Assembly: GCF_003946625.1 (NCBI RefSeq)
Contig: NZ_RHOR01000002.1
Span: 62,001-126,000, forward strand
Direction: 5' to 3'
Length of the DNA stretch: 64,000 bases
Source of the DNA: Companilactobacillus kedongensis
GTDB lineage: Bacteria > Bacillota > Bacilli > Lactobacillales > Lactobacillaceae
A program made the position numbers and the translations under genes. Below, one piece after another: positions 1 to 64,000 of the stretch (within the stretch, counting starts at the first letter, position 1; each line of letters opens with the position of its first letter). Below the pieces are notes generated by a model. It had not been told where the DNA came from. It worked only from the letters and a program-made list of their open reading frames with translations, and searched no databases.

Positions 1-1044
1 AGAACTGATAAGAAGTTAGCTTTAAATGCACAAAATTATTATCGTGTAAGTACCGATGCTTATGCCAATTCTAACGATGTTACTTTGACATTCGGTGCTG
101 ATGCTGATGGAATTGTTCAAGTTAAAGGTAATGGTGCAGTTCCTTATTCTCGTGAAGATCAAGGATTCACAAAGAATGATCAAAATAGTAATTTCGCAGC
201 TGGCTCATTGTGGAAATACAATAAGACAGATGACTTAGACGGTTTAACTTACTATCAAATTGGAAGTAACGTTTGGGTAAATGCGTATGACGCCGCTCCT
301 TATGTTGCTTATCAAAACCCAGCTGGCTGGCTACAGGTTGAGAATGCTCAACTTCAACCAGAAGGTCCTGTCGGTTACGAACTATATAATGACGTTGAAG
401 GTGTCAAAGTTTGGTTAGTAAGAAGATACTTTGGTCAATCAAACAGACACACTATTTATGATGCAAATACTGCATATTATGTCAGAAACTTCCAATCAAA
501 TCATGGCTTGCCAGTAACCGGAATTGTAAACTTGGCAACGTGGACAGCTATGGGATTCTCAGAAGACTCATGGTATGGCATTGATTCATATGTTGCACCA
601 CTTCAAACAAACACGTTAAGCACACGTTCAGATCATATTGAAGCTATGATCAATCAAGCCTACAAATATGTTGGTCAACCTTGGATCTCTGGTGCTTCAA
701 GTTCACCAGAATATGGTGTTGATTGTTCTGGACTAGTTGTTCAAGCTTTGTATGCTTCAGGTGTTAATCCATCACCTGTAACATCAATTCAACATGCACA
801 ACCTGGTAATGAATGGAATTCACGTATGTTGTTTACAGATAATAGAATTCATGCCGTTAACTTTAATGATCGTCAAAGAGGAGACTTGATTTTCTTCGCT
901 GATCCTTCAACAGGTATTGTATGGCACGTAGGTATTTTATTAGATGCTAACTCAATGATCGATTCATGGGGACCTTACGTTGGTACTTCAGGTATTTACA
1001 GCGGTAAAGGTACAATCGTCGGTGTTAAACGAGTATTTTCATAA
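1..1044 (+). CDS. Secreted NlpC/P60 peptidoglycan hydrolase with SLAP-like and PG-binding domains (5' truncated)
   Basis: The frame is open from base 1, so the N-terminus lies outside the window; a TTG at 85 is only an internal codon. The visible 347 residues begin inside a SLAP-like repeat (YYRVSTDAYANSNDV), followed by a second one (TYYQIGSNVWVNAYDA), a peptidoglycan-binding type 1 domain at about residues 128-183, and a C-terminal NlpC/P60 domain. The catalytic Cys is in VDCSGL (visible residue 242) and the His in VWHVGIL (309). NlpC/P60 enzymes cut the peptide stem of peptidoglycan outside the cell; the SLAP repeats probably tether it to the wall. A hairpin terminator follows directly. 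Family assignment is firm; substrate and full length are unknown. Confidence 0.88.
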   Translation, partial: RTDKKLALNAQNYYRVSTDAYANSNDVTLTFGADADGIVQVKGNGAVPYSREDQGFTKNDQNSNFAAGSLWKYNKTDDLDGLTYYQIGSNVWVNAYDAAPYVAYQNPAGWLQVENAQLQPEGPVGYELYNDVEGVKVWLVRRYFGQSNRHTIYDANTAYYVRNFQSNHGLPVTGIVNLATWTAMGFSEDSWYGIDSYVAPLQTNTLSTRSDHIEAMINQAYKYVGQPWISGASSSPEYGVDCSGLVVQALYASGVNPSPVTSIQHAQPGNEWNSRMLFTDNRIHAVNFNDRQRGDLIFFADPSTGIVWHVGILLDANSMIDSWGPYVGTSGIYSGKGTIVGVKRVFS

Positions 1045-1060
1045 TTTTTGAATTGTTTAA

Positions 1061-1087
1061 GAGTAGATGAAAATCTGCTCTTTTTTA
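1061..1087 (+). terminator. Rho-independent terminator after the NlpC/P60 gene
   Basis: An 8-bp stem (GAGTAGAT/ATCTGCTC, one G-U pair) closes on a GAAA tetraloop and is followed by six T residues. Confidence 0.8.
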
Positions 1088-1133
1088 TTGACTTCATTAG
1101 TGGTTTTCGGGCAGACTTTTACATGCAAATATT

Positions 1134-1161
1134 TTGGCTAAATCAAAGTTAATGTCATAAT
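1134..1161 (+). promoter_or_regulatory. Candidate promoter for fetAB
   Basis: TTGGCT and CATAAT are spaced by 16 bp, about 30 bp upstream of the fetA start and downstream of the previous terminator. Both boxes deviate from consensus, so this is only a candidate. Confidence 0.35.
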
Positions 1162-1190
1162 TGAGAAAGCCAATATAAGGGGTGACATGA

Positions 1191-1832
1191 GTGAAAAATA
1201 TTTTAGAAATCAAGGATCTTTCTTATCAAGTAGGGGACAACAAAATTCTCAAACATATCAATTTACAAGTTGAATCTGGACAGTACCTTACTTTTATCGG
1301 ACCATCTGGTAGTGGGAAAAGTACTTTGATGCGAATAGTAGCTTCAATGTTGACAGCCACTTCGGGTGATGTGGTTTTTGATGGCAAGTCGATTAAGGAT
1401 TATGAGCCGACAAAGTATCGTCAACGTGTTTCGTATGCTTTTCAGCAACCGACATTGTTTGGAAAAACAGTCAAAGACAATTTGGAGTTTCCATTCTTAG
1501 TGCGTAATCAGGAATACGACCAAAAAAAGGCCATCTCGGCATTAGAGATGGTCAACTTAGATGAGAGTTATATCAATAAAAGTGTTAATGATATTTCTGG
1601 TGGTGAGAAACAGCGGATCGCTTTATTGCGTAATTTGTTATTTAGACCAGAGATTTTGATCACTGACGAAGTGACTACAGGTCTTGATACGGAAAATAAA
1701 GAAATCGTCCATCAGATGTTGGAGAAATTCAATAAAGAAGATCAAATGACAATTTTACGGGTAACACATGATGAGTCAGAAATTGAGCACGCTGCACACA
1801 AAATTACTATCAAGGATGGTGAAATGATCTAA
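1191..1832 (+). CDS. fetA: ABC transporter ATPase, FetA (YbbL) type
   Basis: A 213-residue ATP-binding subunit with Walker A GPSGSGKST (about residues 38-46), signature SGGEKQR and Walker B ILITDEVTTG. Its partner is the UPF0014 permease that starts on the last base of its stop codon, which is the FetAB arrangement; in E. coli FetAB is linked to iron export and peroxide tolerance. The start is GTG, preceded by AAGGGG about 8 bases upstream; the nearby ATG at 1187 is out of frame. Iron as substrate is inferred from the family only. Confidence 0.85.
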   Translation: MKNILEIKDLSYQVGDNKILKHINLQVESGQYLTFIGPSGSGKSTLMRIVASMLTATSGDVVFDGKSIKDYEPTKYRQRVSYAFQQPTLFGKTVKDNLEFPFLVRNQEYDQKKAISALEMVNLDESYINKSVNDISGGEKQRIALLRNLLFRPEILITDEVTTGLDTENKEIVHQMLEKFNKEDQMTILRVTHDESEIEHAAHKITIKDGEMI

Positions 1833-2608
1833 TGTCTAATAATTTAACCGTTTCAAATACGACCTTAGTTTGGGGCTTTGGTCTTGTTCTAGTAGCGTTA
1901 GTGATCGGATATCGTGAGAAGTTGGGGATCAATAAAGATGTCTTGATCGGAGTTGCTCGAGCCATCGTTCAATTGTCAATTGTTGGGTATATATTAAAAT
2001 TTGTTATCAAAACGGATGATAACTGGCTGACGATGGCCTGCTTTGTTATCATTGTTATCAATGCTTCTTGGAATGCTGGCAAGCGTGGGAATGGAATTCC
2101 TAAGGCTTTTCGGAATTCTCTCTTAGCAATCAGTGTTGGTACGGTAGTTACTTTAGGCACTTTAGTTTTAACAGGTTCAATTAAATTTGTTCCAGAGCAG
2201 ATCGTCCCAGTGACAGGTATGATCGCCAGTAATATCATGGTTGCTATTGGTCTGTGTTACCGCAATATGTTGCAGACTTTTACTGATCGTGAACAGCAAG
2301 TTTTGGAAAAATTGGCTTTAGGAGCCGACATTAAATTAGCCTCGATCGATATTTTACGCGACAGTATCAAAAGCGGTATGCAGCCGACAATTGATTCGAT
2401 CAAAACACTTGGTTTGGTAAGTTTACCGGGGATGATGTCGGGACTCATCTTTGCTGGAGTAGATCCAGTTAAAGCTATTAAATATCAGATCATGGTTACC
2501 TTTATGCTATTGGCTTCAACTGGATTAGGTTCAATTATTTCTTGTTACCTGGGATATCGCGAATTTTATAATCAACAAAAGCAACTGAATTCAAAATTAT
2601 TACAATAA
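1832..2608 (+). CDS. fetB: ABC transporter permease, FetB (YbbM/UPF0014) type
   Basis: A 258-residue polytopic membrane protein with several hydrophobic segments. It carries the UPF0014-type cytosolic loop (LGADIKLASIDILRDSIKSG region) and the SLPGMMSGLIFAG segment. Its start overlaps the fetA stop by one base, so the two are translationally coupled and form one transporter in the cytoplasmic membrane. The family member studied in E. coli exports iron; the substrate here is not shown by sequence. Confidence 0.85.
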   Translation: MSNNLTVSNTTLVWGFGLVLVALVIGYREKLGINKDVLIGVARAIVQLSIVGYILKFVIKTDDNWLTMACFVIIVINASWNAGKRGNGIPKAFRNSLLAISVGTVVTLGTLVLTGSIKFVPEQIVPVTGMIASNIMVAIGLCYRNMLQTFTDREQQVLEKLALGADIKLASIDILRDSIKSGMQPTIDSIKTLGLVSLPGMMSGLIFAGVDPVKAIKYQIMVTFMLLASTGLGSIISCYLGYREFYNQQKQLNSKLLQ

Positions 2609-2754
2609 TTTGTTTATTACAGTTGCTTTACAGTTGCCGGCAAATCTAAAGTTTTTCTTAAGAATATGTTATATTTACACTGTTGAAAAGATCAATGGTT
2701 TGAAAAAGACCAAATTAAATTAGAATTATTACAAATTTTCGGGGGATTTCTCTT

Positions 2755-3741
2755 ATGATTAAAAAATCACTACTAACAAGTGCTATCGTTTTAAGCACGC
2801 TTGCATCTGCAGCTGCACCTATTTCAGTATTGGCTGCTGATACTAATTCAGACGCCAATGTTGAACAAACAAGTTCAGACTCAAATGCAAGTAAGACTAC
2901 AGATACAAATGTTATTGCAGGATCAGACGTAAAAGAAGCCGATCCCGATATTGCACATATTGAAACAGTACAACCTTCAGCAGCTAAGAGTTCAGCTCAA
3001 GGTGCTTTGGTTCAAGCAGCTTCAGGTACTACATCACAACAACAACAAGCATTCTTAGATATGGCTGTTCCAATGGCTCAAAAGGCCGCTAATGAATATG
3101 GTGTCTATGCATCAGTTATGTTAGCTCAAGCTATTCTTGAAAGTGGCTGGGGAGCATCATTACTAGCAACTCAAGGTAACAACTTGTTTGGTATCAAAGG
3201 TGATTATAATGGTGCCTCTGTTACTATGAAGACTTCTGAATGGAGTGCTTCACAAGGTTGGTATACTATTTATGCTAACTTCCGCAAGTATCCTAGTTAT
3301 TACGAATCATTTGCTGATAATGGTGATAAGCTTCGTAATGGTGTTTCATGGGATTCTTCTTACTACAAGGGTACATGGAAAGAAAATGCATCATCTTACA
3401 AAGACGCTACTGCATGGCTACAAGGCAGATACGCAACAGCTCCAACATATGCAAGTAGTTTAAATAACGTTATTGAAACATATAACTTAACTCAATATGA
3501 CAAAAATGAAACTGACGATTCATCAACACAAGCACCTGGAGATGTAAATGTAATTAAGGTTAATAATTCTAATGCTATTTACGTTCCAATGGTAACTTTC
3601 AATGGCGATACAATTGGTAAAGCTACTCGTGGTTTACAAAACAAGACTCCATGGCAAACAGACCAAGTTAAGACTTATAATGGACATGTCTATTACAGAG
3701 TTTCAACTAACGAATGGGTCGAAGATACATACGTAATTTAG
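2755..3741 (+). CDS. Secreted N-acetylglucosaminidase with C-terminal SLAP-like domain
   Basis: 328 residues. A signal peptide covers about residues 1-28 (ending SVLAADT), followed by a Ser/Thr/Asp-rich linker to about residue 95. A glucosaminidase domain follows at about 98-245 (ASVMLAQAILESGWG holds the expected catalytic Glu; GNNLFGIKG is typical). A SLAP-like module closes the protein (YYRVSTNEWVEDTYV). Such enzymes cleave the glycan backbone of peptidoglycan in cell separation or autolysis. The ATG is preceded by GGGGG. The gene is monocistronic with its own terminator. The SLAP tail resembles those at 1-1044 and 11773-13524. Confidence 0.88.
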   Translation: MIKKSLLTSAIVLSTLASAAAPISVLAADTNSDANVEQTSSDSNASKTTDTNVIAGSDVKEADPDIAHIETVQPSAAKSSAQGALVQAASGTTSQQQQAFLDMAVPMAQKAANEYGVYASVMLAQAILESGWGASLLATQGNNLFGIKGDYNGASVTMKTSEWSASQGWYTIYANFRKYPSYYESFADNGDKLRNGVSWDSSYYKGTWKENASSYKDATAWLQGRYATAPTYASSLNNVIETYNLTQYDKNETDDSSTQAPGDVNVIKVNNSNAIYVPMVTFNGDTIGKATRGLQNKTPWQTDQVKTYNGHVYYRVSTNEWVEDTYVI

Positions 3742-3761
3742 AAAATTAAAACTTTGTGAAG

Positions 3762-3790
3762 AAAAGACCTACTATGTAGGCCTTTTTTTT
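3762..3790 (+). terminator. Rho-independent terminator after the glucosaminidase gene
   Basis: AAAAGACCTAC pairs with GTAGGCCTTTT with one mismatch around a TAT loop, ending in a run of T. Confidence 0.8.
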
Positions 3791-3822
3791 TATATAATTG
3801 TTTCAATGGGATGTGATGCAAT

Positions 3823-4740
3823 GTGAAGTTAGCAGTAATCGAAATAGGATCTAACTCCATTAGGACATCAGTGTATCGTTCATCAAAGCGTAATCGCTTC
3901 AAAACGCTGGATCGTTGGCGTGAACCAGTACGACTAGGTAAATCAATTGCCCAAAGCCGACTATTAACTAATGATCAAATTGAAGAGACCATTGATGTTT
4001 TAAAAGAATTTCAAGATAGAATTAGAAGATATGATGTAGATCGGATCAGTTTGATAGCCACAGCTGCTGTCAGATTGGCAAAGAACCAAAATCAGTTGGT
4101 CTTTGCCGTGCTCAAAGAAACGGGTCTGCAACTAGATATCATCGATGAAAAGGAAGAAGCATTTTATGATTATGTTGCCGTTCGCAACACGATGAGAATC
4201 AAAGATGCTTTGATAGTTGACGTTGGTGGCGGAAGTTCAGAGATCAGTTTGGCCAAAAAAGGTCGTCTAAAATATGGTCTAAGTATTCCGATAGGTGCTA
4301 TTTCTATCTCTGATGTTCATTTAAAGAGTAATCCGATCAAAGAACATGAGTTGGAAACAGCTCGAAAAGATATCAGCAGACGTTTAGAGAGCTTGAAGTG
4401 GATGAACACAAGCGCCACATTTGTGGGCTTAGGTGGTACACTAAGAGCGGTTACAAGTATTCTGAATCGCGAAGGCAAACGTAAAAAGAACCTCCACAAT
4501 TCGGTTATTACTTGTGAGCAATTAGATGATTTATTTTATAAATTAGCTCATGCAACAGTAGAGGAACGCAGTCACATCAAAGAATTGAGTGATGGGCGTT
4601 ATGAAGTTATCTTAGGTGGTATTTTAATTATTTCTGAGATAATCAAAAAAACCCCCGCTAAGGAAATTCGCTTTTCAAATTTCGGTGTGCGTGAGGGTTA
4701 TGTATTTAATTATTTCCACAAAATGGATCGTCAAGATTAG
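3823..4740 (+). CDS. Ppx/GppA family phosphatase (exopolyphosphatase-like)
   Basis: 305 residues of the ASKHA-fold Ppx/GppA family. The N-terminal phosphate-binding segment is EIGSNSIRTSVY; the second nucleotide/phosphate loop is IVDVGGGSSEIS (about residue 130); VGLGGTLRAV comes later. The length matches the short Ppx form without the C-terminal HD domain. The family hydrolyses polyphosphate or pppGpp; which one is not decidable here. The start is GTG, in a stretch with overlapping ATG/GTG triplets, so the exact start is slightly uncertain. It converges with the PEBP gene, their ends overlapping by four bases. Confidence 0.85.
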   Translation: MKLAVIEIGSNSIRTSVYRSSKRNRFKTLDRWREPVRLGKSIAQSRLLTNDQIEETIDVLKEFQDRIRRYDVDRISLIATAAVRLAKNQNQLVFAVLKETGLQLDIIDEKEEAFYDYVAVRNTMRIKDALIVDVGGGSSEISLAKKGRLKYGLSIPIGAISISDVHLKSNPIKEHELETARKDISRRLESLKWMNTSATFVGLGGTLRAVTSILNREGKRKKNLHNSVITCEQLDDLFYKLAHATVEERSHIKELSDGRYEVILGGILIISEIIKKTPAKEIRFSNFGVREGYVFNYFHKMDRQD

Positions 4741-5240
4741 GCACGACTAGGTAGAACTATTTTTGAACTTTCAATGATGTGATTTTCCATGCCATGAAGT
4801 AATTCATTCATCCAAAATCCACTTGTAAGATTTAGTTCGGTATCTAGTGCGTAAACCTTTAAGACGTAATCATGAGTTTTATCGGGTGGAACGGGTCCAT
4901 TGTAGCCAACTGCATGCTTGTCAGTTTCACCAAGCAGGGGACTAGCAGAACTGTTTTTACCTTGAATGACTGATTCAGGAGCTATTTGACTGTAATTTTC
5001 AGGAATTGCATCAACAAGAGGAATATTAGCCGCCGTCCAATGAATCCATTCAAAACCACAAACAGGAATTGAATCAGGATCAGTGAAAGTGAGTGCCAAA
5101 CTCTTCGTATTTTGAGGTATATCCTCTAAATTAATTGGGAAACTGATTAACGGTTTCCCATTTTTAATAGTTTCTTTTTCGGCGTATTTACCGTATTTAT
5201 CAGGCAATAGACCATCAACTAACGCAACATTTATTTTCAT
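4737..5240 (-). CDS. PEBP family protein (YbhB/YbcL, Raf-kinase-inhibitor-like)
   Basis: 167 residues with the hallmarks of the bacterial phosphatidylethanolamine-binding protein fold: TDPDSIPVCGFEWIHW, then NGPVPPDKTHDY. No signal peptide is seen, so it is probably cytosolic. The bacterial role is poorly defined; ligand-pocket residues (Asp, His) are present. It is transcribed divergently from the HExxH gene and its 3' end overlaps that of the Ppx gene. Confidence 0.85.
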   Translation of the reverse strand: MKINVALVDGLLPDKYGKYAEKETIKNGKPLISFPINLEDIPQNTKSLALTFTDPDSIPVCGFEWIHWTAANIPLVDAIPENYSQIAPESVIQGKNSSASPLLGETDKHAVGYNGPVPPDKTHDYVLKVYALDTELNLTSGFWMNELLHGMENHIIESSKIVLPSRA

Positions 5241-5281
5241 ATTATATTCTCCTTAACTTGGGATAAAAGAGGTAATTATTG

Positions 5282-6238
5282 ATGGAAAAAATAGAAAGAA
5301 AAAGTATATCTAGTAACATCTTAGAACAAATCGACAGGATTGAACAATCCAGTAATAAGAAAGTTGTTATAAGTTCTGATTATAAAGATCATAGAACTTT
5401 GACCTTAGATCAAGCAAGCCATGAGATAAAAGCTGATGAGATCGACGTTGTCGTTACCAACGAAGTTTATCGTGATTTTGTTTTGGCACATGAGTTGTAT
5501 CATGTTGAAATTGAATTATCTGATGGACCTAAGATTTATAACGCTGTTACTAGTGGTCATAATGACGTTGACGGTCGAATCATTTCGACAGCTAACTCAT
5601 TACAAGAGACATTGGAACATGCCTTAATAGTTAAAAAACAAACTGAAGACGGCACTTATACACATGATATTAAGATGAAGTATTTGGAGGGGATCGGAGA
5701 AGCACTTGATCCAGGAGTTGAGATCGACCCAGCCAATATGAGATTCTTCAGAACATTGTTGATCTTTGATGCGATGGTATTCGGGGAACATACTAAGGAT
5801 TATTCTTTGAAAGAAGAATATCCAACTTCATTTAAATATGCTAAGAAGTTATCGGATGTTTTAGATGATAATGATTTAACATCGAATTTCCAATCTCGTC
5901 GAGCTTTGATCCGCTTATTGGAAGATTACAATGATGTGATCATTTCTAATGGTTTTGAAGGAATGCACTATCATGAATTCTTGAATATCACGCCAGTGAT
6001 CTCAGAACGTCAATTACGCTTGACTTTAAACCAAGTTTATCAAATCAAGCATTCTAACTTTGCTGATCGCAGATATAATGAAAAAGCATTTGTTCTATTA
6101 GGAATCAATGACGGTCAAAGTGTGGCTTCATTAGATATCGACCCTAATAAAGTTGATCCAGAATTTTATCAGAAATATTATCAACAGACAGTTAAAGAAA
6201 CGTTTGAAAGTAATGACGTACATTATCTAATTAGATAG
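5282..6238 (+). CDS. Uncharacterised cytosolic protein with an HExxH motif
   Basis: 318 residues, no signal peptide or membrane segment. The only recognisable signature is AHELYHVEIE at about residue 78, a zincin-like HExxH, followed about 40 residues later by LQETLEHAL, which could supply another ligand. From memory, similar lactobacillar proteins carry the uninformative label IpaB/EvcA family; I do not rely on it. The ATG at 5282 sits 8 bases after GAGGT and is preferred to the TTG three bases earlier. A sirtuin gene follows after ten bases, so the two are probably co-transcribed. Function unknown; protease activity is speculation. Confidence 0.8.
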   Translation: MEKIERKSISSNILEQIDRIEQSSNKKVVISSDYKDHRTLTLDQASHEIKADEIDVVVTNEVYRDFVLAHELYHVEIELSDGPKIYNAVTSGHNDVDGRIISTANSLQETLEHALIVKKQTEDGTYTHDIKMKYLEGIGEALDPGVEIDPANMRFFRTLLIFDAMVFGEHTKDYSLKEEYPTSFKYAKKLSDVLDDNDLTSNFQSRRALIRLLEDYNDVIISNGFEGMHYHEFLNITPVISERQLRLTLNQVYQIKHSNFADRRYNEKAFVLLGINDGQSVASLDIDPNKVDPEFYQKYYQQTVKETFESNDVHYLIR

Positions 6239-6248
6239 GAGGGTTTTT

Positions 6249-9015
<2,767 letters not shown>

Positions 9016-9016
<1 letters not shown>

Positions 9017-9780
9017 TGCAAATTTTTGATTCGCATACACATTTAAATGACGAGGCCTTTGCAGGTAAAACTCAAGAGTATATTGATCGTGCCAAAGAAC
9101 TTGATGTTGACGAGATGGCTATTATTGGTTCAAACGAAGAATTGAATATTGAAGCTATCCGCTTAGCACAAAATTACAAGCATTTACATGCTGTGATCGG
9201 CTGGCATCCTGAATTCGTAAAAGAATACAATGAATCTCAATTGATCAATCAATTAAAGTTGCCTGAAGTTGTAGCTATTGGTGAAATTGGTTTGGATTAT
9301 CATTGGCCAGAAAATCCTAGTCATGAAGAGCAACAAAAAGTCTTGATCCAACAATTGGATGTAGCACAACAATATGATATGCCAGTGTCGATTCACTGTC
9401 GGGATGCTTTTTCAGATATGTATAATATTTTGAAGAATCATGATATGTCGAAGTCAGGTATTATCATGCACAGTTTTAATGGTGATCTTGATTGGTTAAA
9501 CAAGTTCTTAGATCTTGGTTTGATGATTTCGTACAGTGGTGTGGTTTCTTTCAAGAATGCACCCGAAGTTCATGAATCAGCCAAACATACGCCGTTGGAT
9601 CGGTTGCTCGTTGAAACTGATGCCCCTTATTTAGCACCAACACCATATCGTGGACATCAAAATGAACCGGGATATACTCGGTTTGTGGTTGATGCTATTG
9701 CTAAATATAAAGATATTGCACCAGACGAAGTTGCTAAGCATACGTTTGAGAATGCTAGAAAAGTTTATAGAATAGATTAA
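9016..9780 (+). CDS. tatD: TatD family metal-dependent DNase
   Basis: 254 residues of the TatD amidohydrolase-fold family. Metal ligands are in FDSHTHLND near the N-terminus, GEIGLDYHW (about residue 93), SIHCRD and VETDAPYLAP. Family members are 3'-5' exonucleases or deoxyribonucleases in DNA repair or turnover. It is translationally coupled to metG by a one-base overlap and lies two bases before rnmV. Confidence 0.93.
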
Positions 9781-9782
9781 GT

Positions 9783-10355
9783 ATGAAAAAAATAAAAGAA
9801 ATTATTGTAGTAGAAGGTAAGTCTGATACTAACCGTTTGAAGGATTGTTTAGGTGAAGTAGATACGATTGAAACACGCGGATCAGCTTTAAATGAGGAAA
9901 CAATTCAACGAATTAAAAAAGCTCAAGTAGATCGTGGAGTAATTATTTTTACTGATCCTGACTTTAACGGAAATCGTTTGAGAACAATTATTCAAAAGGT
10001 TGTTCCGAATGCTAAACAGGCCTTCTTGCCTAGAAGCAAAGCTGTTCCTAAGAAGAGTGACGGTAGTTTAGGAATTGAACATGCTCGTGATGAGGATATA
10101 AAAAAAGCTTTAGCGGATGTTTATTCCACTAAAGAGCTTGAAGATGAATATACTAATGCCGATATGGTCGACCTTGGTTTGTCAGGGGATGCCGCTTCGT
10201 CCAAACGTCGCGAATTTGTTGGCTTAGAACTGAAAATTGGCTACACTAATGCTAAGCAGTTCTTGAATCGTCTGAATATGTTCAATGTAGCTCCGGGTGA
10301 TTTGATAGCAGCGGTTAAAAAATTTGATAAAGGGAGTTCACATGACTCAAAGTAG
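9783..10355 (+). CDS. rnmV: Ribonuclease M5 (5S rRNA maturation)
   Basis: 190 residues with an N-terminal Toprim domain: IVVEGKSDT with the catalytic Glu and FTDPDFNGNRLR with the metal-binding Asp pair. RNase M5 trims 5S rRNA precursors in Firmicutes. It sits between tatD and rsmA as in many Bacilli, and its end overlaps rsmA. Confidence 0.94.
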   Translation: MKKIKEIIVVEGKSDTNRLKDCLGEVDTIETRGSALNEETIQRIKKAQVDRGVIIFTDPDFNGNRLRTIIQKVVPNAKQAFLPRSKAVPKKSDGSLGIEHARDEDIKKALADVYSTKELEDEYTNADMVDLGLSGDAASSKRREFVGLELKIGYTNAKQFLNRLNMFNVAPGDLIAAVKKFDKGSSHDSK

Positions 10356-11226
10356 ATTAAGCATTTCTGATCCAATTCGTACCAATGATATTATGCGCAA
10401 ATATAAGTTACGGGCTAAGAAAAGTTTAGGTCAGAACTTTTTAACTAATGAGAAAGTTCTGGATGATATCGTTGATGCTAGTGGATTACAATCTGATGAA
10501 ATAGCAATCGAGATCGGACCTGGTATTGGAGCCTTAACTGAAAAGTTAGCCCAAGTTGCCGAGCAAGTTTACGCCTTTGAGATCGATGAAACCTTAATAC
10601 CAATTTTGGAAGATACACTAAGTTACTATGATAATATTGAAGTTTTTAATGAAGATATTTTGAAAGTTGATTTAGATGAATTCGTTAGAGAGCATGGATT
10701 AGAAGGTAAGACTATTAAAGTAGTTGCTAATTTGCCTTACTATATAACGACACCGATCATGTTGAACTTGATAAATAGTGACTATCCTTTCCAATCATTA
10801 GTTTTGATGATGCAAAAGGAAGTTGCCGAACGTGTCACTGCTAATCCGGGTCATCGTGAATACGGCTCATTGACGATCGCCGTTCAAACTAGAATGACGG
10901 CTAGGATCGATCGTATCGTTAGTGCCAAATCATTTATTCCTCGTCCAAAAGTTGATTCAGCTGTAGCTGTTTTGGACAGAATCCCAAGTGATAAATATGA
11001 CATTGAGGATCCTGAATACTTTCATAAGTTGATCCGTTCATCATTTGCTCATAAGCGTAAAAATTTGATGAATAATCTTCTTAACTGGCAAGGTCGAACT
11101 GATGAAAATAGAGCTAAAATCAGTGCTGCTTTTGAAAAGTGTAATATTGCTGATAATGCACGTGGAGAACAAGTTTCGATTGAGCAGTTTAAACAACTAG
11201 CCGTTGAACTAAAGAAAGTAATGTAA
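10342..11226 (+). CDS. rsmA: 16S rRNA (adenine1518-N6/adenine1519-N6)-dimethyltransferase
   Basis: 294 residues. The N-terminal KKSLGQNFL, the SAM-binding EIGPGIGALTEKL and the catalytic NLPYYITTPI are characteristic of KsgA/RsmA, which dimethylates two adenines in helix 45 of 16S rRNA during small-subunit assembly. The ATG at 10342 with AAAGGGAG upstream is chosen over a TTG at 10324. It overlaps rnmV by 14 bases. Confidence 0.96.
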   Translation: MTQSRLSISDPIRTNDIMRKYKLRAKKSLGQNFLTNEKVLDDIVDASGLQSDEIAIEIGPGIGALTEKLAQVAEQVYAFEIDETLIPILEDTLSYYDNIEVFNEDILKVDLDEFVREHGLEGKTIKVVANLPYYITTPIMLNLINSDYPFQSLVLMMQKEVAERVTANPGHREYGSLTIAVQTRMTARIDRIVSAKSFIPRPKVDSAVAVLDRIPSDKYDIEDPEYFHKLIRSSFAHKRKNLMNNLLNWQGRTDENRAKISAAFEKCNIADNARGEQVSIEQFKQLAVELKKVM

Positions 11227-11251
11227 GCAAACCTGTTATTATAACCAACTC

Positions 11252-11280
11252 TTGCTTATTATGCAAATACGTGGTAAAAT
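11252..11280 (+). promoter_or_regulatory. Promoter of veg
   Basis: TTGCTT and TAAAAT are separated by exactly 17 bp, 26 bases before the veg ATG. This sigma-A-type promoter fits the strong promoter known for veg in Bacillus. Confidence 0.72.
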
Positions 11281-11305
11281 GGCACTCCTAAGGAGTGATT
11301 ATAAT

Positions 11306-11575
11306 ATGCCAACGTCATTGAAGACAATTAAGAGCCGTTTAGATGAACACTTAGGTGAAGGTCTAACGGTTGTAGCACAAGCAGGTCGTAAGAAGGTTGT
11401 TCGTCGCAAGGGTACTTTAGCTGAAACTTTCCATTCAGTATTTGTAGTCGACTTAGATCAAAATGAGAACTCATTCGAGAGAGTTTCATATAGCTATGCC
11501 GATTTACTTACTAAATCTATCGATATTACTTTCGATAGTGAGGAAACTGAAGAAGTAGAAGCTGACGCCGAATAA
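11306..11575 (+). CDS. veg: Veg family protein
   Basis: 89 residues from the ATG at 11306, which follows AAGGAGTG. The sequence LAETFHSVFVVDLDQNENSF and the following SYSYADLLT match the Veg family (DUF1021), found just after rsmA in many Bacilli. Veg has been linked to biofilm formation in B. subtilis; the biochemical role is unclear. The C-terminus is acidic. Its own promoter and a strong terminator make it a separate, probably highly expressed unit. Confidence 0.9.
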   Translation: MPTSLKTIKSRLDEHLGEGLTVVAQAGRKKVVRRKGTLAETFHSVFVVDLDQNENSFERVSYSYADLLTKSIDITFDSEETEEVEADAE

Positions 11576-11587
11576 GTCGCTCCTTAC

Positions 11588-11622
11588 AGAGGATCACGAG
11601 TGTAAAGTGATCCTCTTTTTTT
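11588..11622 (+). terminator. Rho-independent terminator after veg
   Basis: A perfect 10-bp stem, AGAGGATCAC/GTGATCCTCT, with a 9-base loop and a T-rich tail. Confidence 0.9.
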
Positions 11623-11772
11623 GCGCTCTTTTTTTAATCAAAATTGCTATTAATTTCCTTAAGACCGAAATCTGACAATTATATTTAAATATATTGATAA
11701 AAATATATGACGCTTATCTGTATAATATAATTTATGGAAACGAAAACAAAGTAGAAAGTAGGACTTAGAGAC

Positions 11773-13524
11773 ATGAAAAAAAGTGTAAGTATGATTATTA
11801 CTGGACTCGCTGCGGGAGCACTTTTGACGAGTTCGATGATCAACGTACCAACTATTCAAGCCGCTAACGTGGAAAATAGTACAAGTAAAACATCAAGTGA
11901 TGATGTTGATGAAAATGGAATTTCAGAAAGTTTGAAGGCAGCATTAGTTAAAGGCAAATATTTTAGTGATGAAAGTGAAATAACTCCCGAAAGTCTAAGT
12001 GAATTAACTGATCCAGCTGGTTTGGGACTATCTTTGGTGATGTCACAAGTTACAGATATTTCCGGGCTTCAATATGCAACAAAAATTACTAAATTGGATT
12101 TAGGATTTAATAAGATAACCGATTTGACTCCATTAAGGAATTTGAATTTAACACGTTTGTCAATCAACAATAATCCGAATTTGATTGATTTAAGTCCATT
12201 GGAGAATATGACTAATTTAACTTATCTCCATATGGAAGGAGATAACATCAGTGATATTACTCCGCTCAAGTCATTAACCAATATCACTGATTTAAAAATT
12301 TCAGAAAATCATATCATTGATTTTAGTGCTTTAGATAATATGACGGCTATTACTGCATTAAATATGACCCCCCAAACAATAAGTGAGGATTCGGAAGAAT
12401 TAAGTAAGAATAGTTTTGAAATAGACCTAAATGATTACCTTAGCTCTGGTGGAACAATTTCTGATGCGACGGCAAGTATCAAAGGTAGTGACGCAGAGGT
12501 TGGAGTAGACGATAAATCTAATGTTGTTACGGTTTCAGATATTACGGCAGGAGATACTCTAACAATTAACTTCGTTGAGACGATTAATATAAACGGGGTG
12601 GATAAAGATGTTAGTATGACTATCACTCAGCCATATACAATCGGTGACGGAAATGTGGTTACAAAACCGGTTACTATGAAGATTGGCGATACTTGGAATG
12701 ATAGTTTGGGATTTGTTAGTGCCACAGATCCTTTTGGTGATGAATTAACATTAGAAGATTTCGATGTCAATACTGGTATTCTCAATACAAATACAGAAGG
12801 TGATTACCAAGTAACGTATACTTCCAAAGACTTTCCAGGAATAACTGGAACTGCTGATGTTACGGTAGAAAAAGACAACAACACTGGTGGCAACAATTCG
12901 GGTGGTAACAATAACGGATCGAATACTGGTGACGTATCTGAAATAGATGAGATGTTACTAACTAGTAAAAAAGCTGATTCGATTGCTATCTATGATGCTA
13001 ATGGAAATAAAACTTCAGACAAAACTCTTAGTGGTGTGACTGACTTTACAACAACTAAAAAGAGCGTTGTTAATGGAGTGACTTATTATCAAGTAGGTGA
13101 CGACGAATGGGTCAAAGAAAGTGATGTAGCAGAATACTTCGAGTATTCCGGAACGGTTCAAACTAACTCTGATTCAATCAAAAAATTGTCGAATCTAAAT
13201 GGTGACAGTTCAAATCGTGGTTTGGCACAGACGACTGATTGGCAAGCTGACCGTTACGCATATATTAATGGTAATAAGAGTTATCGTGTATCGACAAACG
13301 AATGGGTAGCGGCAGATCAAACTTTAGAAATAACTCCAGTTAGCGGAGTGTTAACAATTAATGAAGAAGCTACACTTTATCATGACAATGGTAAGAAGTC
13401 TGACCGTGGTTTGGCTGCTAATTCAGCGTTTGTGACTGATAAGACTGCTACGATCAATGGTGAGAAAATGTATCGTGTATCAACAAATGAGTGGGTGCCG
13501 GCAAGTCAGGTTACTATGAATTAG
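11773..13524 (+). CDS. Secreted leucine-rich-repeat surface protein with SLAP-like repeats
   Basis: 583 residues. A signal peptide covers about residues 1-31 (ending TIQAA). Internalin-like leucine-rich repeats run over about 75-190 (ITDLTPLRNLNLTRL, ISDITPLKSLTNITDL), followed by Ig/bacterial-fold segments to about 365, a Gly/Asn linker (NNTGGNNSGGNNNG) and three SLAP-like modules (YYQVGDDEWVKES, SYRVSTNEWVAAD, MYRVSTNEWVPAS). No LPxTG anchor is present, so attachment is probably non-covalent through the SLAP modules. LRRs suggest ligand or host/surface binding; the partner is unknown. It is a single gene. Confidence 0.85.
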   Translation: MKKSVSMIITGLAAGALLTSSMINVPTIQAANVENSTSKTSSDDVDENGISESLKAALVKGKYFSDESEITPESLSELTDPAGLGLSLVMSQVTDISGLQYATKITKLDLGFNKITDLTPLRNLNLTRLSINNNPNLIDLSPLENMTNLTYLHMEGDNISDITPLKSLTNITDLKISENHIIDFSALDNMTAITALNMTPQTISEDSEELSKNSFEIDLNDYLSSGGTISDATASIKGSDAEVGVDDKSNVVTVSDITAGDTLTINFVETININGVDKDVSMTITQPYTIGDGNVVTKPVTMKIGDTWNDSLGFVSATDPFGDELTLEDFDVNTGILNTNTEGDYQVTYTSKDFPGITGTADVTVEKDNNTGGNNSGGNNNGSNTGDVSEIDEMLLTSKKADSIAIYDANGNKTSDKTLSGVTDFTTTKKSVVNGVTYYQVGDDEWVKESDVAEYFEYSGTVQTNSDSIKKLSNLNGDSSNRGLAQTTDWQADRYAYINGNKSYRVSTNEWVAADQTLEITPVSGVLTINEEATLYHDNGKKSDRGLAANSAFVTDKTATINGEKMYRVSTNEWVPASQVTMN

Positions 13525-13540
13525 TTTTTTTATTGTCTAC

Positions 13541-13699
13541 GGACATGAAGAAAGTTTGTCTGCTATGCGACCGATTCCAGCCAAGGTCTGGAATCTCGAT
13601 TTTGAGCTTTGCTTACACAAATCTCAAAATCGTCGATGCTGTAAGAGCGACTACGTCACCCTAACAGCATTTTCACAGCTGACAAATTTCTTCATGTCC
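13541..13699 (+). repeat. Structured element E1: outer stem enclosing three hairpins
   Basis: A 159-nt element. A 13-bp outer stem (GGACATGAAGAAA with TTTCTTCATGTCC), continued by TTTGTC/GACAAA, encloses three hairpins: A at 13573-13595 (GATTCCAG, loop CCAAGGT), B at 13597-13632 (CGATTTTGAG/CTCAAAATCG) and C at 13636-13670 (ATGCTGT/ACAGCAT). It shares loops A and B with element E2 at 13826-13984 (inverted), whose stems differ. It could be a structured RNA or a palindromic mobile repeat. No ORF of note lies here. Confidence 0.75.
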
Positions 13700-13750
13700 T
13701 CCGGCTTGATATGCGGTGAGCTGTAAATAATAGTGAACATTACTATAAAG

Positions 13751-13787
13751 ATGATTTCAACATTTCGTTGGAATCATTTTTTGTTTT
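13751..13787 (+). terminator. Rho-independent terminator downstream of E1
   Basis: An 11-bp stem, ATGATTTCAAC/GTTGGAATCAT (one wobble pair), with loop ATTTC is followed by TTTTTTGTTTT. It would end a transcript containing the LRR gene and E1, or E1 alone. Confidence 0.75.
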
Positions 13788-13825
13788 AATTGGTATTGAA
13801 TATAATTCTCCAATAACAGCCGGAG

Positions 13826-13984
13826 ATTTTTAGTAATGGAACCAGTTGCCACAATGGCGTTGGAACGGTGAATTTTCCGTTCTTACGGCATGAATGATTC
13901 TGAGATTTGCGTAAGCAAAGCTCAAAATCGAATCTTCAGACCTTGGCTGAAGATGGTTCGGCAACAGGTAGAATTACTAAAAAT
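13826..13984 (-). repeat. Structured element E2: inverted relative of E1
   Basis: Also 159 nt. Read on the minus strand it has an outer stem ATTTTTAGTAAT/ATTACTAAAAAT plus GTTGCC/GGCAAC. Hairpin A (ATCTTCAG/CTGAAGAT) keeps the CCAAGGT loop of E1. Hairpin B has almost the same loop (TTTGCTTACGCAAA), and hairpin C is GAACGG/CCGTTC. Stem sequences differ from E1 while pairing is kept; one C/A mismatch occurs in stem B. Together E1, the terminator and E2 account for most of the 0.6 kb between the LRR gene and purR. Confidence 0.75.
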
Positions 13985-14123
13985 CGGAGGCGACATCCCA
14001 AATCACAACCCCCAAATACAATAAAGTTCTTGAAAATCTTAATAAATTGATGGAAAATAAGTGAATTAGTGCATTATTTACATTATAATTTTAAATAGAA
14101 CACGTTTTTTGAGGAGAAAAAAG

Positions 14124-14966
14124 ATGAAAACACGAAGAAGCGAACGTTTGATTGACATGACACGCTACTTATTAGAACGCCCACATACGCTGATTTCATT
14201 GGCATTTTTTGCCAAGCGCTTTGAATCAGCTAAGTCATCTATTTCAGAAGATCTGGGGATCTTAAGAAGAACTTTTATGATCAGAGGGATCGGAGTTTTG
14301 GAGACCTTGCCAGGTGCTGGTGGCGGAGTGATCTTTACACCGGGTATTTCTAAACATGAGGCAACTGAATTTATTGAAGAAACTTCCAAACGTCTAGTTG
14401 AGCCTAGTCGTATTTTGCCAGGTGGATATTTATATCTGACGGATTTATTAGCTGAACCTGATTTATTGAGAACAATCGGTCGTATGATCGCAACTCAATA
14501 TTCCCAAAGTTCGATTGATGTGGTCATGACAGTCGCTACTAAAGGTATTCCCATTGCTCAAAGTGTTGCCAGCTTCTTAAATATTCCTTTTGTTATCGTT
14601 CGACGTGATTCTAAGATCACTGAAGGTTCAACTATCAGTGTCAATTATGCGTCTGGTTCTTCAGATCGAATTGAAAAAATGGAGTTATCAAAGCGCAGTT
14701 TAGATGAAGGATCACGTGTATTGGTCGTTGATGATTTCATGAAAGGCGGCGGTACGATAAATGGTATGCGCAGTCTGATTTCAGAATTCAACGCCATTTT
14801 TGTTGGGGCCACTGTTTTTGCAGAGAATATTAAAATGGATCAAGAATTACGAGATAAGAACGTTACGTCAATTTTTAAAGTCGAAAATATCGATACAAAT
14901 AACAAAATAATTAGGATCGAACCGGGCGATTACTTGACTAAAACCGATTTCAGTTATTTTGAGTAA
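14124..14966 (+). CDS. purR: Pur operon repressor PurR
   Basis: 280 residues. An N-terminal winged helix (RRSERLIDMTRYLLERP onward) is joined to a phosphoribosyltransferase-fold domain with the PRPP loop VLVVDDFMKGGGT. This is the Bacillus-type PurR, which represses purine genes and senses PRPP. The ATG at 14124 with GAGGAG is preferred over an upstream in-frame codon at 14109. It precedes glmU and prs, the usual neighbourhood in Bacilli (spoVG is absent between them). A TATAAT at 14084-14089 could be its -10 box, but no convincing -35 was found. Confidence 0.94.
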   Translation: MKTRRSERLIDMTRYLLERPHTLISLAFFAKRFESAKSSISEDLGILRRTFMIRGIGVLETLPGAGGGVIFTPGISKHEATEFIEETSKRLVEPSRILPGGYLYLTDLLAEPDLLRTIGRMIATQYSQSSIDVVMTVATKGIPIAQSVASFLNIPFVIVRRDSKITEGSTISVNYASGSSDRIEKMELSKRSLDEGSRVLVVDDFMKGGGTINGMRSLISEFNAIFVGATVFAENIKMDQELRDKNVTSIFKVENIDTNNKIIRIEPGDYLTKTDFSYFE

Positions 14967-14973
14967 AACCTAA

Positions 14974-15003
14974 TTGAGCATAATGGAATAAAAATGCTAT
15001 TAT
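14974..15003 (+). promoter_or_regulatory. Candidate promoter of glmU-prs
   Basis: TTGAGC and TATTAT are spaced by 18 bp, about 37 bp before the glmU ATG. Confidence 0.5.
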
Positions 15004-15040
15004 ATATAAGGATATTTGAATGACTGAAAAGGAGTTTCCG

Positions 15041-16429
15041 ATGTCAAATCGTTATGTAATAGTTCTTGCTGCCGGTAAAGGCACAAGAATGAAGTCTAAG
15101 CTTTATAAAGTTTTGCAACCAGTTGCTGGTAAAGCAATGGTCGATCATGTTATGACCCAAGTCGAGCAATTAAAGCCCGACTTGATCGAAACTGTGATCG
15201 GTACTGGTGCTGAGAAAGTTGAAGATCTTTTAAAAGACCGTACAAAGTATGTTCTACAAAAGGAACAACTTGGAACAGCTCATGCAGTTTTGCAAACTGA
15301 AAAGGATTTGGGTACTAAAAAAGGAATGACGCTGGTTGTTAGTGGTGATACACCATTATTTACAGCCGAAACTTTTGAAAACCTATTTAACTACCACGAA
15401 AAAGAACATGCAGCAGTCACAGTTTTAACTGCTGCTGCAGATGAACCTTTTAGTTATGGAAGAATCGTTCGTGAAGACGATGGCAGTGTTTCTAAGATCG
15501 TCGAAGAAAAAGATGCAACAGAAGCAGAAAAAGAAATACATGAAGTTAACACTGGGATTTATTGCTTTGATAACGAATTATTATTCAAGAGTTTACATCA
15601 AGTAAAGAATAATAATGCGCAAGGTGAATATTATTTACCAGATGTTGCCTCCATCCTCAAAGAACAAGGTAAAAAAGTCGTTGCTTACCAAATGGATGAT
15701 TTTAGTCAATCAATTGGTGTTAATGATCGAATTGCTTTGTCACAAGCCGAAAAATTGATGCGTAAGAGAATCAATGAATCACATATGCGTGATGGTGTGA
15801 CCTTAGTTGATCCTGATAATACTTACATTGATTACGGTGTAGAAATCGGCAATGACACAGTTATTGAACCAAATGTTAAAATCTCTGGTCAGACAAAGAT
15901 CGGTTCCGATTGCTTGATCGGCTCAGGTTCTAGACTTGAAGATGCTACAATTGAAGATAACGTTAAGATCATTAGTTCAACCGTTGAAAGTGCAACTATG
16001 CATAAGGGCAGTGACTTGGGTCCTAATTCTCACTTGCGTCCAAAGGCAGAAATCGGACAAGATGTTCACGTTGGTAATTTCTGTGAAGTGAAGAATGCAA
16101 AGATCGGTGATCGTACTAAAGTAGGACACTTAACTTATGTTGGTGATGCTACATTAGGAACCGATATTAACGTCGGCTGTGGAGTTGTCTTTGTTAATTA
16201 TGATGGTGTTAAGAAGTGGCACAGTAATATTGGCGACCATTCATTCATCGGTAGCAATTCTAATATTATTGCTCCGGTCGAAATGGCAGATCATTCATTT
16301 ATTGCTGCTGGTTCAACCATTACTAGTGACATACCTAAGCATGCCATGGCAATAGCAAGACAGCGTCAAACAAACAAAGAAGATTTTTGGAACAGATTAC
16401 CACTATCAAATAGTGAAGATTGGAAATAA
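15041..16429 (+). CDS. glmU: Bifunctional UDP-GlcNAc pyrophosphorylase / GlcN-1-P acetyltransferase
   Basis: 462 residues. The N-terminal uridylyltransferase domain begins [12 protein letters not shown]; the C-terminal left-handed beta-helix (hexapeptide repeats, about 250-450) contains the acetyltransferase site. GlmU makes UDP-GlcNAc for peptidoglycan and wall polymers. The ATG at 15041 follows AAAAGGAG by six bases and is preferred to the ATG at 15020. The next gene, prs, follows after 13 bases. Confidence 0.95.
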
Positions 16430-16442
16430 GGGTGGAAAATTA

Positions 16443-17417
16443 ATGTCATATCAAATGAGTGATAGACCAATTAAAATTTTTGCATTGAATTCAAATAAAC
16501 CTCTAGCAGAAAAAATTGCTGAGGAAGTTGGACTTCCTTTAGGTAAGTCATCCGTTACGCGTTTTAGTGATGGTGAAATTCAAATTAATATTGAAGAAAG
16601 TATTCGTGGTGCAGAAGTGTTCTTAGTTCAATCAACTTCAGCTCCAGTTAACGATAACTTGATGGAATTATTGATCATGATCGACGCTTTGAAGCGTGCT
16701 TCAGCTCATGTTATCAATGTTGTTATTCCATATTATGGCTATGCAAGACAAGATAGAAAGTCACGTTCACGTGAACCTATCACTGCTAAATTAGTTGCTA
16801 ACATGCTTCAACGTGCCGGAGCCGACAGAGTTCTAGCACTTGACCTTCATGCTGCACAAATTCAAGGATTCTTTGATATCCCTGTTGATCATTTGATGGG
16901 TGCTCCATTGTTGGCTGATTATTTCTTGTCAAATCATCTAGAAGAAGGCGCCGTAGTTGTTTCACCTGATCATGGTGGTGTTACACGTGCCAGAAAACTT
17001 GCTGAATTCTTGAAGACACCAATTGCTATTATTGATAAGAGAAGACCTCGTGCTAATGTGGCCGAAGTTATGAATATTATCGGTAATGTTAAAGGCAAAC
17101 GTGCCATCATTATTGATGATATGATCGATACAGCCGGTACAATTTCTCTAGCATCACAAGCATTGATCGATGCCGGTGCTACTGAAGTTTATGCATGTTG
17201 TACACATCCAATTCTTTCTGGCCCAGCTATTGAAAGAATTGAAGCTTCTCCAATTAAACAATTGATCGTTACAGATTCAATTAATTTGCCAAAAGAAAGA
17301 ATAATCGACAAAATGGTACAAGTTTCAGTTGGACCATTAATCGGTGATGCAATTCGTCGTATCCATGAAAATGAACCAGTTAGTCCATTATTTGATACAC
17401 GTTTCAAACGTAACTAA
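16443..17417 (+). CDS. prs: Ribose-phosphate pyrophosphokinase
   Basis: 324 residues. ATP/metal-site segment [11 protein letters not shown], flexible loop [16 protein letters not shown] and PRPP-binding [11 protein letters not shown] identify PRPP synthetase, feeding purine, pyrimidine, His and NAD synthesis. The ATG at 16443 has AAGGGTGG upstream; the longer frame from 16413 would overlap glmU. Linkage to glmU and purR is conserved in Bacilli. Confidence 0.95.
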
Positions 17418-17420
17418 ATA

Positions 17421-17450
17421 AAAAGAACGGAATTTTTCCGTTCTTTTTTG
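17421..17450 (+). terminator. Rho-independent terminator after prs
   Basis: AAAAGAACGGAA pairs with TTCCGTTCTTTT around a TTT loop and is followed by T residues. Confidence 0.9.
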
Positions 17451-17483
17451 CTAACTAAAAATAGACAAAGGTAGGGAACATAC

Positions 17484-18830
17484 ATGGAAGAAGTTAATAC
17501 ATATCTTGAAGATCTAAAAAATACGATTGAACAAAGAGATCCTAATCAGACTGAATTTAAAGAAGCTGCTTTCGAGGTCTTGGATAATCTAAAACCGGTT
17601 TTAAAACGTCATCCAGAATACATTGAACGTAATATTTTAGGATCATTGATCGAGCCGGAACGAGTATTTCAGTTTAGGATTCCTTGGCAAGCAGACGATG
17701 GTTCTTTTAAAGTGAACCGTGGTTTCCGTGTTCAATACAATTCAGCGATTGGACCTTACAAAGGTGGCTTGAGATTACATCCCAGCGTTAACTTAAGTAT
17801 CGTTAAGTTTCTAGGTTTTGAACAGATCTTCAAAAATAGTTTAACTGGACTTCCTATCGGTGGTGGCAAAGGTGGTAGTGACTTCGATCCTAAGGGTAAA
17901 TCAGATTCTGAAATCATGCGCTTTTGTCAAAGTTTTATGACCGAATTACAAAAACATATCGGTCCAGATCTGGATGTCCCCGCCGGTGATATCGGAGTTG
18001 GTGGACGCGAGATTGGTTTTCTTTATGGACAATACAAACGTCTTAATGGTTCAAAGCCGGGTATTCTTACAGGTAAAGGACTTGATTATGGTGGTAGTTT
18101 AGCTAGAACTGAAGCCACTGGTTTTGGCTTGATCTATTATCTCAATGCTTTATTGAACGGACAAAATGATAAGTTGGCTGGCAAGAAAATTAAAATATCA
18201 GGATCAGGTAACGTAGCCATCTATGCTTTACAAAAAGCTACTGAATTAGGTGCTAAAGTTGTAACTATGTCAGATTCTAATGGTTGTATCTTTGATCCTA
18301 ATGGAATTGACCTTGATATTGTCAAACAAATCAAAGAAGTTGAACGTGGACGTATCAGCGAATACGTTAAACGTGTTGAAACTGCTACATATTCACTAGA
18401 TTCGGTTTGGGATCTCGATATCAATTATGATATTGCCTTGCCATGTGCCACACAAAATGAAATTAACGAAAAACAAGCTGAGTTGATGGCAGTTAATGGG
18501 GTTAAGTATGTTGCTGAAGGTGCAAATATGCCAAGTACGCCTGATGCTATTACAGCTTATAAGAAACACAAGATCATCTATGCTCCAGGTAAAGCTGCCA
18601 ATGCTGGTGGTGTCGCTGTATCTGCTCTTGAAATGAGTCAAAATAGTGAACGTTTATCTTGGACTTTTGAGGAAGTAGATAAACTATTGAAAGATATCAT
18701 GGAAAGTATTTACGCTAAATCGGCTCAAGCTGCGAAAGATTATGATCTTGGTGATGATTATCAAGCTGGTGCTAATATTGCCGGTTTTGAAAAAGTTGCT
18801 CGTGCTATGTATCAACAAGGATTGGTATAG
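17484..18830 (+). CDS. gdhA: NADP-type glutamate dehydrogenase
   Basis: 448 residues, the length of hexameric NADP-dependent enzymes. The catalytic lysine region is GGLRLHPSV/GGGKGGSDFDPKGKS, and the Rossmann motif is SGSGNVAIYAL. It interconverts 2-oxoglutarate plus ammonium with glutamate. It is monocistronic; in lactic acid bacteria GDH supplies 2-oxoglutarate for amino-acid transamination. NADP preference is inferred from length and family. Confidence 0.93.
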   Translation: MEEVNTYLEDLKNTIEQRDPNQTEFKEAAFEVLDNLKPVLKRHPEYIERNILGSLIEPERVFQFRIPWQADDGSFKVNRGFRVQYNSAIGPYKGGLRLHPSVNLSIVKFLGFEQIFKNSLTGLPIGGGKGGSDFDPKGKSDSEIMRFCQSFMTELQKHIGPDLDVPAGDIGVGGREIGFLYGQYKRLNGSKPGILTGKGLDYGGSLARTEATGFGLIYYLNALLNGQNDKLAGKKIKISGSGNVAIYALQKATELGAKVVTMSDSNGCIFDPNGIDLDIVKQIKEVERGRISEYVKRVETATYSLDSVWDLDINYDIALPCATQNEINEKQAELMAVNGVKYVAEGANMPSTPDAITAYKKHKIIYAPGKAANAGGVAVSALEMSQNSERLSWTFEEVDKLLKDIMESIYAKSAQAAKDYDLGDDYQAGANIAGFEKVARAMYQQGLV

Positions 18831-18842
18831 GGTGTCGTCTCT

Positions 18843-18937
18843 AAAATTGAGAATATTTAGCTTCTATGCGGAACGGGTCGAACACGCCCGATGTTGTAAG
18901 AATTAAATTCCACAGTGGATAAATATTCTCGGTTTTT
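18843..18937 (+). terminator. Branched stem structure after gdhA, probable terminator
   Basis: A 17-bp outer stem (AAAATTGAGAATATTTA with TAAATATTCTCGGTTTT, two U-G pairs) encloses a CGGG/CCCG hairpin and a TCCAC/GTGGA palindrome and ends in TTTTT. It is unusually elaborate for a terminator. Confidence 0.6.
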
Positions 18938-18977
18938 CGTCTAAATCCATATCTATACGAAAATATGTGGCATAAAC

Positions 18978-19089
18978 GTGTAACAAAACATAGCTTTTTC
19001 CGCTTAAAACAAATGGCTCCAGTAATCCAAATTCGGATTACTGGAGCCATTTGCCTTAATGCTCGAAAGTTGACCATGTTTTGTCACAC
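18978..19089. repeat. Long nested inverted repeat between gdhA and mscL
   Basis: Outer arms GTGTAACAAAACAT and ATGTTTTGTCACAC (one mismatch) enclose a perfect 19-bp hairpin at 19010-19053 (core ATGGCTCCAGTAATCC) with a 6-base loop. It lies between convergent genes and lacks a T-run on either strand, so it is not an ordinary terminator. Confidence 0.65.
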
Positions 19090-19105
19090 TCTCTATTTTT
19101 AATAC

Positions 19106-19513
19106 TTAATATCTTCGATTATGGTCGTTTCGTTGTTGGTATCTTAATAAGTCACGGATCTGTTGCAAATATTCTAGTTGTGGATCAGTTTCTTCGACGT
19201 TTTCATCAAATTTACTTCTTGAACCGTCACGACGCATTTTGTTCATTAATTTAACGATCATAAAGATCACAAACATAATGATCAAAAAGTTGATGAGGGC
19301 ATTTATGAAGTCACCAATTAGAAATGTTGCGCCCAAAAATTGAAATTTCATATCTGTTAGGTCGATTTGACCAATAAATAGACCGATCAATGGGTTAAGA
19401 ATATAGGTAGTCAAGGCTGATACCAAACTATTAAAAGCGGCACCAACGATAACACCAACAGCAAGGTCAACAACACTACCACGAGAAATGAATTCTTGAA
19501 ATTCCTTAAACAT
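19106..19513 (-). CDS. mscL: Large-conductance mechanosensitive channel MscL
   Basis: 135 residues. The conserved N-terminal FKEFQEFISRGSVVDLAVG is followed by TM1 (VGVIVGAAFNSLVSAL), a periplasm-side loop, TM2 (ALINFLIIMFVIFMIVKL) and a charged C-terminal helix. It opens on hypo-osmotic shock. The ATG at 19513, ten bases after GGAG, is preferred to the TTG three codons upstream. Confidence 0.95.
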   Translation of the reverse strand: MFKEFQEFISRGSVVDLAVGVIVGAAFNSLVSALTTYILNPLIGLFIGQIDLTDMKFQFLGATFLIGDFINALINFLIIMFVIFMIVKLMNKMRRDGSRSKFDENVEETDPQLEYLQQIRDLLRYQQRNDHNRRY

Positions 19514-19629
19514 GTCGCGCAATCTCCTTCTTCGTTGTTACTTTATTGTTGATTAAAAGTACAACAACAACTTTACTATATTTTTGAGTTTTTAAAAGGG
19601 GATGTAATCAGAATTTTATTTAAATTTAT

Positions 19630-21333
19630 TTATTCAGTAATTTTTGCAATATGCTCTTTGTATGCTTTTTTAACATCACGTAGTGAAGTAAGGTGTAATT
19701 TTTTGTTGACTTCATCAGTCATAGCTTGCTTTGTACCGGCATCCCAGTGATAAAAGTCTGACATGTATTCGATAACTGGGGTTTGAATTTCCTTTTCATG
19801 CTCAATATTAAATAACATTTGACTGCTGCGACGTAATAGATAGTCGATAGGATGTTCGACCATTTCAAATTGAAGTCCATACTGTAACATTGCCCAATCG
19901 ATCCTAGGTAAGTTATTTTTTGAGGCATCCTTTGGCAATAATTTATAAACTGTTAAAACATTTGATCCATATCTTTGAACTAATTGTTCAGCTTCTTCAC
20001 GTTCAAGGTCATAGTTTACAACGCCTTCTTGAGCCATCTTATCGAAGAATGATAACCAACCTGAATCACCGCCGACATCACCACCTGATAGGGTCAGGTT
20101 TTCAGTCTGTTCAGATTTGTATTCAAAATTACCTTCAGCATCCAATTGACGTGCCACCAGATCGACGATCTTTTCGGCCATTTTACGATAGCCAGTTAAT
20201 TTGCCACCAGCAATTGAAAGCAAGTTGGAGTGTGACTGGAAGATCTCATCTTTACGAGATATTTCAGAAGGTGATTTGCCTTCTTCTTGGATCAAAGGAC
20301 GAACGCCGGACCAACCGGATTCAACATCTTCAGGTGTCAAAGCCTGTGGAAGGTCGAACATCTGATTAGCTGCAGCCAAGATATATGTGACATCTTTGAC
20401 CGTGATATTTGGTTCTTTAGGGTCGTCGTTCCAAGTTGTATCAGTTGTTCCAATGTAAGTTTTACCTTCACGAGGGATGGCAAACATCATTCTGTTATCG
20501 TGAAAAGGTGTATCAAAATAAATGGAATTTGAAATCGGGAACTTTTCGTGATCAATTACTAAATGGACTCCTTTAGTTAAGTGCAAGTGTTTGCCGACAT
20601 TTGATCCATCCATTTCTCTGATCTCATCAACCCATGGGCCACAGGCGTTAATAACTTTTTTAGCGAATATCTCACCGGTCGTACCAGAAACTAAATCTTT
20701 GAATATAACACCACAGACTTTATTTTGACTGTCATACAGTAATCCGGTTACTTTGGTGTAATTAGCAATCAGGGAACCTTCTTCATTAGCTTTCTTGACC
20801 ACTTCCAAGGTTAGTCTAGCGTCATCAGTGCGATATTCTACATAGACGCCTGAACCTTTGAGATTTTCACCTTTAATAAATGGTTCTCTCTCTAAAGTTT
20901 TCTTAGGGTCAAGCATATATTTTCGTTCAGATGACTTTACTTGAGCCAAACGGTCATAAACATCTAAACCGATCGAAGTGGTGAATGGTCCAAATGTTCC
21001 TCCGTAATAAAAGGGGAGCATCATTTTTAAAGGAGTAGTGATCTGTGGAGCATTGTTATAAACAATGGCACGTTCACTACCAACTTCATGAACCTCATTA
21101 ATTGCAGCTTGTTTTAAATAACGCAATCCACCGTGAACTAATTTAGTTGAACGGCTAGAAGTACCAGAAGCAAAATCACGCATTTCCAAGAGTCCAGTTT
21201 TGAGACCACGAGTCTGAGCGTCAAGCGTAATGCCGCTACCAGTTATTCCGCCACCAATGACCAAAAGATCTAATTCTTGATCCTGCATAGATTTCAAATT
21301 ATCGATTCGAGTCGTATTTGAAAATTCTTTCAT
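19630..21333 (-). CDS. glpD: FAD-dependent glycerol-3-phosphate dehydrogenase/oxidase
   Basis: 567 residues. The N-terminal FAD motif is LVIGGGITGSGI, followed by the GlpD signature FASGTSSRSTKLVHGGLRYL (split here: FASGTSSRSTK, then LVHGGLRYL), and a C-terminal cap domain. It oxidises glycerol-3-phosphate to dihydroxyacetone phosphate at the membrane. The length is closer to GlpD than to the longer GlpO oxidases of some lactic bacteria, so oxidase versus dehydrogenase activity is open. No glpK or glpF lies next to it. A cre box about 55 bp upstream suggests CcpA control. Confidence 0.9.
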   Translation of the reverse strand: MKEFSNTTRIDNLKSMQDQELDLLVIGGGITGSGITLDAQTRGLKTGLLEMRDFASGTSSRSTKLVHGGLRYLKQAAINEVHEVGSERAIVYNNAPQITTPLKMMLPFYYGGTFGPFTTSIGLDVYDRLAQVKSSERKYMLDPKKTLEREPFIKGENLKGSGVYVEYRTDDARLTLEVVKKANEEGSLIANYTKVTGLLYDSQNKVCGVIFKDLVSGTTGEIFAKKVINACGPWVDEIREMDGSNVGKHLHLTKGVHLVIDHEKFPISNSIYFDTPFHDNRMMFAIPREGKTYIGTTDTTWNDDPKEPNITVKDVTYILAAANQMFDLPQALTPEDVESGWSGVRPLIQEEGKSPSEISRKDEIFQSHSNLLSIAGGKLTGYRKMAEKIVDLVARQLDAEGNFEYKSEQTENLTLSGGDVGGDSGWLSFFDKMAQEGVVNYDLEREEAEQLVQRYGSNVLTVYKLLPKDASKNNLPRIDWAMLQYGLQFEMVEHPIDYLLRRSSQMLFNIEHEKEIQTPVIEYMSDFYHWDAGTKQAMTDEVNKKLHLTSLRDVKKAYKEHIAKITE

Positions 21334-21388
21334 AAATAAGCTCCTCCTTGAAGATTATAATTACATTCTATTAAAATAAGCCAAAAGT

Positions 21389-21402
21389 TGAAAGCGTTTC
21401 AA
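21389..21402 (-). promoter_or_regulatory. cre box (CcpA operator) upstream of glpD
   Basis: TGAAAGCGTTTCAA matches the cre consensus closely and is nearly palindromic. It lies 56 bp upstream of the glpD start, a position suited to glucose repression. Confidence 0.75.
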
Positions 21403-21414
21403 ACTGAAATAAAA

Positions 21415-22749
21415 TTAAACAATCATATCATTATGGATATGACTTTGAAATGCTTGATAATAGTCACTGAAAATATCGTTAGAATGTTCTACTATCATGG
21501 ATTTAGGGAAATAGAATCTCTCATCTCCACTGATCTTTCCAGTCAGAGCATTGACTAAACGGCTAATGGTTGAAAGTTCGATTAAGGAACCATCATCTTG
21601 CATAATTTCAATTTGAGTTTTACGTTTGTGCTGTCTGGGATTATAAATGTCGTACGGTAAGTCGAAACTAGTGTTGATAGCCGTGTAGTAATCTTTGTCA
21701 AAACCAGCACTCTCAACTAAATCAGCTAATTCAGGTAATTTTTCTTTAGTATCAGAATTATATTGAGCTGATTTAAAAGGCTTTCGGCTTAAGAAACGAT
21801 AGGCAAGATCCTTTAGGATCTCGTCTGGATAATTTTGCCAAAGCGTAAAATAGGTATTTAAAATTCCGTCATCAAGCGACAAATAGTCGTCGATACTAAC
21901 GTTACCAGTAAAGAAAGGTACTAACAGACTAGGCATTTCAAAGCCATTCATTTGATTATGTTCATAAAGATCTTTGGCACGTTGCAACAGCTTAGTTAGG
22001 ACAACTTCCATACCACGTGATACGGGATGGAAATAAATTTGTTGATACATTTGGAAACGACAGAGGACGTAATCTTCAACGGCATGCATACCATCGTTGT
22101 CAAAGGCGATCCCTTTATTGTAAGGACGCATGACACGTAAAATCCTTGTGAGATCAAACATACCGTATTTGGTTCCAGTAAAGTAGGCGTCACGTAACAA
22201 GTAGTCCATTCGATCGGCGTCAATTTGACTGGAGATCATTTGTACGACTTGTGGATTAGGATAGGTATGGTCGATAACGCTGGCCACCTTTTCGGGAAAG
22301 TCATCAGAAACTTGTTTTAAAACTTGATTGATCTCCGTTTCTGGTGAAGTAATAATTTTTTGAGTCCACATTTCGTGGTCGGTATCAAAGATGTGTTCAA
22401 ACGTATGTGAATAAGGACCGTGACCTAAGTCGTGTAATAAAGCAGCACAGAGAGCAACGATTCTCTCATCGTCATTCCAAAGCCCGTCACCAGGTTTTTT
22501 AGTTGGATAGTTTCGCTGAAAGTTGTCACAGATCTGACGAGTTATCTCATAGACGCCCATACAGTGTGTGAAACGAGAATGTTCAGCACCTTGAAACGTA
22601 AATGATGATGTGCCTAATTGTTTGATTCGACGTAAGCGTTGAAATTCCTTAGTATTGATCAAGTCCAAGATTACTTTGTGTTGAACATGGATGTAATTGT
22701 GGATCGGGTCACGAAAGACTTTCTCTCTTGGCAACATTTGAATTTTCAT
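21415..22749 (-). CDS. HD-domain phosphohydrolase (YwfO type)
   Basis: 444 residues. The HD signature ALLHDLGHGPYSHTFEH and an upstream TRFTHCMGVYE region place it with dGTPase-like HD hydrolases of the YwfO group, which are deoxynucleotide triphosphohydrolases in some studied members. It is cytosolic. The start overlaps the lipL stop by four bases, so the two are co-translated, as in other lactobacilli. Substrate not deducible. Confidence 0.85.
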   Translation of the reverse strand: MKIQMLPREKVFRDPIHNYIHVQHKVILDLINTKEFQRLRRIKQLGTSSFTFQGAEHSRFTHCMGVYEITRQICDNFQRNYPTKKPGDGLWNDDERIVALCAALLHDLGHGPYSHTFEHIFDTDHEMWTQKIITSPETEINQVLKQVSDDFPEKVASVIDHTYPNPQVVQMISSQIDADRMDYLLRDAYFTGTKYGMFDLTRILRVMRPYNKGIAFDNDGMHAVEDYVLCRFQMYQQIYFHPVSRGMEVVLTKLLQRAKDLYEHNQMNGFEMPSLLVPFFTGNVSIDDYLSLDDGILNTYFTLWQNYPDEILKDLAYRFLSRKPFKSAQYNSDTKEKLPELADLVESAGFDKDYYTAINTSFDLPYDIYNPRQHKRKTQIEIMQDDGSLIELSTISRLVNALTGKISGDERFYFPKSMIVEHSNDIFSDYYQAFQSHIHNDMIV

Positions 22750-23561
22750 TCATTGACCTCCGCTAATTTATTATTTTTGTAAATCAAATCTTCCATTGTT
22801 TGTTGGTAAGCATCGAGATAAGGGGCGGACTTTTGCACGATATTGAATTGCGAACGATCGATCGTATATGTTTGTTCGATCGTATCGAGAATATTTTTCT
22901 TAGCCATATCGATCGTTAAATCTTGATCTAATAGAATATCCAGACCTTCCATACAGTGAATGTCGATTTTAGGAAAGCCGATTTTCTCATTGACGGGATA
23001 GTCACTGATCTCATAGAAATCCTTCATGAGCTGAGAACGCTTTTTTTGATTGCCGGTAATACTGATATATGCCATGATTGCCACACCATCTCCGGAACGT
23101 CGTTGAGAAATACCGGCGATCTTTTTACCATTGATACTTAAATCGTAAGTTCCTGGACAATATGAGCGTTCGATCGTACCAGTAGCAATATCATCTGAAA
23201 AAGCCTGTTGCATTATTTTGTGCATTTCTTCATATGCTTGGTCAATTGTGATATTGTTTTTATCAGGTAAAAATAACGTGAAGTTTAAGATTCCGTCATC
23301 TGTCACGACACCGAGACCACCTGAATTACGAACGTAGTAGATATAATCTTTGTCGGCTAAACTTTTTAGTCCGCCTTGGAGATTACTCAGACGTTGGTCT
23401 TGTAGTCCTAAAATTACGGTCGGCGGTGTAGTCCAGAAATGAGCCACTGGCATTTTGCTTTCGGAAACAAAACGTAAAATGGCCCCAGTATCTGCAAATG
23501 GATTGAGCATTTCTTCATCTTTTTGAATTTGTTGGTCGTATAATAATATTGTATTGTTCAT
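22746..23561 (-). CDS. Lipoate/octanoate transfer protein, LipL-like
   Basis: 271 residues of the BPL/LPL_A ligase fold. Motifs are RNSGGLGVV, the Cys-containing RSYCPGTYDLS and NGKKIAGISQRR. The Cys in a YCPG context is typical of LipL, which moves octanoyl or lipoyl groups from GcvH to E2 subunits; a lipoate ligase role is the alternative. The ATG at 23561 is preferred; the frame could also open at a GTG four codons earlier. Confidence 0.82.
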   Translation of the reverse strand: MNNTILLYDQQIQKDEEMLNPFADTGAILRFVSESKMPVAHFWTTPPTVILGLQDQRLSNLQGGLKSLADKDYIYYVRNSGGLGVVTDDGILNFTLFLPDKNNITIDQAYEEMHKIMQQAFSDDIATGTIERSYCPGTYDLSINGKKIAGISQRRSGDGVAIMAYISITGNQKKRSQLMKDFYEISDYPVNEKIGFPKIDIHCMEGLDILLDQDLTIDMAKKNILDTIEQTYTIDRSQFNIVQKSAPYLDAYQQTMEDLIYKNNKLAEVNE

Positions 23562-23625
23562 TGACTGGATCACTTCTTCTAAATATAATTGTTATTTTAA
23601 TTTTATCATGTAGAGGCGCTATATA

Positions 23626-24066
23626 TTGGAAAATAATAGTTTAGATGTAAATGTAGAGTTGAATATGGAGGTTTCTCAAGCAGGGGAATTGACACATACG
23701 CGAATTTCGGAACTGGGGAAATTAACTCGTGTCGGTAATTCAACTTATTTACGCTTTAACGAAAAGCTTGAAAACAACGACCGAGCCAAAATAATGGTAA
23801 AGGTCGCTGATAACGGAGAGATTCATCTAAAGCGTGTTGCTGAGGCCACAAACTTGGCTTCATTACTATATTTTACGGATCAAGAACATAATAGCGGACA
23901 TCTGCAAACGGAATACGGAATCATGCCATTGCAGACTTTTACTAGAAATTCTCAAGTAGAAATTCTCGATAGACCGCTTTCAGGAAAAATAAACATTGAT
24001 TATGACTTGATTTACGATAATAATATAGTAGGAAATTATAAGTTTAGATTGATTTTTAAGGCGTAG
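23626..24066 (+). CDS. DUF1934 family protein (YwiB-like beta-barrel)
   Basis: 146 residues, mostly beta-strand pattern, no signal peptide. It resembles DUF1934 (B. subtilis YwiB, a calycin-like barrel), usually found next to rpoE or argS in Bacilli. The start is a TTG after an AGAGG ribosome site. The rpoE gene follows closely, so the two are co-transcribed. Function unknown. Confidence 0.8.
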   Translation: MENNSLDVNVELNMEVSQAGELTHTRISELGKLTRVGNSTYLRFNEKLENNDRAKIMVKVADNGEIHLKRVAEATNLASLLYFTDQEHNSGHLQTEYGIMPLQTFTRNSQVEILDRPLSGKINIDYDLIYDNNIVGNYKFRLIFKA

Positions 24067-24111
24067 CTAGATATGATTATAAGTAAGACGCTGCGAAAGG
24101 ACGTGTACCGT

Positions 24112-24750
24112 TTGGAACTTGAAAAATTCAAGAATCAAAATAAAGAGGAGCTTTCTCTAATTGAGGTAGCCTACGAAATCCTTGATAATAATAACAAAGA
24201 AGCCATGAACTTCTCTAACATTGTTAATAAAATTCAAGATTACTTAGGTAAGACTGACGATCAGATTAAAGAAGGTCTTCCACAATTTTATACCGATTTG
24301 AATAATGACGGCAGTTTTCTCTCGCTTGGGGAAAATGTCTGGGGATTGCGTGAATGGTATCCATTTGACTCTGTTGATGAGGAAGTTAATCATCCTGAGG
24401 ACAACGGAACTGAAAATACTCACAAGGCAGCTCAAAAGGTTAATGCTTTCTTGAGTGATGATGATGAAGATGATGACGTAATTGATTATGATAGTGATCT
24501 AGAAGTAAATGAAATGGATGATGACGATGAGAGCAGTGACACAACAAGTGGTCCTGACTTATCTAAATTCACTAATTCTGATTTAGCTGTTGATGATGAC
24601 AGTGATGACGAGCAGGATACAGGTCTAGATGATGGTATCGAAGGTCAATTAACTGAATTTGACAGTGACGACGCTGACGCAGACATCGACTTAAACGAAG
24701 AAGACGATGATGACGACGACGATGAAGATGATGAAAACGATGACATCTAA
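24112..24750 (+). CDS. rpoE: DNA-directed RNA polymerase delta subunit
   Basis: 212 residues from a TTG start at 24112, ten bases after AAAGGA; this gives the MELEKF... start seen in lactobacilli. An upstream in-frame ATG at 24073 is possible but lacks a good ribosome site. The N-terminal HARE-HTH domain (FYTDLNNDGSFLSLGENVWGLR region) is followed by about 95 mostly acidic residues, with long Asp/Glu runs. Delta increases promoter selectivity and RNAP recycling. Confidence 0.92.
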   Translation: MELEKFKNQNKEELSLIEVAYEILDNNNKEAMNFSNIVNKIQDYLGKTDDQIKEGLPQFYTDLNNDGSFLSLGENVWGLREWYPFDSVDEEVNHPEDNGTENTHKAAQKVNAFLSDDDEDDDVIDYDSDLEVNEMDDDDESSDTTSGPDLSKFTNSDLAVDDDSDDEQDTGLDDGIEGQLTEFDSDDADADIDLNEEDDDDDDDEDDENDDI

Positions 24751-24767
24751 TTTTATAGATTAAAAGT

Positions 24768-24809
24768 TTGACGATTGAGTTATATAACAGTATTATATTG
24801 TTTGGGCTC
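24768..24809 (+). promoter_or_regulatory. pyrG promoter with GGGCTC initial transcribed sequence
   Basis: TTGACG and TATTAT are spaced by 17 bp; seven bases downstream is GGGCTC at 24804-24809. In B. subtilis, transcription of pyrG starts with GGGCUC and reiterative G addition at low CTP controls attenuation. The match of promoter, spacing and start sequence supports the same mechanism here. Confidence 0.8.
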
Positions 24810-24828
24810 TATTAGATTGTCTAATTAC

Positions 24829-24868
24829 AAGTTCCCTGTTCAGTGTGAATAGGGGACTTTTTTATTTT
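24829..24868 (+). terminator. Leader attenuator of pyrG
   Basis: AAGTTCCCTGTTCA pairs with TGAATAGGGGACTT and is followed by a T-run. The 5' arm has a pyrimidine-rich UUCCCU tract that extra 5' G residues could pair with, blocking the terminator. It also lies after rpoE. Confidence 0.85.
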
Positions 24869-24916
24869 TATTTAAGAAATCCCTTTCAAAAATAGCAATA
24901 GTATGTGGAGGAAAAT

Positions 24917-26530
24917 ATGACTAAATATATTTTTATTACAGGTGGAGTTGTTTCATCTCTTGGCAAGGGTATCGTTGCTGCATCCCTCGGTAGATTATTA
25001 AAGAATCGCGGACTTAAGGTAACGATGCAAAAGTTTGACCCTTACATCAATGTGGACCCAGGAACTATGAGTCCTTATCAACACGGTGAAGTTTATGTAA
25101 CAAACGATGGTACAGAAACTGATCTTGACCTTGGACACTATGAAAGATTTATCGACAATGATCTTAACAAGTATTCAAATGTTACAACCGGAAAGATCTA
25201 TTCTGAAGTAATTCGTCGCGAACGTCGTGGTGATTATAACGGTGCTACTGTACAGGTTATTCCACATATTACAGATATGATCAAACAAAAAATTATGCGT
25301 GCTGCTACTACTACAGACTCAGATGTAATTATTACAGAAGTCGGTGGTACTGTAGGTGATATTGAATCACTTCCATATCTTGAAGCATTGCGTCAAATGA
25401 AGTCAGAAGTTGGTTCAGAGAACGTTGTCTACATCCATACTTCTTTAGTTCCATATTTAAGAGCTGCTGGTGAAATGAAGACTAAGCCAACACAACACAG
25501 TGTTAAAGAATTACGTGGTATCGGAATCCAACCTAATATTTTGGTTGTTCGTACAGAACAAGAAATGCCACAAAGCATGAAAGACAAGATCGCATCATTC
25601 TGTGATGTTGATTCAGAAGCTGTTATTGAATCACGTGATGCTGAATCACTTTATGACATTCCTTTGAACCTTCAAGCACAAAACTTCGATGATATCGTAT
25701 GTCGATACTTGCACTTGAATACTAAAGAAGCTGACATGGGCAACTGGAATAAACTAGTAAATCGTGTCCATAACTTGAAACATACTACAAAGATTACTTT
25801 GGTCGGTAAGTATACAAAGTTACAAGATGCTTATATTTCTGTTACAGAAGCACTTCGTTCTGCTGGATATGTATATAATACTGATATAGAATTAAAGAAG
25901 ATCTCAGCTGACGAGATTACTGAAGATAACGTCGCTGAACTTCTAAAGGATGCTGATGGTATTCTAGTACCTGGTGGTTTTGGTAGCCGTGGACTAGAAG
26001 GTATGATTACAACTATTAAGTATGCCCGTGAAAATGATGTTCCTTATTTTGGAATTTGTTTAGGTATGCAAATGGCAAGTATCGAATTTGCTAGAAATGT
26101 TGCTGGTATTAGTGATGCCACAACTGGTGAAGTTGATGCTGATGCTGATAATAAGATCATTGATATTATGGCTGACAAGAAAGATCTTGAAGATCGTGGT
26201 GGTACATTACGTTTAGGTGCTTATCCATGTAAATTAAAGCCAGGTACAAAGACTGCTGCAGCTTATGGCAATCAATCAGTTATCCAAGAAAGACACAGAC
26301 ACAGATATGAATTTAATAATGATTATCGCAAACAATTTGAAGATCTTGGACTAAGTTTCTCTGGTGTTTCACCTGACAACCGTTTGGTAGAAATTATCGA
26401 AATCCCAGAAAACAAATTCCATATTGCTGTGCAATATCATCCTGAATTCCTATCCAGACCAACAAAGCCAGAAGGATTATTTAAGGCATTTATCGGTGCT
26501 GCATCTGGTCTTGATGAAGAAAATATGTAG
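24917..26530 (+). CDS. pyrG: CTP synthase
   Basis: 537 residues. The synthetase domain starts [16 protein letters not shown]; the glutaminase domain has the catalytic Cys in GICLGMQMA and the His in VQYHPEF. It makes CTP from UTP and glutamine. The ATG at 24917 with TGGAGG is chosen over the GTG at 24905. The leader has an attenuator of the CTP-sensing type. Confidence 0.97.
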
Positions 26531-26560
26531 TATTAGTCAATAATAGTTAGGGAAAAGCTT

Positions 26561-27835
26561 ATGCAAAAACTTGTAATAAATGGTGGAAAAAAGTTATCAG
26601 GTGAAGTTACGATTGGAGGCGCTAAGAATAGTACAGTGGCGCTTATCCCGGCCGCAATTTTATCAGATACTCCTGTGGTATTAGATTCAGTGCCACAAAT
26701 TAGAGATGTTAAAAACTTACGTTCAATTTTGCAAGATATGAACGTTTCTTCTTCAATGGAAGATGATGTATTAAAGATTGATCCGACACAGATTCAATTT
26801 GCCGAATTACCTAGTGGTAAAGTAAGTAGTTTGCGTGCCTCGTACTATTTTATGGGTGCAATGCTAGGTCGTTTTGGTAAAGCAGTGGTAGGTTTCCCCG
26901 GTGGGGATGACATTGGACCTCGTCCTATTGATCAACATATCAAAGGCTTTGAAGCACTTGGGGCACATGTTGAAAATAAACATGGACAAATCATTATTAC
27001 GACTCCAAACGGTGGTTTGAAGGGCGCTAAGATTTTCTTAGATATGGTTTCAGTTGGTGCAACTATCAATGTTATTCTGGCAGCCGTAAAGGCCAAAGGA
27101 ACAACTGTGATAGAAAATGCCGCTAAAGAACCAGAGATTATTGACTTAGCAACTTTTTTGAACAACATGGGAGCAGTGATCCGTGGCGTAGGTACTGAAA
27201 CTATCCGAATTGAAGGGGTAGATAACCTTCGTTCAAATAATGCTCATACAATTATTCCCGATCGCATTGAAGCAGGAACTTATTTAAGTTTGGCTGCAGC
27301 AAACGGCGGTGGAATTTTAGTAAAGAATATTATCAGTGAACATTTGGATGCCTTTATCGCTAAGCTCGATGAAATGGGCGTAAACTTGGATATTGGTGAA
27401 GATAGTATTTATGTTAAAGAGTCACCTAACCTAAAATCAGTTAATATTAAAACGATGCCGTATCCTGGTTTCGCAACGGATCTACAACAACCCATAACGC
27501 CGTTATTGATGCAGGCAAGTGGTGAGGCAATGGTAATAGATACCATTTATCCTAAGCGAGTTAAACACATTACGGAATTGAATAAAATGGGTGCTAATAT
27601 CACTAGTGAAGATGATTTGATCTTAGTTAGAGGTGGAGCTCATTTACAAGGTGCCGAGGTGTCAGCTGAAGAAATTCGTGCTGGAGCTTGCTTAATGATC
27701 GCCGGGTTGATTGCTGACGGTCAAACTGTGATCAATAACGCTGAAAATATTCTTCGAGGATATGATCAGGTCGTTAAGAAATTGCGTGCTTTGTCAGCAG
27801 ATGTTGCCTTGGTGGGTACAGATGATCTAATTTAG
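26561..27835 (+). CDS. murA: UDP-N-acetylglucosamine 1-carboxyvinyltransferase (Asp for catalytic Cys)
   Basis: 424 residues of the EPSP-synthase fold. The start [21 protein letters not shown] and the tail are typical MurA. In the catalytic loop the usual GGCxIGxRP reads GGDDIGPRP, so the Cys (E. coli Cys115) is Asp116. MurA transfers enolpyruvate from PEP to UDP-GlcNAc, the first committed step of peptidoglycan synthesis. Asp at this position is known in naturally fosfomycin-resistant MurA (e.g. Mycobacterium tuberculosis). Its place after pyrG suits the second paralogue of lactobacilli (murA2/murZ). Confidence 0.95.
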
Positions 27836-27837
27836 TA

Positions 27838-27866
27838 TTGACAAATTAATATTATGTTGGTAAATT
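27838..27866 (+). promoter_or_regulatory. Promoter of the ABC-F leader
   Basis: A consensus TTGACA box and TAAATT are spaced by 17 bp, starting two bases after the murA stop. Transcription would start near 27873. Confidence 0.72.
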
Positions 27867-27872
27867 TACTTT

Positions 27873-28033
27873 TAGATTAAAACAAGAAGGGGAGTGCAGC
27901 CGTTGAGAAATTAAGTTGAAATTTTAAATTATACAAAATAACTGTGTAATTTGACTTCGACTTTATTTCTACAACTGCGCCTTCCTGTAATATTTAAAAC
28001 GGAAGAACGCTGTTTGTGTAGCGTTCTTTTTTT
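27873..28033 (+). promoter_or_regulatory. uORF-controlled attenuator leader of the ABC-F gene
   Basis: A tiny uORF, TTG-AGA-AAT-TAA (27903-27914), follows a strong AAGGGGAG site by eight bases. A central hairpin spans 27913-27963 (AAGTTGAA/TTCGACTT and AAATTATACA/TGTGTAATTT). The uORF region (GCA, GTTG, AAAT) can pair with ATTT, CAAC, TGC at 27965-27978. An antiterminator (GCG-CTTCC with GGAAG-CGC, 27977-28010) competes with the terminator AGAACGCT/AGCGTTCT plus T-run (28004-28033). This is the architecture of drug-inducible ARE ABC-F genes, where a stalled ribosome on the uORF favours read-through. Confidence 0.8.
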
Positions 28034-28076
28034 GTTGGAATGAAACTGGTCAAATGCACAAAGGAGTGCATGCTAT

Positions 28077-29570
28077 ATGGGAACTATTCAAATAGAAAAT
28101 ATGAGTTATAAATATGATCAAATGGTGAATAACTTGTTTGATTCGCTTAATTTACAGATAGATGAAAGTTGGAAACTCGGTTTGATCGGACGCAATGGTC
28201 GTGGCAAGACAACCTTGATGAAAATTTTATTAGGTAAATTACCATACCAAGGTAAGATCGTCTCCAACTTGAACTTTTATTACTATCCACAGACCGTTAC
28301 TGATAAAGATCGATCAACGGTTGAAATCGTCAAAGAATTGACTGACCTTGAAGATTATGATCTTTGGAAAATTGAAGTTGAGTTGGATAAACTTCAAGCT
28401 AAGGCGGATATCTTAGAACAAAACTTTTCAACTCTAAGTCCAGGTGAACAGACAAAAGTCTTATTGGCAATTTTGTTTATTGATGACTATGGCTTTCAAC
28501 TGATCGATGAGCCAACTAATCATTTGGATATAGAGGGACGTAAAGTTGTCGCCGATTATCTAAAGAGTAAACAAGGCTTTATTGTTATCAGCCACGACAA
28601 AACTTTCTTGAATGAAGTTATCGATCATGTTATTTCGATCAATCGTCAAAATATTGATGTCTACAAAGGCAATTTTGATGTTTGGGAACAAGAGAAGAGT
28701 CGTCAAGATGCATCTCAATTAGAAGAGAAAGAACAACTACAAAAAGATATTTCAAGATTGCACGAGACAGCCGTTAAACGGGAGAACTGGTCTAATCAAT
28801 CTGAAAAGCAGAAGAATAAAACTGGTTTGCAAAAAGTAAATCTCGATAAGGGATTTATTAGTCATAAAGCGGCCAAGATGATGAAGAAAGCTAAGACGGT
28901 TTCTAAACGTGTCGATTCGGAAATTGAAAAGAAACAAGGCCTGCTTAAGAATATTGAGATCGAAGAACCGATCAAACTCAACTATAAGGAAGTAACACAT
29001 CCTAAAACGCTTGTGACAGTTGATAACCTGGAACTAGTCCATGATGAAGTAAAGACACCTGTAATCAGCTTTAAGGTACCGATCAACCAAGTTGTTTCAT
29101 TAGTCGGACGTAACGGTATTGGTAAGACAACTATCTTCAAGCAAATTTTAGGCATTAAACAACCATTTAAGCAGAATGGTGAGTTGAAGATTGCTAACAG
29201 CATCAAAGTATCTTATTTGGCTCAAGAAGACGAATTAACTGGTGAGATCAGACAACTTGCTGAAGATAGAAAAATCGATCCAGAAATGATTTTCTCTAAC
29301 TTGCGTAAATTAGGTTTTGAAAGAAATTTGTTCGATCAACCAGTTGAGAGTATGAGTCAAGGACAAAGAAGAAAAGTTGCATTGGCAATCATCTTATCTC
29401 AAGAAGCAAATCTTTATTTGTGGGATGAACCTTTGAATTTCTTGGATGTTATTACTCGCCAACAAATTGTCGATGCAATAAAAAAACAGCATCCAACGAT
29501 GCTGCTGATCGACCACGATAAAGACTTGATCAATGAAATATCTGATCAAAAAATAATCTTGGAAAACTAG
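28077..29570 (+). CDS. ARE-type ABC-F ribosomal protection protein (Lsa/Vga-like)
   Basis: 497 residues with two ABC ATPase domains and no membrane segments. Walker A motifs are GLIGRNGRGKTT (about residue 36) and LVGRNGIGKTT (about 342); LSPGEQTK and MSQGQRRK are the signatures; Walker B motifs end LIDEPTNHLD and LWDEPLNFLD. The long linker (TAVKRENWSNQSEK, then GFISHKAAKMMKKAK) resembles Lsa/Vga/VmlR proteins, which dislodge lincosamides, streptogramin A and pleuromutilins from the ribosome. The attenuator leader supports an antibiotic-resistance role. The drug spectrum cannot be read from sequence. Confidence 0.85.
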   Translation: MGTIQIENMSYKYDQMVNNLFDSLNLQIDESWKLGLIGRNGRGKTTLMKILLGKLPYQGKIVSNLNFYYYPQTVTDKDRSTVEIVKELTDLEDYDLWKIEVELDKLQAKADILEQNFSTLSPGEQTKVLLAILFIDDYGFQLIDEPTNHLDIEGRKVVADYLKSKQGFIVISHDKTFLNEVIDHVISINRQNIDVYKGNFDVWEQEKSRQDASQLEEKEQLQKDISRLHETAVKRENWSNQSEKQKNKTGLQKVNLDKGFISHKAAKMMKKAKTVSKRVDSEIEKKQGLLKNIEIEEPIKLNYKEVTHPKTLVTVDNLELVHDEVKTPVISFKVPINQVVSLVGRNGIGKTTIFKQILGIKQPFKQNGELKIANSIKVSYLAQEDELTGEIRQLAEDRKIDPEMIFSNLRKLGFERNLFDQPVESMSQGQRRKVALAIILSQEANLYLWDEPLNFLDVITRQQIVDAIKKQHPTMLLIDHDKDLINEISDQKIILEN

Positions 29571-29671
29571 AATTATATTGAATATTATTGCTATCCATGA
29601 TAACATTAAACACCGTTAGTAAATTTAATCTCTATTTCTGCAAAAGATTTAGGGCAAAGGAGCGACATAGA

Positions 29672-29920
29672 ATGAAAACAGGAATTCATCCAGATTACCA
29701 TCAAGTTGTATTCATGGACTCATCAACAGGTAAGAAATTCTTAGCTGGTTCAACAGTTAACTCAAGTGAAACAACAGACTTCGAAGGTAACGAATACCCA
29801 TTAATTCGTGTTGAAATCTCATCAGACTCACATCCTTTCTACACTGGTAAACAAAAGTTTGCTCAAGCAGATGGACGTATCGACCGTTTCAACAAGAAAT
29901 ATGGTTTGCAAAACAAATAA
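29672..29920 (+). CDS. rpmE2: 50S ribosomal protein L31 type B
   Basis: 82 residues, starting [16 protein letters not shown]. It lacks the CxxC zinc ligands of type A, so it is the zinc-independent form. Typical ends are [10 protein letters not shown] and [11 protein letters not shown]. The ATG follows AAAGGAG. The gene has its own terminator. Confidence 0.95.
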
Positions 29921-29955
29921 AAAGCCATCCTTTCTCGGGAAGGCTTTTATTTTTT
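29918..29955. terminator. Bidirectional terminator between rpmE2 and the MFS gene
   Basis: AAAAGCC pairs with GGCTTTT, with a further CC/GG pair inside, and is followed by T residues. It lies between convergent genes. Confidence 0.75.
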
Positions 29956-31173
29956 AGCTTTTTTTGACTTCATGTGTGAGAATACCCAACCGAAGTTGAC
30001 TAAAGCCAAGATACTTGTACTTATGAATACAGCAGAGTAGCTTAGAATGCTGGAGATGTATGAACCTATTAAAGGTCCACAGACATTTCCGGCAGCCTGA
30101 AATGAAGCATTGTATCCGAAGATTCGTCCGGTATATTTCGCATCAGAGTTCTTTGCCAGAAGGGTCTGAACTTGTGGAAATAGACAAGCGTCAGAAACTC
30201 CGACTAAGAATCTCAACATACCTAGTTGCCAAACATTTGTAACAAAGGCTTGTGGAATATATACGATAACGGCGAATAGCAGACCGCCGATCAAAATCTT
30301 TTCTGTACCGATCTTATCACCTAGTGCACCAAATCTTGGTGCGGCGATAACATTAGCGATTCCGGGCATTGCAGCTATTACCCCTGCAATTAGGGTGACT
30401 TTGTCTGACCCGTGCATCAATTGCTTAACGTACAGACTGATGATCGGATTGATTGAATTATTGGACATCTGGATGATCATTGTTGTAACAAACATTGCCA
30501 GGATTAAGTTTGGATTTTTAGACTTATGGAAAATTTCAGATGTGCTGGCTTCTTCATCTTTAGTAACTGGTTTGAAGTCTTCCTTTATAAAAATGACTAC
30601 AAGGATAAAAGCTGTAAACAGCAGTGATCCAGTAACCATAAAGGGAATTCGGAAACCTAGGTATTGTGCGATAACACCACCTGCAAGTGGTCCTAGTAAG
30701 GTACCAGAGATAACGCCGGTATTTAATGTACCGAGAGCTTTCCCACTTTCGGACCTTGGTGCAGTTGATGCGATCAAGGTGCTAGCGTTACTAACGAAAC
30801 CTGAGAAGACACCCTGCAATAGTCTTAAAGCGACTAATTGCCAAGGAGCAGTGACGAATGCTTGTAAGAAAATTACAATCGACATTCCTAAGGCGGCACG
30901 GATCAGCATTAGTTTTCTACCTTTACGATCGGCGATCTTTCCCCAAATAGGAGAGGCGATTGCCATGACTAAAAAGGTTGCTGAGAAGGCCATACCATTC
31001 CAGATCACAAGTTGGCTTTTGGTTAAATTGCCTAGCTGATTAATGTATAATGGCATAAAGGGTGTAATCATACTAAAGCCGATTCCGGTCATGAAAGTAC
31101 TGAACCAGAGAACTTTTAGATTTCTTTTCCAATAGTTATTACTCTGTGGCTCGTCTTTTGTCTGGAAAGTCAT
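29947..31173 (-). CDS. MFS drug-efflux-type transporter
   Basis: 408 residues with about 12 hydrophobic segments. The loop 2-3 MFS motif is GKIADRKGRKLML, and motif C-like GVISGTLLGPLAGG is in TM5, typical of DHA1 antiporters such as MdtG/PmrA/NorA. It probably exports a drug or toxic metabolite using proton motive force; the substrate is unknown. It is transcribed divergently from murF. Confidence 0.85.
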   Translation of the reverse strand: MTFQTKDEPQSNNYWKRNLKVLWFSTFMTGIGFSMITPFMPLYINQLGNLTKSQLVIWNGMAFSATFLVMAIASPIWGKIADRKGRKLMLIRAALGMSIVIFLQAFVTAPWQLVALRLLQGVFSGFVSNASTLIASTAPRSESGKALGTLNTGVISGTLLGPLAGGVIAQYLGFRIPFMVTGSLLFTAFILVVIFIKEDFKPVTKDEEASTSEIFHKSKNPNLILAMFVTTMIIQMSNNSINPIISLYVKQLMHGSDKVTLIAGVIAAMPGIANVIAAPRFGALGDKIGTEKILIGGLLFAVIVYIPQAFVTNVWQLGMLRFLVGVSDACLFPQVQTLLAKNSDAKYTGRIFGYNASFQAAGNVCGPLIGSYISSILSYSAVFISTSILALVNFGWVFSHMKSKKAKK

Positions 31174-31262
31174 AGTAAATTAAGTCCTTTCTAAGTATTT
31201 TAGTATACTCTTTTTATATGAACAGTATTAAATATTTTTTTTAGAATTGGGGAATTCTTTTC

Positions 31263-32627
31263 ATGAAAATGAAGTTAAAAGAAGTTTATTCTGCTTTAAA
31301 ATTAGACGTTGACGATATTGCTGATATTGACGTTACTGGGGTCTGCTTTGACAGCCGTAAAGCTAAGACTGGCGACTTGTTCTTTCCATTAAAAGGGGAA
31401 CGTGACGGTCACGATTTTATCGACAGTGCAGTTAAGAATGGTGTGCATGCCACAATATGGCAAAGTGATCATGAGATTCCCAACCATGATATTCCTTATG
31501 TCGTGGTTAAGGATGTCTCGAAAGCTTTCGATACTTTGGCTAAATACTATCTTGCAAAAGTTAACCCTAAGGTTATAGCAGTAACTGGTAGCAATGGTAA
31601 GACAACTACAAAAGATATGATTGCTAGTGTCTTAGAAACAAACAATAATGTTGCCAGGACCCAAAAGAGTTTTAACAATGAAATCGGTGTTCCATATACG
31701 ATCTTAAATATGCCTATCAATACTGAAGTTTTAGTAGTAGAAATGGGGATGGACCGTACTGGCCAAATCGAACACCTCAGCAGTTTAGCTAATCCCGATA
31801 TTTCAGTTATCACAATGATCGGTGAAGCTCATATCGAGTTTTTCGGTACTAGAGATAAAATTGCTGATGCTAAGATGGAAATTGTTTCACACTTGCAAGA
31901 AGATGGCAGATTCATATATAACGGGGATGAGCCTTTACTTAGAGAACGGGCAAAAAATGTTAAGCAACGCAAGTATACTTTCGGAAGCAAGGATGATGAG
32001 ACCCTTTATGCAACTGAAATAAATGCTGGTAAGAATTCTACAAGCTTCAAGACCAATCTTTGGCCAGAGATTGAATTTACAATTCCAATGATGGGCGATT
32101 ATAACGTGAATAACGCACTTGCAGCATTATTGGTTGGACTAGAATCACATATTAAACCAGAAGCAATGCAGAAGGCTCTAAAGAACCTTTATGTAACAGA
32201 AAATAGAACTGAGTGGTTGAAAGCAAGTAACGGCGCTGACATTTTAAGTGACGTTTATAATTCTAATCCAACCGCTGTGATCGAAGTTTTGAGCAACCTC
32301 AAGAATATTCCAACAGAAGGAAGAAGAATCCTTGTACTGGGTGATATTTTAGAGTTAGGCGATGCTTCTAGGGAACTACACGAATCATTGGCAGACTATA
32401 TAAATTCAGACGATTTTGCCAAAGTATATTTGGTCGGCGACTATATGAAATTCTTGGCCGACAAGCTGGCTGTAAAATACAGTTCAGACGATTTGAATTG
32501 GTATCAAAAAGATCAGTTAGACAAACTAACTGACGATATAAAGAAAGAATTAAACTCAAGTGACACATTATTATTAAAAGCAAGTCATGGAATCCATTTA
32601 GAAAACGTTTTACATGCGTTAATTTAA
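31263..32627 (+). CDS. murF: UDP-MurNAc-tripeptide--D-Ala-D-Ala ligase
   Basis: 454 residues of the Mur ligase family. The ATP loop is VTGSNGKTTTKD (about residue 108), and the C-terminal domain contains VLGDILELGD. It adds D-Ala-D-Ala to the muropeptide precursor in the cytoplasm. GGGGAA precedes the ATG; an ATG two codons later is possible. Followed by cshA, as in most lactobacilli; alr, which supplies D-Ala, is close by. Confidence 0.95.
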   Translation: MKMKLKEVYSALKLDVDDIADIDVTGVCFDSRKAKTGDLFFPLKGERDGHDFIDSAVKNGVHATIWQSDHEIPNHDIPYVVVKDVSKAFDTLAKYYLAKVNPKVIAVTGSNGKTTTKDMIASVLETNNNVARTQKSFNNEIGVPYTILNMPINTEVLVVEMGMDRTGQIEHLSSLANPDISVITMIGEAHIEFFGTRDKIADAKMEIVSHLQEDGRFIYNGDEPLLRERAKNVKQRKYTFGSKDDETLYATEINAGKNSTSFKTNLWPEIEFTIPMMGDYNVNNALAALLVGLESHIKPEAMQKALKNLYVTENRTEWLKASNGADILSDVYNSNPTAVIEVLSNLKNIPTEGRRILVLGDILELGDASRELHESLADYINSDDFAKVYLVGDYMKFLADKLAVKYSSDDLNWYQKDQLDKLTDDIKKELNSSDTLLLKASHGIHLENVLHALI

Positions 32628-32707
32628 GTTTGCCATTTGAGAATGATAGAGAAACGTGATAAAGTAAACGTCTGTGATTTTATCGTGTTTTAACTTGGAG
32701 GATTTTT

Positions 32708-34258
32708 GTGAAATTTAACGAATTAAATTTAGATTCAAAACTATTAAGTGCTGTTGATGAAGCCGGGTTCGAAGAAACAACCCCCATCCAAGCACAAACT
32801 ATTCCACTAGTATTAGCTGGTGATGACGTAATTGGACAAGCCCAAACAGGTACAGGTAAGACAGCTGCCTTTGGACTTCCTATCTTGGATGCAGTAGATA
32901 CAGCTTCAAGCGACATTCATGCCTTGATTATTTCACCTACAAGAGAGTTAGCTATTCAAACTCAAGAAGAGTTATACAAATTAGGTAGTAAGAAAAAAGT
33001 TAGAGTTCAATCAGTATATGGTGGCTCTGACATTAGAAGACAGATTCGTTCTTTAAAGAATCACCCTAACGTTCTTGTTGGTACACCAGGTCGTTTACTC
33101 GACCACATTAACCGTCACACGGTTAAGTTAGCAAATGTAAAAACAGTTGTTTTAGATGAAGCTGATGAAATGTTGGACATGGGATTTGTTGAGGATATCG
33201 AAAGTATCCTTTCAAATGTTCCTCATGAACATCAAACATTGTTATTCTCAGCTACAATGCCTAAGCCAATCATGAAGATTGCTGACAAATTTATGACAGA
33301 GCCAAAAGTTGTTAAGATCAAGTCAAAAGAATTAACAGCTGACAATATCGATCAATACTTTGTTAAGGCCCGTGACTTTGAGAAATTTGACCTTATGACA
33401 CGTATCTTTGATGTACAAGCTCCAGAACTTGCATTGATCTTCGGACGTACAAAACGTCGTGTTGACGAATTGACAAGAGGTTTGCAAGCTCGTGGATACA
33501 ACGCCGAAGGTATTCATGGTGACTTGTCACAAGATAAAAGAACTAGCGTTTTACGTAAGTTCAAATCTGGAAAATTAGACTACTTAGTAGCTACTGATGT
33601 TGCTGCCCGTGGACTTGATATTTCTGGTGTATCACATGTTTATAACTATGATATTCCTCAAGATCCTGACAGTTACGTTCACCGTATTGGACGTACAGGT
33701 CGTGCCGGACACTCAGGTGTTTCTGTAACATTTGTTACACCAAACGAAATGAGCTACTTACGTACGATCGAAAACCTTACTAAAAAACGTATGACACCAC
33801 TTGCTCCACCTTCAGATACTGAAGTTCTAAAGGGTCAAATGGAATCTGTTAAAGATGAAATTAAAGATACTTTAGCTCACAACAAGATGGATCGTTTCGA
33901 CGACATCGTTACTGAATTATTAGGTGAGTATTCAGCTGAAGATCTTGTCAAAGTATTGCTAAATGACATGATCAAGGATGCCGAGAGTGTTCCAGTTAAG
34001 ATTGCTCCTGAAAGACCACTTCCATCAAGAAAAGTTAGTCGTAACAAGTCTGGTCATGGAAGACGTCATCGTGGTAATGGCGGCGGTAATTACCGTGGCG
34101 GCCGTGACGACCATCGTTCAAGAAGACATGATGATCATCGTGGTGGACACTCAAACCATTCAAACAGTGACAAACGTCGCAGTGGAAATGGCAACGGTGG
34201 TAACAAGAAGAAACAAGGTCAATCAAAGAAGTCATTTAAGATTAGAACAACAATCTAA
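32708..34258 (+). CDS. cshA: DEAD-box RNA helicase CshA
   Basis: 516 residues. Motifs in order: Q motif region, [34 protein letters not shown], then the helicase C domain with [11 protein letters not shown] low-complexity C-terminal tail (about 440-516) is rich in Arg, Gly and His and would bind RNA. It works in mRNA turnover, ribosome assembly and cold adaptation. The start is GTG, six bases after TTGGAGG. Confidence 0.95.
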
Positions 34259-34310
34259 GCTTGATAATGTAGAAATACAATAAAATGATTTATAATAAGT
34301 ATTATGAGGG

Positions 34311-34343
34311 GACAAGGTAATTAATTTTACTTTGTCTTTTTTT
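34311..34343 (+). terminator. Rho-independent terminator between cshA and acpS
   Basis: GACAAGGTAA pairs with TTACTTTGTC (one G-U) and is followed by seven T residues. A TATAAT at 34291-34296 just upstream means it could also act as a leader attenuator of acpS-alr. Confidence 0.75.
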
Positions 34344-34368
34344 GAGAAAAAATGATGGAGAATGATAG

Positions 34369-34728
34369 ATGATAAAAGGATTGGGAGTAGACATTGCCGA
34401 AATTGAGCGAGTAAGAAATATCTACAAACGTTTACCAAAGTTTGCAGATAAGGTTCTTACGTCTGAAGAATTTGAAATATTTAATACCAAAAAAACTGAG
34501 AAGGCCAAGATGACCTATTTAACAGGGCGTTTTTCTGCTAAAGAGGCTTTTACTAAAGCTATGGGCACAGGTCTAGGTAAGATTGGTTTTCACGATTTAA
34601 GTATCCTTAATCACGAATCAGGTCAGCCTTACATCAAAACAGATATTTTTTATGGTAAAATATTCATTTCCATTTCAGATACGGATGAATTAGTGATTAC
34701 GGAAGTAATTCTAGAGGAGGATAATTAA
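34369..34728 (+). CDS. acpS: Holo-[acyl-carrier-protein] synthase
   Basis: 119 residues. GLGVDIAEIERV carries the metal-binding Asp and RFSAKEAFTKAMGTG the catalytic Glu/Lys. It transfers 4'-phosphopantetheine from CoA to ACP. The stop overlaps the alr start by one base, a conserved pair. Confidence 0.95.
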   Translation: MIKGLGVDIAEIERVRNIYKRLPKFADKVLTSEEFEIFNTKKTEKAKMTYLTGRFSAKEAFTKAMGTGLGKIGFHDLSILNHESGQPYIKTDIFYGKIFISISDTDELVITEVILEEDN

Positions 34729-35837
34729 TGTTACCATCAACACATAGACCTGCCTACGTTGAAGTGAGCCTAGATAATTTAAAACATAATTTACAAAGTG
34801 AGATTGCAAGTGTTCCTAAAGGAACGGCAGTATTTGCCGTTGTAAAGGCGAATGCTTATGGTCATGGACTCGTCAGAGTAGCGCAAGCAGAAGTTGAATA
34901 TGGAGCCTCTGGACTCTGTGTGACAACATTAGATGAAGCTCTAGAGATACGTAATGCTGGAATCAAAGTTCCCATTTTAGTTTTGAGTATTACTCCAGTG
35001 CAGCATGCAATTTTAGCAGCCAATAACGATATTTCTTTGACGATCGGGTCACTAGATTGGTTAGAACAAGCTGTTAAAGAAAATGTTTCTGATTTGAAGA
35101 TTCATATTGGTGTCGACAGTGGTATGGGTCGAATCGGCTTCCGCAATAAAGCTGATTTGATCGAAGCCTGCAACTATATCAAAGATAATCCTGATAAATT
35201 TATACCGGAAGGATTGTTTACACACTTTGCTACAGCTGATAACCCCGATAAAACCTATTTCTTGAAGCAAGTTGCACGTTTTAAGGAATTGAAGTCAGAC
35301 CTACCACTAGATTTCAAGTACGTTCATTGTGCTAATACTGCCACTGCTTTATGGCATCAAGACTTGGCCATTAATATGGTCCGCTTCGGAATTGGTCTAT
35401 ATGGACTTAATCCGTCAGGAACAGATATTCCTGAAGTTCCGTTTGAATTAAGACCTGCGTTGAGTCTTCATTCAGAATTAGTCTTTGTTAAAGAAATCGC
35501 AAAGGGTGAAAAAGTTGGTTATGGGGCTACTTATACTAGCGACAAGTCAGAATGGATCGGTACTGTTCCGATTGGATACGCTGATGGCTGGTTGAGAAGG
35601 ATGCAAGGTTATGATGTTTTGATCAATGGTCAGAGATGTCAAATCGTGGGACGCATCTGCATGGATCAATTTATGGTCCGCCTACCTAAAGAATTACCAG
35701 TTGGAACTAAGGTTACTTTGATCGGTAAAGACGGTAATGAAAAGATAACCGCTACTGATGCCGCTAAATACGCTGATACTATCAACTATGAGATTCTCTG
35801 TTGTTTGACAGATCGGCTACCCCGGATCTATAAATAA
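34728..35837 (+). CDS. alr: Alanine racemase
   Basis: 369 residues. The PLP lysine is in FAVVKANAYGHG, DSGMGRIGFR follows, and the C-terminal-domain catalytic tyrosine is in KVGYGATYTS. It makes D-alanine for peptidoglycan and teichoic acids. It is coupled to acpS. It is the last housekeeping gene before the selenium/proline island. Confidence 0.96.
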   Translation: MLPSTHRPAYVEVSLDNLKHNLQSEIASVPKGTAVFAVVKANAYGHGLVRVAQAEVEYGASGLCVTTLDEALEIRNAGIKVPILVLSITPVQHAILAANNDISLTIGSLDWLEQAVKENVSDLKIHIGVDSGMGRIGFRNKADLIEACNYIKDNPDKFIPEGLFTHFATADNPDKTYFLKQVARFKELKSDLPLDFKYVHCANTATALWHQDLAINMVRFGIGLYGLNPSGTDIPEVPFELRPALSLHSELVFVKEIAKGEKVGYGATYTSDKSEWIGTVPIGYADGWLRRMQGYDVLINGQRCQIVGRICMDQFMVRLPKELPVGTKVTLIGKDGNEKITATDAAKYADTINYEILCCLTDRLPRIYK

Positions 35838-35847
35838 TCCGGAATAC

Positions 35848-35882
35848 AAAAAAAGGATGATGCCTAGGCATCATCCTTTTTT
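35848..35882 (+). terminator. Rho-independent terminator after alr
   Basis: A fully palindromic stem AAAAGGATGATGCC/GGCATCATCCTTTT with almost no loop, then T residues. It can work on both strands and would also stop transcripts coming from tRNA-Sec. Confidence 0.88.
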
Positions 35883-35946
35883 GCTGCAGAAATATTCCTA
35901 CAGTACATTTTTAGTTTGAATTGTGAACAATCCAATTTATATTCTC

Positions 35947-36043
35947 TGGCGGGAATGTGTGGGAATCGAACCCACCCAAGAAGCTACTAACCCCTCATAC
36001 TAGTTTTGAAGACTAGAAGGAACACCAGAACCTATCCACTCCC
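35947..36043 (-). tRNA. selC: tRNA-Sec (anticodon UCA)
   Basis: 97 nt with CCA encoded. The parts follow the bacterial Sec layout: 8-nt acceptor (GGGAGTGG), 2-nt link, 6-nt D-stem arms (AGGTTC, loop TGGT, GTTCCT), anticodon stem CTAGT/ACTAG with loop CTTCAAA (UCA), a 24-nt variable arm, T-arm GTGGG-TTCGATT-CCCAC and discriminator G before CCA. Irregularities: two U-U mismatches in the D stem and a G-A at the eighth acceptor pair. It lies divergently upstream of prdC. Together with selA, selB and selD this makes the assignment firm. Confidence 0.93.
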
Positions 36044-36251
36044 AAAAACAATGATAGCATAAAAATTTCAATATTCAATGTGGCATTTTAAAAAATCCTA
36101 TGCAGGGTTAATATATATTCCATTTGTATATAAAATCTCTACATTGTGATTGATTGTGTTAACAGATGTAATCGGACAGTATACTACAAAGAAAGGTATA
36201 TTGGTAGTGTGTCAAGTGATTTTTTAATTTAAATAAATATGTAAATTGCTA

Positions 36252-36280
36252 TTAAAATTATGAATATTTTGTGATACTAT
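36252..36280 (+). promoter_or_regulatory. Candidate promoter of the prd operon
   Basis: TTAAAA and an extended -10 (TG-A-TACTAT) are spaced by 17 bp. The start would be near 36287, leaving a leader of about 50 bases before prdC. Apart from this, the tRNA and the cre-like box, nothing else was recognised between 35883 and 36323. Confidence 0.5.
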
Positions 36281-36291
36281 GAACTTGCGAA

Positions 36292-36305
36292 TGAAAACGT
36301 CAACA
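36292..36305 (+). promoter_or_regulatory. cre-like box at the start of the prd operon
   Basis: TGAAAACGTCAACA matches the cre consensus with one deviation and lies just after the predicted transcription start, a repressing position. CcpA control of proline reductase is known in Clostridioides difficile. Confidence 0.5.
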
Positions 36306-36337
36306 ATATTTCGCTATCATATTTGGAGGGAGGTGAA

Positions 36338-37645
36338 ATGATGGAAAAAGTCACATATTTACTAAAACAACATGTTGGTGCACCCGACAAGCCAATTGTC
36401 GAAGTTGGTCAACATGTTCTAAGAGGGGAACTTATTGCAGAACCTAATGGATTAGGTGCTAATATCCATAGTAGTTTAACAGGAACAGTCACAGCCGTTG
36501 AGGATGACAGAATTATTCTAGATCCCGATGAGGAACAAGACATGGAGGACTATGTCAAACTTCCTGAAACTGATGATTATCTAAAAGCAATTGAAAATGC
36601 CGGTGTCGTAGGTGCTGGTGGTGCTGGATTCCCAACAGCAGTAAAACTTTCAAATAAGATTCCCGGCGGTTATTTAATCGTTAATGCCGCTGAATGTGAA
36701 CCACTATTTTGTCATAATACTGAGGTTGAAGAACGTTATCCAGAACAAATTGTTCGTGGAATTAAATATTTACTAAAGATCACAGGAGCTAAGGTTGGTT
36801 ATATTGCAATCAAGAAGATTCACCATGCTGCAGTACTTGCACTTGGTAAAGCTTGCAAGAATGAACCAAATATTCAAGTCAAATTCTTGACTAATATGTA
36901 CCCAGCTGGTGATGAAAGAGTTATTGTCAGACAATTACTCGATATAGTTCTTAAACCAGGTGAGTTACCTATTAAGGCCAATGCAATCATTCAAAACGTT
37001 GAGACAGTTAAGAGAATTGTCGAAGCTATTGAATTGAGAAAACCTGTTATTGATAAAGATATTACCGTTGATGGAAGAGTTAAGGAACAATCGACTGTAT
37101 ACGAGAATATTCCGATCGGATTGTCAGCTAAACACTTTATTGATGCATCAGGTGGTTACGTTAATCCACATGGTGATATCACAGTTGGTGGTCCATTTAC
37201 TGGACACACTGGTAGTGAAGATACACCTGTTACAAAGACAACAAGTGGATTCTTAGTAGCAATGCCATACCCCGATACTCATGGTAAGAAGTTCGGTATT
37301 CTTGAATGTGAGTGCGGTGGTCAAGAACCTCGTCTTAGAGAAATAGTTGATAAAATGGGTGGAAAAGTAGTATCTTTCCGCCGTTGCAAGAGAATGGTTT
37401 TAGTAAATGGAAGATATCGTTGTAGTCTTCCAGGAATTTGTCCTGGACAGGCAGATGCAGTCCTTGGAATGAAGAAAGAAGGAGCTGAGTCAATTTTGAC
37501 TGGTACATGTCAGGATTGAACAAACACCGTAACCGGTGTAGCTCCTCGTGTAGGAGTTTCAGTTTATCATTCTACAGATCACGTTTTAAGAGCAGCAGGT
37601 CATAGACTATATCGTAAACTTCCATCTGATTTTCAATCTAAGTAA
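36338..37645 (+). CDS. prdC: Proline reductase electron-transfer selenoprotein PrdC (in-frame UGA = Sec)
   Basis: 435 residues when UGA at 37517-37519 is read as selenocysteine (residue 394). The product is RnfC/NuoF-like: VGAGGAGFPTAVKL for NAD/FMN binding and NAAECEPLF. Sec lies in the C-x-x-Sec motif TCQD-Sec, followed by 41 conserved-looking codons to TAA. A hairpin with GU in its loop follows the UGA. PrdC passes electrons, probably from NADH, to the reductase. Start at 36338 or 36341; both follow GGAGGGAGGTG. It begins an operon reaching at least prdF. Confidence 0.9.
37517..37560 (+). promoter_or_regulatory. UGA-Sec codon and SECIS-like stem-loops in prdC
   Basis: Downstream of UGA lie ACACCG/CGGTGT (37524-37539) and CTCCT/AGGAG with loop CGTGT (37542-37556). 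The second has GU in the loop, about 29 bases from the UGA, within the bacterial SECIS range. Which one SelB binds is undecided. Confidence 0.65.
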
Positions 37646-37668
37646 TTTTCAAGGGAGGTAGACAGGAT

Positions 37669-39615
37669 ATGTCTATAACTAAAGAAACAGCCATGGACCA
37701 TATTAATGATCCAGCTGTCCTATGCTGTAGAGCAGAGGGCGGAATTACTATCGAAGCACCAAATTTGGAAGATCCATCATTATTTGATGACTACGTTGAT
37801 TCCGGACTTCTAGAATTACCAGATGATGTTTTAAAGATTGGTCAAGTACTAGGCGCAACATTGAGCAAAACAACAGATGCACTTATTCCTTTAACAGCTG
37901 CAAATGTTGATAACATTCAATCAATGGATGACGATAGTGATGACGATGACGCATCAGCTGATGACGATAGTTCAGATGCAGACAATGCACCTGTAGCTAC
38001 TGAAGACGTGAATACTGCACCAAGTACAACAGTTGCACCAGCCTCTGTTGCAAGCACTTCTAATGGAACAATCAAGATCGATATTGCCGAAGGTAAAGGA
38101 ATTCATTTAGAAGTTCCTATGGCCTCAGCAGTATCAGCTGCACCAGCAGCTCAAAGTGAAGCTAAATTAGCAGCTGACGGTAATGCCGCTGCACCAGCTT
38201 CAGATGACTCAGCAGACGCTTCATCAGATGATGACGAAGTAGAAGCAAAAGTTATCAGAGAGCTAGAACGTGATCACGTTCAAATCGACAAAGTAGTATT
38301 TGGCGACAAGACTGAGATCGATGGTACAACTTTGACTATTAGAACACCTAAAGACTTGTGTAAAGAAGCTGTTGAAACTCAAGATATCGTTAAAGATATG
38401 ACTTTAGATATCATTACACCTGACGATTATGACAAATATAGTGAAACAATCATGGATGTTCAACCTATTGCTACAAAGACTGAAGGAGAAATCGGTACAG
38501 GTGTTACACGTGTAATCGATGGAGCTGTCTTCGTATTAACAGGTACAGATGAAAACGGAGTTCAAATTGGTGAATTCGGATCATCTGAAGGTGAAATGAG
38601 CAAGAATATTATGTGGGGTCGTCCTGGTTCTCCAGATAAAGGCGAAATCCTCATTAAAGCTCAAGTAACAATTGAAGCAGGACGTAACATGGAACGTGTA
38701 GGTCCTTTGGCTTCCCATAAAGCCGCTGATGTTATTACTCAAGAAATCAGAGAAGCCCTTAAGAAGGCTGATGCTGGTCTCATTACTAAGAAAGATGAAC
38801 TCAAACAAGTACGTCATCCAAAACAAAAACGTGTTGTTATTGTTAAGGAAATCATGGGACAAGGTGCTATGCACGATAACTTGATCATGCCCGTAGAACC
38901 TGTTGGTACATTAGGTGCTAAACCTAACGTTGACCTTGGTAACTTACCAATCATGCTATCACCTCTTGAAGTATTAGATGGTGGTATTCACGCTTTGACA
39001 TGTATTGGACCTGCTTCTAAGGAAATGTCTCGTCACTACTGGCGTGAACCAATGGTTCAAGCTGCTATGGACGACGAAGATATTGACTTAGTAGGTGTAT
39101 TGTTTGTTGGTTCACCACAAGCAAATACTGAGAAATTCTACGTTTCTAAGAGACTTGGAATGACAATTGAAGCAATGGACCTTGATGGTGCTATTGTTAC
39201 AACTGAAGGATTTGGTAACAATCATATTGACTTTGCATCACATCTAGAACAAATCGGTTCAAGAGGCGTTCCTGTTGTTGGTATGTCATACTGTGCCGTT
39301 CAAGGTGCTCTTGTTGTTGGTAACAAGTACATGGACGCAATGGTTGATAATAACAAATCTGCTCAAGGTATTGAAAATGAAATTCTTGAGAATAACACAT
39401 TATGTCAAGAAGATGCAATCAGAGCTCTAGCTATGTTGGAAACAAAGATGGCTGGCGGTAAGATTGAAAAAGCTGAACGTAAGTGGAATCCAAATGTTAA
39501 GGAAAATAACCTTAAGGTTATCGAAAAACATGATGGAATCAAGATCGACAGAGCTCCAAATGAGCAATCATTGCCAAAGAGCAAGAAGAGACTTGAAATC
39601 TACGAAAAAGAATAA
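37669..39615 (+). CDS. prdA: D-proline reductase proprotein PrdA
   Basis: 648 residues. The self-processing site is in IHALTCIGPASKE, with Cys445 becoming the pyruvoyl group; cleavage gives a 444-residue and a 204-residue subunit, the latter matching the 23-kDa subunit known in clostridia. Residues about 90-205 form a low-complexity linker of Asp, Ala and Ser. D-proline is bound through the pyruvoyl carbonyl and opened to 5-aminovalerate with PrdB. AGGGAGG precedes the ATG. Central gene of the prd operon. Confidence 0.95.
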   Translation: MSITKETAMDHINDPAVLCCRAEGGITIEAPNLEDPSLFDDYVDSGLLELPDDVLKIGQVLGATLSKTTDALIPLTAANVDNIQSMDDDSDDDDASADDDSSDADNAPVATEDVNTAPSTTVAPASVASTSNGTIKIDIAEGKGIHLEVPMASAVSAAPAAQSEAKLAADGNAAAPASDDSADASSDDDEVEAKVIRELERDHVQIDKVVFGDKTEIDGTTLTIRTPKDLCKEAVETQDIVKDMTLDIITPDDYDKYSETIMDVQPIATKTEGEIGTGVTRVIDGAVFVLTGTDENGVQIGEFGSSEGEMSKNIMWGRPGSPDKGEILIKAQVTIEAGRNMERVGPLASHKAADVITQEIREALKKADAGLITKKDELKQVRHPKQKRVVIVKEIMGQGAMHDNLIMPVEPVGTLGAKPNVDLGNLPIMLSPLEVLDGGIHALTCIGPASKEMSRHYWREPMVQAAMDDEDIDLVGVLFVGSPQANTEKFYVSKRLGMTIEAMDLDGAIVTTEGFGNNHIDFASHLEQIGSRGVPVVGMSYCAVQGALVVGNKYMDAMVDNNKSAQGIENEILENNTLCQEDAIRALAMLETKMAGGKIEKAERKWNPNVKENNLKVIEKHDGIKIDRAPNEQSLPKSKKRLEIYEKE

Positions 39616-39634
39616 TGAATGAAGGGTAACTGGT

Positions 39635-39937
39635 ATGGATAATTACGATTTATTAAATTACGCATCTACAGAACGACTTTTCGAAGGAATCATTTCTGAA
39701 GTTACAGATGCAGGTGTCATGATTGAATTAAAGGGAAGATTAGGTACTCTCAAAATACCTAAGAGAATGTTGATTTCTGAACATGAACCACAAATTGGTC
39801 ATGAAGTAGGATTCTTAATGTCCTATCCCGAAGTCCTATCCGAAACCCCGAATGCAGATTACGTTAAAGCTATTGATGATTATAAAAAACATCAAGTTGA
39901 GATAAAACAGCGTACTAAGGAAAGGAAGGAAGAATAA
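39635..39937 (+). CDS. Small prd-cluster protein (CBO2463/CBO2479-like)
   Basis: 100 residues, soluble, with a short beta-rich N-terminal part (RLFEGIISEVTDAGVMIELK) and a Lys/Glu-rich C-terminal helix. Proteins of this size sit between prdA and prdB in clostridial clusters, where I recall the label CBO2463/CBO2479 domain; that name is from memory. Its stop overlaps the prdB start by one base, so it is produced with PrdB. It could be an assembly or RNA/chaperone-like factor; function unknown. Confidence 0.75.
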   Translation: MDNYDLLNYASTERLFEGIISEVTDAGVMIELKGRLGTLKIPKRMLISEHEPQIGHEVGFLMSYPEVLSETPNADYVKAIDDYKKHQVEIKQRTKERKEE

Positions 39938-40662
39938 TGTCCTTAAAGAAGTATGATGGCTTACAGTCAGAAATTTATGTTCCTATCACACCTCAGCCTG
40001 TTTGGGCACCTGTTACAAAAGAGCTGAAAGATATGAAGATCGGAATTGCTACGGCTGCTGGTGTTCATCTAAAGAGTGATAAAAGATTTAATCTAGCCGG
40101 TGATACAAGTTACCGTGAGATCCCTTGGGATACAAAAACGGATGATTTGATGGTATCACATGGTGGTTATGATAATAGTGATGTTAATAAAGATATTAAC
40201 TGTATGTTCCCAATCGATAGATTGCGTGAACTTGCAGATGCAGGCTTTATCAAAGGCTTAGCACCCACAGAATATGGTTTCATGGGTGGTGGTGGTGACA
40301 TCGAAGCCTTTACAGATAAAACTGGTCCAGAAATTGCTCAAAAATTAAAGGCTGAAGATGTTGATGCCGTAATTATGACTGCCGGTTGAGGAACTTGTCA
40401 TAGATCTGCCGTGATCGTGCAGAGAGCAATCGAATCCGTTGGGATTCCTACAATTTTAATTGCCGCATTACCTCCAGTAGTACGTCAAAATGGTTCACCT
40501 AGAGCTACAGCTCCTCGTGTACCAATGGGTGCTAACGCTGGTGAGCCTCACAATGTTGAAATGCAAACAGGCATTGTTAAGGATACTTTGAAGCAATTCG
40601 AAATTCTTGATTCACCAGGAAAAATTGTGCCTTTACCATATGAATATATAGCTAAGGTCTAG
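39937..40662 (+). CDS. prdB: D-proline reductase selenoprotein PrdB (in-frame UGA = Sec)
   Basis: 241 residues when UGA at 40387-40389 is read as Sec (residue 151), in the motif TAG-Sec-GTCHRS, i.e. Sec-x-x-Cys, the known PrdB active site. The frame continues without break to TAG, with conserved-looking VGIPTILIAALPPV. The selenol attacks the alpha C-N bond of the PrdA-bound proline. Read without recoding it would look like two genes. Stem-loop TCTGC/GCAGA with a GU-containing loop follows the UGA. Confidence 0.95.
40387..40424 (+). promoter_or_regulatory. UGA-Sec codon and SECIS-like stem-loop in prdB
   Basis: TCTGC (40405-40409) pairs with GCAGA (40419-40423); the loop CGTGATCGT holds GU about 22-28 bases from the UGA, as expected for a bacterial SECIS. 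Confidence 0.7.
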
Positions 40663-40671
40663 TTTGACCAT

Positions 40672-40706
40672 AAAAGGAGGGTATATATTATTCCCTCCTT
40701 TTATTG
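40672..40706 (+). terminator. Hairpin between prdB and prdD
   Basis: A perfect 10-bp stem AAAAGGAGGG/CCCTCCTTTT with an AT-rich loop and a short T-tail. It may terminate part of the transcripts or set an mRNA end so that prdCAB is made in excess over prdDEF. Confidence 0.6.
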
Positions 40707-40725
40707 TTAGTAAGGGGATTTTCAA

Positions 40726-41466
40726 ATGAATAAAAATACTCTAACTATAAATGCATTTTCAATGCAAGATGTCACAATTGGACCAAAGTATCATATAACA
40801 AATACCAGTCTAGAGATTCCAGATCATCCATTGTTTGATATTGACGATCGGTTAAAATCCATTAAGGTCAAACTAGTTGATCCCAAGGATTGCCATTTTA
40901 AAATAAATACAATTATGGATGTTATCCCAATTTCTACAAAGGTTTTGGGTAATATAGGCTACGGCATGTCAAACACACTGACTGGTGTCAGTGTGATTTT
41001 GACTGGTGCCGATGAAACTGGTGTGCAATTGCATGAATTTGGTTCTTCAAATGGCTATCTTGATGAAAAAATTAAATTTGATACAGATGGTACCCCTAGT
41101 TCTGATGATACGATCATCTTAATTGATGTGACTTTGAAATCAGACTTTGAGTTCAATCGTAAAACCTGTGAAATGGTGTTTAACAGTGCTGATCAGTTTT
41201 TACAACCGATCAGAGAAGAATTGAAAGTTATGAACGGTCGCAATGCTGCTGAAAGCTTTGAATATGAAGATATTAAACATCCGGGTAAGCCAAAAGTTGC
41301 TGTCGTAAAAGAGGTAGCTGGACAAGGTGCCATGTACGACAATATGGTTTTTGCAAAAGAGCCAGGCGGTATTGAAAAAGGTATATCCATTATTGATATG
41401 GACAATATGCCCATTCTACTTTCTGCGAATGAATACCGTGATGGTGCTATTCATGCCTTAGTTTAG
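40726..41466 (+). CDS. prdD: PrdD, paralogue of the PrdA large half
   Basis: 246 residues similar to the PrdA part before the processing site: IMDVIPISTKVLGNIGYG, FGSSNGYLDEK, VKEVAGQGAMYDN. It ends ...DGAIHALV and stops exactly where PrdA has its Thr-Cys cleavage site, so it makes no pyruvoyl group. PrdD and PrdE occur in clostridial prd clusters, role uncertain (accessory or structural). prdE follows after 11 bases. Confidence 0.9.
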   Translation: MNKNTLTINAFSMQDVTIGPKYHITNTSLEIPDHPLFDIDDRLKSIKVKLVDPKDCHFKINTIMDVIPISTKVLGNIGYGMSNTLTGVSVILTGADETGVQLHEFGSSNGYLDEKIKFDTDGTPSSDDTIILIDVTLKSDFEFNRKTCEMVFNSADQFLQPIREELKVMNGRNAAESFEYEDIKHPGKPKVAVVKEVAGQGAMYDNMVFAKEPGGIEKGISIIDMDNMPILLSANEYRDGAIHALV

Positions 41467-41477
41467 GAGGTAGTGAA

Positions 41478-41957
41478 ATGGGTATTGGACCTTCAACAAA
41501 AGAAACAACTATGCATCATTTCCATGATCCACTAGTCAGAGTTGTAGCAAGCGACCCTGATGTAGATTTTCAAGGAGTTATCCTCGTGGGAACACCTCAA
41601 GATAATTATCTAAAGAATCTGGTAGGTCGAAGAACTGCTTTTTGGCTCGAAGCTATGCGTACTAACGGAGCTATTATTTCAGCCGACGGTTGGGGAAATT
41701 CCGATGTGGATTTCATTAACACAATGACTGAGATAGGTGACAAAGGTATCAGTATAGTTGGGCTGAAGTTTATTGGTAAGCAAGCGGGATTTGTGGTCGA
41801 AAGCGAACACACAAAATTTGTATTAGATATCAATAAATCAAAAAGTGGAACTGAAACTGAAATTGTTGGTGACAATAATCTTAATGAAAAAGACGCTCAT
41901 AAAGCGTTGGGACTATTAAAATTAAAAATGAGAAAAGATGGACAAGTTCCAAAATAG
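41478..41957 (+). CDS. prdE: PrdE, paralogue of the PrdA small half
   Basis: 159 residues that start MGIGPSTKE where PrdA has CIGPASKE, i.e. at the cleavage position but with Gly in place of Cys. The rest matches the PrdA pyruvoyl subunit (VILVGTPQDNYLKN, TNGAIISADGWGNSDVDF). It probably pairs with PrdD. AGGAGG before the start. Function not established. Confidence 0.9.
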   Translation: MGIGPSTKETTMHHFHDPLVRVVASDPDVDFQGVILVGTPQDNYLKNLVGRRTAFWLEAMRTNGAIISADGWGNSDVDFINTMTEIGDKGISIVGLKFIGKQAGFVVESEHTKFVLDINKSKSGTETEIVGDNNLNEKDAHKALGLLKLKMRKDGQVPK

Positions 41958-41969
41958 GAGGAAAACATA

Positions 41970-42986
41970 ATGCAATTTAGTAGAAGCATGACTGCAATCG
42001 ATTCACATACAGCTGGAGAAGCAGCTAGAATTGTTACCGGTGGTATTCCAAAGCTAGTTGGTAACACAATCGCTGAGAAAAAGCAGTATTTGATCGACAA
42101 TTATGATGATATTAGAACATCACTCATGTTAGAGCCAAGAGGACATCATGAAATGTTCGGTGCTTTCTTACTTGAACCATGTAATCCAGAAGCCGACTTT
42201 GGTATCGTCTTCATGGATACTGGTGGTTACTTGAATATGTGTGGTCACAACACAATTGCTGCTGTTACAGCTATCGTTGAAACAGGTATGGTTGATGTTG
42301 AACCAGGCGCAACTGAAAAGAAGGTTGTCTTAGACACACCTGCTGGATTAGTTCACGCTGTTGCACATCTAAAAGAAGGACTACAAGTAGAAAGCGTTTC
42401 ATTCCAAAACGTACCATCATTCCTATACAAGAAAGACGTTAAAGTAAATGTTCCTGATATTGGGGAAATTACTTTGGACATCTCATTTGGTGGAAGTTTC
42501 TTCGCAATTTTACCAGTTTCAGAAATTAATGAAAAAATTGAAACAAGTAATTCACAAAAATTAGCAGATGTAGGTATGAAGATCTTGCACGCTGTTAATG
42601 ATCAAGTTGAGATTCAACATCCAACTTTGGACCACATTAAGACAGTTGATTTAGTTGAAATGTATGGCGAACCAAAAGATGAAGAATCAACACTTCAAAA
42701 TGTTGTTGTCTTTGGTGACGGACAAGTTGACCGCTCACCTTGTGGTACTGGTACAAGTGCTAAGATGGCTACATTACATGCTAGAGGAAAACTTGATATT
42801 GACGAGAAATTCGTTTATGAAAGTATTCTAGAAACAAAATTCTACGGCCGTGTTGTTAAGGAAGTAGAAGAGGGCGGACTACCAGCAGTAATTCCAGAAG
42901 TTACTGGTTCAGCCTGGATCACAGGATTTAATAATTTCATGTTCGACCCAACAGATCCATTGTCAAAAGGTTTCGAACTGAAGTAG
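41970..42986 (+). CDS. prdF: Proline racemase
   Basis: 338 residues. Both catalytic cysteines are present: MCGHNTIAA (residue about 91) and DRSPCGTGTSAKMA (about 255). It converts L-proline into D-proline, the PrdA/PrdB substrate. The N-terminal AIDSHTAGEAARIVTGG is typical. AGGAGG precedes the ATG, and the gene is close to prdE and the permease. Confidence 0.95.
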   Translation: MQFSRSMTAIDSHTAGEAARIVTGGIPKLVGNTIAEKKQYLIDNYDDIRTSLMLEPRGHHEMFGAFLLEPCNPEADFGIVFMDTGGYLNMCGHNTIAAVTAIVETGMVDVEPGATEKKVVLDTPAGLVHAVAHLKEGLQVESVSFQNVPSFLYKKDVKVNVPDIGEITLDISFGGSFFAILPVSEINEKIETSNSQKLADVGMKILHAVNDQVEIQHPTLDHIKTVDLVEMYGEPKDEESTLQNVVVFGDGQVDRSPCGTGTSAKMATLHARGKLDIDEKFVYESILETKFYGRVVKEVEEGGLPAVIPEVTGSAWITGFNNFMFDPTDPLSKGFELK

Positions 42987-42999
42987 AGGAGGAAACGCC

Positions 43000-43875
43000 G
43001 TGGTTTTAGTTGTACAAATTATTCTAGCAGTAGTATTAATCTACTTTGCTATCATATTTTTCGCAGATTATTATAAACACAGACATGAAAACGACGGTAA
43101 CATTGTTGTTGCCGGAGTTATCGGTGCAATTACCAATTTCTTAGATACATTAGGTATCGGAAGTTATGCACCTACGACCTTATTATTGAAGGTTACTAAA
43201 TTTTTGAAATCAGATAAACTGATTCCTGGTACACTTACAGTTGCCTGTACCATTCCAGTTATCACAGAGGCATTTCTATTTATTGATGCCATTAAAATGG
43301 AAGGTGCAACCTTGTTATCAATGGTTGCCGCAGCTGCTATTGGATCATTCACTGGTTCAAAGATCATGACAAAATTCAATGAAAAAATCATTAGAATTAT
43401 CATGGGTATTGCGCTATTCTTAACGGCTATCTTAATGTTACTATCACAACTAGGTGTCATCAGTGCTTTAGGTGCTGGTAATACAGCCCTTGGACTTCAC
43501 GGTAGTAAATTAGTTATTGCTGTTGTTGTTAACTTTATTTTGGGTGCACTTATGACAGCCGGTGTTGGTTTGTACGCACCATGTATGGCCCTAGTTTATA
43601 TGTTAGGAATGAACCCAGCCGTTGCATTCCCAATCATGATGGCTTCATGTGCTGTGCTTATGCCAGTTGCAAGTAGAGAATTCGTTAAATCAGGTGACTA
43701 CAATAGACGTGGTAGTATGGGTATCACAATTGGCGGTATTATCGGTGTTGTAATTGCCGTAACATTCGTTAAGAGTCTTGACCTAACTGTTCTAACATGG
43801 CTTATTATTGTTGTTGTTACATATACTGGTCTATCAATGCTTTATCAAGGTATCAGACAAAAGAACGCGGCTTAG
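43000..43875 (+). CDS. TauE/SafE family membrane permease
   Basis: 291 residues with about eight hydrophobic segments in two related halves. It belongs to the TauE/SafE (formerly DUF81) family, which moves sulfite, sulfoacetate and other small anions. The start is GTG after AGAGGAGG. It lies between prdF and selD, so it may import a selenium species (selenite is a sulfite analogue) or move a product of proline reduction. A selenium role is inference from position. Confidence 0.82.
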   Translation: MVLVVQIILAVVLIYFAIIFFADYYKHRHENDGNIVVAGVIGAITNFLDTLGIGSYAPTTLLLKVTKFLKSDKLIPGTLTVACTIPVITEAFLFIDAIKMEGATLLSMVAAAAIGSFTGSKIMTKFNEKIIRIIMGIALFLTAILMLLSQLGVISALGAGNTALGLHGSKLVIAVVVNFILGALMTAGVGLYAPCMALVYMLGMNPAVAFPIMMASCAVLMPVASREFVKSGDYNRRGSMGITIGGIIGVVIAVTFVKSLDLTVLTWLIIVVVTYTGLSMLYQGIRQKNAA

Positions 43876-43930
43876 TTTTTAAATTGAGGTTTCTATTGAG
43901 GTTTTATTAAATTATACGGAGGGGATTATT

Positions 43931-44953
43931 ATGGATACAGCTGATAGATTGATTGTTTGTGGTGGATGTAATGCTAAACTTGGTCCCGGAAAATTAGAGA
44001 ACATTTTAAAGGATCTACATCAAGATAAAAAACCAAATGTAATGGTTGATTTTGAAACAACAGATGATGCTGCTATTTTAAAAATAAATGATGACACTGC
44101 AATTATTCAAACAATTGATTTCTTCCCTTCAATGGTAAGTGATCCGTATCTATTCGGACAGATTGCTGCTACTAATGCTCTTAGTGATGTTTGGGCAATG
44201 GGTGGTTCAGTAGTTTCTGCTTTGAATATTGTCGGTTTCCCTGAGGAAATGAATCAATCTATTTTACACAAGATCCTAAAAGGTGGACTCGAAAAAGTAA
44301 CTGAAGCCGGTGGCTTCTTGGCGGGTGGTCATTCCATCCAAGATCACCGTCCAAAGTACGGACTTTCAGTTAATGGTATCGTTTCACCTAAGAAGGTTTT
44401 GAGAAATGATACGTGTAAATTAGGTGATGATCTGATTTTAACCAAACCTTTAGGTGTTGGTATTGTCACGACTGCATACGGAGCTGAACAAATCGGCGAA
44501 GAGGAATTTAATGAAGCCATTAAAAGTATGACGACATTAAATAAATACGCTGCTGAAATTATTAGAGATTATCCTGTAACAGCATGTACTGATATTACGG
44601 GATTTGGCCTCTTAGGCCACTTAAATGAATTTTTACATGACGAATATACTGCTGAACTAGATTCAACAAGTATTCCCATGATCCCCGCTGCATATGATTG
44701 TGCTGAAGAGCTATTAGTAACCGGTGGTGGCCAACGTAATCGTATCTTCTTAGATGGCAAGATCGACTTCACTTTCGATGATCCTGCACTTGAAGAAATT
44801 CTGTTTGATCCCCAGACATCAGGCGGTTTGATGTTCAGTGTAGATCCAAAATATACTGATGAAATATTAGACAAATTAAACCAGTTGGAGCTTCCCAGTG
44901 CAAAAATTGGTAAGATTGTACCGAAGGGTGATTCAGAGATCGTAGTTAAATAA
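43931..44953 (+). CDS. selD: Selenide, water dikinase
   Basis: 340 residues of the PurM/SelD fold. The catalytic motif near the N-terminus is CGGCNAKLGPG: Cys13 takes the place of the Cys/Sec residue and Lys16 the catalytic lysine; the protein is thus Cys-type. DDAAIL and FGQIAATNALSDVWAMGG bind metal/ATP. It makes selenophosphate from selenide and ATP. GGAGGGG precedes the ATG. A TTGAGG direct repeat lies in the 55-bp gap upstream. Confidence 0.95.
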   Translation: MDTADRLIVCGGCNAKLGPGKLENILKDLHQDKKPNVMVDFETTDDAAILKINDDTAIIQTIDFFPSMVSDPYLFGQIAATNALSDVWAMGGSVVSALNIVGFPEEMNQSILHKILKGGLEKVTEAGGFLAGGHSIQDHRPKYGLSVNGIVSPKKVLRNDTCKLGDDLILTKPLGVGIVTTAYGAEQIGEEEFNEAIKSMTTLNKYAAEIIRDYPVTACTDITGFGLLGHLNEFLHDEYTAELDSTSIPMIPAAYDCAEELLVTGGGQRNRIFLDGKIDFTFDDPALEEILFDPQTSGGLMFSVDPKYTDEILDKLNQLELPSAKIGKIVPKGDSEIVVK

Positions 44954-44966
44954 GGAGAGTGTAATT

Positions 44967-45560
44967 TTGGAAAAAATTAATGCGTTAGATAAAGTTTGTC
45001 CAGCACCAATTATTATGGCAAAGAGAGCCTTGAAAGAAACTGATGAAGTTGAAATATTAGTAGACGATGATATGGCACCTCAAAATCTTAAGAAGTTAGC
45101 TGACCAAAAGAGCTACGACTATGATGTTAAAAAAGGTGATAATAATCAGTTCACTGTCACATTAAAGAAAACTGAAAAATCACATGATCAAGCCGAAAGT
45201 TCTTCCCTCAATGACCAAGGCAGTTCATATATCGTTGTGATCAATACAGACATCATGGGGCATGGAGACGATACCCTTGGTAAGAATCTCTTACATGGGT
45301 TCGTATCTTCATTAACTGAACAAGATGTTTTGCCTGATAAGATCCTTTGTTATAACGGTGGTGTAAAACTACTTGTTGAAGGATCAGATTATTTAACAGA
45401 CTTGAAGGCCCTTGAAGAAGCTGGCGTCCAAGTTATGGGATGCGGAGCATGTCTCGACTACTTCAACTTAAAAGATAAACTAGCTGTAGGTACTATCACC
45501 AATATGTTCAGTATTGTTGAAATGATGAGACAACAGAATCGTATCGTAAGACCAGATTAG
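44967..45560 (+). CDS. yedF: YedF-type selenium-metabolism protein (TusA-like plus DsrE-like)
   Basis: 197 residues in two parts. The N-terminal TusA-like domain has KVCPAPIIMAKRAL (CPxP motif); the C-terminal DsrE/DsrF-like domain has VMGCGACLDYF. This fusion is widely linked to selD and is thought to carry reactive sulfur/selenium. The start is TTG with AAGGAGAG upstream. Confidence 0.88.
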   Translation: MEKINALDKVCPAPIIMAKRALKETDEVEILVDDDMAPQNLKKLADQKSYDYDVKKGDNNQFTVTLKKTEKSHDQAESSSLNDQGSSYIVVINTDIMGHGDDTLGKNLLHGFVSSLTEQDVLPDKILCYNGGVKLLVEGSDYLTDLKALEEAGVQVMGCGACLDYFNLKDKLAVGTITNMFSIVEMMRQQNRIVRPD

Positions 45561-45573
45561 AGGCTAAGATAAA

Positions 45574-45840
45574 ATGGAAACAAAATTTGGATTATTGACA
45601 TTTTCAACTACGCATCAGGCCATCGCAACAAACGAACTTTTAAAGAGTAAACAAGAGTTTGAAACCAGCATAATTTCGACACCTGGAAAGATTTCGGCTG
45701 GATGCGGTATGAGTGTCAGGTTCAATTATTCAGATAAAGATGCTATTTTGAAACTTTTAGCTGATGAAGATCTGCAGTTTCAAAACATCTATGTGGGAAC
45801 ACGTGTAGGTGTCAGAATCACTTACGAATTAGACGATTAA
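45574..45840 (+). CDS. DUF3343 putative Se/S carrier
   Basis: 88 residues. The single Cys is in GKISAGCGMSVRF, the signature of DUF3343 proteins found in Sec gene clusters and proposed as Se/S carriers. It lies between yedF and selB with gaps of about 12 bases. Confidence 0.85.
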   Translation: METKFGLLTFSTTHQAIATNELLKSKQEFETSIISTPGKISAGCGMSVRFNYSDKDAILKLLADEDLQFQNIYVGTRVGVRITYELDD

Positions 45841-45851
45841 AAGGAGTTATC

Positions 45852-47762
45852 ATGGAAACAATAGGTCAAGATCAAATAATTATAGCGACTGCAGGACATG
45901 TTGATCACGGTAAAACTACTTTAATCAAAGCTTTGACAGGAATCGATACTGATTCCACAGAAGCAGAAAAAAAGCGAGGCCTAACCATTAACTTGGGCTT
46001 CGCTTTTTTCGACTTACCGAATCATGAACAAGTAGGTATCGTTGATGTCCCTGGTCACGAAAAATTTCTAAAAAATATGATTGCAGGACTTAGTGGAATA
46101 GACTTAGTTCTCTTAGTTGTTGATGCCGCTGAAGGTATTATGCCTCAGACAATTGAGCACGTTGACATTATGTCATTACTTGGAATCGACAATTATATTG
46201 TTGTTTTGAGTAAGATCGATACAGTCGATGATGAGATGAAAGAGTTAGTTACAGAAGACGTTAAAGACTTCTTAGACAAACATAAAATCGATGCACCGAT
46301 CCTCGATGTTGATGCTATCAGTGGTACCGGTATGAAAGAATTGATCAAGGTTATGGATGAAAAAATTGAAAACATCGAAAAGCCTAAGGTCAATGATATT
46401 CCAAGAATCAATGTAGACCGTTCATTTTCTATCAAAGGCTTTGGTACGATCGTTACCGGAACACTGCTTGAAGGTGAATTGAATACTGATATGACTCTGG
46501 AAGCCTTTCCTAGCGGTAAACAAACTAAAATAAGAAATATCCAAGTTCACGATCGCAACGTAAAGCGTGCTGAACCCGGAACTAGAACAGCTATCAATTT
46601 GACGAATCTAAAGACATCCGAGATCCGCCGTGGGGATGTTTTGACACTTCCTGACAATATCAAGAAGACGTGGATGCTCGATGTTGACTATAAGATGTTG
46701 CCAGATAAGGATGCCAACTTACTAGGGTTGTGGACTCGTGTTCGTGTATATTTAGGTGCACGTGAGATCATTGCTCGAGTGGTTCCTTTAGGTATCGAAC
46801 AAATTGATGCTGATAAAGATAACTATCTCCAACTTCGTTTGGAAGAACCAGTTGCCGTCAAGAAGGGTGACCGTTATATTTTACGGACGTATTCACCTAT
46901 GGTTTTGATCGGTGGCGGTAGTGTGCTTGACCCTAATCCGGACAAGCATCGTCGTTTTAATGAAAAAGTATTGAAGCAATTATCAGTCAAAGCCTCTGGT
47001 AATCAAGAACAAATCGTCTTAGATTTCCTTGATAATTCGAGTGCTTTAGGATCAAAGATCCCTGAATTGGCAGACTATTTGAACTTATCCAATGATGATG
47101 TTCAAAAGATGATCAGTGATTTGGTAAAACAAAAAGAAGTTGTTAAGATATCTGGTTTGATCATCAAAAAGTCTAAACTAGAAGATTTCGATAAAGAAAT
47201 TCTCGACACACTTTGGAATTACCATAAAAAGAATCGCCTGCAAAAGGGGATGCCAAAAGAGGAATTGATCACTAAGTTCAAGATTTCAGTTGATGACAAT
47301 AAGATAATGGAAAAAATCTTAAAGAAGATGGCTGAATTAGGACAGATCAATATCTTAGGATCACTGATCGCTGCTGGTGACTTTGAGGTCAAATATAACA
47401 AGTATCAACAAAAGGCTCATGATGAAATTATTAGTGAGTTGAATAAATCACCATTGATGCCACCTAACTTTGATGATCTAATCGGATCTGATAAGACTAA
47501 GGAAGAAGTGCTTAAGGCTATTGAAGGTGAAGAGGTTCTTCGTTTAGGTGAAAAAAACGTTATGTTAAAATCCGCCTTTGACGAAGTGTCCAAGAAAGTC
47601 GTTGATTATTTGAAAGAAAATGAAACGATGACTTTGGCTGAATTCAGAGATTTAACTGGAGCTAGTCGTAAGTACGGAATGATGACACTTGAGTATATGG
47701 ACAAGTTAGGAATTACTCGTAGGAAAGAAAATATGAGAATTTTGGCAAAGAAGGAATTATAA
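45852..47762 (+). CDS. selB: Selenocysteine-specific elongation factor
   Basis: 636 residues. The GTPase domain has GHVDHGKTTLIKAL and DVPGHEKFLKNMIAG; EF-Tu-like domains 2-3 follow, then C-terminal winged helices (from about 380) that bind SECIS RNA. It brings Sec-tRNA to UGA codons on the ribosome. The ATG follows AAAGGAG. The stop overlaps the next gene by one base. Confidence 0.96.
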   Translation: METIGQDQIIIATAGHVDHGKTTLIKALTGIDTDSTEAEKKRGLTINLGFAFFDLPNHEQVGIVDVPGHEKFLKNMIAGLSGIDLVLLVVDAAEGIMPQTIEHVDIMSLLGIDNYIVVLSKIDTVDDEMKELVTEDVKDFLDKHKIDAPILDVDAISGTGMKELIKVMDEKIENIEKPKVNDIPRINVDRSFSIKGFGTIVTGTLLEGELNTDMTLEAFPSGKQTKIRNIQVHDRNVKRAEPGTRTAINLTNLKTSEIRRGDVLTLPDNIKKTWMLDVDYKMLPDKDANLLGLWTRVRVYLGAREIIARVVPLGIEQIDADKDNYLQLRLEEPVAVKKGDRYILRTYSPMVLIGGGSVLDPNPDKHRRFNEKVLKQLSVKASGNQEQIVLDFLDNSSALGSKIPELADYLNLSNDDVQKMISDLVKQKEVVKISGLIIKKSKLEDFDKEILDTLWNYHKKNRLQKGMPKEELITKFKISVDDNKIMEKILKKMAELGQINILGSLIAAGDFEVKYNKYQQKAHDEIISELNKSPLMPPNFDDLIGSDKTKEEVLKAIEGEEVLRLGEKNVMLKSAFDEVSKKVVDYLKENETMTLAEFRDLTGASRKYGMMTLEYMDKLGITRRKENMRILAKKEL

Positions 47763-48922
47763 TGATCTATTTTGATAATGCTGCAACTACTGCAATTAAA
47801 CCCAAAGAAGTCGGAGAGAGCGTTTCAAATGTTTTGGTAAGTGGTCTTTATGGTAATCCCGGTCGTGATTCATCTGAATTCAGTGTTAACAGTGGGGTTG
47901 TCGTTAATCAGACTAGAGACAAGCTTGTAAAGCTGTTTAATGTTCCATCCAATGATTTAGTCACATTTACGACTAATGTCACTGAGAGTCTTAATACAGT
48001 TTTGAAGGGTATCCTTAGGGAAGGTGACCATGTCATCACAACTGATTACGAGCACAATTCTGTTTTGAGACCTTTGGCTCAATTAAAAGAGAAACGAAAT
48101 GTTGACGTTGATTATGTAACTTTTGATAAAGAGACAGGGTTACTCTGTGTTGAAGATTTTGAAAAGTATTTGAAACCCAATACTAAAGCTGTTGTCTGCA
48201 ATAATGCATCAAATGTAACTGGCTATGTTTTGCCGATCAAACAGATCAGTGGGTTTTGTCAGAAGCATGATCTATTATTGATCGTTGATGCAGCTCAAAC
48301 AGCTGGAGTCGAAGACATCGATATTCAAAGAGATAAAATTGATGTTCTTTGCTTTACTGGTCACAAATCATTGTATGGGCCACAAGGTATTGGAGGGATC
48401 TGTTTTAGAAAGCCAATCGAAATTGAACCACTAAAGAGCGGTGGAACTGGAATTGATTCTTTCAACACGAGTATGCCTAAATTCTTCCCAACACGTCTTG
48501 AAGCGGGAACAATGAATGTGCCTGGTATCGTTGGCCTGTCAGCAGGTATAGATTACGTAAATAAAAAAGGTATTGATAATATTAAAAATTATATTAATGG
48601 TCTTGTTTCAAGAATCATGGAAACTTTACAACAATACCCAGAAATCAAGATCTATACTCCATTTAATGCTGAAATCACTGGTACAGTAGGTTTTAACATT
48701 GGTGATATTGATTCTGCTGAAGTCGGTCAGTGGCTTTGGGATAATTACCAAATTGCTACTAGACCTGGAGCTCACTGTGCTCCACGAGTTCATGAAAGAT
48801 ATGGCACAGTAGAACAAGGTATCGTTAGAATTTCATTGTCCAGTTTTAATAAGGATGAAGAAGTGGATACTTTCCTAAAAGCAATCAAAGAATTTATGGA
48901 TATTTATAGAAGGGGACTCTAA
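47762..48922 (+). CDS. Cysteine desulfurase / selenocysteine lyase family protein
   Basis: 386 residues of aminotransferase class V. The N-terminal IYFDNAATTAIKP, the PLP lysine in FTGHKSLYGPQG and the persulfide Cys in PGAHCAPRVHE are all present. Such genes often sit in sel clusters and may deliver sulfur or selenium to SelD. It overlaps both selB and selA by one base, so it is made in proportion to them. Confidence 0.9.
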   Translation: MIYFDNAATTAIKPKEVGESVSNVLVSGLYGNPGRDSSEFSVNSGVVVNQTRDKLVKLFNVPSNDLVTFTTNVTESLNTVLKGILREGDHVITTDYEHNSVLRPLAQLKEKRNVDVDYVTFDKETGLLCVEDFEKYLKPNTKAVVCNNASNVTGYVLPIKQISGFCQKHDLLLIVDAAQTAGVEDIDIQRDKIDVLCFTGHKSLYGPQGIGGICFRKPIEIEPLKSGGTGIDSFNTSMPKFFPTRLEAGTMNVPGIVGLSAGIDYVNKKGIDNIKNYINGLVSRIMETLQQYPEIKIYTPFNAEITGTVGFNIGDIDSAEVGQWLWDNYQIATRPGAHCAPRVHERYGTVEQGIVRISLSSFNKDEEVDTFLKAIKEFMDIYRRGL

Positions 48923-50310
48923 TGGATCAAAAAAAGTTATTCAGAAGTTTACCATCAGTTAATGATTTGCTAAATTCCGATAAGATATCAGAATTGTCAA
49001 AAACAGTCGGTGCTAATGAACTGAAAAACTTGGTTCAAGAAGCAATTGAAGATGCTCGTCAATCAATTTTGAGCGGTGATATAACTGATGCCGGCGAAGT
49101 ATCGATTGAATGCATGTATCAAGATTTACTAAGTAAGATGGATGATGATCGAGTTTTAGAATTACAACCAGTTATCAATGCTACGGGAGTAATTCTCCAT
49201 ACTAATTTAGGACGTGCCAAGTTGGCCGATTCAGCCCGTCATGCTATCGACGCCATTGCTAGTAATGCAACTAATTTGGAATATGACATTACTTTAGGAG
49301 AGCGTGGCGATCGTTACAAGGCAATCGGCAAGTTGGTCAGTGAATTGACTGGTGCCGATGATGCGATTGTTGTTAATAATAATGCAGCAGCCGTAATGCT
49401 AGTCTTGAGTACCTTCTTTAGTAATAAAGAGATCATTACTTCTCGTGGTCAATTAGTTGAGATCGGTGGTTCGTTCAGAGTACCTGATATTATCACTTCA
49501 ACTGGTGGTATCTTGCGTGAAGTAGGGACAACTAACAAAACTCATCTACGTGATTATGAAAATGCCATTAATGAGAATACTGGTGGTTTTTTGATCGTTC
49601 ATACAAGTAATTATAAAGTTATCGGCTTTACCGAAACACCTGATTCTAAGGAATTGAAGAAGTTAGCCGAAAAGTATGATTTACCACTTATGAATGATCT
49701 AGGAAGTGGTTTGATGCTTGACCTATCCGAATATGGTTTAGGCAAAGAACCAACTATCAGCCAAGAATTACAGAATTGTGATTTAGTTATGTTCTCAGGT
49801 GATAAATTACTTGGTGGACCACAAGCTGGTATTATTGCCGGTAAGCAGAAGTATATCGACAAATTAAAACACAATCAGTTATTGAGAGCTTTGCGTGTTG
49901 ACAAGATGACTTTGGCTGCTTTAACTGAAACTTTGAAGATTTATCGTGATCCAGAAAAGGCTATGACTGAAATACCAGTCTTGAATGCCTTAACTGTTAT
50001 TGAGGATAAGTTAAAAGAACGTGCTGAAAACTTGTTGTCATTGATCAAAGAGAAGACTTCGTTTGATGCTGAAATAGTTGCTGGAGATACAGTTGTTGGT
50101 GGGGGTTCATTCCCAGATGTTAAATTACCAACATACTTGTTAAGTCTTGAGTCTGATATTCCGGTTGTGAAGTTAGATAAGCTTTTGAAATATGTTAAAT
50201 ATCCATTGATTTCAAGAGTTCATGATGAAAGTATTTTGTTTGATATTAGAACAATTGATGATCCAGAATTTGATAAGATCATTACTGATTTAAATGAAAT
50301 CAAGAAATGA
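48922..50310 (+). CDS. selA: L-seryl-tRNA(Sec) selenium transferase
   Basis: 462 residues. The PLP lysine is in MFSGDKLLGGPQAG, with SelA-typical INATGVILHTNLGRA and VEIGGSFRVPDI. It turns Ser-tRNA-Sec into Sec-tRNA-Sec using selenophosphate, the bacterial one-step route. It is the last gene of the island and is followed by a strong bidirectional terminator. Confidence 0.96.
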   Translation: MDQKKLFRSLPSVNDLLNSDKISELSKTVGANELKNLVQEAIEDARQSILSGDITDAGEVSIECMYQDLLSKMDDDRVLELQPVINATGVILHTNLGRAKLADSARHAIDAIASNATNLEYDITLGERGDRYKAIGKLVSELTGADDAIVVNNNAAAVMLVLSTFFSNKEIITSRGQLVEIGGSFRVPDIITSTGGILREVGTTNKTHLRDYENAINENTGGFLIVHTSNYKVIGFTETPDSKELKKLAEKYDLPLMNDLGSGLMLDLSEYGLGKEPTISQELQNCDLVMFSGDKLLGGPQAGIIAGKQKYIDKLKHNQLLRALRVDKMTLAALTETLKIYRDPEKAMTEIPVLNALTVIEDKLKERAENLLSLIKEKTSFDAEIVAGDTVVGGGSFPDVKLPTYLLSLESDIPVVKLDKLLKYVKYPLISRVHDESILFDIRTIDDPEFDKIITDLNEIKK

Positions 50311-50349
50311 AAAAAGAGATCAGCTAGTTTACTAGCTGATCTCTTTTTA
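50311..50349. terminator. Bidirectional terminator between selA and the CBS gene
   Basis: AGAGATCAGCTAG pairs with CTAGCTGATCTCT around a TTTA loop, with A-runs before and T-runs after, so it serves both convergent units. Confidence 0.92.
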
Positions 50350-51012
50350 TTATAGTGTGTGTTTATCTAAAAGTTTTCCGGAATTCAAATCATCGATTTC
50401 TGAAACTATAAAGCTCTTTTTCTCTAAACGAGTGATGATATTCTTCAAATCTTCGATGGTTGTTTCAGCAGGCAAAGTAAAGAGATTTCTTCTTACAACT
50501 TCATTTGTCTTTGCATCAAGCGTGATACAACCTGATATTGAAACGTATTTAGCAATGATCTTTAACATCTTTGCCAGATCACCACGTTCACCGGTTGAGC
50601 TAACTGTTAAAACATAGCTGCTGACTTCCAGATTCCAAGCGTCAGACAACATTGTCAAAAGACTGGCATGAGTCAAAATACCATAAAACATATTTGATTC
50701 ATCCAAAACGGCAATGTAAGGAAGATCTTTGATATTAAAGAATACTTTGAAGAATGGTGAATCAACATTAATTGTCTTGGTAGCATTCTTCATCAGAGTT
50801 GTGACGGGAAGACTCATGTCGCCTCCACGTGATTTATGACGGTAGATGTGCATTTTGTAAATATTTCCCCTAAATATTTGACCGCTTTCATCTAGGATAG
50901 GAACACACCTAAAACCTGATTCCTCAAGGACTTTCAACGCTTCTTCAAGTGTGACAGTTTCTTTTACTGTAACTAATTTATCTTTTTTAAGTACTAATGA
51001 CTTAACTAACAT
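50350..51012 (-). CDS. CBS-pair protein with C-terminal ACT-like domain
   Basis: 220 residues from the ATG at 51012. Two CBS motifs (VTLEEALKVLEESGFRCVPI, then ITHASLLTML-like FYGILTHASLL) and an ACT-like tail (SSYVLTVSSTGERGDLAKM). Similar proteins in Listeria and lactobacilli are c-di-AMP binders (CbpA-like); binding here is inference. A longer frame starts 29 codons upstream but lacks a good ribosome site and would run into the ldh terminator region. Confidence 0.8.
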   Translation of the reverse strand: MLVKSLVLKKDKLVTVKETVTLEEALKVLEESGFRCVPILDESGQIFRGNIYKMHIYRHKSRGGDMSLPVTTLMKNATKTINVDSPFFKVFFNIKDLPYIAVLDESNMFYGILTHASLLTMLSDAWNLEVSSYVLTVSSTGERGDLAKMLKIIAKYVSISGCITLDAKTNEVVRRNLFTLPAETTIEDLKNIITRLEKKSFIVSEIDDLNSGKLLDKHTL

Positions 51013-51070
51013 ATATTTCACATCCAATCCAACTATATGAAAACAATGATACAGTAAATTTTCACAAAAA

Positions 51071-51094
51071 AAAAGAATGCCTAGGCATTCTTTT
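51071..51094 (-). terminator. Terminator of ldh
   Basis: A perfect palindrome (AAAAGAATGCC/GGCATTCTTTT); on the minus strand it is followed by a long T-run. Its GCCTAGGC core is also present in the alr terminator. Confidence 0.88.
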
Positions 51095-51108
51095 ATCAAT
51101 ATTAAGGA

Positions 51109-52134
<1,026 letters not shown>

Positions 52135-52202
52135 TTATACAAATAAAGCATGAAAATAAACAGGGGCATTGTAAAAAAAGTAAAAATTAACTAGTTTTAA
52201 AA

Positions 52203-52211
52203 TGATATAAT
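52203..52211 (+). promoter_or_regulatory. Extended -10 promoter element before pth
   Basis: TGATATAAT is an extended -10 (TG, one base, TATAAT) about 25 bases before the pth ATG. No clear -35 is seen, which is usual for extended -10 promoters. Confidence 0.45.
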
Positions 52212-52235
52212 TGAAGTTCGAAATGAGGTATTGAT

Positions 52236-52793
52236 ATGAAATTAATCGTTGGTTTAGGAAATCCCGGAAAAAAGTATGATCGCACAAAACACAACATGGG
52301 TTTTATGACGATTGACAAATTAATGGATGAATATGGTCAAACACAGATGAAAAAGGACTTTGAAGCAGAATATTGTAAATTCAAAGTTGAAACTGAGACA
52401 GTCTTTTTAGTTAAACCATTAACTTTCATGAACGAGTCAGGAAGAGCAGTTAAATTCTTGATGGGCTATTATCAAATTCAACCAGATGAAATTATGGTCA
52501 TTCACGATGATCTAGATATGCCAATTGGTAAAGTAAGATTACGTGCCAAGGGTTCAGCAGGTGGTCATAATGGAATTAAGAGTATAATTTCATCTGTTGG
52601 GACACAAGATTTCAAACGTATTAAGATAGGTATCCAGCATCCTCAGAAACAAACCGTTGTAAATTGGGTCTTAACACCATTTTCAAAAGATAACGAACCA
52701 GTTGCCTTAGCTGGAATTGATAAAGCAGCCGATGCCGTTAAAGATTGGGTTGCTGGAGATAGCTTTGATCAATTGATGAATAAATATAATTAG
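52236..52793 (+). CDS. pth: Peptidyl-tRNA hydrolase
   Basis: 185 residues. GLGNPGKKYDRTKHNMGF holds the catalytic His; FMNESGRAV and HDDLDMPIGKVRLR follow. It frees tRNAs from prematurely released peptidyl-tRNA. It starts the pth-mfd cluster, but is separated from mfd by the tandem repeat block. Confidence 0.95.
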   Translation: MKLIVGLGNPGKKYDRTKHNMGFMTIDKLMDEYGQTQMKKDFEAEYCKFKVETETVFLVKPLTFMNESGRAVKFLMGYYQIQPDEIMVIHDDLDMPIGKVRLRAKGSAGGHNGIKSIISSVGTQDFKRIKIGIQHPQKQTVVNWVLTPFSKDNEPVALAGIDKAADAVKDWVAGDSFDQLMNKYN

Positions 52794-52800
52794 AGGGCGT

Positions 52801-53290
52801 AGGAGGGGCGTTCAGCTTCTGAGCATTGCCTAGAATAACGAAGATGACGTTTTATGTCATATTCGTTATTCGTAGCAAGCACAGGAAGTTGCCCCTCCGT
52901 AGCCCGTTTAGGATAGAGGGTTTAGAGAAAGGCGTTCAGCTTCTGAGCATTGCCTAGAATAACGAAGATGACGTTTTATGTCATATTCGTTATTCGTAGC
53001 AAGCACAGGAAGTTGCCCCTCCGTAGCCCGTTTAGGATAGAGGGTTTAGAGAAGGCGTTCAGCTTCTGAGCATTGCCTAGAATAACGAAGATTACGTTTT
53101 ATGTCATATTCGTTATTCGTAGCAAGCACAGGGAGTTGCCCCTCCGTAGCCCGTTTAGGATAGAGGGTTTAGAGAAGGCGTTCAGCTTCTGAGCATTGCC
53201 TAGGAGAACGAAAATGACGGTTTGTGTCATATTCGTTATTCGTAGCAAGCACAGGAAGTTGCCTCTCCGTAGCCCGTTTAGAGGGTAGAT
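52801..53290 (+). repeat. Four tandem 123/124-bp repeats, each folding into a long hairpin
   Basis: Copies start (GGCGTTCAGC) at 52807, 52931, 53054 and 53177. Each has an inner stem GAATAACGAAGATGAC / GTCATATTCGTTATTC, extended outward by CTAG/GTAG-CAA and CAGCTTCT/GGAAGTTG pairing, so about 95 nt form one imperfect hairpin; a linker with CCGTAGCCCGTTTA separates copies. Copies 1 and 2 are nearly identical; 3 and 4 have a few changes. No ORF of note. The 549-bp gap between pth and mfd is filled by this block. Confidence 0.9.
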
Positions 53291-53342
53291 CCCTCAGAAA
53301 TATAAGAACAAATAAATTGTTCTCACAAAAAAGGGGCCAAAA

Positions 53343-56300
53343 TTGAACTTAATAGATTTTATTGCTAAAAAGTTAGATTTAGGGAAATTTATTAGCCAAA
53401 TCAAACCAGATACCAAGAACATGCTAACTGGTTTGACGGGCTCAACAATTTCCCTTTTTGTGCTGGAATCATTAAAAGAAACAAATAAGAAAATATTGAT
53501 GGTGGAAAATACTAATTTCCACGCCAATAAAACATATGATGACTTAAATCTGCTCGACAGTGAGCACGTACATATTTTTCCAGTTGAAGAGGCTATTTCA
53601 ACTGAGATTGCTACCAGTTCACCAGATGAGTTGAGTCAACGGCTGGATTCTCTGAATTTTTTGATCAGTGATGAATCGGGAATCGTCGTTACGTCAGTCG
53701 CCGGTTTGGAATATGCGTTATCAGATAAAGAGTTGTTTAAAGCAGCTCAGTTAAATATTACAAAAGATCTTGAATATGACTTGGAAAGTTTGAACAGCAC
53801 TTTTGTTCAGATGGGTTACAACAAAGATAAATTAGTTGCTAAGCCGGGAGACTTTGCGATCCGTGGTGATATTGTCGATATTTATCCATTGAATGTTGAT
53901 AATCCGGTTAGAATTGATTTCTTTGGTAATCAAGTTGAGAAAATTAAATACTTCGATGCTGAAACACAGCGCAGTTTGGAAGAACTAGACAGTATTAATT
54001 TGTCACCAGCTAATGATCGAGTAATAACTGATGAGCAGATTCAAGCTGGATTAAAGAAGTTAAATAAGAGTTTTAATAAGCAATTAGATGCCGCAGATAA
54101 AGATACCAAAGATAATTTGCAGACGGCTTTTGGACAAATCATTGAAGAATTGTCAGAGAATATGCGTCCTGATAACATTGGAAGTATCATCAATTATTTA
54201 AATGATAAGCCAAGTAGTTTGTTGGATTACTTGAGTAGCGATGATTTGATTATTTTCAATGAATATAATCGTTTATTGGAGCAGTCTAAAGACAATTTGG
54301 CTGACAATCAGTCATGGTTAGCGAGTCAATTAGAGTTTGGTAAAAGTTTGCCTGAGCAGACGATTCGTCAAGATTTTATTGATGTACTGAAAGATAATAA
54401 GAATCCACAAGTATATTTATCAGCCTTTCAACAAGGTATGGGGCATATCCGTTTAAATCAGTTAGAAAATGTTCCAGTCAGAAGTATGCAACAATTCTTT
54501 AGTCAAATGCCGCTGCTAAAATCAGAGGTCGAACGTTGGCAAAAACAGGACTATACCGTTTTACTACTTATTAGTAATGAGAAACGAATTTCTGCTATCA
54601 ACAACACCTTGGTTGACTTTGGAATTAAAGCCACTCTGACAGATGACAAAGTTATTGAACACCAGACACAGATCATGAATGCTCGTTTGGGATTGGGTTT
54701 TGAAATACCTGAAGAAAAAGTTGCCATTATCACAGAAAAAGAGCTATTCAATAAGCAACCTAAACGAAGACGTCATCAGACTTTAGCTAATGCAGAACGT
54801 TTGAAGAGTTATAACGAACTAAAACCAGGCGACTATGTTGTCCATGTCAATCATGGTATTGGTAAGTTTATTGGTATGCAGACGATGGAAGTTGATGGTA
54901 AACATCAAGACTACATAACAATCGAATATCGTGATGATGGTAGATTATTCATTCCTGTATCACAACTTGATATGGTGCAGAAGTACGTTTCGGCTGAAGG
55001 TAAATCACCACGAGTCAACAAACTTGGTGGTAATGAGTGGCAAAAAACCAAGCGTAAAGTTCAATCCAGTATTGAAGATATTGCTGATGATTTGATAGAT
55101 TTATATGCTCAACGTGAGGCTGCTAAGGGCTTTGCCTTTCCTAAAGACGATGAAATGCAGCATGACTTCGACAATGCTTTCCCATATCCAGAAACACCGG
55201 ATCAATTGCGTTCAACTGACGAGATCAAGCGAGATATGGAAAAGAATCATCCAATGGATCGTTTGTTAGTTGGGGATGTTGGCTTTGGTAAGACTGAAGT
55301 TGCCTTGAGGGCGGCTTTTAAAGCTGTTGAAGCAGGTAAACAAGTTATCTTCTTAGTACCAACGACCTTGTTGGCTCAACAACATTACGAAACGATGAAA
55401 GACAGATTTGAAGGATTCCCAGTCGAGATCGGTATGTTGTCCAGATTCCAAACTCGTAAGCAGAGTAAGGAAATTGTTGAGAAAATGGAAAAAGGTGAAC
55501 TTGATATTGTTGTGGGAACACATCGTTTATTATCAAAGGATGTAAAATTCCACGATATTGGTTTACTTATTATTGATGAGGAACAGCGTTTTGGTGTTAA
55601 ACATAAGGAAAAAATCAAGCAATTAAAGTCTAATGTGGATGTTTTAACATTGACCGCAACGCCGATCCCCAGAACTTTGAATATGTCGATGCTTGGTGTA
55701 CGTGATCTGTCATTGATCGAAACGGCACCAAGTAATCGTTATCCAGTCCAAACGTACGTCATGGAACAGAACTATCAAGTTATAGCTAGTGCTATTAAGC
55801 GCGAGATGGAACGTGGTGGTCAGGTCTTTTATTTGCATAATCGAGTTGAAGACATGGAGCAAGTTGCCAATCAATTACAAGCGTTAGTACCAGAAGCTAG
55901 GATCGCTACGGCACACGGTCGCATGACTGAAACACAAATGGAAGGTGTCATTTCTGACTATTTGAATGGCGATTATGATGTTTTGGTAACGACGACAATT
56001 ATTGAGACGGGTGTTGATATGCCAAATACCAATACTTTGATCGTGGAGAACTCGGACCGTTATGGATTATCACAACTTTATCAGATCCGTGGACGTGTTG
56101 GACGTTCTAGCCGAGTTGCCTATGCCTATTTGATGTATAAACCTAATAAAGTTTTAACAGAAGTTGGTGAACAACGTCTGGAAGCAATCAAGAACTTTAC
56201 TGAACTTGGTTCAGGATTCAAGATTGCTATGCGAGACTTGTCGATCCGTGGTGCCGGTAATTTACTTGGTAAACAACAACATGGATTTATTGATTCGGTT

Positions 56301-56861
56301 GGATTCGACCTGTATACCCAGATGTTAAATGATGCTGTGGCTAAAAAACGTGGTCATACTAAAGCTGAAAAAACGAATGCCGAAGTTAATTTGGAATTGG
56401 AAGCTTATATACCTAAGACTTATATCAGTGATGAACGTCAAAAAGTCGAGTTATACAAACGTATTCGTCAAATTGATTCCGATGAGAACTATCAAGAAGT
56501 CCGTTCAGAGTTATTAGATCGTTTTGGTGAGTATCCAGATGAAGTTCAAAACTTATTAGATATTAGTTTGTTGAAGACTTCATTGGATGAATCACTTATC
56601 AACAGCGTTGTGATGAGAAATGGCATGATAAATATTAAATTTGCTAAAAAAGCCAATGATTATTTGACCGGTGATTTAGTGTTCAAATTCTTAGGTAATA
56701 CAACTATGAAGGCGACAGTCCACAATAACAATGATGAATTTAAGATTACCTTGGATTCAGGTAGTGTCAAAAAAGGTGAATGGTTCAAACAATTTGATAC
56801 CTTCGCTCAAAAAATGGCTGAAGAGTTTGATAAATTAAAGAAAGTTAAAACAGAAGAATGA
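53343..56861 (+). CDS. mfd: Transcription-repair coupling factor
   Basis: 1172 residues. The UvrB-like N-terminal module is followed by the RNAP-interaction domain (GDYVVHVNHGIGKFIGM onward, about 497-570), the translocase with GDVGFGKTEVALR and DEEQRFGV, TRG motif region and a C-terminal domain. It removes stalled RNA polymerase and recruits UvrA. The start is TTG after AAAGGGG. The stop overlaps the next gene by four bases. Confidence 0.96.
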   Translation: MNLIDFIAKKLDLGKFISQIKPDTKNMLTGLTGSTISLFVLESLKETNKKILMVENTNFHANKTYDDLNLLDSEHVHIFPVEEAISTEIATSSPDELSQRLDSLNFLISDESGIVVTSVAGLEYALSDKELFKAAQLNITKDLEYDLESLNSTFVQMGYNKDKLVAKPGDFAIRGDIVDIYPLNVDNPVRIDFFGNQVEKIKYFDAETQRSLEELDSINLSPANDRVITDEQIQAGLKKLNKSFNKQLDAADKDTKDNLQTAFGQIIEELSENMRPDNIGSIINYLNDKPSSLLDYLSSDDLIIFNEYNRLLEQSKDNLADNQSWLASQLEFGKSLPEQTIRQDFIDVLKDNKNPQVYLSAFQQGMGHIRLNQLENVPVRSMQQFFSQMPLLKSEVERWQKQDYTVLLLISNEKRISAINNTLVDFGIKATLTDDKVIEHQTQIMNARLGLGFEIPEEKVAIITEKELFNKQPKRRRHQTLANAERLKSYNELKPGDYVVHVNHGIGKFIGMQTMEVDGKHQDYITIEYRDDGRLFIPVSQLDMVQKYVSAEGKSPRVNKLGGNEWQKTKRKVQSSIEDIADDLIDLYAQREAAKGFAFPKDDEMQHDFDNAFPYPETPDQLRSTDEIKRDMEKNHPMDRLLVGDVGFGKTEVALRAAFKAVEAGKQVIFLVPTTLLAQQHYETMKDRFEGFPVEIGMLSRFQTRKQSKEIVEKMEKGELDIVVGTHRLLSKDVKFHDIGLLIIDEEQRFGVKHKEKIKQLKSNVDVLTLTATPIPRTLNMSMLGVRDLSLIETAPSNRYPVQTYVMEQNYQVIASAIKREMERGGQVFYLHNRVEDMEQVANQLQALVPEARIATAHGRMTETQMEGVISDYLNGDYDVLVTTTIIETGVDMPNTNTLIVENSDRYGLSQLYQIRGRVGRSSRVAYAYLMYKPNKVLTEVGEQRLEAIKNFTELGSGFKIAMRDLSIRGAGNLLGKQQHGFIDSVGFDLYTQMLNDAVAKKRGHTKAEKTNAEVNLELEAYIPKTYISDERQKVELYKRIRQIDSDENYQEVRSELLDRFGEYPDEVQNLLDISLLKTSLDESLINSVVMRNGMINIKFAKKANDYLTGDLVFKFLGNTTMKATVHNNNDEFKITLDSGSVKKGEWFKQFDTFAQKMAEEFDKLKKVKTEE

Positions 56862-58411
56862 GAAAAGAAACCTCAAGAGCCATACAGGGGACTTGGATTC
56901 TGACGATTGCCTCACTGTTATCTGAATTATTGAGTGCAATCTATCGGATACCTTTGCAAAATATTGTTGGGGATCGGGGCTATTTCATTTATCAACAGGT
57001 TTATCCCATTTATGGGATATTTTCTGTCTTAGCATTGTCGGGATTACCAGTAGTGATCTCAAAAGTTTTTGCACAACAAGGTAGTGATGCTGCTAAAAGT
57101 AGACTGATGAAGAATACTTTTGGATTGTTACTGGCGGTCTGCATCTTGATTACTATTTTGTTGTGGGGAGCATCTAAAAAATTAGCATTTTTTATGGGTG
57201 ATCCTAATTTATATCATGAAGTTCGTGCGGTATCGTTAACGTTTCTGTTGATACCGTTTGAGGCGAGTTTACGAGGGTACTTTCAAAGTGAACTGATCAT
57301 GGAACCGAGTGCCATTTCGCAAATATCTGAACAATTGGTCAGGATCATTGTGATCATAGGGGCTGCGATGCTATTTGGCAAAGGGATGCTTGATGAATAT
57401 CAGATGGGGACACTTGCAAATAGCGGTGCCTTTATCGGTGGACTATTTGCGGTAGTAATTTTAGGGATCGCAATGTTAGTCAGGCATCCACTTGTTAAAA
57501 GTAAGCAGTCGTCTGATTTGAAATTGGAAAAGGGTTTGAGCTTAGAGGTTGTTTTAATAATCATCTTCACTGGTGTGACGATCTTCTATCAGTTTATCGA
57601 TTCATTTTCGATGTTGCGTTTACTGATGAGAGCTGGACACCAGTTAGCTGAAGCAGAAATCCTAAAGGGTGTCTTTGATCGTGCGCAACCGTTGATTCAA
57701 TTAGGCATCGTTATTTCATTGTCATTTGTTTCGACAATCATGCCGCAATTAAAATCAGATAAGTTTGATATGAATAAACAATTGATCGGTAAAATGATGC
57801 GTGTTTGCCTGTGGTTGGCTACAGCAGAAACGGCTGGATTGATCTCATTGATGCCAGTCGTTAATACGATGTTGTTCACTAATTCAGATGGATCATTTGC
57901 TTTAGGTGTTTATATGTTGTCGATCGTGATTGTTTCAGGGATCAACTTGTTAATAGCCGTTACGAGCAGCGATAATGAAAAAAACCTAGTCAAACTGGTA
58001 ATATTCTTAGTATCGCTAGTAGCAAAAGTTGTACTTAATATTTTATTGATACCACATTTTGGTATCGTTGGTGCGGCCTTAGCAACCGTCTTGAGTGAAC
58101 TAATAATCCTAAGTGGTCTATTGATGATTTATTCAAAAGATCGGGGAACATTGTTGATCGGTCGCAGGTTCACAGTCAAAGTATTATCGTCAGGTTTATT
58201 TATGGCTTTATGCATCAGAGCGTTAGAAAAGTTTATGAATCACTATTTGTTTTTAACACGAGTGAACAGTGTTTTAATAAGCATAGTATTGATCCCAATA
58301 GGTATAGTTATCTACTTGTATTTATCGAAAGTACTAAACATTTTGGATAAATCAGAGTGGAAGATATTACCAATGGGAAAACTATTTATAAAAATTATGA
58401 GGATTGAGTGA
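56858..58411 (+). CDS. MurJ/SpoVB-type membrane flippase (YabM-like)
   Basis: 517 residues with 13-14 hydrophobic segments of the MOP/MATE superfamily, polysaccharide-transport branch. Start RAIQGTWILTIASLLSELLS is typical for SpoVB/YabM proteins near mfd. It may flip lipid-linked wall precursors; lipid II versus another substrate is undecided. It overlaps mfd by four bases. Confidence 0.87.
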   Translation: MRKETSRAIQGTWILTIASLLSELLSAIYRIPLQNIVGDRGYFIYQQVYPIYGIFSVLALSGLPVVISKVFAQQGSDAAKSRLMKNTFGLLLAVCILITILLWGASKKLAFFMGDPNLYHEVRAVSLTFLLIPFEASLRGYFQSELIMEPSAISQISEQLVRIIVIIGAAMLFGKGMLDEYQMGTLANSGAFIGGLFAVVILGIAMLVRHPLVKSKQSSDLKLEKGLSLEVVLIIIFTGVTIFYQFIDSFSMLRLLMRAGHQLAEAEILKGVFDRAQPLIQLGIVISLSFVSTIMPQLKSDKFDMNKQLIGKMMRVCLWLATAETAGLISLMPVVNTMLFTNSDGSFALGVYMLSIVIVSGINLLIAVTSSDNEKNLVKLVIFLVSLVAKVVLNILLIPHFGIVGAALATVLSELIILSGLLMIYSKDRGTLLIGRRFTVKVLSSGLFMALCIRALEKFMNHYLFLTRVNSVLISIVLIPIGIVIYLYLSKVLNILDKSEWKILPMGKLFIKIMRIE

Positions 58412-58414
58412 AAA

Positions 58415-58657
58415 ATGAGATTAGATAAATTTCTAAAAGTAAGTCGTATTATTAAAAGAAGAACAGTTGCCAAAGAATTTGCCGACAACGGACGTGCTAC
58501 GGTCAATGATCGTGTAGCAAAATCATCAACTGATGTATCAGTAGGGGATGTCTTGGAAATGCACTTTGGTGAAAGAACTATGAAAGTCAGAATCCTTAAC
58601 ATCAAAGAAACAACTAAGAAGAGCGATTCAGAAGAGATGTTCGAAGAAATCGACTAA
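58415..58657 (+). CDS. rqcP: S4-domain RNA-binding protein RqcP (YabO)
   Basis: 80 residues, nearly all S4 domain: MRLDKFLKVSRIIKRRTVAK, then DNGRATVNDRVAK. RqcP works with RqcH in adding alanine tails to stalled chains on 50S subunits. The location next to mfd and divIC is conserved in Bacilli. Confidence 0.92.
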   Translation: MRLDKFLKVSRIIKRRTVAKEFADNGRATVNDRVAKSSTDVSVGDVLEMHFGERTMKVRILNIKETTKKSDSEEMFEEID

Positions 58658-58750
58658 ATGTTGAGATTAGATTAAAAAGCTTAGAAAACGGTTCAAATCA
58701 AGCCCCAAAATTGGTATACTCAATGTATTAATTTCTAGGGGAGTAGTAGC

Positions 58751-59143
58751 ATGGAAGTACATAAATTAGCTAACTCTAATGTCTCAGTTTTAAAACCGAA
58801 ACAAGTAAATAATTCCCAAAATACTAGTCGAAGTAACTATGTTCTAAAAATTCATAAGCGTCGATTAGCCGCAATTGGGATTGTTTTTGCATTAGTGATT
58901 TGTGTACTGGGCTTTCAAATAATTAGTGCTCATCAAGCTTATTCAAAAACAGTTGGCAACATTGAAGTTAGCCAAGAAAAATTGAGTAAACAAAAAGCAA
59001 CTAAACATGATTTGAAGATCGAAAAGTCACAACTTAATAATAAGAGCTATCTAGAGAAATATATTCGTGAGAAGTATATGTACTCAAAACCTGGTGAACA
59101 GATTTATAATTTGCCAGATTCAGCTAATACTTTTCAAAAATAG
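58751..59143 (+). CDS. divIC: Septum formation initiator DivIC (FtsB-like)
   Basis: 130 residues. A cytosolic N-terminus (about 1-38) is followed by one TM segment (LAAIGIVFALVICVLGFQII) and an extracellular coiled coil, then the conserved YIREKYMYSKPGEQIY tail. It forms the DivIB-FtsL-DivIC divisome complex. AGGGGAG upstream of the ATG. Confidence 0.92.
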   Translation: MEVHKLANSNVSVLKPKQVNNSQNTSRSNYVLKIHKRRLAAIGIVFALVICVLGFQIISAHQAYSKTVGNIEVSQEKLSKQKATKHDLKIEKSQLNNKSYLEKYIREKYMYSKPGEQIYNLPDSANTFQK

Positions 59144-59165
59144 GGAAAGGGATTTTTTTATTTAG

Positions 59166-59561
59166 ATGACAGTTGAAGTAGGATCCAAAGCAGAAGGTAA
59201 AGTTACTGGAATTACAAATTTTGGAGCATTCGTTGACCTAGGAGAAGGACAAAGCGGAATGGTACACATCAGTGAAGTTGCTGATGGATACGTTAAAGAT
59301 ATCCACGATGTCTTAAAGGTCGGAGATACTGTAAAAGTTTTGGTTCTTAATGAAAAGGATCATAAAATTGCATTGTCTATTAAGCAAGCCAGTGACAGAC
59401 CAAGACCTAAGCGTCACTTTGAAAAGAAACCGCAACATAAACCGGTAGAAAATTTTGATGATATGATGTCTGACTTCATGAAACAAAGTGAAGAGAGAAT
59501 GACTACCATTCGTAAAAATACTGAAGGTAAACGCGGTGGCCGTGGTGGCCGTAGAAGCTAA
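59166..59561 (+). CDS. S1-domain RNA-binding protein (YabR-like)
   Basis: 131 residues. One S1 domain (VGSKAEGKVTGITNFGAFVD, MVHISEVADGYV) followed by a basic tail rich in Arg, Lys and Gly (GGRGGRRS). Probably binds RNA or ribosomes. The spot between divIC and tilS is conserved. Confidence 0.9.
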   Translation: MTVEVGSKAEGKVTGITNFGAFVDLGEGQSGMVHISEVADGYVKDIHDVLKVGDTVKVLVLNEKDHKIALSIKQASDRPRPKRHFEKKPQHKPVENFDDMMSDFMKQSEERMTTIRKNTEGKRGGRGGRRS

Positions 59562-59568
59562 ATTAATT

Positions 59569-59611
59569 AAAAAAGCGTTTCGTTTACAAGTCGTAGGCGA
59601 AGCGCTTTTTA
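59569..59611 (+). terminator. Rho-independent terminator before tilS
   Basis: AAAAAGCGTTTCG pairs with CGAAGCGCTTTTT (one wobble). tilS may depend on its own promoter or on read-through. Confidence 0.8.
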
Positions 59612-59629
59612 GTATATAAGAAGGACAGT

Positions 59630-60934
59630 ATGAGAATAGAAAATGAATTGATCGGAGCAGTAAAAAAGGTTTTACACAAGTACCAGGCCAAACGAGTTTT
59701 GATTGCTGTTTCTGGTGGTGTAGATTCGATGGTCTTATTGACAATTGTCAGTAAGCTTTTTTCCAACAAAGACTTCGGCGTGGTCAACGTTGATCACGAC
59801 TTGCGTCCTAGTAGTGCTGAAGAAGTAGAATTTTTGAAAGATTTTTGTCAGCAACATGATTTTAAATTCTATACAACTAAGTGGACTAATCATCCGAGTG
59901 ATATTGGTATGGAAGCGGCCGGTCGCAAGTTTCGCTATGACTTTTTTGCCCAAGTAATGAAGCGTGATAATTACGACACATTGCTGACAGCACATCATGC
60001 TAATGATTTAGCTGAGAATATTTTGATGAAGCTGATCCGCTCTGGAAATATTTTTGAGGTCACAAGTCTTAAACAAAGACGTAATTTTACAGTAGGACAA
60101 TTAGTCAGACCGCTGTTGCAATTCAGCAAAGCTGACTTAAAAACCTATGCTAAGACTAGAGAGATAAAATACGTTCAAGATGAGACAAATTTTGAGAATA
60201 TTACTATGCGTAATCGATTACGGAATAACATTTTTCCAGAATTAGAACAGGAAAACGGTCAAGTATTGTCACACTTTAATTTATTTGATCAGCAGTTGAA
60301 TGCTTTGATTGATTTGGCTGTAGATAAATTTTCTCAGATAGAATTACAAATGGATATATCTAATTTGGCAGGTAAGTTAATGCCTGTAAAAGTTTTGGAT
60401 CATAATCAGCAGACCTTATTTTGGGGAAGCTTTTTTACTCGAAAACTACCTATCTCCGTCAGCAATAAACAAATTGACCAAATAATAGAGGTAATTGAAA
60501 ATGATCATCCTAATGCGTCTGTTAATTTAGAAGATAATTGGATCTTTCAAAGGTCATATGAGCGTTTTATAATTCGGAAATCGCAATCCTTAATAAATTT
60601 AAAAAAATTGATTCAAGTCAATCAAACCGTCAAAATAAATGGGTATAATTTAGTTGTAAAACGTGTTCCAGTTTCAGAAGCAGATATATTAGTTAATAAA
60701 ATTCCTGAGCAAATTATGCTGCGAACAAGACAGGCGGGTGATAAATTAACTTTAGATAATAATCGCCATCAGAAATTAAGCAAACGATTCATTAATAAAA
60801 AGGTTCCTGAGTATCAAAGAGATCATTCAATTATTTTATTATTTGATAATCAGATAGTATGGGTTGAAAAAATCTATAAGATAAGCGATTATTTTAAACA
60901 AGGTAATTATGGTTTCAAAATAGACTTTAGATGA
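59630..60934 (+). CDS. tilS: tRNA(Ile)-lysidine synthase
   Basis: 434 residues. The PP-loop SGGVDSMVLL (about residue 27) and LTAHHANDLAEN are typical; a C-terminal substrate domain follows. It converts C34 of the AUA-reading tRNA-Ile to lysidine. The hpt gene follows after nine bases. Confidence 0.95.
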   Translation: MRIENELIGAVKKVLHKYQAKRVLIAVSGGVDSMVLLTIVSKLFSNKDFGVVNVDHDLRPSSAEEVEFLKDFCQQHDFKFYTTKWTNHPSDIGMEAAGRKFRYDFFAQVMKRDNYDTLLTAHHANDLAENILMKLIRSGNIFEVTSLKQRRNFTVGQLVRPLLQFSKADLKTYAKTREIKYVQDETNFENITMRNRLRNNIFPELEQENGQVLSHFNLFDQQLNALIDLAVDKFSQIELQMDISNLAGKLMPVKVLDHNQQTLFWGSFFTRKLPISVSNKQIDQIIEVIENDHPNASVNLEDNWIFQRSYERFIIRKSQSLINLKKLIQVNQTVKINGYNLVVKRVPVSEADILVNKIPEQIMLRTRQAGDKLTLDNNRHQKLSKRFINKKVPEYQRDHSIILLFDNQIVWVEKIYKISDYFKQGNYGFKIDFR

Positions 60935-60943
60935 GGTAGGAAA

Positions 60944-61489
60944 ATGAATTCAGATATCGAAAGGGTTCTAGTATCACAAGAAAAAATCGAGGAAACAAAT
61001 ATTCGACTAGGTAAAGAATTGACCAAAGACTATGCTGACAAGAATCCCTTGTTTGTTTGTATCTTACGTGGTGCTGCTATGTTCATGATGGATCTAGTAA
61101 AAAATATTGATATTCCAATGGAATATGATTTCATGGATGTTTCCAGTTATGGTGGTGAAAATACATCAACTACTGGTGAAGTTAGGATCATTAAGGATTT
61201 GGATACACCATTGAGCGGTCGTGATGTGGTTATCGTCGAGGATATCATCGATACTGGGTACACGTTAGATCGTTTGATCGAGTTGTTTAAGACTCGTAAC
61301 GCTAAGTCCATTAGGATCGTTTCATTTTTAGATAAACCAGCTAGAAGAATCAAGCATGTTCATGTAGATTATGTTGGTGTTCAGATACCGGATGCCTTCG
61401 TTGTAGGGTATGGAATGGACTTCGATGAACATTACCGTAACCTGCCTTATGTCGGCGTTTTAAGCCCAGAGGTTTATTCAACAAAATAA
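60944..61489 (+). CDS. hpt: Hypoxanthine phosphoribosyltransferase
   Basis: 181 residues. The PRPP loop is VVIVEDIIDTGYTL (about residue 95), and the purine-specific end is YVGVQIPDAFVVGYGMD. It salvages hypoxanthine and guanine. In the tilS-hpt-ftsH order seen in Bacilli. Confidence 0.95.
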   Translation: MNSDIERVLVSQEKIEETNIRLGKELTKDYADKNPLFVCILRGAAMFMMDLVKNIDIPMEYDFMDVSSYGGENTSTTGEVRIIKDLDTPLSGRDVVIVEDIIDTGYTLDRLIELFKTRNAKSIRIVSFLDKPARRIKHVHVDYVGVQIPDAFVVGYGMDFDEHYRNLPYVGVLSPEVYSTK

Positions 61490-61512
61490 TTAGGATAGCG
61501 GTATAATTATTA

Positions 61513-61540
61513 TTGCGTTAATATCCACCAATGTTACAAT
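61513..61540 (+). promoter_or_regulatory. Candidate promoter of ftsH
   Basis: TTGCGT and TACAAT are spaced by 16 bp, about 30 bp before the ftsH start (AGGAGG site at 61560). Confidence 0.55.
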
Positions 61541-61571
61541 ATGTAGCGTCTAATTAATTAGGAGGAAATGT

Positions 61572-63722
61572 ATGAAAAACAATCGAAATAGGTTAATCAA
61601 TAATAGCCTGTTTTACATCTTGCTCTTTGTTGTTTTGGTGCTTGCAGCAAGTTGGTTTGCTGGTGGTCAATCCTCAGATCAATCTAAAACGCTGAGCCAA
61701 GATCAATTTATTACTCAACTTAATAAAGGAAAAGTTAAGAGTTTTAAAATCGAGCCTATCGGAGGAGCTTATCAAGTAACTGGTGAATACAAGAAAGCTC
61801 AGAAGACTTCGGCTACTAAATCAGTTTCTCTATTTAGTCGTAGGCAATCAACGACAACGTCAGAAGTAACACAGTTTACTTCTACTGTATTGCCTAACAA
61901 TGATACTTTAAAACGAATCAATAACGCAGCGGAAGCTAAGAGTGTTAAAACGACTGCTGCTCCTAAATCACAATCCTCACAATGGATTTCATTGATTCTA
62001 ACCTTAGTCTTACCATTCCTTCTCTTCTTCTTCATCATCTTTGCAATGATGGGTCGAGGCGGACAAGGTGGCGGATCTAATCGAGTTATGAACTTTGGTA
62101 AATCCAAAGTTAAACCTGAAGATCCTAAGAAGAACAAAGTTAGATTCTCTGATGTCGCTGGTGCTGAAGAGGAAAAGCAAGAACTTGTTGAGGTTGTTGA
62201 GTTCTTAAAAGATCCAAGAAAGTTCGTATCGCTTGGTGCTAGAATCCCATCGGGTGTGTTACTCGAAGGTCCTCCTGGTACTGGTAAAACCTTACTTGCT
62301 AAGGCTGTAGCTGGTGAAGCTAAAGTTCCATTCTATTCAATCTCTGGTTCTGACTTCGTTGAAATGTTCGTCGGTGTCGGTGCATCTCGTGTTCGTGACT
62401 TGTTCGAGAATGCCAAAAAAGATGCTCCATCAATTATCTTTATTGATGAAATTGATGCTGTTGGTCGTCAACGTGGTTCTGGTACCGGTGGTGGTAATGA
62501 TGAACGTGAACAAACGCTTAACCAATTATTGATCGAAATGGATGGATTTACAGGTAATGAGGGTGTCATCGTTATGGCCGCTACTAACCGTTCTGATGTA
62601 CTTGATCCTGCCTTGTTACGTCCAGGTCGTTTTGACCGTAAGATTTTAGTTGGTCGTCCAGATGTTAAGGGACGTGAAGCTATTCTTAAAGTTCATGCTA
62701 CAAATAAACCATTTACAGATGATGTCGATCTAAAAGTTATTGCTCAACAAACCCCTGGTTTCGTTGGTGCTGACCTTGAAAACTTACTTAACGAAGCTGC
62801 CTTAGTTGCTGCTAGACGTGGTAAACAAAAGATCGATCCTTCTGATATTGATGAAGCTGAAGACCGTGTTATTGCTGGACCAGCTAAGAAGAATCGTGTC
62901 ATTTCTGATAAAGAACGCCATATGGTTGCTTATCACGAAGCTGGACATGCTCTTATTGGATTAGTCCTAAGTGATTCACGTGTCGTTAGAAAAGTTACGA
63001 TCGTTCCACGTGGTAAGGCTGGTGGTTATGCCATCATGCTTCCAAAGGATGATCAAAACTTAATTACTAAGAAAGAATTAACTGAACAAATTGCTGGTTT
63101 GCTTGGTGGTCGTACAGCCGAAGAAATTATCTTTGGTTCGCAATCATCCGGGGCTTCAAATGACTTTGAGCAAGCCACTCAAATTGCTCGTACAATGGTT
63201 ACTGAATATGGTATGACTGATCGTTTAGGCCAAGTTCAACTTGAAAAGAACGGTCAACCATTCGGTGGTGGAAGTTACCGTGCCGAACCTTCATATTCAG
63301 AAAGTACAGCTAATGCAATTGATCAAGAAGTTAAACGTTTCCTTGATGAAGGTCATGAACAAGCTCGTGAAATCATCGAGAGTCACCGTGAACAACATAA
63401 ATTAATTGCTGAAGCATTGCTCAAGTATGAAACACTTGATGAAAAGGAAATCTTAAGTCTCTTCAATTCAGGCAAGATGCCCGATGGTGACTTGAAAGAG
63501 GAGTTCCCAAGTGAAAGTGCTGCTACTTTTGAACAAGCTAAACGTGCTGTTGAAGCTAAGGACGCCGCTAAGCAAAAGTCTGACGATTCTAAAGAAGAAG
63601 ACAGTAGTACTGATACTGAATTCCCTTCAGAAAAGAAAGATGACGACAGTCATAGTGACGATAAGCCAAATACTGATGAATCAAGTGATCAAAACAATCA
63701 CGACGATACACAGGATAAATAA
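61572..63722 (+). CDS. ftsH: ATP-dependent zinc metalloprotease FtsH
   Basis: 716 residues. TM1 lies at about 11-28, an extracytosolic domain follows, and TM2 at about 138-160. The AAA domain has [27 protein letters not shown] and GRFDRKI; the zinc site is HEAGHAL. The C-terminal tail (about 640-716) is rich in Asp, Ser and Lys. It degrades membrane and some soluble proteins. Confidence 0.97.
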
Positions 63723-63723
63723 A

Positions 63724-63752
63724 AGAAGCGACTCGTTTGAGTCGCTTTTTTG
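63724..63752 (+). terminator. Rho-independent terminator after ftsH
   Basis: AAGCGACTC pairs with GAGTCGCTT around GTTT and is followed by a T-run. Confidence 0.9.
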
Positions 63753-63775
63753 AATGAAAAATATAGGAGAATACA

Positions 63776-64000
63776 ATGACAGATACATTAACAAAATCAG
63801 TTTCTAAAGATGGAAAATTCAGAGTATACGTAATCAACGCAACTGATACAATTGCTGAAACTCAAAAAAGACACGACACTTGGTCTAACTCAACAGCCGC
63901 TTTAGGCCGTACAATGATCGGATCGATTTTAGTTGCTACTTCAACACTTAAAGAAGATGAAGTTTTGACAACAAGAGTTGTTGCTGATGGACCCGCCGGT
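63776..64000 (+). CDS. hslO: Hsp33 redox chaperone (3' truncated by window)
   Basis: 75 visible codons starting MTDTLTKSVSKDGKFRVYVI, with QKRHDTWSNSTAALGRT typical of the Hsp33 N-terminus. The zinc-binding Cys motif would be outside the window. ATAGGAGA precedes the ATG. It follows ftsH as in other Bacilli. Confidence 0.9.
   Translation, partial: MTDTLTKSVSKDGKFRVYVINATDTIAETQKRHDTWSNSTAALGRTMIGSILVATSTLKEDEVLTTRVVADGPAG

Follow-up and report, generated by a model that had tools for sequence, protein, structure and literature searches.

Proline reductase is known chiefly from clostridia, and the role expected of the family is that of a sink for NADH. A coupled unit of prd genes and genes for selenocysteine (Sec) decoding is already known: 21-kb proline-Stickland plasmids of Terrisporobacter carry prd and sel genes together with selC, the racemase being chromosomal there (passages of PMC10564238), and a prd-sel region, R1, is tabulated for megaplasmid pMP1046A of Ligilactobacillus salivarius JCM1046, with prdB labelled a probable pseudogene (Table 2 of PMC4165912). 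For Clostridioides difficile, the glycine reductase genes grdX, trxB, trxA, grdE, grdA, grdB, grdC and grdD are named in passages of PMC3510511. Sec decoding in Lactobacillaceae goes unreported in passages of selenium surveys.

Companilactobacillus kedongensis carries such a unit as a 14.4-kb block, contained in a stretch of 64,000 nucleotides (the window) and consisting of a minus-strand tRNA-Sec gene and 14 plus-strand genes, with alr on one side and cbpA, ldh and pth on the other (Table 1). The plus-strand genes follow the order prdC-prdA-CBO2463/CBO2479-domain (CBO) gene-prdB-prdD-prdE-prdF-TauE/SafE-selD-yedF-DUF3343-selB-class-V desulfurase-selA. An earlier note on this DNA had listed tRNA-Sec, sel and prd genes within about 14.4 kb, preceded by alr and followed by a CBS gene (cbpA), ldh and pth; ARAGORN, Rfam and family models bear out the gene list, and family models also confirm the flanks. 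For family calls we used curated NCBIfam cut-offs, and PrdB was scored with its TGA read as Sec. No frame within the block is interrupted apart from the two Sec codons, none of the genes from 35837 to 50350 encodes an integrase or transposase, and the GC content of 37.9%, compared with 37.3% in the surroundings, indicates native composition. The Sec at residue 393 of PrdC, the CBO gene, the TauE/SafE gene and glycine reductase as a second Sec client had escaped the earlier note.

Table 1. Features of the prd-sel block of C. kedongensis and its flanks, in positions of the window
Feature	Position	Strand	Evidence
alr, alanine racemase, left chromosomal flank	34728..35837	+	TIGR00492 383 bits, cut-off 168
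tRNA-Sec (selC), anticodon TCA	35947..36043	-	ARAGORN; Rfam RF01852 66.3 bits, gathering 47
conserved prdC promoter/leader, TTGTGAT(N)3ATGAAC	36269..36314	+	alignment of 9 Companilactobacillus upstream regions
prdC, electron-transfer protein, Sec at residue 393 (TGA 37517-37519; CQDU)	36341..37645	+	TIGR04481; read-through translation
putative prdC SECIS region, 15 codons after TGA	37520..37564	+	raised same-codon fraction; predicted hairpins
prdA, D-proline reductase proprotein	37669..39615	+	TIGR04480 967 bits, cut-off 700
CBO2463/CBO2479-domain protein, 100 aa, between prdA and prdB	39635..39937	+	domain match
prdB, catalytic selenoprotein, Sec at residue 151 (TGA 40387-40389; TAGUGTCHR)	39937..40662	+	TIGR04483 414 bits, cut-off 300
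putative prdB SECIS region, 15 codons after TGA	40390..40434	+	raised same-codon fraction
prdD	40726..41466	+	TIGR04482 345 bits, cut-off 320
prdE, PrdA C-terminal-like	41478..41957	+	TIGR04480 partial, 145 bits
prdF, proline racemase	41970..42986	+	NF010576 511 bits, below cut-off 556
TauE/SafE membrane protein, between prdF and selD	43000..43875	+	PF01925 62 bits
selD	43931..44953	+	TIGR00476 372 bits, cut-off 125
yedF	44967..45560	+	TIGR03527 217 bits, cut-off 110
DUF3343, putative Se/S carrier	45574..45840	+	PF11823 72 bits
selB	45852..47762	+	TIGR00475 360 bits, cut-off 242
class-V desulfurase / Sec-lyase-like gene	47762..48922	+	TIGR01977 419 bits, cut-off 377
selA	48922..50310	+	TIGR00474 564 bits, cut-off 268
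cbpA, cyclic-di-AMP-binding CBS protein, right chromosomal flank	50350..51099	-	NF038387 354 bits; match in 36/36 congeners

Region R1 of L. salivarius, a member of the same family, shares with C. kedongensis the order prdA, CBO gene, prdB, prdD, prdE-like gene, prdF and TauE/SafE gene, followed, with a permease gene in between, by yedF, DUF3343, selB, the desulfurase gene and selA. It differs in being plasmid-borne, in carrying selD downstream and additional yeeE/yedE, tusA and rhodanese genes, and in its divergent PrdC, which lacks Sec and is also encoded downstream; the PrdA proteins of the two species are 64% identical. The Terrisporobacter plasmid has prdC, prdA, the CBO gene, prdB, prdD and a prdE-like gene in common with the block, as well as selA, selB, selD, DUF3343 and the desulfurase gene, but it is clostridial, from another taxonomic order, and has a PrdC without Sec and a selenium-associated LysR gene. 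C. difficile shares the core prd genes, with Sec in PrdB at four of four loci, whereas these four prd loci show no sel hits and PrdC is devoid of Sec at the two loci scored. The glycine reductase genes of C. difficile recur as a complete set at a second locus of C. kedongensis, the host here being a lactobacillus. This grd partner, the loss of prd beside retained sel genes and the exchange of the sel cassette are new observations.

The PrdA sequence contains the context HALTC, whose Thr-Cys we take to be the site of pyruvoyl-forming cleavage, and PrdF, for which NF010576 is the best of seven matching superfamily models, has both MCGHN and SPCGTGTS, presumably the proline racemase cysteine motifs. 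PrdE matched no model of its own, its likeness being to the C-terminal part of PrdA only, and the CBO protein is predicted to form a small beta-barrel with a C-terminal helix, weakly resembling RNA-binding barrels. PrdC reaches 498 bits against the TIGR04481 cut-off of 490, with its C-terminus left out of the scoring; an alternative ATG start of the gene lies at 36338. Its CQDU motif fits the CxxU of PrdC 'form 1' listed in a part of a 2026 review (PMC13188914). With PrdA and PrdB above their cut-offs, a Sec at the active site of PrdB and the PrdC carrier, the system belongs to the D-proline reductases. The bacterial Sec-decoding trait is likewise present, as tRNA-Sec, SelA, SelB and SelD occur together with a UGA-containing client. 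SclA selenocysteine lyase was considered as the identity of the desulfurase and dropped, because its NF040779 score of 319 bits lies under the cut-off of 525; we file the protein as a member of the TIGR01977 family only.

To place these features among relatives, we compared 91 loci, made up of 80 relatives from a genome-contig scan, 8 stretches of related genomes, 2 plasmid records and the window, two of the loci occurring twice in the set. Sec precedes GTCHR of PrdB in 88 of the 91, the others being cut by a contig end, lacking the gene or having Cys (one each). PrdC has U at its motif in 72 loci, no Sec in 13 and is unscored in 6, and the protein may have a separate history. The CBO protein was matched in 90 loci and the TauE/SafE protein in 82; because both occur also in loci without sel hits, they belong with prd, and our guess would be that the TauE/SafE protein is a carrier of proline or 5-aminovalerate.

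Codon conservation around the two UGAs was assessed by comparing the codons of identical residues among nine Companilactobacillus. In prdC, the same-codon fraction after the UGA was 0.837 compared with 0.607 elsewhere in the gene (15 of 419 windows as high), and in prdB 0.966 compared with 0.660 (3 of 226 windows as high). The predicted prdC hairpin shows a compensating change from ACACC/GGTGT to ATACC/GGTAT in three of nine congeners (L004, L005, L151). Judged from the sequences, the hairpins and the constrained synonymous sites after both UGAs fit SECIS elements. Upstream of prdC, the alignment (n = 9) contains TGTGAT(N)3ATGAAC in 9/9 and GCGAA in 8/9 regions; the leader of C. kedongensis has an inverted repeat, GCGAA...TTCGC, at 36287-36314 and a cre-like box, ATGAAAACGTCAACAA, at 36291-36306 with one mismatch to the cre consensus, a match as good as which arose in 4 of 300 shuffles. 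For 17 of the 18 promoters of prd and grd, the closest cre-like match upstream differs from the consensus at one or two positions. These boxes are weak, only 7 of the 18 promoters having a match equalled by at most 6 of 300 shuffles, and the matches do not always fall at the aligned place. Given that in C. difficile CcpA binds the prdA promoter and glucose induces prdA (passages of PMC3510511), the sign of catabolite control in C. kedongensis is not predictable.

Among 36 Companilactobacillus genomes, tRNA-Sec above the gathering score and SelB above its cut-off are found in the identical ten, nine of which have PrdA above its cut-off; the other 26 have no PrdA match. The closest named relatives are C. 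tucceti (PrdA 93%) and C. baiquanensis (PrdA 92%). In 397 drawn Lactobacillaceae genomes, SelB exceeds its cut-off in 12, belonging to 4 of 40 genera, and PrdA also in 12, in one genus more, the extra genome (G225) having the Cys form. All 12 SelB-positive genomes of the family encode either PrdA (11) or grd (one genome, G033). A draw of 295 Lactobacillales genomes gave SelB above cut-off in 34, from 16 of 74 genera, and PrdB above cut-off in 18, all within the 34. The view that Sec decoding is rare in Lactobacillales should accordingly be softened, as 34 in 295 at the level of the order and 12 in 397 in the family have SelB.

Nine of the ten carriers have the block at the junction of alr and cbpA. 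In the remaining one, G003, this junction is empty, 57 bp separating the two genes, and the block is found about 1.1 Mb away, adjoining a prolyl-tRNA synthetase gene and two peptidase genes (the latter named from their translations). Of 24 non-carriers inspected, 12 have alr next to cbpA with no block between them (gaps reaching about 1.8 kb), four show no alr within about 2.6-3.3 kb, and eight gave no call. An empty site in relatives is what a mobile genomic island would leave, whereas neither deviant composition nor an integrase or transposase is seen in the block. The arrival of the island as a unit holds insofar as the genes have been kept together, even at the other site in G003; its import from clostridia does not gain support. 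As the G003 block lies elsewhere and its place relative to the species tree is unsettled, it may represent a second acquisition. The nearby ldh, to which the earlier note had attached meaning as a competing sink, is no more than 1.5 kb from cbpA at all 30 congener loci compared, those of carriers and of non-carriers alike, so that its closeness is inherited chromosomal context and carries no signal.

The PrdA model also matched weakly (67-76 bits) a second locus in nine of the ten Sec species and in 0 of the 26 others. This locus is a glycine reductase operon, grdX-trxB-trxA-grdE-grdA-grdB-grdC-grdD, with two amino-acid permease genes nearby. Family models, run on the C. kedongensis genome and on parts of G033, gave for C. 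kedongensis GrdA 251 (NF040748, cut-off 130), GrdB 638.5 (TIGR01917, 602.2), GrdC 767 (NF040746, 450) and GrdD 567 (NF040747, 350). GrdE did not exceed a curated cut-off, its best match being the sarcosine GrdG model with 619.5 against 780; a plain GrdE model was absent among the models matched. Sec is present in GrdA (TECFVUTSAG) and GrdB (TSTUGTCTRC) at all nine Companilactobacillus loci, and also, in slightly different motifs, in G033, giving 10/10 loci. In G033, which has no PrdA match above cut-off, tRNA-Sec, selD-yedF-DUF3343-selB-desulfurase-selA and grd lie in one stretch. Another genome, G397, lacks prdA, the CBO gene, prdB, prdD and prdE from the block, such that prdC abuts a remnant of prdF, and no other PrdA was found in this genome; it keeps tRNA-Sec, selD to selA, and grd, which offers a reason for Sec decoding outliving prd there. 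G003 has prd and no GrdD match. In C. kedongensis the only sel genes seen in the genome sit in the prd block, and the two Stickland reductases seem to draw on a portable Sec cassette.

On the gyrB DNA tree, all ten carriers fall into one 15-species clade (98/93), and the carrier pattern needs four changes, a number as low as which was reached in 0 of 500 shuffles. The PrdA tree, of 88 rows, resolves the nine Companilactobacillus as a clade (100) distinct from another (99) whose 34 members are mostly clostridial; Megasphaera and Colibacter fall outside the latter, beside Vagococcus. Concatenated prd proteins (32 rows) unite the 15 Lactobacillaceae rows (100) and concatenated sel proteins (23 rows) the 17 (100/100), the rows from other families being a sample in both. 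G033, the genus of which is coded as that of two Loigolactobacillus, has its sel cassette inside the Companilactobacillus group; forcing the three Loigolactobacillus together in the sel tree costs 506 log units and is rejected (AU p 1.1e-6), and the G033 sel genes are nearer to those of Companilactobacillus than to those of congeners in 5/5 comparable cases, DUF3343 having no congener value. By this sequence evidence, transfer within the Lactobacillaceae is documented once, for the G033 sel cassette. The earlier note had called for trees of PrdA and SelB, to be read against transfer if they placed both as vertically inherited in the family; half of that outcome was obtained, as the Lactobacillaceae stay together, yet transfer within the family has occurred.

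If the island had recently been imported whole from a clostridium, its source would be the group from which proline reductase is best known. Such an import would also suit the joint travel of prd and sel on the 21-kb Terrisporobacter plasmids (PMC10564238, in part) and on L. salivarius megaplasmids. We nevertheless regard it as very improbable, considering that the 34 PrdA rows of mostly clostridial origin group apart, that Companilactobacillus falls with other Lactobacillaceae in both concatenates, that carriers are limited to one Companilactobacillus clade and that the block genes include no integrase or transposase; the native GC content argues in addition against the block having come lately from a donor of different composition. 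The trees are better matched by a single old acquisition in the family, or by exchange among its members. Strictly vertical descent, with prd, sel and grd ancestral to the Lactobacillaceae and losses but no transfer within the family, would account for the single Lactobacillaceae group in the prd and sel trees, is compatible with the few events on the gyrB tree and has in G397 a visible case of partial loss. It would, however, require many losses to leave SelB in merely 12 of 397 genomes, and it conflicts with the Companilactobacillus-type cassette of G033, for which the Loigolactobacillus grouping is rejected, and with the plasmid-borne block of L. salivarius, which makes it unlikely. That the genes are a silent relic, kept by chance, we find hardly credible: G397 shows that prd can be deleted, but all frames in the window are intact, the Sec codons and the synonymous sites following them are conserved in nine congeners, and so is the promoter-leader motif, in 9/9.

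The reading that we prefer, and consider highly probable from sequence comparison, is that of an intact selenium-dependent proline Stickland branch with its own Sec cassette, which would also serve grd and which entered ancestrally and has since been inherited or lost. The biochemistry of the Sel, Prd and Grd families is established, and from the gene content, Sec codons, distribution and trees, observed directly, we infer all enzyme activities, Sec insertion, regulation and the ancestral entry. The desulfurase, YedF and DUF3343 would assist in providing selenide, which SelD would convert to selenophosphate; SelA would turn Ser-tRNA-Sec into Sec-tRNA, to be delivered by SelB to UGA 151 of PrdB and UGA 393 of PrdC, aided by the hairpins just downstream. 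PrdF would convert L-proline to D-proline, and pyruvoyl-containing PrdA with PrdB would reduce the latter to 5-aminovalerate, electrons from NADH passing through PrdC; in a fermenter, this would regenerate NAD+ and spare pyruvate from lactate. The same cassette would provide Sec for GrdA and GrdB of the glycine reductase encoded elsewhere in the genome, which would yield acetyl phosphate and hence ATP. Most likely, the block entered the alr-cbpA junction in an ancestor of one Companilactobacillus clade and was inherited from then on; some species would have lost it, one shows a partial deletion and one has it at another site. The grd-only Loigolactobacillus also carries a sel cassette belonging to that lineage.

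The cassette appears joined to prd in Companilactobacillus and to grd in one Loigolactobacillus, with one site serving both in most carriers. We lean slightly towards viewing the sel cassette of Lactobacillaceae as a portable 'licence' that changes clients (prd, grd or both), which would make these carriers full reductive Stickland fermenters that could gain ATP from glycine. Companilactobacillus is a genus known from fermented foods, and these lactobacilli combine the full Sec trait with two selenoenzymes predicted to reduce proline and glycine. If the enzymes are active, expectations for protein-rich ferments would change with respect to 5-aminovalerate, extra acetate and selenium demand, Stickland enzymes that depend on Sec could be studied in a lactic acid bacterium, and sister species could be compared for how they acquired or lost a 21st amino acid.

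In G225, a member of the Lactobacillaceae, the proline reductase is apparently selenium-free, given that Cys occupies the Sec position in both PrdB (motif TGGCGTCHR) and PrdC (motif NCSDCSNTV), that sel genes have no matches within ~35 kb surrounding the prd locus, and that no SelB above the cut-off occurs in the genome. The PrdA of this genome is very divergent (46%). Divergent, Sec-less PrdC proteins are found in other Lactobacillaceae, namely L. salivarius (L171), Limosilactobacillus (L012) and G106 (L156), and PrdC had no match in the examined stretches of L006, L031 and L032, two of which lie near a contig end.

In the congener G397, which has a deletion in the prd genes, intact sel genes remain at the same locus and grd, encoding glycine reductase, is located separately (L211).

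Coordinates of the features discussed
Feature	Location	Strand	Remark
Inverted repeat GCGAA...TTCGC	window 36287-36314		directly downstream of conserved TGTGAT(N)3ATGAAC, upstream of prdC
L31-Firmicutes ribosomal protein leader	window 29630-29662		RF03156, 38.6 bits
Prolyl-tRNA synthetase gene	L151 4207-5646	(-)	adjoins relocated prd-sel block of G003
Complete glycine reductase operon	L209 (G000:C2), 247-8359		window's own genome; Sec in GrdA and GrdB
Deletion of prdA to prdE	L153 (G397:C17), 2828-4077		prdC directly abuts prdF remnant
prdC, prdA, prdB, prdF set	L157 (G225:C121:10000-29999), 9108-15156		genus other than Companilactobacillus

The repeat preceding prdC is possibly an operator or a leader hairpin; its left arm reads GCGAG in G003, the congener carrying the block at another site, and GCGAA in the remaining 8 aligned sequences.

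PrdA and SelB of Enterococcus termitis and Listeria farberi (L016, L017) are almost identical and form sister tips on very short branches in the trees, a sequence similarity that suggests recent transfer between families.
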